Source of the DNA: Dryococelus australis
Lineage: Eukaryota; Arthropoda; Insecta; Phasmatodea; Phasmatidae
Length of the DNA stretch: 64,000 bases
Assembly: GCA_029891345.1 (NCBI GenBank)
Contig: CM057009.1
Coordinates: forward strand, 307,064,666 to 307,128,665
Direction of reading: 5' to 3'
In this document: positions 1 through 64,000 of the stretch, one piece after another
Numbering within the stretch: the stretch's first letter is position 1
How the letters are laid out: each line of letters starts with the position of its first letter
Translations under genes and position numbers: made by a program
The notes under the pieces: model-generated
Told to the model about the DNA's origin: nothing
What the model saw: only the letters and a program-made list of their open reading frames with translations
Database searches by the model: none

Positions 1-206
1 TTCGCTTTGTGTGGTTTTATTTATGTAGTAAAGCGTAAAAAAGAGCATACGTTTATAATAATTTTACAGTTTCACTTGACCGACGCACGAATAAAGTGAT
101 GAGGCCCATGACAATGTTAATCTTACATAAGGCGGAAGAATACACAACGTGCATACGGTAGATCCTAAGCAGGGCTTTAAGAAGTGCTCATTTTACTGTG
201 AACAGT
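1..206. mobile_element. MITE family A, right part (cut by window start)
   Basis: This carries the internal block 'cacttgaccgacgc', the 'aataaagtgatgaggccca' segment and the 'ggcggaagaatacacaacg' segment. It ends with the inverted terminus 'tgctcattttactgtgaaca'. The same order of blocks recurs at 10.23, 34.96, 39.44 and 53.39 kb. It has no coding capacity, so it is a non-autonomous DNA element. The left half lies outside the window. Confidence 0.7.
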
Positions 207-229
207 CATTTTAGCTGGTTGATAACGCG

Positions 230-290
230 TGATGCTACCCCAGTTGCGGGTTCAATTCCTTTCCACACCAAGCAGTTTTGTGCCACTTTT
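230..290 (+). repeat. tRNA-like T-arm remnant (possible SINE scrap)
   Basis: The stretch contains 'gggttcaattcc', a good match to the pol III B box, but no convincing A box and no folded tRNA. It is probably the degraded head of a SINE. It stands alone with no recognised SINE body. Confidence 0.25.
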
Positions 291-454
291 CATCTGTAGG
301 TTGATGCACTTGTCGCCATAATAGACATTATTCGCAGAAAGTAGCTTGAGCTGTTGGCAGGCTAGTCGGTGGACGGCTGGAAAATACGAGTGCTATCTAA
401 ATGCTATTGTCTACTGGCGCATCAGTGGAATGAATTTAGAATTTACTTGACAGA

Positions 455-652
455 CCAGAGAAATTCAGTTGGAATCGAGGTCTTGAGAGCCGATGAGGGT
501 GAACTGAAATGAGTATGGAGCAGCGCGGGAATGCAAGGGCGGGGAAAACGGGAGATCCCCGTAACAATTGCCACGTTCGAAAAATCCGGGAGCGATCCCG
601 GTTCGCCCAGGTGAGAGGCGAGTAGTGTGACCACTGCACCACAGCGACCCCT
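455..652 (-). mobile_element. tRNA-derived SINE (copy 1)
   Basis: Reading the minus strand, the element starts at the 'cgctgtggtgcagtgg' head, passes the 'ggggatctcccgt' body and ends with 'tctcaagacctcg'. The same three blocks in the same order occur at 33.1, 33.4, 52.4 and 53.1 kb. The head resembles a tRNA A box; the B box here is degraded. ORFs across this segment are by-products of the repeat. Confidence 0.8.
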
Positions 653-892
653 TGCAACTAAATTGGAGAGGAGAGTTTTGCTAATTGCAATGGAGCAGTT
701 TCTGTACCTCTGCAGGCAAACTCTCTAATTTGGAGTATTTTCAGCTGTTTCGAGCTTAGAGTGTGAATTCGCATGCGTAAAGAAAGATTAAAACTCCGAG
801 TTATCTATGTTCTTTTAACGTCTCTGATTGGCCGAATATTTTGCTTGGTATATTGGACTTATTCCGTTCCCAGCCTCACTTAGTGCCTTGGT

Positions 893-1000
893 ATATTCCA
901 TTCACGGTTACTTCGCACTTTTCTGAAGCCCTGCTAAAAATTCTACTTCCATGATATTCCTCCGCCACATACAAACTAAGCTTAACTAAGTATAGAAAAT
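893..1000. repeat. Diverged left end of MITE family A
   Basis: The stretch around 'ttcacggttacttcgcac', followed by 'gaagccctgctaaaa', resembles the family A left terminus seen at 39.30 and 52.27 kb. The matching right end is not visible. Confidence 0.35.
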
Positions 1001-1002
1001 TA

Positions 1003-1200
1003 CACTTTAAATCTGAATCAGTGAGAATTTCACTGTTTCAATCAATCAAAAGTATCTGATTGATCCAATAGTTACTTCAGCGAATTTAACTGATGAATCA
1101 GTGAAGAAAAAAAAACCACACTGCCTTCACTTATTGATTCAGTGACATTTTCCACCGATTCATCAGTCTTTTTTATTCACTGTTTACTGAGTGGTTTATT
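1003..1200 (+). repeat. 'TGAATCAGTGA'-rich repeat (copy 1)
   Basis: Multiple direct and inverted copies of the motif tgaatcagtga/tcactgattca occur here. The order of blocks ('acactttaaatctgaatcag', 'gagaatttcactgttt', 'gattcagtgacatttt') is the reverse complement of 12.89-13.09 kb. The two are therefore copies of one repeat family in opposite orientation. No coding capacity. Confidence 0.6.
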
Positions 1201-1724
1201 TTGGACTGATGGGCTCACGAACATATTCGTTTACTGGAAAAAAACGTTGAAATATTTCGTTGCCAGGAACAACATTAATGTTATCCACAGCAAAACATTT
1301 TGCTGTGACTGCAAAACTACGTCCTTAATAATCTGCGCATGCGCTCTGTTTTATAGGAAGTAGCCATATTCTGTCCGGACACGACGCCATATTTGTCTGT
1401 GCTCGGTTCTTTGCACCAGGTTACGAACTAATTCATGAGGGATATTCCTAAGTACTTATGGACGGATTATATCATTCCTTTATACCAAGTAAGCAAATGT
1501 TACACGTAAATGAGTCCAGTTAATTCATTTTCCACGAGGCGAAAGTGTGCAAGCCTTGCCGTGATCCTGAAGACATTCATTTTAACGGCGAGCAAGTCGC
1601 GGCCGAGTAAACATCGCGTCCGGTGCGCGGAGTTCTGTCGCCCCGCGCTCTTGAACGGGGCTCTGGTCCGACGCGCGTAGTAATAGTTCTATATTAGTGT
1701 CAGTCGCGTCCAGGTTTGTCCAAC

Positions 1725-2886
1725 ATGTCTAATGTGCGCGTGAATACCTTGCGCATCGTGTTTGCCAAACGACCTTCGGCCATGGAAATACATGAATGGA
1801 TTGATACGGTTTTAACTGCAACAGAAGATCAAATTGAAGCTATTCAACTGGACGGGCACCAGAACTGTTTGTTTTTAAAACTCGTTTCCTCTGGACCTTG
1901 TGAAGCGATACTGCGTCGCACCAACGGCCAGTCAACTTTAGTCACCGCAGACCAGGAAAGGATCAAAGTCGCCATCGAACAAGCTTTCGATAACTTAAAA
2001 CTGGTAAGAATTCTAAATTTACTTACAGCAATAGACAACCAAAAAATTCAGACGGAGTTAGTGAAGTATGGTCGACTCGTTACATTACAAGATGAAGTAT
2101 GGAATCATAAATACAATATCCAAGTAAAAACGGGAGTACGCATGGCAAAGATGGAAATAAAAATGACATCCATCTTACGTTTCAGTTGACGACTTTCGGG
2201 CTGTAATGATATATCCCGGACAACCACAAACGTGCAGTTACTGCAAGTCTCCTACTCATGAACGAATTGCGTGTTCTAGGTGCAAGAAAAGGACTAACGT
2301 GCAATACGCCGCTGGGGGATGGATAGGGCAACGGAAAATCCCGCAGCTGATACGCCTATACTGTCCACCCCTGTACAGCACTCTCCCCGAGCGGATTACC
2401 TCCCCACTGCGCAGACGCGAGCAGCAAAATCCAGTACAAACACCTGTCGGTGACTCATCTGCTGAGCATGCGGTCAACCGGAACGCCTTAGTGGCCGCGT
2501 CACGCCAGATACACGTGGAGGCGGCTCAAAATACTGTTACGGCTCGCGCAGGGCTACCACCACACACACAGGATGTCTCGCCGCTACACATTGCATTGTC
2601 CTCTGCTTCATGGGTGGACAGCATGGACGTGGAGAGCGAAAACAATGCAACCACACGACCGGAGCATGTAACAAGTGCGGATGAAAATATGTCCGCAAGA
2701 GAAAAACGACCTTACGAACGCGACGCCCGGGCCACAAGAGTCAGTCCTGTTCGCAAAGCGAAGGTGTTATCGCAGAGTGAACAATCACAGGTACAAGACA
2801 GGAAGGAATCTTTGGAACTAGCAAAGGCCGTTATAAATAAAATGTGTGCCTCTAGCCAAGAAGGTCCTGATAACCCAATTAACTAA
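1725..2886 (+). pseudogene. LINE ORF1 (nucleic-acid-binding, gag-like), frameshifted
   Basis: ORF1 products of LINEs bind the element RNA and act as chaperones in the retrotransposition particle. The ATG at 1,725 opens a module beginning VNTLRIVF, followed by a basic and hydrophobic mixed region. After a frame change between about 2,150 and 2,200, the protein continues with IYPGQPQTC and a CCHC knuckle (CSYCKSPTHERIAC, spacing CX2CX4HX4C). A low-complexity Ser/Thr/Arg tail ends at 2,886. An upstream in-frame TTG at 1,716 is not needed. The arrangement (conserved N-terminal domain, knuckle, variable tail, then ORF2) is typical of APE LINEs. The frame change means that no full-length product is made. 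Confidence 0.8.
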
Positions 2887-2999
2887 CAATACGACCGGCA
2901 CATGTGTGCATCCCCCACCTGTATGCCCTATTACCGGCCCCCATTTTTCTTTGTCCACTTTTCCTTTTCGTCCACCTTTCCATTTCCCTCCCCCTGATA

Positions 3000-5900
3000 C
3001 TATCACTACATTTTTAGAGTTATTGACAATTTTAACTTTAAATATTTGTGCAGTCACGGCCAGTGCGCGATTGGCGGCGCTAGAGACAGATTCGAACACA
3101 GGCAGTTGACATTGCATTCTTGCATGAAGTAGCGATTCAAGATTTTATAGGTGTTCATATCTTCAATGTGTATACAAACGTAGGTGACAGGGGAAGCGGG
3201 ACAGCGATTATTGCACGTGCGGGGCTGGAACTTGAAGACCTGCGCTACCACCCGTCAGGCCGAGTGATGCCAGGACGAATAAACTACGTGTCGCTAGTCA
3301 ATGTTAATGCTCTCTCCGGCTCCCAATCAGTTTTTCTCCGTGGATTTGATTCGGTTTTTCCGTCCACCCTGTAATCAGTTCATACTCGGAGGAGATTTAA
3401 ACTGCATAGTTCACCCCCATGATCATCAGGGTGGCATTTATCCTACTAATGCTGCCGTATCTACTTTAATAACTCGTTTAGACTTGTGTGATGTTGCATC
3501 TAACTTCCAAGGAATTCGATACACCTATGTGACTTCACAGAGTCGGTCTAGGATTGACCGATTCTAAGTGAAAAAACAGCATATACATAAGGTGCATCGA
3601 TATGACGTTCTTCCGGTAGCGTTCAGCGATCACTCTGCAGTGATATTTACGTATGAAAAGTTTGCGAATGTAACACGGTTTGGCAGAGGGACATGGCGTC
3701 TAAATACGTCTTTATCAGACAACTCAGAAGTAAAAGAGGACTTCCTAGCTAATTGGGTACGTTGGCATAGCAAAAAATACCAGTTCCCCTCTGTGACGAT
3801 GTGGTGGGATGTGTTTGTAAAACCGAACGTCATGAGGATTTTTAAAAGGCATGCGTACCAACTGGCAGAAGAGCGTAGGGGAACACGTGCATTCTACGAA
3901 CGTATGCTACACGAACTTCACCTGCAGACAAACAATGGTGCACACGTAACTCCACGTATTAGAGACCCGAAACAGAAGCTTATGCATTTATTCAGCGAAC
4001 AGTTTAAAAATCGTCATATTATGATAAATGATAAAAGTCTATTCGCAGAAGAAAAATTTAGAATGTTTAGTCTCATTAAGGAACAACAGCTAAAACGACG
4101 CAAGGTTATCATCCAGCTTACTGACAGTGATGGCGCTATTGTTCGGGACAGGCCGGAAATAATGCAAACGCTTTGCAGTTACTTTGCAAATTTATACTCG
4201 AAACAAGACACGGACGATGCTCTGCTTCCATCGGTTTTGCAGGGTTGTGAAAACAGAGTTAGCTGTGACAGCAAGACGGGCATGGAGACGCCATGTTTAG
4301 ATGCGGAAGTTAATACAATAATACAGCAAGTGCCGTCAAAAAAATTTCCGGGTGTTGACGCTATTCCATACGAATTTTACAAAACTTATTGGGATAATAT
4401 TGGTGCCGAATTCTGCGAAGTTGTTCGCGATGTGATTGAAAGAGGGGAGTTATGCAAGTCTCATAAAGAAGGGATAATTGTTCTTATACTCAAAATATCC
4501 CGTCCACTTAAACCCGCGGATTATAGGCCAATTACACTTTTATGTGCCGATTACAAAATAATTGCTCGGGTTTTCTGCGACCAGATTAACCAAGGGCTTG
4601 TCAGATATTATTGGTCCCGGCCAGACATGTACTGTTCCAGGACGTTCCAATTTACAAGGCGTGCTTGCCTTAAGGGAGATTCAATTACTTTCGTCAATAC
4701 ATCACAGTAAAATGACTATCTTGAGTATTGATATGGATAAGACATTCGATAGAATCGATCATAAATTTTTACTTCATGTTATGCATCATTTCGATTTTCC
4801 AGCCAATGCAGTACAGTGGGTGCGGATGGTGTGTACCTGAATTTGGTCACGGCTGTTGGTTAACGGATTCCTTACCCCACCAATTAAGATCGAGAGTTCA
4901 GTTTGACAAGGATGCCCGCTATCCATGATTTTATTTACTATCGCCAATGAACCTCTGTGCAGAATGCTCAGTGCCCGCTTGCAAGGATTCCCTGTAGCGA
5001 ACCTTTCCTTTGAATTAAATGCCTATGCTGATGACATCACATGTGCCGTTCGTTCAGAGCGGGAAATTACAGAGACGGCAGAGTGCCTGGACCTTTTTCG
5101 CAGTGTCTCTAATCTGCGAGCGAATGCTAACAAAACTGCCGTAATGGAGCTCAGCGCGACCAGCGAGTCATTTGACGACGTTTTTCCCTTTCGGAGGGCC
5201 GGAACTGTGAAAATATTGGGCATATACTTCCACGCAGACGCCACTCTTATGTTGCATTATAATTGGAACATGACAATAAATAAACTCCGTGCTCGTCAAA
5301 TAGAAATGAATTATCGTCGTACAAATATTATACAGAGGGTTACTTAAGTAAATGTATTCTTACTTGCGAAGCTGTGGTATGTGTCACATATATTCCCACT
5401 ACCTCGTCAACAAAGTGCACAAATACTACAGATTGTTGGCCGCATGTTGTGGAAATCTTGTATATTTAAATTATCTAGGCCGCAACTTTATCTTTCCTTG
5501 CAAGACGGAGGCCTGAGTATAATTAATCACGTTTTGAAGTGTGAGGCCTTATGTCAGTCTTCAGCCATTGCAACAATTCTGCGCCCAGCAGACATTTACA
5601 CAGCATTACAGAAAATGATGTGGTCTGAAGTTAGACTCATGCCACTTCAATTCCCCCAGGCAAAGGAAGCACTCGTAACTCTAGTAGAACATTTACCGGA
5701 AGGGACAGTCGCATCAGCGAGATATTTGTACATTCGGGCTTCCAAAATGTCGGCAGTTATACCATCTGTTGTGAATCGCACCCCAACCATCCACTGGAGG
5801 CGCCCATGGAGAATACTTGCCGATCCTAACCTTTCCTCGGATCTTCGAGCTGCAGCATTCGGCTTCTACAATAATATCGCGGCAACTCAGCAGCGTAAAT

Positions 5901-6274
5901 ACAGCATTCACCTGACAGCTGACCCTGCATGCCCGCTGTATGGGAACACTGACACGGCCCTTCATAGGGTAATTTCCTGTGTATATGCAGCTCCAATCTG
6001 GCAGTGGTGTCGCGTACGAGTACGAAAAATAATTCGCGACGAACGGGGAGATGTCAGCGACACGCACATGATTCATTGCGATTTCTTCACCTTCCCCTCA
6101 GTTCGACGAAGAGCTGCGGCCTGGTTTGTTCTTCATGCGATCGGTTTTTTGGTGGACCATCCGAAACCGGTGACAGTTCAAGACTTTGTCCAGCTTCTTC
6201 GTCAAGACAGGTGGAACATGGCGCAGCGTGGCACATTGCGTGAGTGGTACGGCAATTTTCTATTTTCATTCTGA
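3000..6274 (+). pseudogene. LINE ORF2: APE endonuclease and reverse transcriptase, multiply frameshifted
   Basis: ORF2 makes target-primed reverse transcription possible: it nicks DNA and copies the element RNA. Endonuclease landmarks are LTLNICAVT near 3,030, DIAFLHEV near 3,110, LGGDLNCIV near 3,390, SRIDRF near 3,550 and FSDHSAV near 3,625. Reverse-transcriptase landmarks are FPGVDAIPYEFYK near 4,345, ADYRPITLL near 4,520, PGRSNLQG near 4,635, SIDMDKTFDRIDH near 4,730 and the catalytic YADD near 5,025. VKILGIYF (thumb) is near 5,210 and QDGGLSIINH is near 5,500. A stop lies at 3,565-3,567. The frame changes near 3,100, 3,335, 4,650, 4,840-4,930 and 5,345. The C-terminal part stays open to 6,274. 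Confidence 0.92.
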
Positions 6275-6668
6275 CGTTCACGCCTGCAGGAAGTGCGTGT
6301 ATATTACCGAGGTTGGGTGTACGCCGTGCGCTGCCCACCCCTCGGTCCTTACAAGTGTACGCTTTAATGTTCCAATAGTAATCGTCGATAGGTGGTAGTG
6401 TTATAAGTCAGTGTCACGTGTCGGAGTGTACGCCATGCGCTGCCCCTCACGTTAAATAATTTTTTATGTGTTCATCGACTTAGTCAGTAAAACCACTTCA
6501 CCAAATGTTCATATCGTTTTGTGTTCCTATGTAAGAATTGGGTAGATATTTTATTGAGTATTTTGTTATTGTATATTTTGTGGGTTGAATGTGTACTGTA
6601 TATAATATGCAAACGCCTCTTTATATCGTGTGTGATAATAAATCTATTTATACATTTTAAAAAAAAAG
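6275..6668 (+). other. LINE 3' UTR and A tract
   Basis: A non-coding stretch follows the ORF2 stop and ends in nine or so A residues. It includes two similar blocks, 'gtacgccgtgcgctgccc' (about 6,318) and 'gtacgccatgcgctgccc' (about 6,428), which form an internal ~110-bp duplication. Confidence 0.65.
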
Positions 6669-6745
6669 GTAGCGTAATGGCATCATGTTGTTCTCGCAGT
6701 TGAGAGGTCCGAGGTTCGAATCCAACTTACGACGGCTTTGAATTT
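6669..6745 (+). repeat. tRNA-like (pol III A/B box) segment
   Basis: An A-box-like 'tagcgtaatgg' is followed about 40 bp later by a perfect B box, 'ggttcgaatcc'. The anticodon and T stems do not pair well, so this is not a functional tRNA gene. It is more likely a SINE head or a tRNA pseudogene. It starts immediately after the A tract of the LINE. Confidence 0.45.
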
Positions 6746-6879
6746 AGGGTTTTATTTTTATAAACCATACCTGCCTACAAAAACCACACCAAACAATACA
6801 CATTTGTGAACGACGCTAGCCAGTTATCATCGTAATATTTTACTGTGGCCAACGAACTCATTATTGCCTAGAAACACAC

Positions 6880-7050
6880 TGACGGAATTTGTTGGTAACC
6901 ACAAAATTCATCTAGTGTTTTCCACTACATACTCGAATGACAGAAAAATTCTGTTGGCACCACAAAATCTTTCATGTCTTTATTGAAAAAATGATTTTTG
7001 GGTGCCAACAAAATTCTTTTGGTTACCACAAAACTGTTTTTTTTTAATTC
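6880..7050. repeat. Small foldback with repeated 'ttggtaaccacaaaat' motif
   Basis: Four variants of a 'gttgg(y)accacaaaattc' motif are arranged partly head-to-head. The pair 'tgttggcaccacaaaatc' and 'gatttttgggtgccaaca' can form a hairpin, with an outer pair around it. It is consistent with a miniature foldback element; no coding. Confidence 0.4.
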
Positions 7051-7059
7051 AGTGCACAA

Positions 7060-8800
7060 AATAAATCATGCCCATTATTCGCCTTCCACTCTGACAGCAA
7101 AATTCCAATAAGCAATAGATATCTGCGTGATTGTACATACGACAGTTGAGACTAACTTGCAAATCACCGAACTCGTGTAGTTTTGCAAATCTCTAGTAAC
7201 CACAGTGAGAAAAGTTTTTGCATCTCTTTTAATGGTAGGATATTAGGAGAGACTTGCATACTTTCGGTTTATAGCTGTTCCTAAATTCCCATACAGTAAA
7301 TTTTACTAAGCATATATTAAAATCTACTACCACGATACCTTTACAGTTTTATTTACTTATTTATTTGTCGGATGTCTGCAATTCTATTAATGTTTGGTAT
7401 AAACACAGAAAAATAATTTAATTTTTGCTAACGTACGTTGTAGTTAACTTCATACATCATAACAGCGAAACTTTAATGTTACGTAACACAGTTTCTATTC
7501 GAAGCATTTTTTAATCATAAACATTTCTTAGGAGTACTTTAGTCCGTTGCACCAAAACAGAGAATGCTATATTGTCAGAAATAAATGTACACTTATTCAC
7601 TATTTACGTTAAACACTTGATTACATTGGTGTGTATACTTTATGTTTCCTGAAGAACAAAAAAAAAGGGGGGGGGGGGGGAGAGTCTCAACCCTGTGATC
7701 ATACCCAATTTCATTTTAATCTTATCTCCTCTCTCTTTCTCTCACTCACTGTTTTGTTGTGTGATATTATGCACGATTATAACACTATCGTTTCAAACAA
7801 CGCGAGTTACAAATGTATAAAGAAATACATAATTTTTATACACAATCAATGTAATTTACATAGGCGTCATTATAATTTAACATTGTAAACAAAATAGCAA
7901 AATTTCTGACAAATCTACCGTGTTTACAATTAGCGAAGATATAATTAATTACCAAGCATTAGTTTTAATTGCTGCCAAGTGCGTAGGAACTGAAACAACA
8001 GTATACATTCCTACTCAGCTATTTTTCATATTCATCACACACCGAGATAGTGAACATCTATTTTGTTCTGAAACACTGCTGTTTTAGTGACATAAACTCA
8101 TTTAAATTAAATACGTCCATATTTGGAAAATATTAAACAATTTTGCAAGCACTACACCATAAGCTATAAATACTTATTGCAAAGGCGAAGTGAATTTCTC
8201 ACCAGTACCTAGGTGAAAGATTTGCTGCAAGCAGGTCTCTTGTGACTTTGGTATATGTCCTCAATAGTGTTAGTTACCCACATAATCTGCCCTGCCAGCG
8301 TGTCGGTGTAATAACAGCCACGATATTTTCTCACAAGGAAAACACAAGTATGAAAAGTGAGATGCATAAAATGCTATAACCTACAACAAAGCAACAAAGT
8401 TGCATATATGGAGATGCACATATGTTGAAGAATATCGAAAAAAAATTTTCGAGGGCATGAGCGACTGTAATAAATTAATTGAATAAAATGCCTGTGAATA
8501 AAATAATTGTGTTTTATTTCATGTTTACCTAATGTGACAGAATAAAATTAATGTTTAAAAGGCACAGAAATAAAATTAATTTATTAAAAAGTATTGTAAT
8601 AAGAACCATTGTACTATATGTACAATTATATGATTAAATAAAAATACTTTCTTAAAATTGAACAACTTAAATTTCTTAATAAAAATATATATTTAATAAA
8701 TTATACAGGTAGTCGAAGTCCCGTGTCATACATATATGTATACTGATAATATGAATGAAAAGTACAGATTTTTCGTATATCAATAAATATGAGTGCCCTC
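7060..8800. other. AT-rich stretch without recognised genes
   Basis: I see no supported gene here. Contents are simple AT-rich DNA, a 14-base G run at 7,667-7,680 preceded by an A run, and a run of 'aataaaattaat'-type sequence at about 8,470-8,700. Confidence 0.6.
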
Positions 8801-8804
8801 AGCT

Positions 8805-10230
8805 CACCTAGTGGCTGAATAGATAAATTAACGCCACCTATGTGTTGTAAAATAGAATCCAACAAATATGGCAGCCGCCTGGAAGCTAAATCGACAACAT
8901 ACCAGGTGTCGATATCGATTATTTACACTAGCACCACCTAGGTGATGTAAAAGCAAAAGCTTGAAATCTAAGATGGCATCCTCCAGCAATGTATAAACAG
9001 ATGGCAAACTAAAAAAAAACAAGATGGCTGTATACTATAGAATGAGTACGGATGAGGGGTGGTGAGGGTGGAGACCTGCCGACTAAATAGCCAATAGTAA
9101 TTGGGGGTGGGGGTTAGTCGTCTGGCGTGTGTGGTGCTGGGGAGAACTTAAAAAAATATAAGTTTTTTAAAAATAAATTGTTTATAATAATTTGAAAATA
9201 AACATTAAAATATTTGTTAAATTATTTTAATAATACATATTTAATAACACAATTTTAATAATAAATGTTTTAATAATTTTTAATAATTTTAAATTTATTT
9301 ATTTTTTGTTTTTCTGGATGTTTGGCATTTTTGAGTTTTCAAGGTCAAAGGTTACCGTAGTCAAGGTCAAAGGTCAAGGCCTCGATCACATACATCTAAC
9401 ATGGCGGACAAGATGGCCGCCGGGGGATTGAAATGACAGAACACGAACAGTTCCGCCGCCGAACGCCGATGTGCTACTGGTAGGCCTATTGAAGAATTGA
9501 TTCGTTAATCAGCTGCCCACCGTACTCTCAGTATTTCAGTTAGAGTTTGCGTCAGATATGGCAAGTGACTTACTTCGAATATTCATTTTAAAACTGTTTC
9601 TTGCGCATACCATTCACAGGGTTCATTCACGCGTCGAATTTTCCTAAGAGCCTTCCTAAGCACCGAAGTTTTCATCTTGGTAACATTCAATTTGCCTCTT
9701 CTATTTCTCGTATTGATCCGGACATTCTCGCTCGGTTTCGGACAGAGGAAACATATTTACGGCAGGAAATGTGCACGGCAAGCAGCCAATACAGGATACG
9801 TGCTTCCTGCCGATAATACCAATTCCGGATATTACGGCACCTTAGCCATATGACTGGACTTTGGACCGGCATAGAGGATGATAACACACAGAGTAGCCGT
9901 GCTGCAGGCAAGCCTTCTGTCTGTACCGGTGAGAAATGCCAACTCGTAACTGTCGCGCGGAGAGACAACAAACTCTACCATAGAATAGAAAAGTATAGTG
10001 AAGTAAAATGGCGCGGGGTTTCCTTTGACGTGGGCGCCCCATTCGCTGGCTGAGCGAGCGAGAATACGGAACGGACCTTGTGTCTGATTGACTACTGCGT
10101 GCTGTCAAAGATTCCTTGTTTGTTGGGCTACCGGTTGGGAATTAGGTGGCATGTTCCTGGACAGCGACGCCATTTTGCTGCCGTGTGCGGCTGGAGTTCG
10201 CGTTATGAGCTGCTATCGCACTTCTCTAAA
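8805..10230. other. Unassigned stretch with short internal motifs
   Basis: Contains two related 'ccacctaggtgatgtaaaa/ccacctatgtgttgtaaaa' blocks at about 8,830-8,950. Repeated 'caaggtcaaagg' lies at 9,338-9,380, next to 'aacatggcggacaagatggc'. A more balanced-composition segment spans 9,600-10,120. Short ORFs there overlap on both strands and show no recognised domain, so none is called. Confidence 0.5.
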
Positions 10231-10565
10231 GGCTGTTCACGATAAAGTGAGCACTTTTGAAATTAACCTTACAAAAAAGTCACTGTCCCTGACTGAATAT
10301 ATTTTAACGGGCGTAATGAATGACATGCGTCCAATAAAGTTGGTAACACGGGATGTTTTTTTTTAATTCATCGATTAGTAAAAATTAGCAGATTTGTAAA
10401 ATATTTACTTTCATAATAATTTCACTGTTTCACTTGACCGACGCTTGGATAAAATGATTAGGCCCATGGCTATGCTAAGTTTACATAAGGCGGATGAATA
10501 CACAACGTGCATACAAGTAGAACCTGAGTAGGGTTTTCAAAAGTGCTCATTTTACCGTGAATAGC
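10231..10565. mobile_element. MITE family A, complete copy
   Basis: The left terminus 'ggctgttcacgataaagtga' followed by 'gcacttttgaaa' is mirrored by the right terminus ('aaaagtgctcattttaccgt', then 'gaatagcc'). This gives a ~335 bp element with ~30 bp inverted ends. The interior contains the 'cacttgaccgacgc' and 'ggcggatgaatacacaacg' blocks shared with the other copies. No ORF; non-autonomous. Confidence 0.85.
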
Positions 10566-10828
10566 CTATACTCATAAGTATTCTGCGGGAATACACAGCA
10601 AAACGCCTGCAAGCGCAGCCGTTGTCTCGTTATGAGAAAACACGATGACATACACGGAATTATATTCTCCTTTTGTAAGGTCATATTTTGCTTTTTTTCT
10701 TATTTGGTTATCTGAAAAAGCTTTCGAAATGAAGTTATTAGTTGTCAAATCATTACAGTTTTCAAAATATGCACTCAAAATTCTCAATTTCCCGGATTCT
10801 GCAGCATACTAGCCTTTCCTCCTAGATA

Positions 10829-11152
10829 TTTTTCCAATCGAATTGCATTTAATGCTATCTGTATGGTGTGCAGAACATACTGATTCAGTACTAGTGCGAT
10901 TTATAAACATGTGAGCGAGTATTGGCGCACTGAATTTTTCCAATCGAATTGCATTTAATGCTACCTGTATGGTGTGCAGAACATACTGATTCAGTACGAG
11001 TGCGATTTATAAACATGTGAGCGAGTATTGGCGCACTGAATTTTTCCAATCGAATTGCATTTAATGCTATCTGTATGGTGTGCAGAACATACTGATTCAG
11101 TACTAGTGCGATTTATAAACATGTGAGCGAGTATTGGCGCACTGAATTTTTT
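10829..11152. repeat. Tandem repeat, 3 x 106 bp
   Basis: Three head-to-tail copies start at about 10,834, 10,940 and 11,046, each holding 'ccaatcgaattgcatttaat' and ending 'attggcgcactgaattttt'. By eye the copies differ at one or two positions, so the expansion looks recent. Confidence 0.9.
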
Positions 11153-11479
11153 TGAAAATCGGTGTCAAACTTGTCGTAAATATATTTTTGTTCATTCAAC
11201 GAAACTGTTAACATTCATTTAATAAATAGTTTAAACCATAAACTGTAGAGAAAAATTTGTTTTTGTTCCTTTTGTAGCTTGTAACACGAATGCAGTATGC
11301 CGCGCTTAGACTCTGATGCCACTTTTTGAACATGCCTATAACACTTTTGTGTCGGAATTTGAATGTTATATTTTGAGAACTATAATGATGACAACTAACA
11401 GCTGCATTATGTGGACATTTTTCGAAACCTCTCTCAGATAACAAAATTCCAAAAAAAAAAAAAAAATGAAAAATATGAC

Positions 11480-11960
11480 CTTAAGTTCAGATGGCTAGGT
11501 TGAGAGGGCGTTGAGAGGCGAACTACGACTAGAGTAAATAGACCAGTTAAAAATAACTACGAGAAGTTAATGTGGTTCAAAAACAAAGATCAATTTATTA
11601 TAACATCAGCGACTTCGATCTCCAGCGAGTAAGGGCTAGGAGAAAATGCGAGGAAAAATAAGAAGGTAAGGGACTTACCCAAACTCGAACAAGCCCGCCT
11701 CTCTCGCCGTCTAAGGAAGGAGGAGGAAGTCCAAAGAAGGAGGAAGAAGTCCAAGGAAGAAGGAAGAAGTCCATCACGCTGGTCTTCGCTAACTGCGCTC
11801 GTCCCGTAGTTCGGAGACCTGAGTACTCTCCTCGCTCCACTAGTGTTGCTTCGTCCCTTAATTCTGTTCGGTTATGGCGTGGTTGGTAGTTGGAGTTTCA
11901 TTGAAGATTTCTGATAACATTCCGTCACTATGATTAGTCAGCTGGACCCAACAATTTGGT
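11480..11960 (-). mobile_element. Possible solo LTR (fossil)
   Basis: On the minus strand the stretch starts 'tgttgggtccagctgac' and contains a pyrimidine-rich repeated block ('ggacttcttcctccttc', about three times at 11,710-11,775). An 'aataaa' signal lies further downstream, in the order expected of an LTR. No internal region, primer-binding site or target duplication was recognised. Family unknown; this is an inference from layout only. Confidence 0.25.
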
Positions 11961-12344
11961 CATACCACGGCGGATTGTCCAACTTGTTAACACTTTAGAC
12001 ATCTTCGACTCTCTTTTGGAAAATGCGTTATGAAAAAGTGTGCTGGCCTTTTTTCGAGCCTGCGCGTGGTTTTTTTCGCGTTGCGCAAGATTGCGTAACG
12101 AAGTGAGCAGAATATAGCAACATGATTATACTGGTTAAGTTCTTCAGGGGCAGACACAACCACGAAAACTGAGATGTTATTTGAACAACGTCAGAAACGA
12201 CGTAAGTCAAAACAACAACTTCGTGGAAAGTGTTTGCCTATTTAGCGTCACAATAATCGATCACTTCCCAGGGGTAAAACACCGCCTTTGGTTAATACCA
12301 TAGCACGTGTCTAATTTCCTTAAGACGAGTAATCTTATATCCTC

Positions 12345-13090
12345 ACGTCAGTGGAAAACCACACTGATTCGCAGTGAAATCCAACGACCCGAATCAGTGA
12401 AAATGGTTGAAAATCACTTGTTGTTTCAGTGAAATAATATCACTGATTTAACAAGTGACAGCCAACTACGTGCGGCGAATTAAATATTGTCTTTAATTGA
12501 ATTTAGCTAAATGATTACGATAAACAAACTTATTTCCGACACTCATTGTTTATAATATGCAATTTAAAGTTATTTAAAAAGAAAGAAAACATTTTGCAGT
12601 GTCCAGGATTTTAATAAATCGTATTCCCGCTTGCGTTCACCTATCTTAGCCAATGCGCTACCAAGTCGTCGTTGGTTCCAAGAGAGAAAATAAAATATTT
12701 TATTTCTTTAAATATGTAGCTTTAAATTTTATAGCCTATATTTTATTTTAAAGTTTAATTTATTACATTAGGATTGCTAAAACAAATAGTACGTGTTAAT
12801 GCACTATGATAAATATGCAAAAACGAAACGAAAAAAGTAAAAGGAATTGGATTAATGAATGTTAATGTTGCGTAGTAAAATGGAATATATATATATATAT
12901 CACTGAAAAAACTGTGAGTGAAATGGTTGATGAATCAGTGGTAAATGTCAATGAATCAGCAAGTGAAGGAAAACCTGCATTTTTTCACCAATTCAAAAGT
13001 TAAATTATCTTGGGGTGACTTTCGAAGTCAGTTGCTGTTATTTGATTTAAACAGTGAAATTCTCACTCATTCAAATTTAGAGTGTATGTC
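12345..13090 (-). repeat. 'TGAATCAGTGA'-rich repeat (copy 2)
   Basis: The part at 12,890-13,090 is the reverse complement of 1,003-1,200 with the same block order. The part at 12,345-12,470 has a related motif set, including a hairpin in which 'cacttgtt' pairs with 'aacaagtg' (12,416-12,467). A TA microsatellite (12,885-12,900) abuts the inner block. The two parts may be the two ends of one ~745-bp element. Confidence 0.5.
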
Positions 13091-14914
13091 GTAGTATAAT
13101 GGTTCCAACTCATTTTTCTAAAACGAACCACCGTCTCACACAGTGTTCGTATGTGTAGTACAGGATAATTATGTATACAACTTACAGACTTTAATGATTG
13201 CCGAGGACTGATTGTGTCTTTGAAGCCCGAGCTAGAGAAGGGGTTTATTAGAAATTTTACGATGCATTAGGATGGAAGCCAAGTATGTGCAAAATGAGCA
13301 ATGGTTCCAATTTCAGAAACTCCTCGCCCTACGAAACATGTAGGACCTATCTGTTTACAGGAGGGTTATTCCTAATTCTCTCCTTCCAACGAAAAACGAT
13401 AGATTCTTTACAACTGTCTGCTCAGACCACCGTTCGGTATTCTAAGCAAGAAATGAAGGTAGAGTGACGTCACGAGTGGATTCGGAACGTCTCAACTACT
13501 CACAAGCAGTTGGCAGGCTAGAATTCCGTAGTCAAACCAATGTGGCAGGCGTCGGTATTAAACATGGCCGTGTATTTCAATGATACCCGATACAAATGTT
13601 GTGCGGTATAAATTCAGTGCAGCACGTGTTCGTGTTGTACGGAGTTGTAATTTTCCTACACGCATATTTACGATACGAGTAAGCATGAGAAGATCGGTCT
13701 CAACTATTGCAAACTTGCACCACACACGCCCGTCCTTCTTAAACATTGTGCACAACGTGATACGGGCTATTTTACCCTTGGGGTGATATTACAAGTGCGT
13801 AAATGTACGGATACTCGATACTTATTCGATAAACTACTATTATCTTACCGTAGATAAACATTTAATCGTCCGTTAACCAGTATGTGTTTGGTGGTCAAGT
13901 GGTTAAGGTTCGTGTTACGTAATACGATCGTCGCGATGGTATGAGAGCGAAACTTTTTACCTAGTTTAATTTTTAATTTGCTTAAATATTGTGAAATACA
14001 GTTATGTGATATATGTGATAACAGCATTTAAAAAAAAAGCAAGCTTATAAGCTGTGTACGTTTGTATTTTGGACCCTAATAGCCAACAGTTTGGAGTGTT
14101 TTGGACCTGACTCTGTTAATTTAAAATTGAAATATAAAATTTGATAGGTAGGCCTTATATACTGTAACTAAAACGGATCGTGAATAAATTTAATTACTAT
14201 GGATATATTCTGTAATAAAATGACAATTCCATTCAGTGATTCCAGAAAGTAGAGACGTAACAAATTCAGTGACATTTAATAATTTAAAAACTTACTTTGA
14301 AGCCAAAATGAATAACACAAATACATTCAAATTCTTCGTTCCTAAATATGCTCCCTCTGTACCAAATAAATATTTTCTGCGCTGGAAGGTTATTGGCGTT
14401 TAATAAACCCTAGGATTTATATGTGGTAAAAAGGGAGGTCAAGTTATTTAATTCGCACCAAATTCAATACCTGTGGGGTAGGGGGTTAGCAACACTATAA
14501 TAATTTATCAACCAAAGAAAAATTGTATGAAGCCAGTAACTAAGTCAATATTACTTATTTTATATTTATTCAAAATAATCACCTTCAGTTGCACTACGGT
14601 TAGGAATATTAGTCAAATCGATTCAAGATGTGAACATTTCTTTGTTATTCAGGATAGTTTTACGTGAAATCTATAAAATCTACTAACATTGCTTCACTTA
14701 GCCTTGGCCAAATATTTTCTTTACCACATATACAAATAGTTTGCTAAACACCCGGGCCACATCCATAACACGTAAACATCTATGTCTCATGAAGGGAATA
14801 AAAAAATACATTTCAGCATGGCTACCAACCACACTTTCTCAAACTCCGCACAAAATTAAAGAAATCTGTACACTATTATTTTCTTATAAAATACATATTT
14901 GTAATCATATACTA
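13091..14914. other. Unassigned stretch left of the Polinton
   Basis: No supported gene. A palindromic TGACGTCA octamer sits at 13,465-13,472. A tRNA-Ser-like 'gtggtcaagtggttaagg' at about 13,891 has an A box but no B box. The short ORFs at 13,558-13,786 mirror each other on both strands and show no domain. Confidence 0.5.
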
Positions 14915-15219
14915 CACGGGTTTCATGTCACCTTGGATTAATCGGGATTAATTAATGGATTATCTATTTGATTGATTGGATCAATCTTAAATACGATCAA
15001 ATTTTTTTAATCGGATGAAGGATTAATCTTAATCGCAGAAAATGTGACCAAAGAAATATGATCAAATTTGTTTGATGAAAAAGTTTGATCAAATTTTTTG
15101 ATGACTTTTTCGTGTGTATGGTTCTTTATTTATTTCTTTCTTTTTTGGGGAGGAGGAGGAGGTAGCAGGAGCTCTGTACGATGTTTACGGCGTGGTGTTC
15201 TGGAGGCGATGACCAGAGT

Positions 15220-15435
15220 ACAACTCATCATTGCCGAAGCTCAGAGCAGGGGGTGTGCTCGGGCCCTTGTGAGGGCCCTTATACCACCCATTCGGTTGCA
15301 GCAGTTGTATCTCTCTGCGGGCTGAGGAAGTTTCCCTCTCCAGACCGCAAAGAACACATAGCCCAGAGGTCAGGACGCCCTGCACGTCCCGGCGCAACTC
15401 AGACAGCCCGCCAGTCAGACCAGCAAGCCGCGGTT
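15220..15435. repeat. GC-rich extra segment in the left Polinton arm
   Basis: A ~216 bp GC-rich stretch is flanked by a perfect 12-bp direct repeat, 'gatgaccagagt' (15,208-15,219 and 15,436-15,447). The right arm has a single copy of the equivalent site and lacks the segment. It is either an insertion with target duplication or ancestral sequence lost from the right arm between short repeats. Overlapping ORFs here have no recognised domain. Confidence 0.6.
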
Positions 15436-17769
15436 GATGACCAGAGTGGTAGGGCTGCAATATCTTATATAAGAGTAGAGTTGAGTGCAAGAGTGGACTA
15501 AGGCTCATTTTTTTCTAATTTTTCTAATTTTGAGTTGTTTGTAGGTATGTTGGTGGTAGGTAGACGATTTTTAAGAATATATTTAACACACGAGAGAGAT
15601 TCAGAGTGTTTAAACAATTTCTAAGAGTGGCCTAGCTGTAAATTTTATGTTAATTGGCGGATATTGCTCGTAGACGGGGGTGGGAGATAGGCGACTTTAA
15701 AATATGTGGTTTACATGATAACCAATCTGTTTTCGGAATGCAATTAAACATTAGAGAATTTCAGAGTGAGCTACACGTGAATAAATTACATGCATCGAAT
15801 CGGAAATTTTAAACGACTACTTGTATAATAAGTGGTATTATGTGAGTCTTAAACATGAAGTGAGTCTCGAGCATAGAAATGTAATTTACACAAGAGAGAA
15901 TTTGAACTACATGAATAACATCTGATGTCGACAAGTGTAAACTCAATAAACGAAATCCAACTAGCCATTACGAAATTACACAAGGCAGAGTCTTTAAACA
16001 AGTTCTATGTATCAATGAATAACACAAGATACAAGTATAATGAATAACTACTGTCTTTAAACGAAATCCAGCTAGTCAGTATGAATAAACAACACATTAA
16101 CATGTTTCAGCCTGGAGAATCATATTTTATGGCAAAAAAAAACTCTGAATACGATTTAAACCAAACACAATATCGTGCGTCTATTCTGATAAGTAAAATA
16201 TGTAACATATAAAATCTTACATCAAATGATTTATTTCAAAATTACCAACTCGCACAGAGTGTTATCCCACATAGCTTTATATATAACGGAAAAAATGCAC
16301 AAACTTCCTCTGAGAGAGGATTATTATTAAAATAACAGACGTACTACAGATCTGTGCAAATATAGCACACTTGTTAACGCAAACTGTATTTTTGTCTACC
16401 GAACACAGAAATGGATGATTTTATCGTAATATTGACTAAACACAAGAAAAAAGTTTCTCGATAAAATAGTTTTTATATTAAAATGTTGATCATGGGTAAC
16501 ACTATAGAGATAAAGGTATGTGTTTTGATCGCCGGTGCGTAGTTTGAGCTACCCCTAGGGTGGCCTTGTCGGCCGCCATGTGTCTAGAGGTGAGGTGTTT
16601 AACTGGTTCAGAGGAGCTGATGAGTAACACGTCTGTCTCCCACAAGCATTGTTGACGAATAAATATGGCGGCGATTGTGATAGCTGAGGTCACTTGGCTC
16701 CAGAGCTCCTGCTACCACCTCCCCCACCCCTACCCTCCCGCCCCTTGCTGGAGTGCGAGGATCTAAGGCAAGATGACGACAACTGATTAGTTACATTCAG
16801 ATCACCCAGCTCGGCTATAGACATCCATTACCCTCCTAGCCTACCCTACACCCCTTGTCCAGAGGGACATGACCCTGTCCACCCACCCCTCCAAACCCTA
16901 CTCCAGAAGCTGTCTTTATGCGAAAAGCAAGTTCTTCTCCAAGACCACATTTACAGATCCCTCCCCCACTACAATATTCAGCAAAGTATTTTTCTAGTGA
17001 TGGTTTCCCTGCTTCAACTCGCCGGCATTTCACCCCAAAGTGTTGCCTCGGCTATGAACAAAGCTTGCTTCAAGACCAAAGCGACGGCTTCCCTAGGGAG
17101 GCAGCAGTGAATTTTGAACTGTCCTGTACTATTTCTCCTATCCTCTAACAACTGTTATTTTTCGCTCAGACACTGAAGCTTCCTCATATATTTCGGAAGG
17201 CAAGAGCCTAGTGCATTCTCAGCAAATAAAAAAATGTCTCATCCACCCCCGATAAAACTTTATATACCTGAAATATTATAACCCTGAAGTAAAGTTTCTT
17301 TAATACCCTACATATTCCGTAGATTTAACATTCCAACAACAAGTGTAACCCTATATTTGAATCAAGAAAACTATGATTTGTAAAACCACATAGAAATACA
17401 AGGCATATTTTTTAAAGTACTAAAACAAACACACATCTTTATTCAAGTTTAACTATTATGATTTAAGCAAATAATCAAGTTAAACTTTATTTTCAACCAT
17501 TGAAAACATACGTTAGACAAACATTTTGGAAAAGTTGTTTTAGTTTGAAAAAATGTATATTTCAAGTATAGTTTTTCCTAGCCAAAATTTTTAGAGAGTA
17601 CTATAATATAGGAAAATATTATATAATCTCGCTATAATTTATCTGGGAAAAGTAGTTGACTACAACGAAGTATTTTTAAAAAAGATACAGAGACGAGTCA
17701 TTCTAAAACCTCATGAACAATACCAGCTAACGGATAGTCGAGAATTGAGTGTATGCGAGAGTGGGCGAT

Positions 17770-17910
17770 ATTTAGGTCTCGAGAGCTCATGAGGGGGAAA
17801 CCTGGTGAGTATGGAGCAGTGTAAGATGCGGGCGGGTCGGTGTTTGGCTCGCGCGGGGGAGATATGCACGTGGCCCGTCGGGCGAGGGAATGAGAGAATG
17901 CTACACTAAA
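17770..17910 (-). mobile_element. Degraded SINE inside the left Polinton arm
   Basis: On the minus strand it ends in 'tgagctctcgagacct' and contains 'gctccatactcacc', the tail blocks of the SINE seen at 0.5, 33 and 53 kb. A matching remnant lies in the right arm near 27,400-27,490 in the opposite orientation. Confidence 0.55.
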
Positions 17911-18660
17911 CTGATGCTGTCCATGCCGCGCCGTGCGCCACTATCGATACCCACCTGCTTCCATCTGCTAGACAATTTTCCCTTCACGCATAGAGCTTGA
18001 TGCTCACCGCTGCCGCCTGTACAATTGGGCTAGGAGAGAGAACTCCCCCATCCCTCTGCCCAGACAATCTTCACTACACAATGCGCGTTGCCCTGTCTAC
18101 AGCTCACATCCACTTTACGCAACGATTTTCCTTGGCCTGTCTCGCCCTCGTCTCGTCTTTCTTTCCCAGCTACACATTTGGAGCACGCAGACTATTATTA
18201 GCAAAAACGAATTGTTTTATTATTTATCATACTTTAAAATACACATTAAAAAATATACTGTGAGTTACTCACCACCATGAAAAACACGTTCAATGTTACA
18301 CCATAAAAAATTTCATCCTAAGACACATCTAAAAGTTTTTAGCATGGGGAATATTATTTTACTCTCTTAAAACTCATCAATTTCCTAGAACTGTATCGAT
18401 ACAAGCAAAGAAATATAACCTACTATAAACAATTATGAAACCCAGCAAAGTATTCCAATAAACTAATGATGATTTACATTACAATTAAATAAAAAAAAAA
18501 CATGAACCACTATAGAAATCTAATTAGAGAAACAAATTCCACTAAATTTTATCCCGATTCCAAGAAACATGACATAAAAACTATAAAATAAATCACATTT
18601 AAAAGGAATCTAATACAATGAATTAACACCAAAACACAGTGAATTACAATACATACCAAA
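17911..18660. other. Polinton inner flank, no gene recognised
   Basis: The segment between the left arm and the integrase is AT-rich with no recognised coding. If a DNA polymerase gene was ever on this side, no trace remains that I can see. Confidence 0.5.
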
Positions 18661-18669
18661 TACACTCAA

Positions 18670-19640
18670 TTAACACCTAAATGCGAATTTCCAATCTATC
18701 ACAGTTACCAATTTTTTAAGATCTTGATTCTTAACCCAGGAGTCATGTGCTTTTGAGAATCCTCTCCATCGAACTAAGCTCATTTCTTTCTTCCTTTTAA
18801 TGATTTTATCAACCAAATATTCATTTGGAGAACTGACTTTTTGCAGTTCATGTTCATAACATCCTCCTTTTATTGGTTCTCCATCAGATGTTTCTATGTA
18901 ATACATTCTGGAATGTGTTCATCTAATTGAAATAATTTTTAATATTTCAAAAGACCAATTCACTGTAAATTTTTTCTAAAAGATACCTTTCTGCTTCGAG
19001 ATACGTAAAAATTCCCCAACTTTGAACTTTGGTTTTCTTTCATCAATGACTTTAACATTATTATAATAAATTTCCATTAAACTATTATCCATAACTTCTT
19101 TGGGAGCCACCTTGACAGTTCTATGATATCTATTATTATAAAATTTAACTATTTCAGGCAAAACATCAACCCATTTGTAAGTCCCCCTCGATGTGGAATG
19201 TTTATATATTAACTGTTTAATCAATTTAGTGTATCATTCCACAACAATGGTTTTAAGCTCCGAATACTTTGCGTAGTTATTAATAACATATTCAGCCATT
19301 AGTTTTTAGAACGGCGAAGAAAAAATTCGGTTCCTCTGTCAGTTTCGAGCGAAATGGGCTTTCAAAATGATCTTCATTGCATCGGTAGCCTGTTTCTAAG
19401 TTTTGTTTTTCAAAGGTTTATCCCAACCATATTTCGAATAAACATCTATTATGGTTAAAATATATTTGTATCCCTTATTGTATTTTGAAAGCAATGTCAT
19501 TTCACACAAATCAGCTAGAAAAAGATCATTTAAACCACAAGTTATAACTCTTCTTCTAGGATATCTTATCCTTGCAGGAGCATGAAGCTCTTGAGCAATC
19601 GTACTAAACTTAATTTGTAATATAACCATCTTCCATTAAC
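18670..19640 (-). pseudogene. Polinton integrase (fossil)
   Basis: Polinton integrases are retroviral-type DDE enzymes with a C-terminal chromodomain. On the minus strand the N-proximal part shows LHAPARIRYPRRRVI and then NKGYKYILTIIDVYSKYGW, a hallmark stretch of this family. A C-terminal core shows YNNRYHRTVKVAPKEVM. A chromodomain with YLVDKIIKRK and WRGFSKAHDSWV follows at 18,670-18,906. The gene is broken. The order relative to the ATPase and capsid genes fits a Polinton. Confidence 0.9.
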
Positions 19641-20275
19641 ACTTCAATAATAGAAACAATTTCGTTTGTATGTGAATTATTCCCAGACTCTCTCGATGTG
19701 TTGAGAAATTTTAATCTATCGACCAATTCATTAGGATTATTCCAATATACAGGTGAAACATGATTGTCAATTTCGTCTTTATATATTACACTTCTGGCTA
19801 TATCTCATATGAAATGTATTTTCGGATGGTTTTCATCTGCTGAACGAATATTAGCATTCGTTCGACGAATAAGTTGTTTATATTTCTGCAAAGCAGTGTC
19901 AGAATATCCATTTGGAAAGTTTTAAAACATTAATTCTAATAATACTCCACTAACATCAGTTACGTAATCACCTATTTTAAGTTTATTTTCAGGCAAAAAT
20001 TTAATCACAGAATCTCCCAGGAACCAATTTTTTTCATGTCAGCAAACACAAAATGTTGTATCGCGTGTAGACATAGATAGTTTTAATGTGAAATAACATT
20101 GTGTTAATAGAGAAAGTAATTGCTTTTTCTTTGTTAAAGCTTCATTATCCATTTTAATTTCAAAAGCTGCTTCTTTAGATTTATTAAACACAGAATGCAA
20201 TGTATCCATGCTGCTCGTAACAAGTTTATATATTTCTTCGGGTAAAACATCCTGTTCCATTGGATGTTCATTTGG
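19640..20275 (-). pseudogene. Conserved Polinton accessory gene (fossil)
   Basis: On the minus strand, directly upstream of the integrase, coding traces include an N-proximal stretch beginning MEQDVLPEEIYKLV (20,039-20,260). C-proximal HTNEIVSIIEVL resembles the 'NEI(I/V)SI' C-terminal motif common in an uncharacterised gene of arthropod Polintons and adintoviruses. Function unknown; a structural or accessory role is only inferred from conservation in that gene set. Broken. Confidence 0.6.
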
Positions 20276-20279
20276 CTTT

Positions 20280-21090
20280 CAAATATTTCTCTTTCACAGC
20301 ATATATAACATTATGTAAATCCGAAACAGAGGCAGACAAGTTTGATTAAGTTACATTACATTCAAACTATTTATATGTGTATTAATTTGTTGCTTGCTAA
20401 CTGATGTAGTAGATCGACTACTTTGTGTTTTTTTCAATATAATCGATTTTATAAAAAAAAACTATCTAATTTACTTGCAGTTTTAGCTTTCAAATTATTA
20501 TTAAAATAATTAACACTTGTTTCCAAATCATTATTTTGTTTTCTCAAATCTGTTTGTGTAACTAAACTAAATATTTTATTAATCAATTCATCTCTTATAT
20601 ATTGCATTATTTGTTCCATACGTGTTTCAAGTTGTTATGCAATAGTAGTATTTACCACTTCATTAATTACAACTCTTAAATTTTATTGCATTTCTGTACA
20701 TTGTGTTGTAAATACTATGTTTGTCATATCATTAAAATACTTACTAAATCCTTTTAAATTTTCTTCTGTTCTAAATTAATTACTCTACAAGTCAGTCATA
20801 ATATTGCTTACAATGTTTGCAATTACACTCGTGTTTTATAAACATTTTCATTCAAATCAACAAACTTTATTAATTTCTCTTGAATATCATCTGAATGTAT
20901 TTAAATACATTTAGCATAATAGTGTTTAAGTCTTCCATGTAACATTTACTTACCACACTCACTACGTTTAACCGCCATACCCATATCACATAATATATGT
21001 CCATTCAAATAACAATTCCCGTGGGTTTTTTTTATTAAACAGCTATTGTAATGATTGTGTTTTATACCGCTATACCGAAATTTTTAAATA
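20280..21090. other. Polinton core, AT-rich unassigned stretch
   Basis: Minus-strand coding-like traces exist between the accessory gene and the ATPase, but I recognise no domain. Confidence 0.4.
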
Positions 21091-21099
21091 CTTATTGTT

Positions 21100-21835
21100 C
21101 TTCACCTGGAAGTAAAAAAACTGTCAAAATGATACATATAGCTGCCTTTATATAGGGGATGTGTTGATATAATCACCACAAAACAGTATTTTTTGTTCCA
21201 ACAGTAAAAACACATATCTTTAAACTTTGTAAATGTCATATCGCCAAAACATTATCATTGTAAATATGTTGCAGATTTATTTAATCCATTTTAAACACAA
21301 TTACCATATTTGCATTATTGCATAAATTATGTTTTGGTATATGTGTGTAACTTTGTGAAAGATAAAAACAATCAACATTTGAATGTCGACCAAAACTAAA
21401 GTATTTCTGTATTTAACCCAGCAGTTCACACCAAACATCGTCAAAAATAAATACAGAATTGGGTAATGCTTCATTCGGAGGCACTATATCTTCTTTATTT
21501 GTAAAAGGGGAATATCACATTTCTTCAATTAACACTAAAATGGTCCCTAACCATTGATATTTTTCTTGTTGTATTGTTTTAGAAAACACATATACGTTTT
21601 TAAATTTAAGTCCATTTGGATGCTCCAACAACGACATAATAACACAAGTTTTTACACATGAAGAAGGACTGCTTGTCATACAATATATATTTGATGGTAA
21701 AAGAATACCATATTTTTGTTTAATTACATTTTCTTTTGTATTTACAATTACTGGCAGATGTACACTTTGTTTTATAACCTTCATTTCTACACAATTACAC
21801 AGTATTGTGTAATGTACTAACATAAATCTATAAAT
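21100..21835 (-). pseudogene. Polinton DNA-packaging ATPase, FtsK/HerA type (fossil)
   Basis: This enzyme pumps DNA into the capsid in Polinton-like viruses. The minus strand reads KVIKQSVHLPVIV near the start, then a Walker A region, then NGLKFKNVYVFSK. PPNEALPNSVFIFDDV, the Walker B region with its paired Asp residues, follows. All are in the order and spacing of the family. The gene is broken. It diverges from the plus-strand capsid cluster that begins just after it, as in many Polintons. Confidence 0.85.
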
Positions 21836-21869
21836 GTATGTCTATATATATAGGCTAGAGTTCAGTTAA

Positions 21870-22412
21870 AAACAATGGCTTGTACAAAACATATAAAAAA
21901 GGATGCTGTGTATTGAATACATTGCTTAATAAATTGCCAGTTGAACTACATTTACCGAACTACAATTATTGTGAACCAACTACTAAACATACAAAACGTT
22001 TAGCATGGAACGACGAAGGTATAAAACACTTTCGATAACACGTGTAAAGAACACTATTTAGTTTACAATTGAACAAATGATTTTAAAAAGAAAGAAATAT
22101 AGTGGACACAATTATAGCCAATAAAACAGCAAATATAAGGAAGAATCCATCTACATCTACAGGTGAAAAGCTTGTAGCATAGGTTGTTGATTAAGGTATG
22201 TGCTCGAAGGTGAAGAGAGGCATGGGATTAAAATGCAAACCCAAATAAAAACCAAGAAAGGAGGAATCATTCCATTCCTATTTCCAGCATTAACAGCTCT
22301 TGGATTAATCCTCCAAGGGGTCCCGGCAATTAGTAGAGCAGTTAAATCAAAAGATAGAGGAATGTATTTGAAACCCTATAAGTCCTTAACAGTCTTCCAA
22401 AACATGCATTAA
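21870..22412 (+). pseudogene. Polinton PLA2-like / minor virion protein (fossil)
   Basis: The upstream part reads LPVELHLPNYNYC, matching the start of the parvovirus-VP1-like phospholipase A2 region in Polinton and adintovirus virion proteins. The downstream part (22,200-22,412) has a basic stretch, a hydrophobic FLFPALTALGLILQG segment and the hallmark GMYLKPYKSL. In related viruses this protein helps membrane penetration. Broken. Confidence 0.75.
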
Positions 22413-22740
22413 CAAAAAATATATTAATGTATTTGTAAAGAAACTGGATAGTCCCTATTTCCAAGGTGTGTATAAGAGAGATGATTCACCAAAGAAACCA
22501 AATCTTTGCGAATGTACGATTGTTAATTTAGATTCGAAACAAAATGAAGGGTTGCATTAATTAAAAACATAAATCAATCATTGTATTATGACATTATCGC
22601 CGATTTACGTCCTCTAATTGAAATTCATAATTATTTCAAAAACATACAATTAGGATACAATTACAAAATGGAGCAATTGCCAAATAAAATCACATGCAGA
22701 CATTTAGGTTTACTTTTTTGGCTTTAATAGGGTATATAAG
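22405..22740 (+). pseudogene. Polinton adenain-like cysteine protease (fossil)
   Basis: This is the maturation protease of Polinton-like capsids. Coding traces read FVKKLDSPYFQGVYKRD, then CECTIVNLDS, then DLRPLIEIHNYF and CRHLGLLF. These correspond to the N-terminal region, the His-box neighbourhood and the C-terminal Cys-box region of the adenain-like family. Broken. It lies between the PLA2-like and penton-like genes, a usual Polinton position. Confidence 0.75.
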
Positions 22741-22759
22741 TAATTGTAATAATAAAACA

Positions 22760-23410
22760 TATTAGTAATATGTCAATTATGTTGATATTAAGTGGAAATT
22801 TGTAGCAATTGTGTGAGGTATATTTGCATTTGTTAGAGTGTGATGGAGAATGGCAAATAAGTCTAATAGATTTTGTTACCTACAACAGCATACTAAACAT
22901 TGATATGCATAACCAATCATTTACTGCTAATATTGGTGAAAAACATACAAGATTGTGATACCAGTAGCATCTTATAAATCGAATGAAGTTGAAACATTCA
23001 TTCAAGAGGCATTACCTTAAGATGTACATTTCCGATTACATGGAAATCCAAATATGTTAACTAGTGCAATGTATAGTAATGTTGATATTGATTTCTCAGA
23101 AGACAATTCAATTTAAATATGTTAGGTTACGAATGGAGTCTTTGTCCCGCTAATGAATTTCATTAATCATTAAAACATGTTAATATATTGTCGGTAAATG
23201 TATGTCATATAAATGTTAATATTGTAGGCGGTTCATATTTGAATGGAAAACTGACAAATACTCTACATGAATTCGCATGTACTGTGGCTCCAGGATATAA
23301 AATAATTGAAAAACCAAATACATCAATATATCTTCAGTAATAGTTAATCATGTTTATGAAATAGTTGGTTCAATTGTCGATCAAGATGGTACCTAAACTT
23401 GTTAATTTTA
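22760..23410 (+). pseudogene. Polinton penton-like minor capsid protein (fossil)
   Basis: Single jelly-roll penton homologues of Polintons carry a recognisable 'GSY(I/L)NGK' segment followed by 'P(G)YKIIE' and 'IVDQDG'. Here GGSYLNGKLTNTLHEF, APGYKIIEKP and IVDQDG appear in that order, preceded by IPVASYKSNEVETFI. Broken. It lies immediately upstream of the major capsid gene. Confidence 0.78.
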
Positions 23411-23489
23411 TAAATGAATAAATTACTGTTAGTTTACATTAAAAAAAAGCTATATAAACAGTTGCATTCCATTGCACATTACAATCATA

Positions 23490-24720
23490 ATGGATATAGT
23501 GTATAATAGTAAATTCGGACGTAAGTAGGAGGATCTTTTAAGAACTATATCTGTTAGGAATGTATTTCAAAGTCAGGAAGTGTAAAAATATGTAACCACA
23601 AGCATAAAATGCTCACTTCAAATAAGTTACCTGTGAAGTTGACACAAGGCAACGAATTGTACATAAAAGCATTAGGATATACTGTTAATAGAAATGGAAG
23701 ACATATTTAATGTTGAAGAACTGATCACTTATGAAAATGCAATCGCCAATCTAGAAATACATGTGTATGAACATTTCCAACCAGGTCCACATGTTTCCTT
23801 TAGAAATAAGGATTTCTTTACAAAATCTCAATATTTACACATTACCTTCGAAATCAAATTTAAGGTTTAGAGGAACAATTAATAATACAGCTGATGGAAG
23901 TAATCCAGTAAGTACAAAAATGATAAGAAATGGAATACTTCATTGAATCGACAGAATTGCAGATCTGCTAAATGGTGTGGAAATTGATGAAACATGAGAT
24001 GTTGGAATTACCTCCATGATAAAGAAGTATCTCTTGAGAACTGTAACTGATCTTTATATAGGGATTATGGCTGGGTGGAACAATTCTAGTAATTACTCAC
24101 AAATATACCTAATTGGGAAATACAAAGTTGTTATACTGTTAAGTATAGTTTTGGGATTTTCTGAAGACCACAAACATGTCAAATTAAATGCTAAACAAGA
24201 ATTATTTATTCTATATGCCAATACACATTTTAATGCTATATACGATTCAGCTAATAACAAGGAAGGTGTAACATTTGATTTAAGCAGTGTGGAATGGTTG
24301 ATGCCACATATTGAAATTAACACTCGTGAATGTGTAAAGTTTTTAAAATATATCGAAAATGGGAAGAATATAGATATTGCCTTCAGATCATGGGATTTAG
24401 AAGTTTTTCCAACACTGTCATGATCACTAAGTCAGTTGAATTGTGAAATCAAGTTTTTCATCGGAAAAACAGAGATAGGTCGTTATTGGTTTTCAAACTA
24501 ATCGACATAACAATTTAAAAGCTGATAGATCAGTATTCGATAATTGTAATAAGAAAAATATTGAACTATATCTAAATAGTCAAGCTTAGCCCTACATGGA
24601 TTTAAATATGAACTTTGAAAATGGGTAAGTCCTTATTTGCTACAATATGCAATCTAAATTTCTGGATATGTATTATAATAAAATTAATTCACTGATTGTA
24701 TAACCAGAATCATTTAATAC
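23490..24720 (+). pseudogene. Polinton major capsid protein, double jelly-roll (fossil)
   Basis: The longest surviving open stretch (24,016-24,423) includes GFSEDHKHVKLNAKQELF, VEWLMPHIEIN and IAFRSWDLEVFP. These are strong hallmarks of the hexon-like major capsid protein of Polintons and adintoviruses. LLNGVEID lies upstream and further capsid traces lie downstream. Broken. In the intact family this protein forms the icosahedral shell. Confidence 0.9.
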
Positions 24721-24989
24721 CAGAGAAACGTTATTTGTATTTTATGAAAACAAGCAAGACAAGACAATTACAAATAGCACCAATTCTAGCAAATATGCAA
24801 TCTTTTGCTCAGATAATTTACGATATACTAGTGAGTTACAATGTAAGATGTAAGTTGGTGAAAATAATTAATTGAGCCAGTAGGCAATGAACCATGGCTG
24901 CAATGAGATGTTTTGCAATGTGCAAGGATTTCAGTCTGTAGAAAAAAAATTGTCATTAAAGAATTAGATATTACTGATATGGAAGAACA

Positions 24990-25330
24990 TACAACTATAT
25001 TCAGATTCAAATCACCATTTGACCGGAAATATCTAATTCCCAAATACAAGAAAACAAAAAAATTGCCTTCCTAATCATCACCATGGTTTAACCTGGGAAA
25101 GCGGATGTATAGAGTATGGGAACGTTGAAGATATTTGCAAACATTGCCTAAATAATTGTGAAATAAATGTAAGTGAAGTTGAGCAAAAAAAATTTTGCAA
25201 AATGTGTATAATGGGAAAGTAATATATATTCAAAAAGAATACAATTGTCCTTTTTTCAAACAATTATGTAAAACATAAGGATCTAATTTAAAATTAATCT
25301 CTGCAGAGAAAACTCGAAATTAATGCAAAC
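24990..25330 (+). pseudogene. Short coding trace after the capsid gene (fossil, unknown)
   Basis: One plus-strand frame reads HHGLTWESGCIEYGNVEDIC. The 'HG(L/I)xWESG' style occurs in small uncharacterised ORFs of arthropod mobile elements. No function is assigned. Confidence 0.35.
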
Positions 25331-27395
25331 CTGGACAATGATGACTATGATGATTCTCCTCCCGAATCACCTGTGGTTATTATTCTTGTCATATGGCATT
25401 ATTTTGGACGAGTAAAATTTTATATAAAAGTATTTACGTATATGATGTCAACTAGTTGTAAAGATTGATCAAAAAGATAATGAAATCACCTGTTCTTGCA
25501 TACAGAAATCAAAATGTAAATTGAATATCAGCAAGTTACTAGCATGGTAGAGCAAATCATTTCGACTTTGTTTTGGCAAGAAATAATTATGGGTAAACTT
25601 GTACTTTTTAGTAATAAAATGATTGAAACGAGTATGTACCTTGTATATGTTTTTGAACGTAGTGTACTGCTTCAGTTTTGAAATGTTTTTTGGATCACCC
25701 AGTACTTGCATATATTTTGAAACAATTGTATAATATGTCATATGTTTTGTAACATCCTATAGTTTACTAATTTATGTCAATAAATTATTGTTTAAAAATG
25801 AAATTCTTTCTTAAAATTTATTTTCCCTATTCTTTATTAAAAACAATCTTGTTTTGGTTAAAAAATAATAATTTTTCCCCAGAGACTATTGAGGGAAAAA
25901 ATCTGGAAACAAGCACTCTAATTGCTTTTCCATGACTAATTTTATAAACTAACATCCCAGATAAGGTTTGGTTGATATATGCTGAGTTTGAATATGGGTT
26001 AGGTCATGTACAAATGTAATCTTGTTTCCTTTCTAAGGGTTCAGACATAATAGATGTTACTGTACATTACAATACATTACATTAGTTTGTTATGATACAC
26101 TACATTAGTATTACTATAACATTCTATCACAGAATAACGAACATAACACTGTTGATTAAATTAAAATTAATTTGCTCGTCCATGTGAAAAAGGTAGATAT
26201 CCTCAAATATATAGATGTTTAAACTTAAATAAATCCTGTGGAATTTTTCTGATGAAACGTTACTAACTTTTTAATTTATAATCGCTTCGAAATTTTAGAA
26301 GAATAACCTTTACCATTGTCTCAACAAACCATTACATTTAGAGATCTCAGGTCTTAGAAGTGTGACTGTTCCTTCAAGGTTAAATTTCAATAGTACCAAC
26401 TACAGAAACCAAGATTTCAGATGTTATCAGTCTGAGTCCAACAAACCCCCACAGAATGCATTTTTGTTTTATTATACCATGGAGACAGCCCAGGCACATA
26501 GCATTTCACAAAGGCAGCAACCAAACACATCCCTGTCCCTGGAGGGGAGCGCATTTCAGGTCAACAATTTTTTCAACTGTCGAGACTAACAAGGTCAAAA
26601 TGTCTTCCTAGCTGTTTGAAATATCTCGAACAAAAATATTTTGTTTTCTACTTGATAAAAATTAATTTTTTCTTTGCAAGCTCCATTACACAGGAAAATA
26701 TATAGAAAAAAAATACACAAGATATAAAAAATGAATAAATATTTAGGAAACAAGTTTACTTCTCCACATACATATTAAACTTTACCAAAGAATTCGATGG
26801 AAATATCTTATAAAATAGAATTTTAACCAAATTGGAAACGTGTTCGGACCCATTAACGGAAAAAAAAATCCATATATGTTTAATGTAAATATGATTATCA
26901 ATATACTGATTAAGAAAAACTGGAACATATTTACTAAATTAGATTGTATGTATCAATAAAAATAACTTCTGAATCATAATAAATAAATAAAGTTTATTTT
27001 ATATTCTATTAAAAACGAATACCAATGCAATTGAGATCAATGTATACATACAATCTAATTGTCAAGTTATGTAAAAATAGCAGTATATTTTTCTGAGGAT
27101 TTACAAGAATTTGGACTTTTTAGTAAAAAAGTAACAATAATGCCAAAATCACTATTTTCCAAATCCAGAAACATGATTTCTGCCTAATATCATACTATTT
27201 TGTTAAACTTATGTAGGAAACTGTTTAAATATTAAATAAAATATAATACTTAAATGTTATGTTGTATGGAATATATTTTGCTGTTGGAATGTTTTTAGTT
27301 AGACATAAAAACAGAGGGCACGTGTTGTCTGAGCGCATATGATGCTCGCTTCCCTGGGCGGATTACAGCATAAAAACAAATTTTTATACAAAGTG
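25331..27395. other. Polinton right inner flank, no gene recognised
   Basis: AT-rich DNA between the last capsid-side coding trace and the right arm. Short ORFs (for example 25,469-25,741 minus) show no domain. No polymerase B motifs were seen on either strand. Confidence 0.5.
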
Positions 27396-27399
27396 TGCA

Positions 27400-30077
27400 T
27401 AGGAGATGTCTATCGTTTCCCCTAGTCTCGCACACAGGACCTGGTGCTTCTCGTCTTGCTTTACCCTCATAGGTTCTCGAGACCTCGTAAAAAAAGATGT
27501 ACAATTCTCTCCCAATATTTATCCTCTCCTATACAAATATATATTTATATTGTTTGAATACTTGTAAAAAATAGTTTTTTAACAAGTGAATAAAATAAGT
27601 CTAGTATTTCTGTGATATTTAACAAATCATAGTTTGCTTGATTCAAATATACATTTCTGTTGTTGTTTGAAATTTAAATCTGGGCCTTATATTTGGAAAT
27701 TGATTTCAGGGACTTGATAAATTTTTTTTTCACTGCTCATATATTCAACCTGTTGCATAAGGTTGAAGCGACAGCGAGTCAGGCCAAATTTCTTGGGGTA
27801 CACATTGAGAGTGCTGCGGCTCGAAGCAGGGGAACCAACACTAGATAACACATTCTGAATACAGTAGCGGGAAAGGGCACGTTGTCTTGAAACAGATTTT
27901 GCAGGAATGTAAATTCACAAAAAAATAAGAAAAGGCATTCTCAGGGCTGATGCTGGGGCGTGTAAAACAGGTTTTGCGAACACCAGGCTCGATCGATAGC
28001 AGAGTTCTAAAGAAAAGTCACCTTTGGGACTAGGGGTGAACAGAACCTTGCTGGGAAGGGAGTGTAGGGGTTTTGCTGGCATCCTGGACTCGGGCTGGTT
28101 CTGTTGTCGAAGGCGTGGAGGGTGGGGTGGCTATAAGCAGCCAGCTCTCGATGTGAACGCAAGTAGGTAGTTGTCGCCATCTTGAACCAGTGGAGAAAAT
28201 TGACAATTGAGGACAGACAGGTGACTAACTCCCAGGACCTTGCAGACATGGTTTGGTGGGGAGGGGGATTGCCGGCATGGTGGAGTCGGACCAGCTCTGA
28301 AGGCAAGGGGTGGAGGGTAGGGGGTGGCTACAAACAAGAAGCTCTTGATGTGAACGCAAGTAGGCAGATGATGCCATCTTGAGAATTATCTAAAACATTT
28401 GACGATTGCAGACAGTGGTCAGCGCACACTGATGGGGGAGGGGAGGGAAAAGTGGGTGCAATCTGGTTTCTGGACCTTAGGGCCATTCAGACATGGTCTG
28501 GAGGAGGGAAAGGGGGTGCAGGCAGCCAGGACCCAATCTACACCTCTTCAGTCAGTCGGTGCCATATTCAGTCATTCATTAAAGCTTGTGGGAGACAGAC
28601 ATGTTACTCGTCAGCTCCTCTGAACCAGCTAAACACTGTACTTGTAGACACTTGGCTGCAATGAGGCCACCCTCAGGGTAGTGCAAACTACGCATCGGCG
28701 ACCATTACACACTCCTTTATCTTTATAGTGTTACCCACGATTAACACTTTAATATAAAAACTATTTTATCAAGAATCTTTTTTCTTGTATTTAGTCAATA
28801 TTGCGATAAAATTTTCAATTTCTGTGTTTGGTAGACGAAAATACAGTTTGCATTAACAAGTGTGCCCTATTTTTGGAAATTTGTTGTACGTCCATTACTT
28901 TAATAATAATTCTCTCTCAGAGGAAGTTTGTGCATTTTTCTCTTATATATAAAGCGATGTGGGATTACACTCTATGCAAGTTGGTTATTTTGAAATAAAT
29001 CATGTGAGGCAAGATTTTACATCTTTACATATTTTACCTATCAGAATAGACACGCGCTAATGTGTTTGGTTTAAATCGTATTCGAGGTTTTTTTTTTCCT
29101 GTAAGATATCATTCTCCAGGCTGAAACGTGTTAATGTGTTAATTATTCATACTGACTAGCTGGATTTCATTCAAAGACTGTAGTTGTTCATTATACTTGT
29201 CTCTCATGTTATTTATTGATATGCAGAACTCATTTAAAGACTCTGCCTTGTGTAATTTCATACTGGCTAGTTGGATTTCGTTTAGTGAGTTTGTACTTGT
29301 CGACATCAAATGTTATTCACGTAGTTAAAATTCTCTCTTGTGTAAATTATATTTCTAAGCTCGAGACTCATGTTATGTTTAAGGCTCATGTAATTCCACT
29401 TACTATAGGCATAGTCGTTTAAAATATCCGATTCGATTCATGTAATTTATTCATACATAGCACACTCCGAAATTCTCTAACATTTAATTGCATTCCGAAA
29501 ACAGATAGTTTAACATGTAATTCGCATCTTTCTAAGTCGCCTATCTCCCACCTCCATCTATGAGCAATATCCACCAATAAACATAAAATTTACACTTAGG
29601 CCACTCGTAGAAATTGTTTAAACACTCTGAATTTCTCTTGTGTGTTAAATAGATTCGTAAAAATCGTCTATCTACCACTAACATCCCTACAAACACCTCA
29701 AAATTATAAAGAATTAGAAAAATGAGCCTTGGCCCACTCTTGCACTCAACTATACACCTATATAAGATATTGCCTTCTACCACTCTGGTCAGTCACCTCC
29801 AGGACACCACACCATAAACATCGCACAGAGCTCCTGCTACCCCTTCCCCCACCACAAAAAAGAAAGAAAGAAAATTAAGATCTACAATCACAAAAAAACT
29901 ACCAAAGAAATTGATCAAACTTTCTTATCAAACTAATTTGATGACATTTTATCCGATTAAGATTAATCCTTAATCTGATATTTTTGGATCGCATTAAGAT
30001 AGGATTAAGTTTTAATCCAATCAAATCGATAATCCATCAATTAATCCCAATGAATCCAATGTGAAATGAAACCCGTG
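27400..30077. repeat. Polinton right terminal inverted repeat
   Basis: Inverted partner of 14,915-17,910. Anchors: 'gttctcgagacctcgt' (27,473), 'catagtttgcttgattcaa' (27,630), 'cagctcctctgaacc' (28,612), the 'ccactctggtcagtcacctc' block (29,780) and the end 'atgaaacccgtg'. A ~195-bp tandem duplication lies within it at 28,100-28,400. Confidence 0.8.
28100..28400. repeat. Subterminal tandem duplication (~195 bp) in the right Polinton arm
   Basis: The motif 'gatgtgaacgcaagtagg' occurs at about 28,150 and again at about 28,345. It is flanked in both cases by 'gtggagggt...ggtggcta' upstream and 'gccatcttga' downstream. The two units have diverged. Confidence 0.7.
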
Positions 30078-33060
30078 CGCTTCTACTGCTTATACTATTT
30101 TTCACGAGCTAAGTAATACAAAGTTTTCTATTCGTGTCTTTAAGTAATTTTTTTTTTCAACGGATTTGTGAAATTTTAAAACGAGCAATTCTAGTAATAT
30201 TTTGTTGGTACGTTGTCGACCGTACGCAGAGACACAAACGTCGTCTAACTTGGGGTGGGAAGCCGTAGATGCCCGTTTGCTCCCCCGTGCTAAACGACTG
30301 CTGAATACCGTTTTGAATTGGACAAATATTTTCGTCGGATGCGAGACGGTGGGTTAATGACGGTGTCGGCAGTTACCGACGAAGCTTAGTATAAGCAGCC
30401 TTATCTAGGTCGTCGCTTGTAGTTCCCTTTAAATTTCGTGATGCCGTGGCAGAATAGGTTTCTAAACGGACGGATGATTACTCAGTGCGCTACACTCTAC
30501 AGAACACTTCGCTTGATTTGAGATAGCAGAGAAGGTTAACAAAACTGCGATTCGTGTGTGACAAGGAAACTTGCGAGCAAATATATTTGTTATTTAATGA
30601 ATTAAGGTGTGGACTTTTGCAAACGATGAAATTTAGGGAAATAACGAAAGGTGAAATACTTAGCTGATTTTGACATTCATAATAATTATTAATTTAAAAA
30701 TAAATCTGCCCACGTAGCATGAAATTCAGTGCAAATTTTGTGCTATAAATTCAGTAATTTGCAAAAAGAAATAATTAATTGTAACGACAAATATTGACAT
30801 TCTTGCAACACACCACAAATTTTTTTAGTACGTCTACAATAAAATTCACTAGAAACCCGGCTGCAGAAAAGGAGTATAATACGCTGCCTTATAACAAAAA
30901 TGCAATGCGTATTTTTTGATATAAAGAAGTGGGTCATATTTCAACTCATATAATTGAGAAATGGAAATAAAGTATTTTTGTTCCCTCAAAAACAACAGTG
31001 ATAAATAAATATATTAAAATCAATTATAAAAACATTCTTATATAATTTACGAAAATAATTGGTGGCACCATATTTTGAACCAGAACTCCGAGTGTTTAAC
31101 GTTCGAGCCATTTATCACAAGACCACTTTGTCTTACGACGTTGCAAAAAATGTTTGCCATAAGACTGATATATGTACCAAGTGGGAAATAAATCTTATAT
31201 TAATGTCATTTCTTTCGAAGCACTAAAGGTGGATTTGCTCCACTTCATAATGACATTATATGCACATTATTGCACATTGCACAGTTCAATTTCATGACTG
31301 TGTACTCTAGTGTTTTATGAATATTCTCGAAGGGATAATCTATTGTTTTAAATTCCTATAAATATAATTATTGTACGTTCTGTTGGATTCAGAAATTACT
31401 GGGTAGGGGGAGTTAGCTGTGCGTAGTTACAAAATCGCTTAAAACATAGGCCTTCCATGCTTGAATAATCAAGGTTAAGTGCAATAAGTCTCGTACATAC
31501 GAAAGAATACTAAAATGTTAAATGCCCTCATTCAATTGTTATGATTTCTATTCAATAGCGCGTGGTTCAAAAATACATTTTTCTTTATAAATTTAAACAT
31601 TTTTACCAGTACGTAATATACTGCAACGTTGACTTCGCGATACAAAGTGGATACTGGTTAGTAAAAACATTATTCTAAATTGTAGTTATTTCAAATACAG
31701 CTCTCGTAACCTTAAAAATGAGGTATTTTGCAAAGAACATTACTGCATTTTTAAAACGATTTGTTTACATATAAATAATATCTCAGTAAAATTATTTTTT
31801 TATTTACATGGCACGATGACAGGAAAGGATGGTGGCTATATTCTGAAGCTAACCTCTCCTATTACTCACATGTTAAACACCGCCTCGGTTACAACTTTAT
31901 TTGGAGCGAAATATAATTACAGCAGTCCTAAACTCATCAAGCGTCTCTGTATATAACGTACCGACGTGAATCCATAACTCTAACTTCATAGTGTCACGAA
32001 GATGAAAACTAAGCATATACTAAAATAAAATTAGATGTTCGTCTCCCGTCACGAAAGGACGAAACATAATGTTAAAGGCAAATTAATGCGCCAGATGAAC
32101 GGCTCGTATGTCCTATCTGACACGTGAGATGCCTTCGCTGAGAGAAAGGTTTGTTCAAAACAACAACATAAGCGGAAACATAATCAGTTACTTACTTTAG
32201 CTCAGGTTGCTCTGACGTAGCGCTCGGCCGTAAACGATGTTCGCTCGATTCCAGTCGTGCTTGCACAATTTTATAGGCCTACTAACCCTAGCTGTTTAAT
32301 TAACGTAGAGACAAAAAAAATCAGTCTGGGGCAATCGAATACGAACAAGAAAAGAATTTGAATTTAACGACAAAATATTTTTATTGTCCCTATACGAACA
32401 ATTAATTCACTTCCGCCAAACTCATTTTGTTTGATTCAACAAAATATTTTCCCGTGTGCTGCAAAATAATTAATATGGTATAATTTATTCGAAACAAAAA
32501 CAACTCCACGTGTCCGGGATCGTTCTTCATTCCAAAAAGAACTGTGCTTCACATTAATCCTAAAATGCCGCTTTAAAAAAAGCCCACATTTCGCAAACGT
32601 TATTTCGTAACCCATCAAGCGCAGCCATAAACGAAATTCCCAAACTGGCAAATTTCTAAAATATTCTGCGTTAGTATCTACGAAACTTGGCTGGGTCGCT
32701 GCACTAAATCTGAGCACAAACTTTTCGACGGAAAAATTAGAGGATCGCAGCTTTTAGACTCGTAATAATAATATTCAGCCATTACGGCGAAATGGTAACG
32801 CTCAGTTTCGATGTGTTATTGAGTGTTCAGATCACTTTCCTATTAGTTTGTCATCTCTCATGGCTGTATGTATTTTCTTTTATTTTTGTACATTCTGGAT
32901 ACATATTTTTTTTATCCCCCCCCCCTTTTTTTCCACCAGGGTTCCCTTCAGGTTCTGCTGTAGTTCAGTGCGCGCGCTGATAGTTTTAACGCCCTGAACT
33001 CCACGGACATTCGACGGTAAATAGATTGGGCTGAAATTTGCATACCTATTTGAATATTTT
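30078..33060. other. Unassigned stretch right of the Polinton
   Basis: No supported gene. A TATA-like 'gtataagcagcc' lies at about 30,390 in a balanced-composition segment (30,220-30,520) that might be repeat-derived. The remainder is AT-rich. The minus ORF at 32,436-32,717 has no recognised domain or supporting context. Confidence 0.5.
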
Positions 33061-33067
33061 TAAATCT

Positions 33068-33328
33068 TGAGCGGAGTGAGAGGCTTTGGCGGCTCTTAAC
33101 AACGGGATCTTGAGAACCGATGAGGGCGAGGAAAGGCGACTAATGAACAACGTCGGAATGAAAGGGAGGGGGGAAACGGGAGATCCCCGAGAAAACCCGC
33201 CGACCAGCGGTGTCGTCTTGCACGATTCCCACATGCGAAAATCCGGGCGCGACCTCGCCCCTGAATCGAGGTCGATTCGCCTAGATGGGAGGCCGAGTAG
33301 TCTAACCACTACACCACTGCGGCCCCTA
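33068..33328 (-). mobile_element. tRNA-derived SINE (copy 2)
   Basis: On the minus strand: head 'ggggccgcagtggtgtagtg' with an A box. The body then has 'cgcatgtgggaatcgtgc', 'ggtcggcgggttttctcgg' and 'ggatctcccgtttccccc'. The tail is 'tctcaagatcccg' and 'taagagccgcc'. Nearly the same block order as the plus-strand copy at 53,092. Confidence 0.88.
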
Positions 33329-33411
33329 TCGCGTATAAGAGGCCTGTTTTTTCTCGCCTTGTTGAAGCTTGCAAAGGAAAATGAATGGTTAAAGGGTTGA
33401 GAGACTTTAAA

Positions 33412-33661
33412 GAGTCTGATAGTCGTTTAGCATCTGTCTCTTGAGTGCCAGTGAAGGCGATATGAAGTGAAGGCGAAGAAGTGGCGGAATGCAATGGTCC
33501 AGGGGGGGGGGGGAGGGGGGGGAGTGGCTTGAGAAAACCCGCCGGACAACGGACACGATCGCCTTGCTTCCCGCTTACTAAGTCCGCGCAAGAACCTCGT
33601 GTGCCCGTTGCGCTGCGGTGATAGGTGGTTAGTCTGACCGCCACACCACCACGGCCCCCTA
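33412..33661 (-). mobile_element. tRNA-derived SINE (copy 3), diverged
   Basis: On the minus strand: head 'ggggccgtggtggtgtgg', a central 'gtccggcgggttttctcaa' and a poly-C/G-rich region (33,502-33,521 on the plus strand). The tail is less conserved than in copy 2. It lies ~85 bp from copy 2 in the same orientation. Confidence 0.75.
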
Positions 33662-34269
33662 TGGTCTACATTCTGCAAGACAAAGAAGCGAACGTGATAC
33701 CATAGGGCTTGGCCGCACGTCAACTTATGTCAGATTCACGGTGATTTTCCTCAGCGAAACTGCTCAACACTGGTGCTTTGGGAATGTATTCATTCCGCTA
33801 TATAGTGTCATATTTCTAGCGAAGCGCGCCTTTATTTCCTATTTCGCGTGATGCAAGAATTGACGTAAAAAGAGTTTACATCACACTTACAGAAATTGGC
33901 AAACCAACATGAAAAAGAAATTATAAAAAAAAAAAAAAAACATTTTTTTAAGAGGCAGCAATGATTTTCCAGTGAGGAGTAAAAAAAAAAAAGCGCCCGA
34001 GCGAGAAAGCGACGCGAGTCTGGCTGACGCTCTCAAATCGAATGAGCCGAACTTGCTTAAAATCAACGAATTCGACTACAGATACGTTGAAACTGCTCCA
34101 CTTGAATGAGCGGAATTCTGTTCATCATTTCAGCTACCGGACTTCACTGATTTAAACAGCGATTCCTATTGGTTACAGGTGAAATGCTCTGGCCTGGCGG
34201 TAAAAACCTCGCTGCATCTCACTCATTCGCCAGTTCATACCAGCTCAATACTTGAATAGTCAACAAAAA

Positions 34270-34273
<4 letters not shown>

Positions 34274-34301
<28 letters not shown>
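34274..34301. repeat. (TA)n microsatellite
   Basis: About 14 TA units. An adjacent plus-strand ORF (34,301-34,597) runs through a C-rich homopolymer region and has no domain. Confidence 0.9.
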
Positions 34302-34958
34302 TGATAGAGGACACTGATGCTGGTTTAGCGTGTGCGCGTCGACGACGGTTAAGCGACAAAGGAATGCAATCGTGTTTGTGGAGGGCGAACGGATCTAGTA
34401 CCTCCAGCAAGCCACATGCCGATGTAACTGCAGTCACGTTTCCCAAACCGCAGGAATCCGAGGTTGAACTCCAACACAGGAATCGAGCTCCGGTTAGAGT
34501 GTTCACAGACGCCGACCCCCCCCCCCCCCTCCCCCCCTTCCCACCATGGAAACATACGGAAACGTACGCTTGCTTAGAAGAAAAAAAAGAAAGTTAATAA
34601 TGATTGTTGCTCGATGTTATCTCGAGACAGAAATAGAATAATTTCTTCCCGTTAGAACGAGCACGCTACAGCATACCAAGCCACGTACTGTTCCCAAATG
34701 CGCTACTGGACAGCTCTGTGCAAATAGCACACGCTCCGTGCGAAAAACAACTGAGTGGCAAGAGGTGTTACTATTGCTTTATTTCCGGAAATATTTCAGA
34801 AGTTATTCATTACTATCATTTATCAGTAAATAACTTCCCTCTTCTGAACCATTTGACATATTGGGAATTAGTTTTCGTCGTTTGAGTTTTGGCCATTGTT
34901 AAATAAACTTTCGAGGTAGAAAATAAAGTTTCGTTCTCATATCCGCCATGTTGGTAAT

Positions 34959-35343
34959 GGCCGTTCACGATGAAGTGAGCACTTTTGTAATGAGCCTAAG
35001 AAAAAAATCGCTGGTACTAACGTCACGTATTTTAATTGGCGCACTGAGTGACATATGCCCACTAAAGTTGGTAATGATGGGTGGAAAGCAGTTCCACATC
35101 TTATCGTCGAATAGAAAGTGTTAGGAAACCCATTCGTGATCAATTAAATTATTTTTTCGCTTATGACCAGATTGTAAAATATTTTATTTTCTAATAATTT
35201 CACAGTTTCAGCTGACCGACGCATGGATAAGTGATGAGGCCCATTGGAATATTAATTTTACGTAAGGCGTAAAATTACACGACGGGCATACAAGCAGATC
35301 TTAAGCAGGACTTACAAAAGTGACCATTTGATCGTGAACAGCC
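34959..35343. mobile_element. MITE family A copy
   Basis: Left terminus 'ggccgttcacgatgaagtga'; right terminus 'gatcgtgaacagcc'. Internal blocks 'tgaccgacgcatggataag' and 'gtgatgaggcccat' are shared with the copy at 10.23 kb. ~385 bp, non-coding. Confidence 0.85.
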
Positions 35344-36715
35344 TCTATCGTGTTATTATCGGTGGAATGTGGTATTGCACACAGGTGCCGCTATCTGGGG
35401 GGGGGGGGGGGGGGCGACAGCACCGCCAGACTTTCGCGCGAAAATCTTCCAAGCCTACTGGTATTGGTTGCTGGTTTATTCGCTGTGGCCTCTTATCGAT
35501 GTCCCACGGACGCACGCTAATCGACTGCAAGACTGCGCGCCGATTCCGAGCTTTGCGCGCAGAGGCGATGCCGCATTTGATAACACTCGCCCGTGGCTGC
35601 GCTCGCGTGCTCCAGTTGACTCGAAGGCGAAAAATAGCCGGCCAGGTAGGCAGGCGGAGCTCTCTGTAGTTAGTTTGTTGTAGCTTCGCATGCTGGCGAG
35701 CACCGGGCTACCGTCGTCCGGGTTGGGGGGGGGGGGAGGAGAGAGAATTTATTAACGCCCCCTGCGTATCTCTCGGGATTCTCGCGAAATACACACGCCG
35801 TTTTACAAGTTCCAGCGGTTTCTTTTACGCCACTACCGTAATGCACACGTTGCTTCCTAATGAAGTGTCCTTTAAGGTCGAAGCAAAGCAACTGCCTGTG
35901 GAGAACTGCACCCGACTATACAACGCGAAGAACGCAGAAAAAGTAGTACAGACGCTACAGAATTTGTCAGAAAAGTGAGATTCATGCTGTATATGAAAGA
36001 AGAATGTGTATATTTGGCAACATTATAAAATATTGTACTAAAATGTACTTTTTAAATAAAAAAAACTGATTAAAATAGTCTGCAGTTAAAAAAATTTTAA
36101 GCGTATTTCCGTTCTGGATGCTTCATAAAGTAGAATTTGCAAGAGAATCTTCGTCATGGACTATCATCATGACATTTACTGCGATTGCGTGCAAGAAAAT
36201 TGTAATAATATTGTAGGAACTAATTTTTGCAATTATTTTTATGTGCGTCCATTTGTCACAAACATTTATGGCTGAAACTGATGTAATTAATGTTAATTAT
36301 AAAATGGATATGATACATTATTACACTGATTTTATTACACACCATCGCAGTAAATATTATACCGATCTCTCTTGATGAAGATTTTCTTACAAATTCTTCT
36401 TTCCGAAGCATCCAGAATTGAAATGTGCTTGAATTTGGTTAAAAATACAGACTATTTAATCGATGATATTTTAACATTTAAAAAGTTTATTTTATTAACA
36501 TATTTTATAATGTCGCAAAATATATACCTCCTTATTCCATATACATCATTAATCGCACTTTCCTGACAAGTTTTCTATGTGGCCGTACCCCTTTTTTTAT
36601 AAGTTCTTCACGCTGTATAGTCGGGTGCAGTGCTCCATAGGCAGTTGCTCTACTTCAACCTTAAGTTTTTAAGCGGCGGCATGGCGTAACGCGAATGCGG
36701 TGCTGTTGGCTCGAC
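35344..36715. other. Unassigned stretch with GC-rich first part
   Basis: An 18-base G run (35,397-35,414) opens a GC-rich ~370-bp segment, and a second G run lies near 35,726-35,736. Overlapping ORFs on both strands are expected by chance at this composition. The remainder to 36,715 is AT-rich with no supported gene. Confidence 0.45.
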
Positions 36716-36719
36716 TATT

Positions 36720-36955
36720 GGCTGTTCACGGTAAAGTGAGCACTTTTTAAGGCCCTTATGAATGGCTTTGACCACTAATAAATACATTATGTGACTGCTT
36801 CAGACGTTGACTATTGTGTTAAGTGCAATGTATAGGTGGTTTCTATTAGTAACGTGGCAGTGTTTATATTTTTAAAAATGACAAAAATAGAGAAATTTAC
36901 TCATAGCAAAAATTTAGCAGGGCCTTAAAAAGTGCTCACTTTAACGTGAACAGCC
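36720..36955. mobile_element. MITE family A-like short copy with ~45 bp inverted ends
   Basis: Left 'ggctgttcacggtaaagtga' plus 'gcactttttaaggccctt'; right 'agggccttaaaaagtgctca' plus 'ctttaacgtgaacagcc'. The termini match family A but the interior differs from the longer copies, so this is a separate short subfamily. Confidence 0.88.
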
Positions 36956-37591
36956 TATATATATTTATCCTCATGCAAGTGATCTTTAAACGGCCTTCCT
37001 AATGTGGACTGTGATAAAGAGGCACAGAGAAATGCACCCAGAGCCATGTCTCAACCGGTATTCGAACCCATACCGTCCATATGTCAACTCTTTCTCATAC
37101 CAAGGGAACAATTCTTCCAGTCGCTATAAACCATATTTTTCCATGCTTATTATTCACACCGTTAAAATGCACATGCTATATGATATTAAATTTCATTTGC
37201 ATGGCCTATTATTAGTTTTTGTTCAATGTTGCAATATATACGAATTAACTTTATATTGTGTATGCCACTGTTCAAATTATTTCGAGCATAAATGGTTCAT
37301 ATTCTAATTTATTGTTATCGAGATTAAATAATAAAGATATTCTAAACTCCTATACAATGAAATGGACTGTGAATAGGTTCGAAAGGTATCGCCGAGCTCT
37401 TAAGAATTGATCCATAACGTTAGTCATGGAAATGGGTATAAAAGGGCGCATTAGAGTAACCTGATCTTCCGTGCGGGTTCGTGAACTATGTGCGGCGCAG
37501 TTTACGAGATAATATATTTTCATATGTGGGCAAGGTGCTCGGCTACAGATAATCGAAACTCGCGACAGATTTACAATAATCAACCATGATA

Positions 37592-37835
37592 TAGGCTGTC
37601 GGCGGAGAGGTGAGCGCTTTTGAAGCTCTAGTTACTTTTTCCTTTCAGCCATTTCTTTCATTCTTTAACCACTTTTTTTTAAATAATGCCATGCAAATAA
37701 TAAACACATCGGGTATATTCCACAGCACTAGGAAGTTAGCGTCTAAGGATAAAATAAAATATACTTATTGACTAGTATTATTATTTTTTTAACGAGAGGG
37801 CTTTTAAAAGTGCTTAGTTTGCCGCGAGCTTAACA
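37592..37835. mobile_element. Diverged MITE family A-like copy
   Basis: 'aggctgtcggcggagaggtg' with 'agcgcttttgaagctc' on the left, and 'gggcttttaaaagtgcttag' with 'tttgccgcgagctt' on the right, form imperfect inverted ends. Confidence 0.5.
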
Positions 37836-37839
37836 TAAA

Positions 37840-38915
37840 ATATGTGAGGTGGTCACAAGATTAGTGGTAAAAACGAGTAATTAAAAAAAAAATCACACAA
37901 GAATAATTTTAATCGAATAATAGTGCATGCAAAAATGGAAAAAAGTCCCACGTCATTAACAGAAACTTTATTTGATAATCTCGTAAATTCTTCCCCGCGA
38001 AAGGAAATAGTCTGCCTGTGTCAAAACTAAACGAACAACCGTTATGCGGCAGCGAGATAAAACACATGAACGAAATTTGAAACATTTTTGGCCAAAATTT
38101 TGCATGGAAACTTTCGCAGAAGTTTCATAAAGTATTCGTAGCAATATAAAATTAATACCTAATTAAATTATCTGAATGCGAATAATTACTGTAATATGAA
38201 CATTATATTAATTTGGGAAGATGTGAGGAGTTACGTAGCAGAGAAATGCACGAGGATTTGCATGTAATGAATAGTCACTTACGGAAACGCTATAAAAACG
38301 TAGACTTCACGAATATGATTCAGCCATATAAATACACAACCGAAAACGTATGAGTGTGTTACACAAATATACGAAATGTTGTAGGTAGTTTTTCGGTATT
38401 TCAGTATGAATTTATTCGTAATATCAAAGTGTAATCGTAGAGTATTTCGTTCAACGAACTTTTTCCTTTACCTCTCCGTTATGGGTAGCATATTTGTAAC
38501 AACAGGTTCATGTGAATTTTATTTTCATCGTCATTTTCGCGCCAATCAAACAAATGCATAACAAGGAAACGGGCAAGACATATCACAGCTCAACACGTGC
38601 CAACTCATCCACGATAGGAAAAATAATTCCGTCGAGGTCCAAGCAGCGGGAAAACTATCAGCACATGTTGCGCAAGCGACACTGGGCATGACAATGAAAA
38701 CAAAACAACCACGCACATGTTTGCAACTCAACTCTTTTAACTGGCATTCGCCTTACCTCGAGTGCTTGCCTTCGGATTCTTCCGTCTTCAACCCAGTCGC
38801 AAAGAGAAAATGATATGTATCTCGGTATAAGTATCACAGGAACACCTTGTCCGTTAAGTTGCCATGGACCGTCACGATAAAGGAGGAATTTTTATTTATG
38901 TCCTGTGTGATTGTC
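37840..38915. other. Unassigned stretch
   Basis: No supported gene and no repeat recognised. Composition rises toward the CpG-rich block that follows. Confidence 0.5.
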
Positions 38916-38917
38916 TT

Positions 38918-39240
38918 TAGCGCGGCAATTTCGACGCTCGCCTCTCGCGCGTGGCAGGGCCTCGGCGCGGGATCGGGGACGGCTGCGAGGCTCGTGCGCA
39001 ACGCGGGACTTCTCCAGCGCGACTGCCGGCTGCCTGCCTGCGTGGCTATGCCGCGCTACTTTTTGCCTACACCACGCCGCGCGTACCTTCCCTCCCCTCC
39101 ACCACTTCCCCTTCCCCCTCCTCATCAACACCCTAGCCGTTAACAAAACACAAGCGGAAATGCGCCGAGTGGGCGCAGCGCGCCGAGCGGCCGCTTCCGG
39201 AAACACCGCGCCGCCTTCCAAACACAACTCCGCCAACACG
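38918..39240. promoter_or_regulatory. CpG-rich block, candidate CpG-island-like or promoter region
   Basis: About 320 bp with dense CG dinucleotides ('ctcgcctctcgcgcgtgg', 'ggcgcgggatcggggacgg', 'gcgcagcgcgccgagcgg') in a window that is otherwise AT-rich. ORFs overlap on both strands, as expected from composition. It could be the 5' end of a host transcript or a GC-rich repeat; neither is shown. Confidence 0.35.
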
Positions 39241-39296
39241 AATCGCTGCGTCATGCATTATCCATGTGATTCACGATATTGTAACGGTCGCCTAAA

Positions 39297-39400
39297 CAAC
39301 GCTCACGGTTGTAAGCGTGCACTTTTTAAAGCACTGCTAAAGTTCTACTTCAAGGACATTCGTCCGCCTCATGCAAATAAAGCTAAACCGAGTCTATAAA
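39297..39400. repeat. MITE family A left-end fragment
   Basis: 'cgctcacggttgtaagcgtg' and 'cactttttaaagcactgcta' followed by 'ttctacttcaaggacattcg'. This resembles the left end at 893 and 52,272. No right end. Confidence 0.4.
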
Positions 39401-39441
39401 ACCACACGAAATGTACAACGCGCCACAGTAATGTACAACGC

Positions 39442-39858
39442 GCTGTTCACGGTAAAATAAGCACTTTTGAAAGACCTGCTTGATATATACTTGTATGCAC
39501 GTTGTATGTTCTTCCGCCTTATATAATCTAGCATTGCTGTTGGCCTCATCACTTTATTCATGCGTCGGTCAAGTGAAACTGCGGTATTATTAGATAAGTA
39601 AATATTGTACGAATCAGCTCGTTTTTACGCTTTGATACATTAGAAAATAAAGAAAGCGAGAGAAATAATTTAAGTCATCACAAATCGTTACCTTACACTT
39701 TTTGTTCCACGTTAGTATGTAGAACTACTTTCCCCTCCATCGTTACCAACATTACTGGGCGCATGTCACTCAGGGCGCCCGTTAAAATATATGCAGGTAG
39801 GGGCAGTGACTTCTTTCTAAGGTTGATTTCAAAAGTGTTCACATTATAGTGAACAGCC
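39442..39858. mobile_element. MITE family A copy (inverted interior)
   Basis: Left 'gctgttcacggtaaaataag'; right 'cattatagtgaacagcc'. The interior reads the family in the opposite direction to the 10.23 kb copy: 'gttcttccgcc', 'cctcatcactttattcatgc', then 'gtcaagtgaaactg'. ~417 bp, non-coding. Confidence 0.85.
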
Positions 39859-40451
39859 TTTAATAATATTTTCCAAAGAACTATGTATTGTGGATATTCG
39901 CCATTGCGATGCAGATGTCTCTCATTGAAAAATAAGACTGAGCAAAAAAAAAAGACAGTAACCAATATATTTTTTGTTGACAGTTGTCCTGTTTTATTAC
40001 TCTATTACCGCTTGGCATTATCCAGTGTTGCATACATATATATTTTTTTGGCCATAGGTGAGTTGTTTTTTTTTTGGGTTTTTTTTTTTTTTCGTGCTCA
40101 GTCTTGTTTTTCCATGACAAACATTTGCATAGCAATGGCGAATGTACAAATATCTCCTACTCATTCAACCCCATTGCACTTCTCATTCAAAGATTACAAA
40201 TATTTAATACAACGCATTACCAACGCAACTATTTTCTCTCTTTTTTATTCATATAAATTGTAAATGAAATATTTTAAATTATACGTGAAACATAAATTAA
40301 AGCTTGTTTCGCCGAAAATAATGTACTGTAGACAGAAATAAAAAAACACTTGCGATACATGATAGGCCTATATGAAGGAAACAGCCACAGTACGCCATAA
40401 AAAGGGTTACTTCTCAAAGGTGTGATTAAAAAAGTGCGAAGAAACCGCCAG

Positions 40452-41345
40452 TAGGCTGTATGGAATCTTCCATATATACAATTATCATTATCTTGGGCCT
40501 GATCACTTTATACGTGCGTCAGACAAGTGAAACTGTGGAATGATTAGGGAATTAAATAGTTTACGAATTTACTCATTCTCAACCTTAAATGCGTTGAAGA
40601 AAACATAAAATTAAAAATTACTTCAGTAATTATAAATGCTTACGTAATATTTTTAATTCAACGTTAAAGTTCGCAACTACTTGCCCAGTCAGTGTGTCCG
40701 TTAGAACGTAGGCAGGATTCACAACGACCCGTCGCGTCCGTCCGTCCGCCATCCGACCGTCAATCACGTGACCACAACAGCCAGTCAGAAGTGGCCATTA
40801 ATTCCTTCCGTCCGTCCGACAAAACCTTGGCAAGATTGACGGACGAATGGATGAAATTACAGCCTTCCAAACGTGTACGCTTTGTCACTCGTTCATCCCA
40901 AGTTTTTTTGCAAGGTTGTGTAGCGTGTGCAATGTTTGGTTTTGACTGTCTTTTGTTTACGTGTGTTTGTTTTATTACCTGTAAAAATTAATTAAGTGTA
41001 ATTTTCCCTGTAGATTAACTGGAATCGCGGTTGGTAACACGAGCTCCTCTTGTGCAATAGTAAAAATAATAAACTCTTGCTTTACATACTATTCAGAAAT
41101 TTTTTTCATCGATTAATTTTCGTTACGTATTTATGGAGAATTTTTATCCTATTTGTAAAGAGTTTTGTTTTTATTTGTTTGCAGCGATGAACTTACGACG
41201 GACATACGAAGTTCGGCTGTAAATCGCTCGACTGGGAGACGGACGAACGTATGACTGACGGACGCATGGCGGACGGACACGACGGTCTAGGCAGTGGCAT
41301 TTTTCAAAGGTTGATATGAGAAGTGCCCACTTTGCCGTGAACAGC
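40452..41345. mobile_element. MITE family A copy interrupted by another transposon
   Basis: Family A blocks ('gatcactttatacgtgcgtc', 'acaagtgaaactgtgg', 'acgttaaagttcgcaact') run to about 40,716. They resume at 41,288 with 'ggcagtggcatttttc' and the right terminus 'tttgccgtgaacag'. The left end is degraded. The ~571 bp between is a separate inverted-repeat element. Confidence 0.75.
40717..41287. mobile_element. Nested non-autonomous DNA transposon with CCGTCCGT-type inverted ends
   Basis: Left 'gacccgtcgcgtccgtccg'; right, reverse-complemented, 'gaccgtcgtgtccgtccgc'. 'taggcag' flanks both sides (40,710-40,716 and 41,288-41,294), consistent with a target duplication. The ends resemble PIF-Harbinger/ISL2EU-type insect elements; this superfamily call is an inference. 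The 99-codon ORF across the left end shows no transposase motif. Confidence 0.7.
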
Positions 41346-42589
41346 TATCACCTGAACGCAATTTGCCGCTTGAGGCTCAGAAGAGGGGAAAAACGACGAA
41401 AGTTCGTTCGTCCCTGACACACGATACGAGTGCGCGGTCGCTGCTGAGCGCAAGACTGTGATCTAGCGTGCAGTATTCTCGCTGTGTCGCGTGCACCTAC
41501 GCAGCTTTAAACACACCGGCGACAAACGGAATAGTCATTTTTAATTCGTACGTAACAGTGTTCTACTTGTAGACATCGATAAGCAATTTGTTCCAGTTGA
41601 ACGATGTTTCGTTCACGTGTCTTGTAGGAACTCTTTCCTCACCAAAAAATTATTATATTTTATAATTTTTTTTTTTTTGGTATTATGGCATTTAAAAATA
41701 ATAATTTTATTGTTTTCGGAACGTTCAAGTATATTCAACGAAAACTTTTAAAGAAAGTTTGGCAAGAGTGACTGGTAGGCCATGTCTTAACACATTTTGA
41801 GTTGCTTATCACAATCAACTTTGCAAATATGACAGACTGTTATAAATAAAAAAATACGCCAAAAATTACCACATATTCAGCAATTTTTAAAAATTTAAAA
41901 AACCCGGCGTAATTTTAAAGATCCCTTAAATCAGGTAGTGTTATCTTAATTTCAATGTGAATTATCTCATTTCGGCGAGTGAGTTAAATTGCATTATTTG
42001 TACGTAAAATTGAATTAAAATTGTGATTTTGTCATGGTATTAAAATATATTCGGCCAAAGATATGTTTATGCGAGGGAATAATAGTAGAATACATGGGAG
42101 TATTTGAACCGTATTTCGTACAAAAAAAAATACAAAAAAATGAATTTTTGTGACCAAAACTGCTAGGCGGCGACTCTCATCAATTTATTGAAGGAAACTG
42201 TATAACAAAGCTGAATCCAGTCTCCTATCGTAAATTATTTTGTGTCAGCGTAGTATGCTTTAAGATACGAAAGTTTCAAAAGCCCAATATAGCAAGTGTG
42301 ATATCTTGGAAATACCATTCAGTCCTCGTCTGGGGTATGGCGTCTTTTCGCAGAGAGACATATTAGCGATGCGTTCAGCAGGTTCGTAAAAAAAAAAAAT
42401 AGGTATTTCAAATATGCTGGAATGCATTTCAAACTATTGAATGTGCTATTAATGTGCTGATCAACGAAAATAACACAAACTTCGGTCGAGGGATGTAGAG
42501 TGCTTTCAAGACATGACACGCACGTTAGGAACACCGTTTCAGAAAACTCCAAATCGGCTAAAAACCAAGAGTGGATAACTTAACCGTAA
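41346..42589. other. Unassigned AT-rich stretch
   Basis: No supported gene. The minus ORF at 42,319-42,552 lacks any recognised domain. Confidence 0.5.
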
Positions 42590-44065
42590 CATTTAGCAAC
42601 GTTATTTTACGGAGCAACAAAAAAGCTTGTTAAACGATTTCGGTAATTACAGTACAGAACTTTCACAGCAAGTGTTAACTCCATAACGTTACGTGCACTA
42701 TAACATCATGATACGGAACCCAGGAAAAGTTATTAATAAATATTTGTGTTGCCACGAATAACGTTATTCGCTTAACGCTATAGCCAGTGGTTAGAAAATA
42801 TTGTTACGGCGCACATGAAGTGACGGTACATAAATCAGTAAAAGTCATAACTGTATTTACGTTTCTGTATATAACGTCGTTTCCATTACGCTTTCACACG
42901 TGGTAACGTGATAAAGTTGATGTGCGCTATAACGTCATGGTCATAGCAAAGTAAAAGTCATAACTGTATTTACGTTTCTTTATATAACGTCGTTTCTATT
43001 ACGCTTTCACACGTGGTAACGTGATAATGTTGAAGTGCGCTATAACGCCATGGTCATAGCAAAGTAAAAGTCATAACTGTATTTACGTTTCTGTATATAA
43101 CGTCGTTTCCATTACGCTTTCACACGTGGTAACGTGATAATGTTGAAGTGCGCTATAACGTCATGGTCATAGTAAAGTAAAAATCATAACTGTATTTACG
43201 TTTCTGTTTATAACGTCGTTTCCATTACGCTTTCACACGTGGTAACGTTATAATGTTGAGGTGCGCTATAACGTCATGGTCATAGTAAAGTAAAAGTCAT
43301 AACTGTATTTACGTTTCTGTATATAACGTCGTTTCCATTACGCTTTCACACGTGGTAACGTGATAACGTTGAAGTGCGTTATAACGTCATGGTCATAGCA
43401 AAGTAAAAGTCATAGCTGTATTTACGTTTTTGTATATAACGTCGTTTCCATTACGCTTTCACAAGTGGTAACGTGATAATGTTGAGGTGCGCTATAACGT
43501 CATGGTCATAGTAAAGTAAAAGTCATAACTGTATTTACGTTTCTGTATATAACGTCGTTTCCATTACGCTTTCACACGTGGTAACGTGATAACGTTGAAG
43601 TGCGTTATAACGTCATGGTCATAGCAAAGTAAAAGTCATAGTTGTATTTACGTTTTTGTATATAACGTCGTTTCCATTACGCTTTCACAAGTGGTAACGT
43701 GATAATGTTGAGGTGCGCTATAACGTCATGGTCATAGCAAAGTAAAAAAGTTATGAGTATTTTTACGTCGGTGTGAGTAACGTTATTTACATAACGCTTT
43801 AGTTTATGATAACCTAATACAAGTTACGGTACACTGTAACACCAATGTCATGAGAAAGTAAATGTTAAGTACATGTGCTTTGTTGCCAATAACGTTATTG
43901 TCATAATGCTATAGCTCGTGGCAACACATTAACGTTGCTCTGCATAATAAAGTCAAGGTACTTAACTCGGTAAAAATGTAACTATTTTTGTGTACCTGTG
44001 AATAATTTGATACACATAAGAGTATAATTAGTGGTAAAAAATAACGCTGCGGTACACTTTGTCAC
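42590..44065. repeat. Satellite-like array of 113-bp units with degenerate flanks
   Basis: Eight near-identical units start at 42,841, 42,954, 43,067, 43,180, 43,293, 43,406, 43,519 and 43,632 and end at 43,744. Each contains 'gtatttacgtttctgtatat', 'aacgtcgtttccattacgct' and 'gctataacgtcatggtcata' or close variants. Flanks at 42,590-42,840 and 43,745-44,065 keep the same word order but are strongly diverged. The last four units form two dimers (see findings). No coding. Confidence 0.93.
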
Positions 44066-45336
44066 AGCATATAACTCTATACTGCATATGATTAGTGTTG
44101 CTGCCAATTATACTATGGTATTCAATACAATACTAATTATTATATTATTTTGACTTTAAATAGCATGTTGAGGACAGTCTATGCTTTGAAATAGTAATCA
44201 TAAAGTAATTTTATTCATACAGGTGATACGCCTATAAATATGGCAAAACTTTAGGAGTATGTTCATATTCTGTTTACATCTTTGCCCTTGTGTAATAGTA
44301 CTATTCTGGAACATTTTAGAATAACGTTACGGTCCGAGAAATTTGCTGGAAACACTCTCGTAACAGTCATCTAGGGCATTTAGAAAACTTTTAATCTTTC
44401 TCGTGCAAATAGCCTTGAAACTGAGCATTTCAATGCCAAAATTTATAGGACTGGTCGACCAAATTACGACTACCCTTTAAACATATGTTCCTACAGACGG
44501 TAATCGGTAATAGCATAGTTTTATTTTAATCACAAATACCGTGGCTTTATTTATAAACCAGCCTCTACAATGTGGGTGTGTCAATACCTTCTGAGGCGAC
44601 GGTATGAAATAATTGTTTTTCGTAGTTACATATTTTATTCCAACTATTTTTGGTCCGAGGTATGAAATTCCAATATATATATTCGCTGCCGACTTTTGAC
44701 CAAAATTAAGTTTTCATATTTAGTTTCCAGTTTAATAGAGGAGAGAGAAGATTCTAAAGAACTGTATCTGGAACTGTATTACGAGTTCTGGCGCAGAATT
44801 CAGGATACTGAACGTGGATATAATTGGCCAGTAATCGTGCTCTCTCAATCCATCTGGACGATGGCCACTTTATTTAAGTACACTGTCGGATGGGAAATAT
44901 ATTTTTTAATCATGTGGTAAATATATATTTTCAATTTTGCAAAGCCTGTACTTGTAAAATACAAAAATGACCGCCTATTTTTAAAATGTCTGTAACTCAC
45001 AACCACAGCTATCTTTTAAGATTATAACTATCCAACATGGCTGTCGTACGGATGGATTGAGCGATCATAAATACTGGCCAATTTATTAGCTCCACGTTAA
45101 AATTTCTGAATTACGCATCAGAACATACATTTGTATACTAATGTTAATGACCTGACATTCAGGAAATCGTTACTTATCTACTTATTTTCTACTTAGACAG
45201 CGTGAAAAATATTGGGTATTTGGTGTATATCCAAATTACAAAATTGTTCCATGTAATATTGAAATTTTGCCAAAAGCGAAATTCAGTAATCGATTTGCAT
45301 TTGCTTTCTTTTTCGGGTAACAAGAATGTTGTTGAA
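44066..45336. other. Unassigned stretch between satellite and zinc-finger remnant
   Basis: A 74-codon plus-strand ORF at 44,696-44,920 follows an acceptor-like 'tttagtttccag' and has a charged then hydrophobic composition, but no domain is recognised. Other ORFs are short. Confidence 0.4.
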
Positions 45337-45390
45337 CTATTTTTGAACATAAATAAGCTTTCTTCTGTTTGCTTTCGGTCCAACTACATA
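45337..45390 (-). pseudogene. C-terminal piece of the transposon-split zinc-finger gene
   Basis: On the minus strand this codes VVGPKANRRKLIYVQK and a stop. It continues, in frame across the 4-bp flank 'cata', from the piece that ends at 48,915 on the other side of the mariner-like element. With the element removed the codons read ENTCY then VVGPK, so the two pieces were one reading frame before insertion. The short conserved basic end gives no function on its own. Confidence 0.5.
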
Positions 45391-45494
45391 CAGGATGTTC
45401 CGCCTAACGAGGAAAACCCCAAAATTTCAGGAACGGTTGCAGATCACGAAATGCGGTTTTCGATAAATGAAATTGACGCCCAGGGAATGCCCAG

Positions 45495-47345
45495 AACACC
45501 TCAAATATACAACTACAAATACTTAAAAAGACGAAGTAACTTTGAAAAGCAAGGTTAGATAAAGAAAGAGATATAGATTATGCACTAAACATAGTCATGA
45601 AGCAGAAAAAAAAAAAAAAAACAGAATAAAACCGTTTTTTAAGTTGCACAAGGTCAGTCTACACTACCAAATAGAAACATGATTAAATTTAATATTTACT
45701 TTAATACAGCAATATTATTTCTTTTGGGAAAATATACAAAAACCCAAATGGTCTCAACAAAATATTAGTTTACAAATTTCTAGAAAGCTGATAATCCTTA
45801 CAAAATATTTGCAGTAATATTCCATAGATAGATATATATGTTCCACAAGGACTGTTTCAAACAAGTATTTCTTTAGTTATCTCACAAGAATTATTAAAAC
45901 ATTCTCTATATTACCATTAAAAATAAACCTAGGTGTTGAAGCAAATAGTACACAAAACTAGAATATCATATGCACGCACCTGAGTATTCCTTTAATTACT
46001 CCAAATTTCTTGTAAAACTTTTACAAAATTCCTTAGAATGGGTAACTCGTGACTTATCCTGTATTTCCATTTTTTTAAATTTCACATGGCCATAACTTTG
46101 AAAAGCCATTTAAAATTTTAGCTCTTACTTCTTTTTCAAAAAACACAAAATGTTTACGTCTCCCAACTTGGCTACCTAAGATTTTCATGGCTATTGATAG
46201 TTATTTTAAGGTAATTATTTCTTACTTCAGTTCTGATATCAATTATTCAAAAAAGTAAATCCACAACTATGGCAAAATTAAACGGGGGAAAATCTTTGGC
46301 TTCTGAGTCCTGGCAGAGGCCAATATAATCTTCCCAAATAGCCCATTTACAAAACTGTGGGCAAAACGAAATAATGAAAGAAGTTATTCCATCAGCCCAA
46401 AAATGGCAGAGAACTGACAATATACAAAGTAAATAATTTTTAACAAGAAAATTAAAGTTCCACTTCTAATATTTACTAATAAATGTCTCATTTGAAACTA
46501 AGAAGCGATTCCTTATTAAGTTGTGCAGAAATATTTAAACTGCTAATTTTATCCATCACAGAAATATCCTGACTGTAACTGAAAACTGAGAGCGCCAAAC
46601 TGACGTTTGTGCATCTCCTAAAGGGTTTTTACATTTTTAACAACCAGTCATCAAACTGAATACCTGACCTGTCATCTATGGAAGACTTCCCTCTCAGCCA
46701 AGTATCTGACCCCGGTGCCAGGTTTTACCAGCATTTAAATAATAAATAGCAGCATTGCCTCGCTATGGGGGTAGCTACAATCATCCACCCGATAGCGAGT
46801 CCACTATCTCAAATCAATTTACCCAATTGAACCCTATAGGGGTTACCAGAATTCAAAACGTTTAATAACAACCCAGTAAACATTCTCTGCGACGTCACCT
46901 CTGTTACATTCAAACCAGCCATTCACAAGTGCGCGTGCTAGGTACGTCTTTCCGCCGAACTTTGGGGAAGGAACACTGCTGAAATCTGGTGGCGGCGGCT
47001 TCAACTCCAGCCAGCTGAGCTGCGCCCAGCAGTATGCTAGCCGACTCTCGCGGACTGTGACACATCGCAGTGCCAGTCAACCAAGAAAACATATCTGTGC
47101 GGTAATTATGCTACTACGAGCCGTAATTCCACAAACGTGGGCGTCCATAATATAGATGTAAGTGTTTATGGGTATTAAAGTAAGTTTTTAGCATTATTTG
47201 TCCATATTCTGTAGTTTTGTTCTACCACACGTCTTCCGATCAACACTTTTCATGAGGCAGACAGGTGAAATGATGTTGCGTCGGAAATGGGCCGGGCGGA
47301 GAGACAACAGTTCGCAAATTTATAAGCATACTTGTCTCAAAATTA
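45495..47345. other. Insertion inside the mariner-like transposon
   Basis: The left inverted repeat is interrupted after about 45,490 and resumes at about 47,345, judged by alignment to the uninterrupted right end. The ~1.85 kb between is mostly AT-rich without a recognised ORF. It contains a more balanced segment with a possible hairpin: 'cctcgctatgggggt' near 46,756 against 'aaccctataggggtt' near 46,830. Its own ends and type were not recognised. Confidence 0.5.
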
Positions 47346-47679
47346 CGTGTGGGGGCATATTCATAACAAGTGTATGGACAGAAATAATAAAACCACATAT
47401 AATTTTCCCCTGGAAACATACATTTATTTCAACGGCATCTGAAAGTACGTGCAAATAGTAATTCAGTTTTACAGCATATAAAATGTTAAGTAACAAAGAA
47501 ACGCTAAGAAATAATGTGCAAATATGATTAAGTTAGGTGAGCCAGTATCATGGGGCAGTGAACCTGTACTCACAGCTGTAAGCATGCAACACGCGCCGTG
47601 ACACATCCTGGCGGGACCGCTTCCTAATAGCAGCGCAGCACCAGTCCCTGTAATCTATTTAGGTAAGTTGTATTGCAGT

Positions 47680-48560
47680 GTGTGGCTGCACGTATGCAAT
47701 GAAGTTCACGAATAAGAAAAAAACTGGATTCTCTACATATTTACATTGTGTAGGCAGAAATGCCAAGCAAGCAGTTCAAATGTATGGTGAAAGGTGTCCT
47801 AATCGAACGACCATATCATGGCAACGATACAAAGAAATTGCACAAGTTTCATGTCACGAGGTGAATGGAACTCCACAACGCGAGTTCGTCCAAAGACTGC
47901 TACGGGCGATATGCATCAACACGATGTGTTGGCACGTGTCGATGCAAATCCCCATATGGGTACGCGAGAACTTGCCAGGTTCGTAGGAATAAGTCATACA
48001 AGTGTGTTACATAGACTACGCAAATGGACATTCCATCCATATCACGTGGTTCTTTATCAGGCATATTTCTAGCAGCGTGTTCATTTTGTAGGTTTGCTCT
48101 TATGTCTTTAAGAGATGACAACAATTTCTGAATACCATACTATTTACAGACGAAGTGACCTAAGGCCACTTAAATTGACGTAATAAGTACTGTTGGGCGA
48201 CGGAGAATTCACATTGGGTCCGGCACATGGAGCACCAGCGACATTGGAATGTGAACATTGGTGTGCAGTCGTTGGAGACTACGTCATATGGCCCTATTTC
48301 CTTCAAGGGACAATGACCGGCTGTACGCACGTCATTTTTATCAGAGAGACCTTACAGGCACTTCCGGAAGACATACCGCTCGGCATACTTTGTGGTAAGA
48401 CACCAGAAGACACGCAGGAACGCATTGTGGCAGCTTGCAGGGACATTACGCCAGAAAAACCTTCAGGCCGCTCGTCGCTCACTACATGTGCGTTTACAGA
48501 TGTGTATTGCTGTCGATGGTAAACACATCGAGCACATGCTGTGAAAAGACTTCATGTGAA
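47680..48560 (+). pseudogene. Transposase with DUF4817-type N-terminus (Mariner/Tc group), decayed
   Basis: Transposases of this insect group carry an N-terminal DUF4817 helix-turn-helix and a DDE nuclease. Here GRNAKQAVQMYGERCPNRTT matches the DUF4817 start and ARVDANPHMGTRELARFVGI with SHTSVLHRLRKW matches the second helix-turn-helix. FTDEVT near 48,144 is the first catalytic Asp box. VVGDYVIWPYFLQG and IRETLQALPEDIPL follow, then PEDTQERIVAACRDITPE. The segment between about 48,395 and 48,400 skips the roughly 100 residues that hold the other two catalytic acids, and several frame changes occur. The 3' end near 48,520 (VNTSSTCCE) matches the usual C-terminus in a shifted frame. Non-functional. 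Confidence 0.78.
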
Positions 48561-48914
48561 GTATTTCAACCATTATTGTGTTCTTTTGTACTATGCGTGC
48601 GGATGCGACTGCATTTATCCTTAGGTTGGTTTGTTCTATTTGTGTTGTGCACCTTTACGCACTCATTACTCAGCGTATACTATACAACTGAATCTCTGTT
48701 TGCATGTGATCTAAGAAACGGTTGAATTAAAAGTACGCTTCCAGGGGAAAAATCATATGTGGTTTAATTATTTCTGTCCATATACTTGTTACGAATAGTC
48801 ATTTTGCGTCAAATTACTTGCCCCGTACGCAATTTAATTGAGTGAAAACCGCGTTTCCTAATCTGCAACTGTTCCGGAAATTTTGGGGGTGTCCATGTTA
48901 GGCGGACCATATTG

Positions 48915-49650
48915 CATAACAAGTGTTCTCAGCGTGTTCTGCCTTCTTTGTGTCGCTCGTTGCAGTCAATTTGGCGAAGGAGTGTGTCAAAGAATCGAGA
49001 AAATCACTATCGTCTTTATTATCAACACTGTATCCGTGTTTATTTTCATCAATGCTGTCTTCATGAGCACCTTTATCGCCTGTTGAAGTCTATATTGAGT
49101 TTACTTTTCATTGGGCACGTCTCATGGTCATCAGTATTTAGAGCTTATGGCCATTTATTTTGAATTGGATCGATTTCACGCGGTTTGGAAGTTATACACT
49201 TCGCGCGAACCGACCCTACTGCACGACCCAGGTCACTCACTAAGTCTTTATCGTTAACTATGCTATCATAATCGCCTTTGGAATCGGAACCCGTCCATGC
49301 AGCAGGAGGTACTGGCATCAAAACTTGCTGGCTCGCAAAAGACGTATCCTTGCGGATCTTCATGTGGTTCTTCAATGTATCATCTCGCATAAACTGCATG
49401 TTGCCACTGTCGTAATGTTTCCTCATTCGAAAAGGTCTCTTCGTACATGCGGTTTTTTCATGTCGTCGAGCATTTTGTCAGAAGACGAAAACTCTATCGC
49501 ACAATCGGCACTGCTCTTAATGATGTAGCGAGGATGCAGGTCGCGGCTTCATGATCGTTGATGTCGATGTCAGTCCTTCGTATTCGCAATTCATCTCCAC
49601 TGTACCCTATAGCGAGAGAATGCTTCCAAATCGATCTTAACTTCGCAATA
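48915..49650 (-). pseudogene. Decayed C2H2 zinc-finger gene fragment, interrupted by the mariner-like element
   Basis: Minus-strand coding traces start near 49,650 (IRRTDIDINDHEAATC). They continue with CAIEFSSSDKMLDDMKK and then MQFMRDDTLKNHMKIRKDT, both with the spacing and hydrophobic positions of C2H2 fingers but lacking several metal ligands. An acidic stretch (DSIDENKHGYSVDNKDD; FLDSLTHSFAKL) runs to 48,919, where the transposon begins. Frame changes and stops occur between the pieces. It is most likely a host zinc-finger gene copy, or a processed or duplicated one, that decayed after transposon insertion. The finger assignment is by eye. Confidence 0.5.
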
Positions 49651-51788
49651 TCTAAACATCAACTAAGGTATCAGAGTACATCACAGCTCTATATAGCCTA
49701 CAGTATATATTTAGCCTAAAGTACATATAGCCTAGAGTATATATATATATCATACAGTATATATAGCCTAAAGTGTGTGTATATATACATACACACACAT
49801 ATATATACTCCCATCACTCGGGAAAATCGTCAGAATTTTTTAGGTCCACAAGAAAATTAAAAAGGTTACTATTTTGGGTTTCGAACTCAGGTTCCTGCGC
49901 CGTAACAAATAGTTACCGATTGCTTTAAACTTTGTACCAGTTGCTTAGGAATACTATACAGTGAAAAATTTATATACGAACATCGCCTAAAGACTTAAAA
50001 ACTATGGTAATTAATCGAATTGCCAAGATATTATTCTACTCTTACTCCTATATCCGATACCTGAAACTTAAATTATGCCTTTAAAGTCCGAAAGTGACTG
50101 AACATATTTTTGTAGTTTCCGGTTTCGAACTCAGATTCCTACACCATGCCGTGCATTTGGAGATTGCTGACATTTATACATCTGGTGTTTAGACATGTAA
50201 AACGACAGAAAAATCATGTAGAAATTTCGTTACAAATGATCTGAAACTCAGGTCGGTATTCGAACAGTGGACCCTCTATCTCACTTTATAATCTTTATTC
50301 TTCGTCCAAAATGTGTCTAAGTGTCTACATGATATTCTTCATACACTGTGTGTTTATATGGGATTTATCCCAGCAATTTTCACCGATTTGTCACTCAAGG
50401 GGTTCTTGCATTGGAAACCGTAGTACTTTTTAGTGTGTTTGTGAGCAAAAGCAACAAAGATGGTCGTCATGACGTCACAATATGATCGCTCCAGGCCACA
50501 GGCCATCGGCCGCGATCGCACGTGACGTCATGGTGATCAGCGATTCCTCCATCCTCAACCAGCCGTTGTACAAGCATAACACTTATATGCTACGGATGAA
50601 AAATATGAGTAAATTGAGACAAAAAAATTATGACTTTATACTCTTGCTGTAGTCACGTCAACAATGCAATATTGTTGCGTTGCAGTTTGTAAGAGAATAT
50701 TTTCTATCATAGTCAGTTTGTGAGTTTTTGCTCTATTACGCGATGAATTGTTTGGTTTTTCTTCATTTGGCAACGTATTGAAAATTTATTACAAAAGTGG
50801 CATGGCTTTTAATGATAAATATTTTTTTTCAATTTGATATAAATGTATGAGGCATAACAATAAGTTGAATGAAGTTCTATTGCTTTTTTTAGTAGTGATT
50901 ATTTAATTGTTCAATATTATTTTAATCCCTCTAATTTTGTAGGCCTACACACTAAAAAAAAAAGAAGGAAAAAAAAAAGTGAAATAAGTTTACTTTGTGC
51001 CCTACAATGGAATAATTTCTTATGAAATATATATATATGCTGTTACATCATCAAATGAATAATTTAGCATACGTAATATGTTTTGTTTAATGTGTTCTGT
51101 GTTGTGGCAAATAGTGATGAGGGCTTTTATGGAAAACGATATGTGTTTATACCGCACAACCTAACGTAGTTCTCGTAGCCATATCACGACTATAAACTCT
51201 AATGCAGTTAAATAAACTAACTTAAGAATGTGAACCTTTGTCCTTCTAGCGACCAGTTCTTCACTGAAATGGTTTCCTCTTTTCCCTTGGTCTCCTGGAA
51301 CGCACCACATTCGTCAAGGACGGACACTGCAGCTTCAACTTGCATCGAAAAAAAAAAAAAAAAATTTTGAATACTTAAATGCATGAGCAAATTTCGGCGT
51401 CTGCGTGTCTCGTGTATAGAGTGTGGGTCCCGAGGCAAGCGCACGAAGCCAGACATTTGAACCAAACTCGTTTGTGTATGAGCCTGGTCAGAGCAACTAA
51501 CGCACCGTTGAGATTTTCTGCACGTGCGCATGTGCAAGCAAAACACTCAACAGCATATCGTTATCGCAGTGACTGTCGACTGCGCAAATCATGGCCGATA
51601 CGGTTTCGTTCGTATTTCTATACCACGCTACAGATATAAAATACCTTTGTTGATTCCGGGGTAGAATTTTTTTTTTTTTTTCGGTACGTGAATGGTTATA
51701 TTGTTTTTCCATTAAATACATTTTTAAATGAAACTTTCAGGCCGCACAAAAGTATTGTATGATGCACATTTGGATGGTTCGTGTATCT
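49651..51788. other. Unassigned stretch with short repeats
   Basis: A degenerate ~22-bp repeat ('tatagcctaaagt' and variants) plus TA/CA tracts occupy 49,690-49,810. Two similar 'tttcgaactcaggttcctgc/tttcgaactcagattcctac' segments (49,880 and 50,125) look like reversed B-box scraps of tRNA-derived repeats. An inverted repeat with two TGACGTCA octamers lies at 50,468-50,534. Short ORFs at 51,217-51,721 have no domain. Confidence 0.45.
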
Positions 51789-52016
51789 CTCGGTAGAAAT
51801 AGCTACATGAATGTATCTCTTAACATCTCGGTAGAAATAGCTACATGAATGTATCTCTTAACATCTCGGTAGAAATAGCTACATGAATGTATCTCTTAAC
51901 ATCTCGGTAGAAATAGCTACATGAATGTATCTCTTAACATCTCGGTAGAAATAGCTACATGAATGTATCTCTTAACATCTCGGTAGAAATAGCTACATGA
52001 ATGTATCTCTTAACAT
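51789..52016. repeat. Tandem repeat, 6 x 38 bp
   Basis: Units start at 51,789, 51,827, 51,865, 51,903, 51,941 and 51,979, each beginning 'ctcggtagaaatagctacat'. They are identical by eye except at the last boundary, so the array is young or homogenised. There are no spacers, so it is not a CRISPR. Confidence 0.95.
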
Positions 52017-52271
52017 CACGGAGAAAGTTTGCTGTTCGGCGCGCAGGAATTTCGGTGCGAGTTCGTTTTTCAACGAACGAAAAAAAAAAAATGGACGTGT
52101 TTGATTCACTGTTCCGGCTCTCTCCATTTCCCGTTCGGTGTTATTGACACACTACGTAATCAAGCTGTGCGCGAACGCTGCGAAGAGTAGAGAGCCTGGA
52201 ACAGAGCAAGACGAATCACGTGACAAATAATAATGGGCGGTCTAGTATTTTCCGGGCGGGGGAATGCGGTA

Positions 52272-52930
52272 TGCATGCTGTTTACGGTCAACTGAGCAAT
52301 TTTGAAGTCCTGTTTAAGATCTACTTTTCACCTTATTCTGTATCCTTCCGCGTTAAGTAAATTTACATGCCTAACGAAATTAATTATGCAGCAGTAGAGT
52401 GGGTTGAGTTGAGTTAAGAGTTACGGGTGGCCCTTAACGACGAGGTCTTGGGAGCCGATGGGGGTGAAATGAGGTGAGAATGGAGCGGCGCCGGAATGCA
52501 AGGTCGGAGAAACGAGAGGTCGCCGAGAAAACCTTGTGAAATCACGCCGACCAGCTGGATCGTCTGGCACGATTCCCGGTCGAGGATTGAACCCGATTCG
52601 CCTTGATGGGAGGGAGCAGTCTAACCGCTCAGCCACCGCGGCCCCACATCAATAGAGTGAAAATTTTAAATCTCTATGAACCTGAATGTGTTACTAGTAT
52701 GCCAATTATTATTCTAACATGTATAAATAATAAAACACTGCAACTTGAATTGCTATAAATATTAGTAGTTCACTCGCTATACGAAGTCAAGACTTGGAAC
52801 TATTTTACTACAGTCGCTGCCAACTAACTGGGAGCCAGCATGTAAAAGTTTACGGCAGTACTAAATGCAGTTAGCAGGCAGTACTTTTTTTTGAGGGTTG
52901 ATATCAAGAGTGTTCAGCTAATGCTAGGGA
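52272..52930. mobile_element. Diverged MITE family A-like element carrying a SINE
   Basis: Left 'gctgtttacggtcaactgag' and 'caattttgaagtcctgttta' match the family A left end. A right-end-like 'gagggttgatatcaagagtg' lies near 52,897. The SINE at 52,425-52,645 separates them. The right-end match is weak. Confidence 0.4.
52425..52645 (-). mobile_element. tRNA-derived SINE (copy 4)
   Basis: On the minus strand: head 'ggggccgcggtggctgagcg', B box 'gggttcaatcctcg', then 'ggtcggcgtgatttcac' and 'ctcccaagacctcg'. The head is the most tRNA-like of the minus-strand copies. Confidence 0.9.
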
Positions 52931-53091
52931 TAACCGATTTTCGCAGAGAGAGTTCTTGCCGAGTTTAATACGAAAACACTTTATAACTCACACCCATTTT
53001 CGCTATTGTATGATTTTTATTTGCTACGTGTCTTAGGTAGCCAGCCCGCGAATCGCAGATGTTCGGTACCGGAGTAAGCTTAATTCCCATA

Positions 53092-53338
53092 GGGGCCGCG
53101 GTGGTTTAATGGCTAGACTACTCGCCTCATACCTAGGCGAACTGGGTTCGAATCCTGGCGAGGTTGCTTCTGGATTTTCGCATGTGGGAATAGTGCCGGG
53201 CGATGCCGATGGTCGGCGGGTTTCCTCGGGGATCTTCCGTTTTTTTCCCCACTCTTTCTTCCCGGCGTTGCACCATACTTACCTCGCTTCACTCTCACCG
53301 GCTCTCAAGACCTCAATGTTAAGAGCCGCCTGAATCTC
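53092..53338 (+). mobile_element. tRNA-derived SINE (copy 5), best preserved
   Basis: The head contains an A box 'tggtttaatgg' (53,101-53,111) and a perfect B box 'ggttcgaatcc' (53,145-53,155), 34 bp apart, as expected for an internal pol III promoter. The body has 'cgcatgtgggaatagtgcc', 'ggtcggcgggtttcctcgg' and 'gctctcaagacctc'. No long A tail. The ORF across it is incidental. Confidence 0.93.
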
Positions 53339-53393
53339 TTCACTCCCTCAATACCCATTGTCGAAACTAAATGAGAAATAGAAGCGGCTAAAG

Positions 53394-53785
53394 GATGTCC
53401 ACGGTCAAATTAGCTCTTGAATATATATTGTGTATTCTTCCGCCTTATGTAAAATTAACATTGCCATGGACCTCATCACTTTATTCATGCGTCGGTCAAG
53501 CGAAATTTTAAAATCATTAGAAAAGTAAATATTTTACAAATCTGGTTGTTTTTACATTTCCGACGCATTAAAAAGAAATAGAAAGCGAAAGAAATAATTT
53601 AAATTATCACGAATGGTCACCTAACACTTTTTATTCGACGTTAAGTATGGAACCACTTTCCGTCCATAGTTAGCAACATTATTGCGCGCATGTCACCCAA
53701 TAAGACCGTCGAAATACACGCAGACAGGGGCAGTGACATTTTTCTAAGGTTGATTTCGAAAGCGCTCACTTTATTGTGAACAGTC
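53394..53785. mobile_element. MITE family A copy (inverted interior)
   Basis: Left 'tgtccacggtcaaattagct'; right 'ctcactttattgtgaacagtc'. Interior blocks 'gtattcttccgcc', 'cctcatcactttattcatgc' and 'ggtcaagcgaa' match the 39.44 kb copy in the same orientation. It starts ~55 bp after SINE copy 5. Confidence 0.82.
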
Positions 53786-54717
53786 TCCAATAACCAGAAG
53801 ATAGCGTGGAACTCTGCAAGTTTTTGACACAGCAATCATCTATACACTGTGTATCTAAATTAAAACGACAAACTCCGGCTGCAGGGTAATCACGGAAAAA
53901 AGTTGAAAACACATATATATGTATATAAAACACCTGTTGTCTAAAGTGAATCCTAAGAGCGTTACAAATACTTACTTGAAGTTGGAATTGAAACAAGAGT
54001 GTATTAGAAATACTGGAGGAGGAATACTGAGTGTCTGGATAATACGTAGAGTTAAATGTGACATGTGGGTTAGTAATCCATCTTTTAAATCCCAAGTATG
54101 CTACAGCATCACGGAGATTATGTTGAAATAAGGGTAGTAACCATGGTTTTATTTACACGCAATAATTTGATGACAACGACAGATATGCGCTGCGCTGTTC
54201 ACAGTTATTTGTTCCGTTACACGCTTTCCAGACAGTCGATGTACCATTTAAAAAAGTTTCACCGGTATTTGCTAAAAAAAAATGTTGTTTCAGGTCCAAA
54301 TTAAAATATGTGTAGCCTGCAGCATTTAGGGTTCGCTTTAGACCATATGTCCTAGACATGTTTTATCTTCTTTTTTCGTGAATTGCCAGCGGCCGAATTT
54401 TTTCGGTCTAATTTAAGTACATTCTGTAGATTGCAAGTATGGAGATGCAAATATCGTGTTATAATCGTACAGTACGCTAGGCTACACCGCCCTATACATA
54501 TTAGAGTAGTGTCTCCTTCGTTTGCTTCTGAAAGTAAGGAACCAATTGAGTATTTGAGCAGAAAAATTATGATTGTAGGTACCATTAGGATTGTTTAAAT
54601 ATTGGCAGTCTTCAGATTGGTTGCAGGTAACATATACATTTTGTTAACATGCATAGTAATACTAACAGAATAGTTCTTGTATTCTTGTCTACGATTGTAT
54701 TTACTTCCGTACACATG
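53786..54717. other. Unassigned stretch
   Basis: Several 60-110-codon ORFs overlap on both strands (53,766-54,598) without recognised domains. None is called as a gene. Confidence 0.4.
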
Positions 54718-55007
54718 GCTGTAACATCAGAACACTCTGTTCTTATTACAAAACAGATAGTATCACCAACAGAAAAACTTCAATATGTGGATTGTTCCCA
54801 CAGTAATTAGAATTGCAATAACCTAACAGAACATTCTGTTCCTGCTACCATCAAACCCAGTTAGGGAACTGTTCAGTACTAGCAACAGAACGTTCTGTTG
54901 TATTATTACAATTCCGATTGTTGTGGGTACAATCGAAATATAGTTGAAGTTGTTCCGTTGGAGGTACTGTCTGTTTTGTAGTAGAAACGCAGTGCTCTGC
55001 TGTAGCA
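54718..55007. repeat. Large foldback (hairpin) repeat with two perfect 16-bp palindromes
   Basis: The left arm (54,718-54,848) pairs with the right arm (54,876-55,007) over ~130 bp with a ~27-bp loop. Examples are 'attacaaaacagatagta' against the reverse complement of 'tactgtctgttttgtagt'. Each arm holds a self-complementary 16-mer: 'aacagaacattctgtt' (54,825-54,840) and 'aacagaacgttctgtt' (54,884-54,899). It is consistent with a foldback MITE. Confidence 0.8.
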
Positions 55008-55129
55008 ACAGTGGTAGGAGTTGACCGATTTGGGCACAAAACCGTCCGGCTTCGGAGCTTGAAACTCGAAGCTATTCATGCTCTGTCATTCCGGTCGTCC
55101 GGAGACCATTTTCCCTTCAAAATTCCCCT

Positions 55130-55700
55130 GTTTGTTAAAAAATTTCCCTTTTTTCCTTTCATAAAGGTAGAAGACCCCCATGTGCAAAAACAATCCCACA
55201 AAACAGCTTTTCAGAAAATTTGTGGGGGAGGGGGGGTTAGGGGGGACTGTTTTCGCGAGAGAAGAACGGTAATGGCCATATTAGTTTTATAGGAATAGGG
55301 TATGCCAAATCGATACACGAGGTCCAGAGCCGGCGCCGACCAGCTGCCAAATTGTGACGTCACCCGATCACCATATTGGATCAATCTAAACTTGACCTTG
55401 ACCACATTACCATGACCTTGAATGATCTAAAACCCAAAAATATGCATCATTCTCCAAACAATTCCAAAAAATACAGAACTTCCAAATATTTTTTAAAATA
55501 TTTATAAAAATGGTATGAAAATTTTTTTTGAAAAATATATGAATAAAATTTTGAATGTTTGGACTGAAAGGGGACTGGCCAGAGCCGAACAGCCACCATG
55601 TTATGACACCACTCGTCCACCATATTGGATCCCAGTGGCCTTGATTTTGAACCATGATATTACATTAACCCCGTGACAATGACCTTGAACAGGAAAATAG
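55130..55700. repeat. Degenerate repeat with 'ccatattggatc' and 'ccttgacc' motifs
   Basis: Two related blocks, at about 55,340-55,425 and 55,585-55,690, each combine 'gccgaccagctgcca/gccgaacagccacca' and 'caccatattggatc' with one or more 'accttgac' repeats. Related 'caaggtcaaagg' motifs occur at 9,338-9,380. A TGACGTCA octamer is at 55,355-55,362. Confidence 0.5.
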
Positions 55701-56403
55701 CAAAATTCTACAAAACATTAAAAAAAAAAATTTCAAATTGCCAAAAATTTACTTTAAAAACTCATATTTCCGGAGATTCCCCCACCATTATGTCCAGCGG
55801 GCGACTGAGCCTCCTCCAATCAATCACATTGTCTTAACATCCCCCTCCTCTAACATTGACAACTGTATTCCAACCACCATCTTAGAATGTATTTACGCTC
55901 TGCCATTCCACCTCGATTTAGAATAGTCCATTCGCGTTTTCTTCAGCCTTTCGGAATCGAACCTTTGAAAAATCACCCTAGGCGTAACATGTCAACCTAC
56001 TGTGTTCAACCGCTTGTATTCCACGATTACATAACCCTGTGACTAACGTTGAAGTACTGTGTTCTTGAATATATTAATAATCCACTTAATATCTTCCATA
56101 ACTTGTAATATTCATTTCGTATTAATACGAATTAACAATAATGGGAGAAGTGACGTGTTGGCAACGGCCGGTAAGAAATAGTTCACAGTTACAATATATT
56201 TTAACCTCGTTTTTATGTAAACTATTTATAAATTAAATGTTGCCAATTGATATACTTGTATTGTTAGGTAGCCCTGACGGAAACACATTTCATTGCTGTA
56301 GTTAAAAATATCAGAGGAAATTACCGTGCCTTGGCTCGCTCTAGTGAGACAGTGTTTTTTTTTTCCGTCCGGAAGAAAAGTTCAATAAGCGAAGCGGGCT
56401 GTG

Positions 56404-56406
<3 letters not shown>

Positions 56407-56467
<61 letters not shown>
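56407..56467. repeat. (CT)n microsatellite, about 30 units
   Basis: 61 bp of pure CT. The plus ORF across it (56,331-56,567) encodes a Ser-Leu run only because of this repeat and is not called. Confidence 0.97.
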
Positions 56468-56469
<2 letters not shown>

Positions 56470-58274
56470 GAAGTTCATACCACCTGTCTAGCAGGAAAGG
56501 TATAAATCTTGTTATTTATAATTTCAGCACATTTCATACCAATTACAGCAACATTAATGATGTTTGAAATTGTAATTTACAACTGAAACGAGATTTTACT
56601 TTTTAAATACCTACTATATGTTATTTAGATGCGATGGTATGACGCTTACAAATCCACGACGCTTACAAATCTAGCAGGTTGGCAGACGTGGTGTAGAAAG
56701 GATAATCTAGAATTTGATCAGCTTTCCCCTAGCCTCGTGCTTGTCCCAACATGGTGGGCGATTATACCCAGATTTTATAGTACCTTACGCCTGGCAGTGG
56801 TGTAGCGACATGTTAATGACACAGCGTGTTTCTGAACGAAGCGTCAAGTTCGTACTAGTGTTTTTGAAACATTCTAGACAAGTTGCAATGTTGTGATAAA
56901 TATGTTTCCATGCCAGGGATAAATGTGTTGTGATGGTTGCGTGTGAAAGGGCGTGGTGACTGCGTTATAATCGTTACAGAAGCTAGGTGTGTGTAGATTT
57001 CAAATATGTGCAAAGTTTGTACGTTTTAACAATAAACTGATGTTATGACGAAGTTAATTACTTATATTTACGTCTGTTTATCACAACGTTGTACCTTCGC
57101 GCTAGGTGTTTGAAACCCATTCTGCAACGAGCTTACGTTTCTGTGATTTGAATGTCTGCCACAATCCCAACGAAATACTAAGCCCACCAAGATAAAATTA
57201 AATAAATAATAAAAGTAACCTACAAACCTGTAAGTACCAATGTATGTAAATGTTAGCGGAATAAATGTTGCGGCAGGCCTATGTGTTTGCATGTTCACCA
57301 CTATCTTTTAAGTTTGTCGATGTACAATTAATAAGCGATACGAGTTGCGTCCTTGCATTTACTGAGTTGTCTCGTTTGACTGGTTATCCCTTCGTTTTAA
57401 TTTCTATTCCAAACACATATTAATAACAACATGTTAAATACTTCTGTTGTTTCCGCCACAGTTGTAACAAACACCGTCGTGGCAAAATATTGATGTCTAT
57501 TACGTGTAACGTGCTATATCATGTGCGAAAAGTAGTTATAGAGCTGACCTAAATATTGTTATAGGCCTAAATTGTGAACATTCGTAGGAAATGGTTTCTG
57601 CAATTTGACATAATTCTTTGAGCAGCTGTAAACAGCAACCAACGCATTTGAAAGTTGTAAAAGTAGAAGTCACGTGGCAGTGTTTACAATTATGTGTAAC
57701 GGAAGGATACGTAATTAATAATCAAATGTAGAAATTTAACACGGCTTCAAGGCCGAAGTTTTCGTGAATCAATTATAGCTTGATGATTACCCGATGACCT
57801 CGAACTGCATTCATTGGTTACATCACTGCTGCAATATTTTATTTTACCATATGGTCTTGACCTTTAACCATCGAAATCTATATAGTTCAGAAATTGTGTT
57901 TACTAGAAAAATAACTACGGCATATTAGATCAACAGTAGGCATGTATAAATTTATGTATTACCTTTCCTTGCCATATACCACACTGAAGCAGGTAGAGCT
58001 AGGCAGGACTCGACCTTCACCCTTCCGTCCCTTCAAGTCTCAGGGTCAAAATTCTACCATTTCAACAACAAAATTCCACGCCTGTTGTTCCGTCTCTAAT
58101 GACCTCGCTGTCGACGAGATCTTAAGCCCGACTACCTACCAAGTCTGTTGCGTCCAACCAGCCGAGAATGAATTACAATATTAAACCAATCGCTTTTTTG
58201 TATTCTTCCACATATACCTTTGTTACCATATAATTGATTGTGCACATGTAGTAACAGATATGATAACCAAGACT
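56468..58274. other. Unassigned stretch
   Basis: A ~17-bp doublet, 'gacgcttacaaatc', occurs at 56,641 and 56,659. A balanced-composition plus ORF tail at 57,990-58,184 could be coding but shows no domain. No other structure is recognised. Confidence 0.45.
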
Positions 58275-58285
58275 ATCATATTCCC

Positions 58286-58318
58286 TATATAAGGAAAATA
58301 GGCAGAATACAACATCAG
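58286..58318 (+). promoter_or_regulatory. TATA/initiator-like promoter (plus strand)
   Basis: 'tatataagg' at 58,286-58,294 is followed 29 bp later by 'atcagca' (58,314-58,320), the spacing of an arthropod TATA plus TCAG initiator. No convincing plus-strand gene follows, so its role is unclear. Confidence 0.25.
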
Positions 58319-58399
58319 CAAGAAATAATAATTTTTTAAATTGAAATTATTTATATATATATACACACACATACATACTTCAAACTACAAACATAAAAA

Positions 58400-58770
58400 C
58401 AGAATCCTTACATTCTTCACGCCATTCACGTAGAGTCTGTACAACAGCATGCTCACTTTTCACACTGTGAATGTATTCTGCTTATACGCAGATCAAGATT
58501 GTTTATCCTAGCAAGCGTCCAACCATAACCTTTGGCCCTATATTGTACTCCTTTACGACGAAGTTTTTTTTCCAATGCCTCCACAACCCCTGGAATGGTA
58601 TCAATTTTGTACAACGTTACGTTCGAAGTCTTGAATGTTCGTCGACTAATGGCTTCATCCGAAGTTAGTGGCTTTTTGTAGGTATACTCCAGTCAAACAT
58701 TGTATATTTAACGGGACCTTCTTCGACTCTTTCTGTTAATTGATAAACTGTCCTTCGCTTAATGTGATCA
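58400..58770 (-). pseudogene. Coding trace downstream of the zinc-finger ORF
   Basis: On the minus strand, traces include QLTERVEEGPVKYTMFDW, then SDEAISRRTFKTSNVTLY, then IDTIPGVVEALEKKLRRKG and GYGWTLARINNLDLRI. The 'GWTLxxIxxLDLxI' style recalls the region between zinc fingers and polymerase core in some arthropod Polinton-type PolB ORFs. If that is right, this is a second, separate virus-like fossil. It is broken; the assignment is tentative. Confidence 0.35.
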
Positions 58771-58803
58771 AGTTATGTAAATATGTTTTTTGTACCTACA
58801 AAG

Positions 58804-59439
58804 TTATTCACAATCACATAATAATTTTAAATTTCCCTTGAATGCTAATTGTTTAAGGTGGAATCCATTCGATGTGGTTTCACCAACAGCTAGTACAGTG
58901 CGTTTCTTGGCTGCAGGATCTCTACCGTTGCATTTCTTGCTATGTCTCTTCAGCTTATCACCTCGTTTCAACAGGCGTTCGTACTTGACAAATGTTGCAT
59001 GGTAACAAGTAGGACCCTTTGCACAAGTAGTTATTTCATGCATCCTTGCAGCATGGCTGTAGAAAAATGTCTCGTCACAGTTAGAGCACCGAAGCCTTGG
59101 CGAAGTCATCGATTGCAGCAATACTGTAGGCGACCCATCCGAAGAAGTTGATGGCGCTGTCGACGTCATGCCTGAAGAAGTGGATGGCTGCACTGCTGTA
59201 GGTGACCCAGCCGAAGAAGTCGATGACATTCCTGAAGAAGTCGATGGTGAAACTGCTGTAGGTGATTCATCCGAAGAAGACGGTAGTGCTGTTGGCGCCA
59301 TGATTGAAGAAGTTGATGGCAGCACTACTGAAAGTGACCCATTAGAAGAAGACGGTTGCACTGCAGGTATCATGCTCGAATAAGTCAATGGCAGTATTGC
59401 TGTATATACTATTGCTGAATCCGCAACCTCGGTCACCAT
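58804..59439 (-). CDS. C2HC/C2H2-type zinc-finger protein with Ser/Pro/Thr-rich repeats, 211 aa
   Basis: A single open frame from an ATG at 59,439. Residues ~25-105 are a low-complexity tract of repeated 'QPSTSSGM' and 'SxGSPTAV' units. Residues 118-139 form a finger (CSNCDETFFYSHAARMHEIT plus C; ligands C118, C121, H134, C139). A second finger-like segment ends LKRHSKKC at 163-170. A basic patch (PAAKKR) follows and the chain ends CDCE. A TATA/initiator-like pair lies ~70-100 bp upstream. No family is recognised with confidence. It could be a young repeat-expanded host gene or the N-terminal part of an element-encoded polymerase ORF (see the coding trace downstream). Expression is unknown. 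Confidence 0.5.
   Translation of the reverse strand: MVTEVADSAIVYTAILPLTYSSMIPAVQPSSSNGSLSVVLPSTSSIMAPTALPSSSDESPTAVSPSTSSGMSSTSSAGSPTAVQPSTSSGMTSTAPSTSSDGSPTVLLQSMTSPRLRCSNCDETFFYSHAARMHEITTCAKGPTCYHATFVKYERLLKRGDKLKRHSKKCNGRDPAAKKRTVLAVGETTSNGFHLKQLAFKGNLKLLCDCE
59130..59400. repeat. Minisatellite within the zinc-finger ORF
   Basis: Direct repeats of 'gaagaagtcgatgg' spaced 33 to 39 bp apart, with 'gctgtaggtgac(c/t)ca' between them, underlie the Ser/Pro/Thr-rich tract. The spacings are multiples of three, so the frame is kept. Confidence 0.75.
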
Positions 59440-59508
59440 AATATTTTATAATGCTTTCACAAGCTGAGACGATGTATCTTTCACGCCAGCTGCCGCCAAA
59501 CTTAGTCT

Positions 59509-59539
59509 TTCAGCTGACCCCCCAATTGATTATACTATA
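59509..59539 (-). promoter_or_regulatory. TATA/initiator-like promoter upstream of the zinc-finger ORF
   Basis: On the minus strand 'tatagtataa' (59,539-59,530) is followed about 24 bp later by 'tcagctga' (59,517-59,510), close to an arthropod initiator. The ORF's ATG lies ~75 bp downstream, giving a short 5' UTR without an obvious upstream ATG. Confidence 0.4.
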
Positions 59540-61500
59540 CCCGTATTGAAGCACTATGACGTCATGTTGAGAATGAAAAAAATTATATTACACCAATAAG
59601 ACATATTGGGGAAAAAGACCAGGCAATCACTAAGTTGCCACGTGATTGCAGCTGGCCAGTCGCGTGCAGGCACTGAGACATCACATGCAGCAGTTAGTCT
59701 GCAGGAGTCTTACTCCGCGAATACGAGTAAGGTGGGTTATAACTGCACCACCGTACTCCGCACCGTAGACTAAAGATGAGGTAAGCCGATCTCGCTGGTT
59801 GCCCACAGCCAATCTCCGTGTCGCAACATTGAACTGCTTTTCTGCCAACACGAATAGCAAAAACGGCGTGGATTAAATTTGAGCTTAGGATTCTGCTTAG
59901 TTAACTTGTGCTTTGAGTTGTTTCATACTTTCTCTAACCGATTTGTAATACAGTTTGATTAAATTCATATATATTTAAAGTATTTTATTAATATAATAGT
60001 GCCTTTCATTTAAAAATTAAGATACAAGCAAACACGTTCATCAATGTTGACCATGTGACGTTGACAGTTGTGTTCTTTTGAGGTAGGTCGATGTTGGGTA
60101 CATGCGCAGAAGACGAATAATAATTCTACCTTATCATTAGTCTATGCTCTTCACGCAGGCTTGTGCTTTCAGTGATTATTTACAGAATGCATGTAAACAC
60201 ATCTACGCAATGCTACTGCACCACACGTAAACTTTCAGTTCTTCAACCGGTGACCTAAGCGGAATAAATTTTCGGTTTTAATCTGGCCGGTATTTAAATA
60301 CCACCTCCTCTCTCTTTCCAATTTCACGGTGTCTGAATTTTTGCTATCCGTATAAAGGAAAACACTTTATTTTTTTATTTTTCAATGCATAAAACTCTCG
60401 CAATTTTATATCAGCCAGAGAAAACCAATTTGATCGAGGGCGCGTTTTTTTTTGTCTGTGGATAGGGAAGCGTACTGTATCAACAAGTTTCTCACCATTC
60501 GGTAAATTTCGGTTATTTTTCGAAATTAATGGAGCATATTATTCAATAAAAATTTTAACATGAATTCAATCGCTTTCATATCCACAAAATGTAAACAAAC
60601 CGCAAACAGGATCAGACGCAGGAGGGAATGGAAGTAACGTGTGTAAGTAGCTCTTTTGAAGGGGGGAAAAAAAAAAAAAAAAAAAAAAAAAAGCCTTGCG
60701 TACAACGAATCAAACAGAAAATGAGTAAGAAACGTATTAGTAAAATACACCGACCAAACAACCCTCTTCGGTAACGCAACAAACATATATTTAAAAATAT
60801 GGCAGTTACTCTACATGAATGATGTTACGAAGGAACAAATATAACGAACAATTTTTATCAGCACTTATTGATAAAGGAAAAATAAAATAAGGCGTTCTTG
60901 AATTTTAAAACTTATTCTAGTGATTAATTAAATTGTTTCTTAATTAAACAAAAGTAATATTTTAAGCACGTTTATATAGTAGATATGCATTTGAGATTAA
61001 TGATGAACTACACATGAAATCGAACTACCAAAACCTGATCTTTCCGCTAACATTTCGCAGTACTGATCACTAATTAGCTCATTTGTTTCAAAAAGTTTGG
61101 TATTGGAACTTCCACTTGCAGTTTTTAACATGCAGTGGCAACCTGGAAGACCGTTTAATGTTTCTTCTTAGCAACGTATGGTTGGCAAGACTGCGTAAGT
61201 GTTGATTTGTACCCGGAGAGTCAATGTAAATGAATTCCCAAGCAGAAAAAGAAAATTATATCATTAATTAATTTTCCTAGATTCTTCTAAACATTTGTGC
61301 ACTAATATTGCAAAGTACTCAAATAATCTGGGGTATTTAAAGCTTAGCAGAAGGAACTGCATTTTCTGTACCATGTTCAACGAGTACAGGCACATAATAA
61401 CGATGATTTTCTTCCAAGAGTCAATATTTGTTCATAATTTCAGCAGATGTCTATCATTGACCCGTCATTTCTGTCCACCGCATGATTTGCTGACACAGCT
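59540..61500. other. Unassigned stretch with a small hairpin and poly-A
   Basis: A short perfect hairpin at 59,709-59,731 ('cttactc' and 'gagtaag' with a 9-base loop) lies in a balanced-composition segment (59,630-59,870) upstream of the zinc-finger ORF. A 26-base A run is at 60,667-60,692. No supported gene. Confidence 0.45.
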
Positions 61501-61501
61501 A

Positions 61502-61565
61502 GTTTCACCAGAGATGGAATCAGTTTCACCAGAGATGGAATCAGTTTCACCAGAGATGGAATCGT
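61502..61565. repeat. Tandem repeat, 3 x 21 bp, in a short ORF
   Basis: 'gtttcaccagagatggaat' occurs three times at 21-bp spacing and encodes VSPEMES three times in the plus ORF 61,295-61,585. The ORF itself has no other support. Confidence 0.9.
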
Positions 61566-62380
61566 CTATTTTCTTAACATTATAATTGGGCCGAAGAAAA
61601 TCCACATGTTATTATTCAATGACGACACCGGCACTAACGTACACGTTTGACGTTCAACGTCCACATTTTACGTTCGGTTCTGCGTTCATAATATACGTCC
61701 GGTTTTGCGATCGATTTATCTAACGCAACAAAAAAAAAGTGTGGTTTTAGATGAAGATTTAACGATTTTAGGTGTTAATTTGCCCCCCAAAACATGTCTG
61801 ACGATATTTTATTTTTTTTTAAATTTGGTTGGGTACCATTCTAAAGAAAATTGCTAAATATTTTTTAAAAATCTTGTTGTGTACTATTCGAAAACACACT
61901 TGCTAAATATTTTTTTTTATTTGACTGTTCCATTTTTGTGTGTTAATTTTCTGCACATTAATTTTTTGTTTGGATAAAATATTATAAGCTTTACATTGTG
62001 CATTACGCCTTCGTATTATACATAAAGATATTGCCCCATGGACGCAATATGTAGAAATTTACATAACTAAAAATATTATAGAAAAAATGGTGGTTGTTGC
62101 TTTACAATTATTTATGTTATAATGTTTATTATAAATATGGAACAGAAGATAGAAATTCAATTCGACCATGGTTTACGTTTGGTTAGTATTTTATTTTTAA
62201 ATACATAGCAAATTGAGAAAAAAATAGAAAACCATACCCAGAAGTTATGTTAGATTATTTTAAAGAAAATAATATAATAATACCAAAACATTAAAAATAA
62301 TAAATAATATTTAAGCAAGAAATACTAATCTCTTTTTATGTTTATTTGGTGTTGTTTTAATTTTATCAAACTTACCTTTT
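61566..62380. other. Very AT-rich stretch before the ORF cluster
   Basis: Two similar 'ttgctaaatatttttt' blocks lie near 61,850 and 61,908. No supported gene. Confidence 0.4.
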
Positions 62381-62383
62381 ATT

Positions 62384-62740
62384 TTAAAAATTTAAATCTA
62401 TTTTTTGATCTTGTATTTCTTTTTTCAGCCAATAATTATAACAAATACAATCTGCAAGATTTTCGAATTTTAATATATGTCTCTCTCTACCTCTATAATT
62501 TACTCTAGGTATATTGGATATAACCAAATCCATTACTTCTTCTAATGTTTCCAATCTTCTACATTCTACGACTATTATTTTTCCAATTATATCTCCCATT
62601 TTTGTATTTTGTATTTCTTCTTTTATTTTTTCGTTATATTGTAGCTATCCTAATCCATCATTAACTTTATAAACTTCTATATTTGAATATGTGTTGCCCA
62701 TAAAATATTTGTTCCATTGGTTTCTATTTCAATAAAAGGT
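62384..62740 (-). pseudogene. AT-rich coding trace, unknown
   Basis: The open part (62,384-62,599) reads from MGDIIGKIIVVECRRLETLE to KKEIQDQKIDLNF with a plausible mixed charged/hydrophobic composition and a natural stop. Coding-like sequence continues upstream on the same strand (EEPFIEIETNGTNI near 62,740). The A/T-ending codons and Lys/Ile/Asn-rich composition differ from the LINE and zinc-finger ORFs elsewhere. No family recognised; a large-DNA-virus or endosymbiont source is a guess. Confidence 0.35.
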
Positions 62741-62770
62741 TCTTCTGCCCACTTGAAAAATGAAAAAGTA

Positions 62771-63054
62771 GCTGAAACTGGGTAGCTGAAAATAAAGTAA
62801 GGTTATTTTCGTACCTATATGAAATTTTTCCAAAAGAAAATTTGAATATAGATATCAAAAATGATCTTTGTCTTAAAATGTTTCTTGCTTTTAATGATTT
62901 TAGAAATTCAAAAACAAAATTAGATATTATATATAGAAATAATGAACTTTTCTATAAGCCAACTCCATATTATCATGGTGATATCATTTATTATTCATTT
63001 GGAGACGAAGACCTTTATATGTTATCGACTGCCTATATACAAAAATTATGGTAG
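62771..63054 (+). CDS. AT-rich ORF, unknown, possibly partial
   Basis: The open frame includes EIFPKENLNIDIKNDLCLKM, FNDFRNSKTKLDIIY and YYHGDIIYYSFGDEDLYML, with a stop at 63,052-63,054. An ATG at 62,842 is one start, but coding-like sequence extends further upstream. Composition is Tyr/Ile/Asn/Asp-rich. It diverges from the minus-strand trace at 62,384-62,740. Function unknown; no domain recognised. Confidence 0.35.
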
Positions 63055-63360
63055 TTAAAGATAAAACAAATATAAAATTTAGTGTTGATTTTAAAAAGCT
63101 GTTGAGGTTGGTACAATTTGCAATGTTGTTTCAATTAGCCAACGAAATTTAACTTATGATTATTTTAAAGAAACTATCACTGAAGATATATAAATTTTTA
63201 ATTTTATTAAATGGATAGTATAACTATTTTACAGAAACAAGAAATTGTTTCGATGTTTTAATACTATTTTTAGACTCATATCGAGTGGTTGCATCAACAA
63301 TTTCTACGAATTCTTAGAAATATAGACGAATTATTTGATATAGTAAAAAATAATAATTAA
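63055..63360 (+). other. Decayed coding-like stretch between AT-rich ORFs
   Basis: Short open pieces such as HIEWLHQQFLRILRNIDELF (near 63,273-63,345) have protein-like composition on the plus strand, but no continuous frame. Confidence 0.3.
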
Positions 63361-63425
63361 AATTAAAATTTCCTCATATTATCACACTCTTATAAAAACA
63401 TATATACAATTTTAATATTATAAAT

Positions 63426-63708
63426 TGATCAAATTATAGAACTTTTAGAACTTTGGGATATTCGATATGAAATTATAAAAACAGAAACTTTTATTGATAA
63501 AGAATTGGACATTGTTAACTTCAAAATTGTTTTAAAAATCGACAAAAATGATCTCAGATCAGATAAATTTTCTAATTTTAAAGACAATGTTTATGGTTTA
63601 GATTGTCGTGATGGTTGGGATTATGGATTCAGTTATGGCAATGCTTCAGATTTTTCTTTATTTTTAAACATTAAAAACTCTTATTGGTGTTTTACATTTG
63701 TTGAATAA
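63426..63708 (+). CDS. AT-rich ORF, unknown, N-terminus uncertain
   Basis: The open frame reads from DQIIELLELWDIRYEII to SYWCFTFVE and a stop at 63,706-63,708. The ATG at 63,505 used by a simple ORF call is an ATT/ATG ambiguity; the frame is open upstream to at least 63,426. Middle part: VYGLDCRDGWDYGFSYG. Rich in Phe, Asp, Asn and Lys. No family recognised. Same strand and style as the ORF ending at 63,054, so they may be neighbours from one source. Confidence 0.35.
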
Positions 63709-63884
63709 AATTTGTAATTTCTATCAATTACCTTTTTTAATACCTAATTTGTTTTTAGCTTAAATAGGTTTGTTTTTGGTCGTTTTTATCGAATTTAAGA
63801 TTTCGATTTTTTAATTCTTTCCTTGCACTTTCGTTACAAATAGCAACAAATTGTTAATAAAAATTTTTCTTGTACTTTTGGTGC

Positions 63885-64000
63885 AAATTGCTTGTTTTTA
63901 TAGTATCAAAATTTCTGCACGGGCTTATTGTGAAATATTGTAAAATGTGTGTGATTTTAGGCTTAAATTGCTTGTTTTTCAATGAAAATTGCTTGTTTTT
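63885..64000. repeat. Short direct repeat 'aaattgcttgttttt' x3
   Basis: Three copies near 63,886, 63,965 and 63,986, the last running into the window end. This could be the start of a longer array beyond the window. Confidence 0.6.

What the first reader, a model, noticed from the sequence alone, without database searches (positions are those of the whole stretch)
14915..30077. Polinton fossil with exceptionally long inverted arms and no visible polymerase gene
Seen: a ~15.2 kb element with a virion gene set (ATPase, PLA2-like, protease, penton-like, major capsid) and integrase, bounded by inverted arms that align for roughly 1.8 kb well and up to ~2.9 kb patchily. Known: Polintons usually have inverted repeats of a few hundred bases to about 1 kb and encode PolB. 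Inference: this belongs to a lineage with expanded arms, or the polymerase was replaced by arm expansion, leaving a copy that depended on a partner element.
Basis: partly seen in the sequence, partly recalled or inferred. Interest (0 to 1): 0.7.

Follow-up and report, generated by a model that had tools for sequence, protein, structure and literature searches.

The report
Stick-insect Polinton lineage lacking its polymerase
This is a decayed copy of a virus-like jumping element in a stick-insect genome, from a large family with unusually long mirrored ends that carries capsid and integrase genes but no recognisable gene for copying its own DNA, so it probably relied on another element to be copied.

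Summary
The arms are real: 14915-16677 pairs with 30077-28553 (1.76/1.53 kb, 87.6% identity over aligned columns; score 1747 against at most 33 in 30 shuffles). Weak patches reach 17411/27592. Capsid (DJR, 8.6e-24) and integrase/chromodomain remains are there; an ATPase is likely; penton, protease and PLA2 are not confirmed. None of the element's 120 open fragments (>=45 aa) matches PolB.

The host is Dryococelus australis, by assembly statistics. Its genome holds a large family with these arms. Two complete relatives (17.2, 18.1 kb) and the relevant part of a third show no PolB either, so its absence looks ancestral to the sampled copies. All three carry a 2.7-3.0-kb stretch between capsid module and right arm, without PolB; of the four, only the window copy has lost it. 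Five of seven other family pairs measured have arms of 1.4-2.2 kb, and a PolB-bearing element in the same genome has arms of about 2 kb or more, so long arms did not replace PolB. Family ends keep the (AGT)2 motif linked to protein-primed replication.

Most likely: a PolB-less, capsid- and integrase-encoding Polinton lineage copied in trans by PolB of other elements, which are abundant and partly intact here. The copying step is inferred.

The parts
14915..16677 (+). left inverted arm (about 220 bp at 15220-15437 absent from the right arm); outermost ~10 nt degraded
28553..30077 (-). right inverted arm
30082..30087 (-). right terminal motif, AGTAGT with one mismatch, read inward on the - strand
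17321..17411 (+). weak inner arm patch, pairs with 27592-27681, 80% identity
27592..27681 (-). partner of the weak inner patch
18673..19635 (-). broken RVE-type integrase with chromodomain: open pieces 19399-19635, 18979-19233, 18673-18918
   Evidence: 150 genome matches (the cap) with the middle piece
21518..21841 (-). piece of probable packaging ATPase; its Walker A stretch is degraded here and present in a relative (L048:2350-2706)
   Evidence: weak Pfam ATPase matches in relatives, best 0.0037
22191..22409 (+). short hydrophobic protein piece with a glycine-rich stretch as in small Polinton/adenovirus-type virion proteins (likeness recalled; no database match)
   Evidence: no Pfam match
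22390..23113 (+). gene X, identity unknown; homologous (35-52% aa in pieces) to a gene next to PolB at C1:271.11 Mb
23998..24790 (+). double-jelly-roll major capsid protein remains (open piece 23998-24420)
24949..25535 (+). gene C, downstream of the capsid gene, conserved in relatives and in a distant element (L058)
27040..27062 (.). deletion junction: three relatives carry 2.7-3.0 kb more here, and a ~100-bp neighbour (26937-27046) lies inverted relative to them

Best explanation
The window holds a decayed member of a high-copy family of Polinton (Maverick)-type elements in the genome of the stick insect Dryococelus australis. Shown: the family mostly has 1.4-2.2-kb inverted arms, (AGT)2 ends, an integrase and a capsid module, and no recognisable PolB in the four members examined (two relatives whole, one in part, and the window copy). 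Inferred: the family lost PolB before it spread; it kept the ends that a protein-primed polymerase needs, so its linear DNA was copied by PolB supplied in trans by other, PolB-bearing elements of the same genome. It was then inserted by its own integrase and possibly packaged in its own capsid. The long arms are the family's terminal repeats, kept alike by replication or conversion, and not a substitute for PolB. This copy later lost about 3 kb next to the right arm and decayed.
For: PolB absent: no DNA_pol_B_2 among matches of 120 window fragments (42 at E<=1; 78 at E<=0.1), of 119 fragments (>=55 aa) of two complete relatives (E<=0.1, where 2 of 27 families with E above 0.08 were not displayed), or of 26 L060 fragments (>=50 aa). 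tblastn with 54 PolB fragments from 20 places gives nothing at 1e-3; at E<=10 the best is 0.037 over 26 residues. Positive control: the same fragments find broken PolB in L038 and L059 at 1e-27 to 1e-126. Genome positions: 150 integrase and 150 capsid matches (capped lists) coincide 11 times, window included, 9 of them 4.6-5.7 kb apart; 255 PolB places lie within 25 kb of 0 of 150 integrases, 0 of 150 family capsids, 0 of 126 generic capsid matches, 0 of 40 extra-3-kb stretches and 0 of 40 outer arms. Ends: of 16 distinct ends examined, 8 show exact AGTAGT within 12 nt of the arm edge and 4 one mismatch; PMC8097293 (passages) gives (AGT)2 as the commonest vertebrate Maverick end and ties end-motif repeats to the jumping-back step of protein-primed replication. 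Target duplications, by eye: 6, 5, 5, 4 and 3 of 6 bases match in five pairs. Possible helpers: 22 matches in a PolB group at 45-46% identity to the query, 18 without a stop inside the match; 150 matches (the cap) of another PolB group, most with stops.
Against: No PolB-bearing element with the family's own ends was found; the one PolB element fetched (C1:151.72 Mb) has unresolved ends. One inner-arm pair (2 of 40 inner arms, C2:340.65 Mb) has a PolB 9.4 kb outside its left arm. Codon-position counts among copies show no constraint on integrase, ATPase, the gene at 20.0-20.3 kb, gene X or the extra ORF (p 0.26-0.57); only capsid and gene C deviate, so most divergence is post-insertion decay, and selection on a PolB-less lineage is not shown. 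PolB lists are best-scoring matches, not random samples, and a very divergent polymerase would be missed. 4 of 16 ends lack the motif, the window's left end among them; the window's target duplication cannot be read.
Confidence: 0.55

Rival explanations
1. The family replicates without any PolB: either by host polymerases through its long arms, or with an unrecognised replication protein, for instance one from the extra 3-kb stretch next to the right arm.
For: All three relatives carry that stretch and it recurs in the genome (40 places scored). It holds an open Ser/Thr-rich region with an 81-bp tandem repeat. Many integrated protist elements lack a detectable polymerase, which their finders say could mean another mode of replication (PMC10120064, passages).
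Against: No helicase, primase or polymerase among the displayed matches of 119 fragments (25 of 27 families displayed); the open region shows no codon-position bias (p 0.49), so it may be non-coding; the conserved (AGT)2 ends point to protein-primed copying.
Confidence: 0.2
2. An ordinary PolB-bearing Polinton family whose examined copies are deletion derivatives, amplified as non-autonomous copies of a parent that is still present but was not sampled.
For: Shorter derivatives with the same ends exist: 8.9-9.0-kb pairs at C1:107.05 and C7:138.76 Mb and a 2.2-kb fold-back at C8:149.48 Mb. Only two relatives were read completely and one in part.
Against: The three relatives share the same sequence in the same place, without PolB, so they descend from one PolB-less ancestor; 0 of 150 integrase and 0 of 150 capsid matches lie near 255 PolB places.
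Confidence: 0.18
3. PolB decayed beyond recognition in this old fossil.
For: The copy is old: arms 12% diverged, genes in short open pieces.
Against: Capsid and integrase in the same copy are still recognised; broken PolB elsewhere is found easily; the relatives show none either.
Confidence: 0.04

Closest known systems
Polintons/Mavericks (Polintoviruses)
   Same: 15-18 kb size, inverted arms, (AGT)2 ends, probable 6-bp target duplications, RVE-type integrase with chromodomain, DJR capsid gene, probable ATPase
   Different: no recognisable PolB, which PMC4642659 (passages) says all Polintons encode; no protease found; arms longer than the 46-1,447 bp of intact vertebrate elements (PMC8097293, passages)
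Tlr elements of Tetrahymena
   Same: integrase, ATPase and capsid genes without PolB (PMC4028283 and PMC4642659, passages)
   Different: Tlr encodes a superfamily 1 helicase in place of PolB; none was found here; host is an insect, not a ciliate
Integrated Polinton-like viruses of protists lacking a detectable polymerase
   Same: capsid and often integrase without a recognised polymerase (PMC10120064, passages)
   Different: those are in protists and often carry a primase-helicase or a helicase fused to an unknown domain; none seen here

Membership tests
Polinton/Maverick | protein-primed PolB | tested here: not met
   none in 120 window fragments, 119 and 26 fragments of relatives (in one search, 2 of 27 families with E above 0.08 not displayed); tblastn with 54 PolB fragments negative, control positive
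Polinton/Maverick | RVE-type integrase | tested here: met
   weak in each piece: chromodomain 2.3e-5 just under cut-off, rve 0.21 in the window and 0.0064 in relatives; piece 19399-19635 alone gave no Pfam match at 0.1; tblastn to the integrase region of other elements down to 1e-15
Polinton/Maverick | double-jelly-roll major capsid protein | tested here: met
   PF21738 8.6e-24
Polinton/Maverick | packaging ATPase | tested here: inconclusive
   Walker A piece in a relative; Pfam matches weak, best 0.0037; none for the window piece
Polinton/Maverick | adenovirus-type protease | tested here: not met
   no Peptidase_C5 among displayed matches of family fragments; PMC4028283 (passages) finds it in 74% of Polintons, so it is not universal
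Polinton/Maverick | terminal inverted repeats with (AGT)2 ends | tested here: met
   arms; 8 of 16 distinct family ends exact, 4 with one mismatch; in the window itself one end has one mismatch and the other is lost
Polinton/Maverick | 6-bp target site duplication | tested here: inconclusive
   five relatives' pairs match at 6, 5, 5, 4, 3 of 6 bases by eye (the 6 of 6 depends on where one degraded end is set); not readable for the window copy
Tlr element | superfamily 1 helicase in place of PolB | tested here: not met
   no helicase among displayed matches

The most novel reading that the evidence does not exclude
A division of labour between co-resident elements: one population carries capsid and integrase but no PolB, another carries PolB, and the first is a replication satellite of the second that keeps the (AGT)2 ends as its access key.
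Probability: 0.3. Interest if true: 0.75.

Novelty: new variant of a known kind. Interest (0 to 1): 0.52.

Why it matters
Polintons are named for polymerase plus integrase. A high-copy animal lineage that dropped the polymerase yet kept capsid, integrase and the ends a protein-primed polymerase uses would be an endogenous satellite. It would let one ask, largely from sequence, how polymerase-less elements of this class spread, a question also open for protist relatives. The stick-insect genome holds both sides: many PolB-less copies and PolB genes without stops.

Tried and rejected
Rejected: an apparent step in arm identity in the window (outer 76%, inner 86%) vanished when gaps were not counted as mismatches (all nine 200-bp bins 0.81-0.92). 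In two relatives (C7:129, C10:28) the outer ~1 kb is 93-99% alike and the inner part 75-91%, which may be conversion after insertion; the other long-armed pairs (C14:71, C7:138, C14:27) are fairly even (0.79-0.89).

Rejected: Periplaneta americana as host (N50 188.1 Mb, PMC12774602, passages); Dryococelus australis fits (3.42 Gb, N50 262.27 Mb, L50 5, 17 scaffolds, PMC10268593, abstract and passages; contig C4 here is 262,277,254 bp). That C17 is its X (Scaffold_4) is inferred from rank among the contig lengths seen.

Rejected: using C1:271.10-271.12 Mb as a clean PolB-bearing relative. It is a composite of several elements.

Led nowhere: PHROGs (10 proteins, one weak match of unknown function), PDB sequence search, IMG/VR capsid search. 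Paper searches for PolB-less Polintons or Polintons in stick insects listed nothing on point; they cover only open-licence papers and exact words.

Copy number: 150 x 150 / 11 gives about 2,000 family copies, but both lists are ranked by likeness to the window, so this is only an order of magnitude. In one search the lengths of C11 and C15 used for a chance estimate (1.6 neighbours) were guesses.

Left out of counts: ends of the C10:28 pair (L012/L013) were not examined because the arm edge was not resolved there, nor were ends of the other arm loci L011 and L016-L020. Of 43 open pieces listed for the PolB element at C1:151.72 Mb, 21 were scanned; a weak rve match in the mixed set was not placed.
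Full report
Observation. The window element lies at 14915-30087. Its arms (14915-16677 and 28553-30077) align over 1495 columns at 87.6% identity, far above 30 shuffles (1747 against at most 33). Beyond them only two short patches pair, the last at 17321-17411/27592-27681, so the patchy reach is about 2.5 kb. Between the arms are broken genes: integrase with chromodomain on the minus strand (18673-19635), a probable ATPase piece on the minus strand (21518-21841), and on the plus strand gene X (22390-23113), the double-jelly-roll capsid (23998-24790) and gene C (24949-25535). The integrase call rests on several weak matches: chromodomain 2.3e-5, just under Pfam's cut-off, rve 0.21 in the window and 0.0064 in relatives.

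No polymerase. The 120 stop-to-stop pieces of at least 45 residues from 14900-30100 were scanned with Pfam, 42 (E up to 1) and 78 (E up to 0.1): none matches a DNA polymerase. Fifty-four open PolB pieces taken from 20 PolB places of the same genome give no tblastn match at 1e-3 in the window or in L045-L055; at E up to 10, with L060 added, the best is 0.037 over 26 residues. The same pieces find broken PolB at 1e-27 to 1e-126 in L038 and L059, so decay like theirs would not hide one.

Host and family. The window lies in a 3.415-Gb genome on contig C17. The statistics match Dryococelus australis (PMC10268593, abstract and passages). DNA searches return 40 scored candidates each for the inner and the outer arm; nine inner-arm and six outer-arm pairs lie 2-21 kb apart, the window's own pair counted in both lists. 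Two complete elements were read, C7:129.14 Mb (17,206 bp) and C14:71.25 Mb (18,124 bp), and 6.5 kb of a third at C6:52.6 Mb. They are collinear with the window. The 119 fragments (at least 55 residues) of the two complete elements match capsid and, weakly, integrase, but no displayed family is a polymerase; 2 of 27 families, with E above 0.08, were not displayed. The 26 fragments (at least 50 residues) of the third, which starts downstream of its capsid match, show no polymerase either.

What the window lost. At 27040-27062 the three relatives carry 2.7-3.0 kb more, homologous among them, and a 100-bp neighbour lies inverted. The stretch holds an 81-bp tandem repeat in an open Ser/Thr-rich region and no domain was recognised in it with confidence. 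Substitutions show no codon-position bias there (p 0.49), so it may not be coding. Hence this copy has a private deletion, but going by the relatives PolB was not in it.

Family-wide test. The best 150 integrase and 150 capsid matches (both lists capped) coincide 11 times, window included, 9 of them 4.6-5.7 kb apart. Against 255 PolB places the counts within 25 kb are 0 of 150 integrases, 0 of 150 family capsids, 0 of 126 generic capsid matches, 0 of 40 extra stretches, 0 of 40 outer arms, and 2 of 40 inner arms, one pair whose PolB lies 9.4 kb outside its left arm. The lists are best-scoring selections, so this is support and not proof.

Arms. Of seven family pairs measured besides the window, five are long: 1.50-1.86 kb (C7:129), 1.48 kb (C14:71), 2.09-2.23 kb (C7:138), 2.02-2.09 kb (C10:28) and 1.40 kb (C14:27); C1:107 and C8:149 align for only 0.3 kb. 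The PolB-bearing element at C1:151.72 Mb has 2.0-2.2 kb, reaching the end of the fetched piece. Intact vertebrate Mavericks have 46-1,447 bp, mean 402 (PMC8097293, passages). So the arms are long for the class, but not in exchange for PolB.

Ends and mechanism. Of 16 distinct family ends examined (17 rows, one end listed twice), 8 show exact AGTAGT within 12 nt of the arm edge, 4 have one mismatch, and 4 lack it, the window's left end among them. PMC8097293 (passages) reports (AGT)2 as the commonest vertebrate Maverick end and ties end-motif repeats to the jumping-back step of protein-primed replication. Compared by eye, target duplications match at 6, 5, 5, 4 and 3 of 6 bases in five pairs. 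A PolB-less family with such ends is most simply explained by copying with a PolB from elsewhere. Candidates exist: a PolB group with 22 matches at 45-46% identity, 18 without stops in the match. Not shown: that any PolB element shares the family's ends. The PolB element fetched has unresolved ends; in the 21 of its 43 listed pieces that were scanned no DJR capsid appeared, its likeness to the family's proteins is at most weak (5e-5), and an unplaced rve match leaves its integrase open.

Against the reading. Codon-position counts between copies are flat for integrase (p 0.38), ATPase (0.57), the gene at 20.0-20.3 kb (0.5) and gene X (0.26). Capsid deviates (8.8e-7), with fewer second-position changes also between family copies; gene C (1.6e-4) deviates mainly through the distant element L058, which is in both pooled counts. 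Selection on the PolB-less lineage is therefore not demonstrated, and a burst of non-autonomous copies from an unsampled PolB-bearing parent remains possible.

Known kinds. [quoted passage not shown] by that definition the family fails membership. Tlr of Tetrahymena has capsid, ATPase and integrase without PolB but encodes a helicase, not found here. Many integrated protist elements lack a detectable polymerase (PMC10120064, passages). I therefore class this as a new variant of a known kind: a PolB-less, long-armed Polinton lineage in an animal.

Noticed in passing
window 4907-5344 + (with 1698-6274 +): Reverse transcriptase piece (RVT_1, 1e-9) within a run of long open frames, probably a non-LTR retrotransposon.
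   Followed up: partly
window 42724-43814; 51750-52053; 10828-11151: Tandem arrays with periods of 113, 38 and 106 bp.
   Followed up: no
window 48-205, 10227-10565, 33067-33329, 34955-35342, 39442-39862, 53089-53793: Copies of dispersed repeats in both orientations, about 70-90% alike.
   Followed up: no
L049 1498-3726 (C8:149481997-149484225): A 2.2-kb fold-back element with the family's outer arms and an (AGT)2 end on one side, a miniature derivative.
   Followed up: partly
genome-wide: A PolB group with 22 matches at 45-46% identity to the query, 18 without stops in the match: a young PolB-bearing family in the same genome.
   Followed up: partly
L031 1405-3309 (C1:151.72 Mb): PolB with an Endonuclease VII-type domain between arms of about 2 kb or more; no DJR capsid in the pieces scanned.
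   Followed up: partly
L046 4190-4520: 81-bp tandem repeat in an open Ser/Thr-rich region of the extra 3-kb stretch of family elements.
   Followed up: partly
L045/L046 and L012/L013 arms: Outer ~1 kb of the arms 93-99% alike while the inner part is 75-91%, suggesting conversion between arms.
   Followed up: partly
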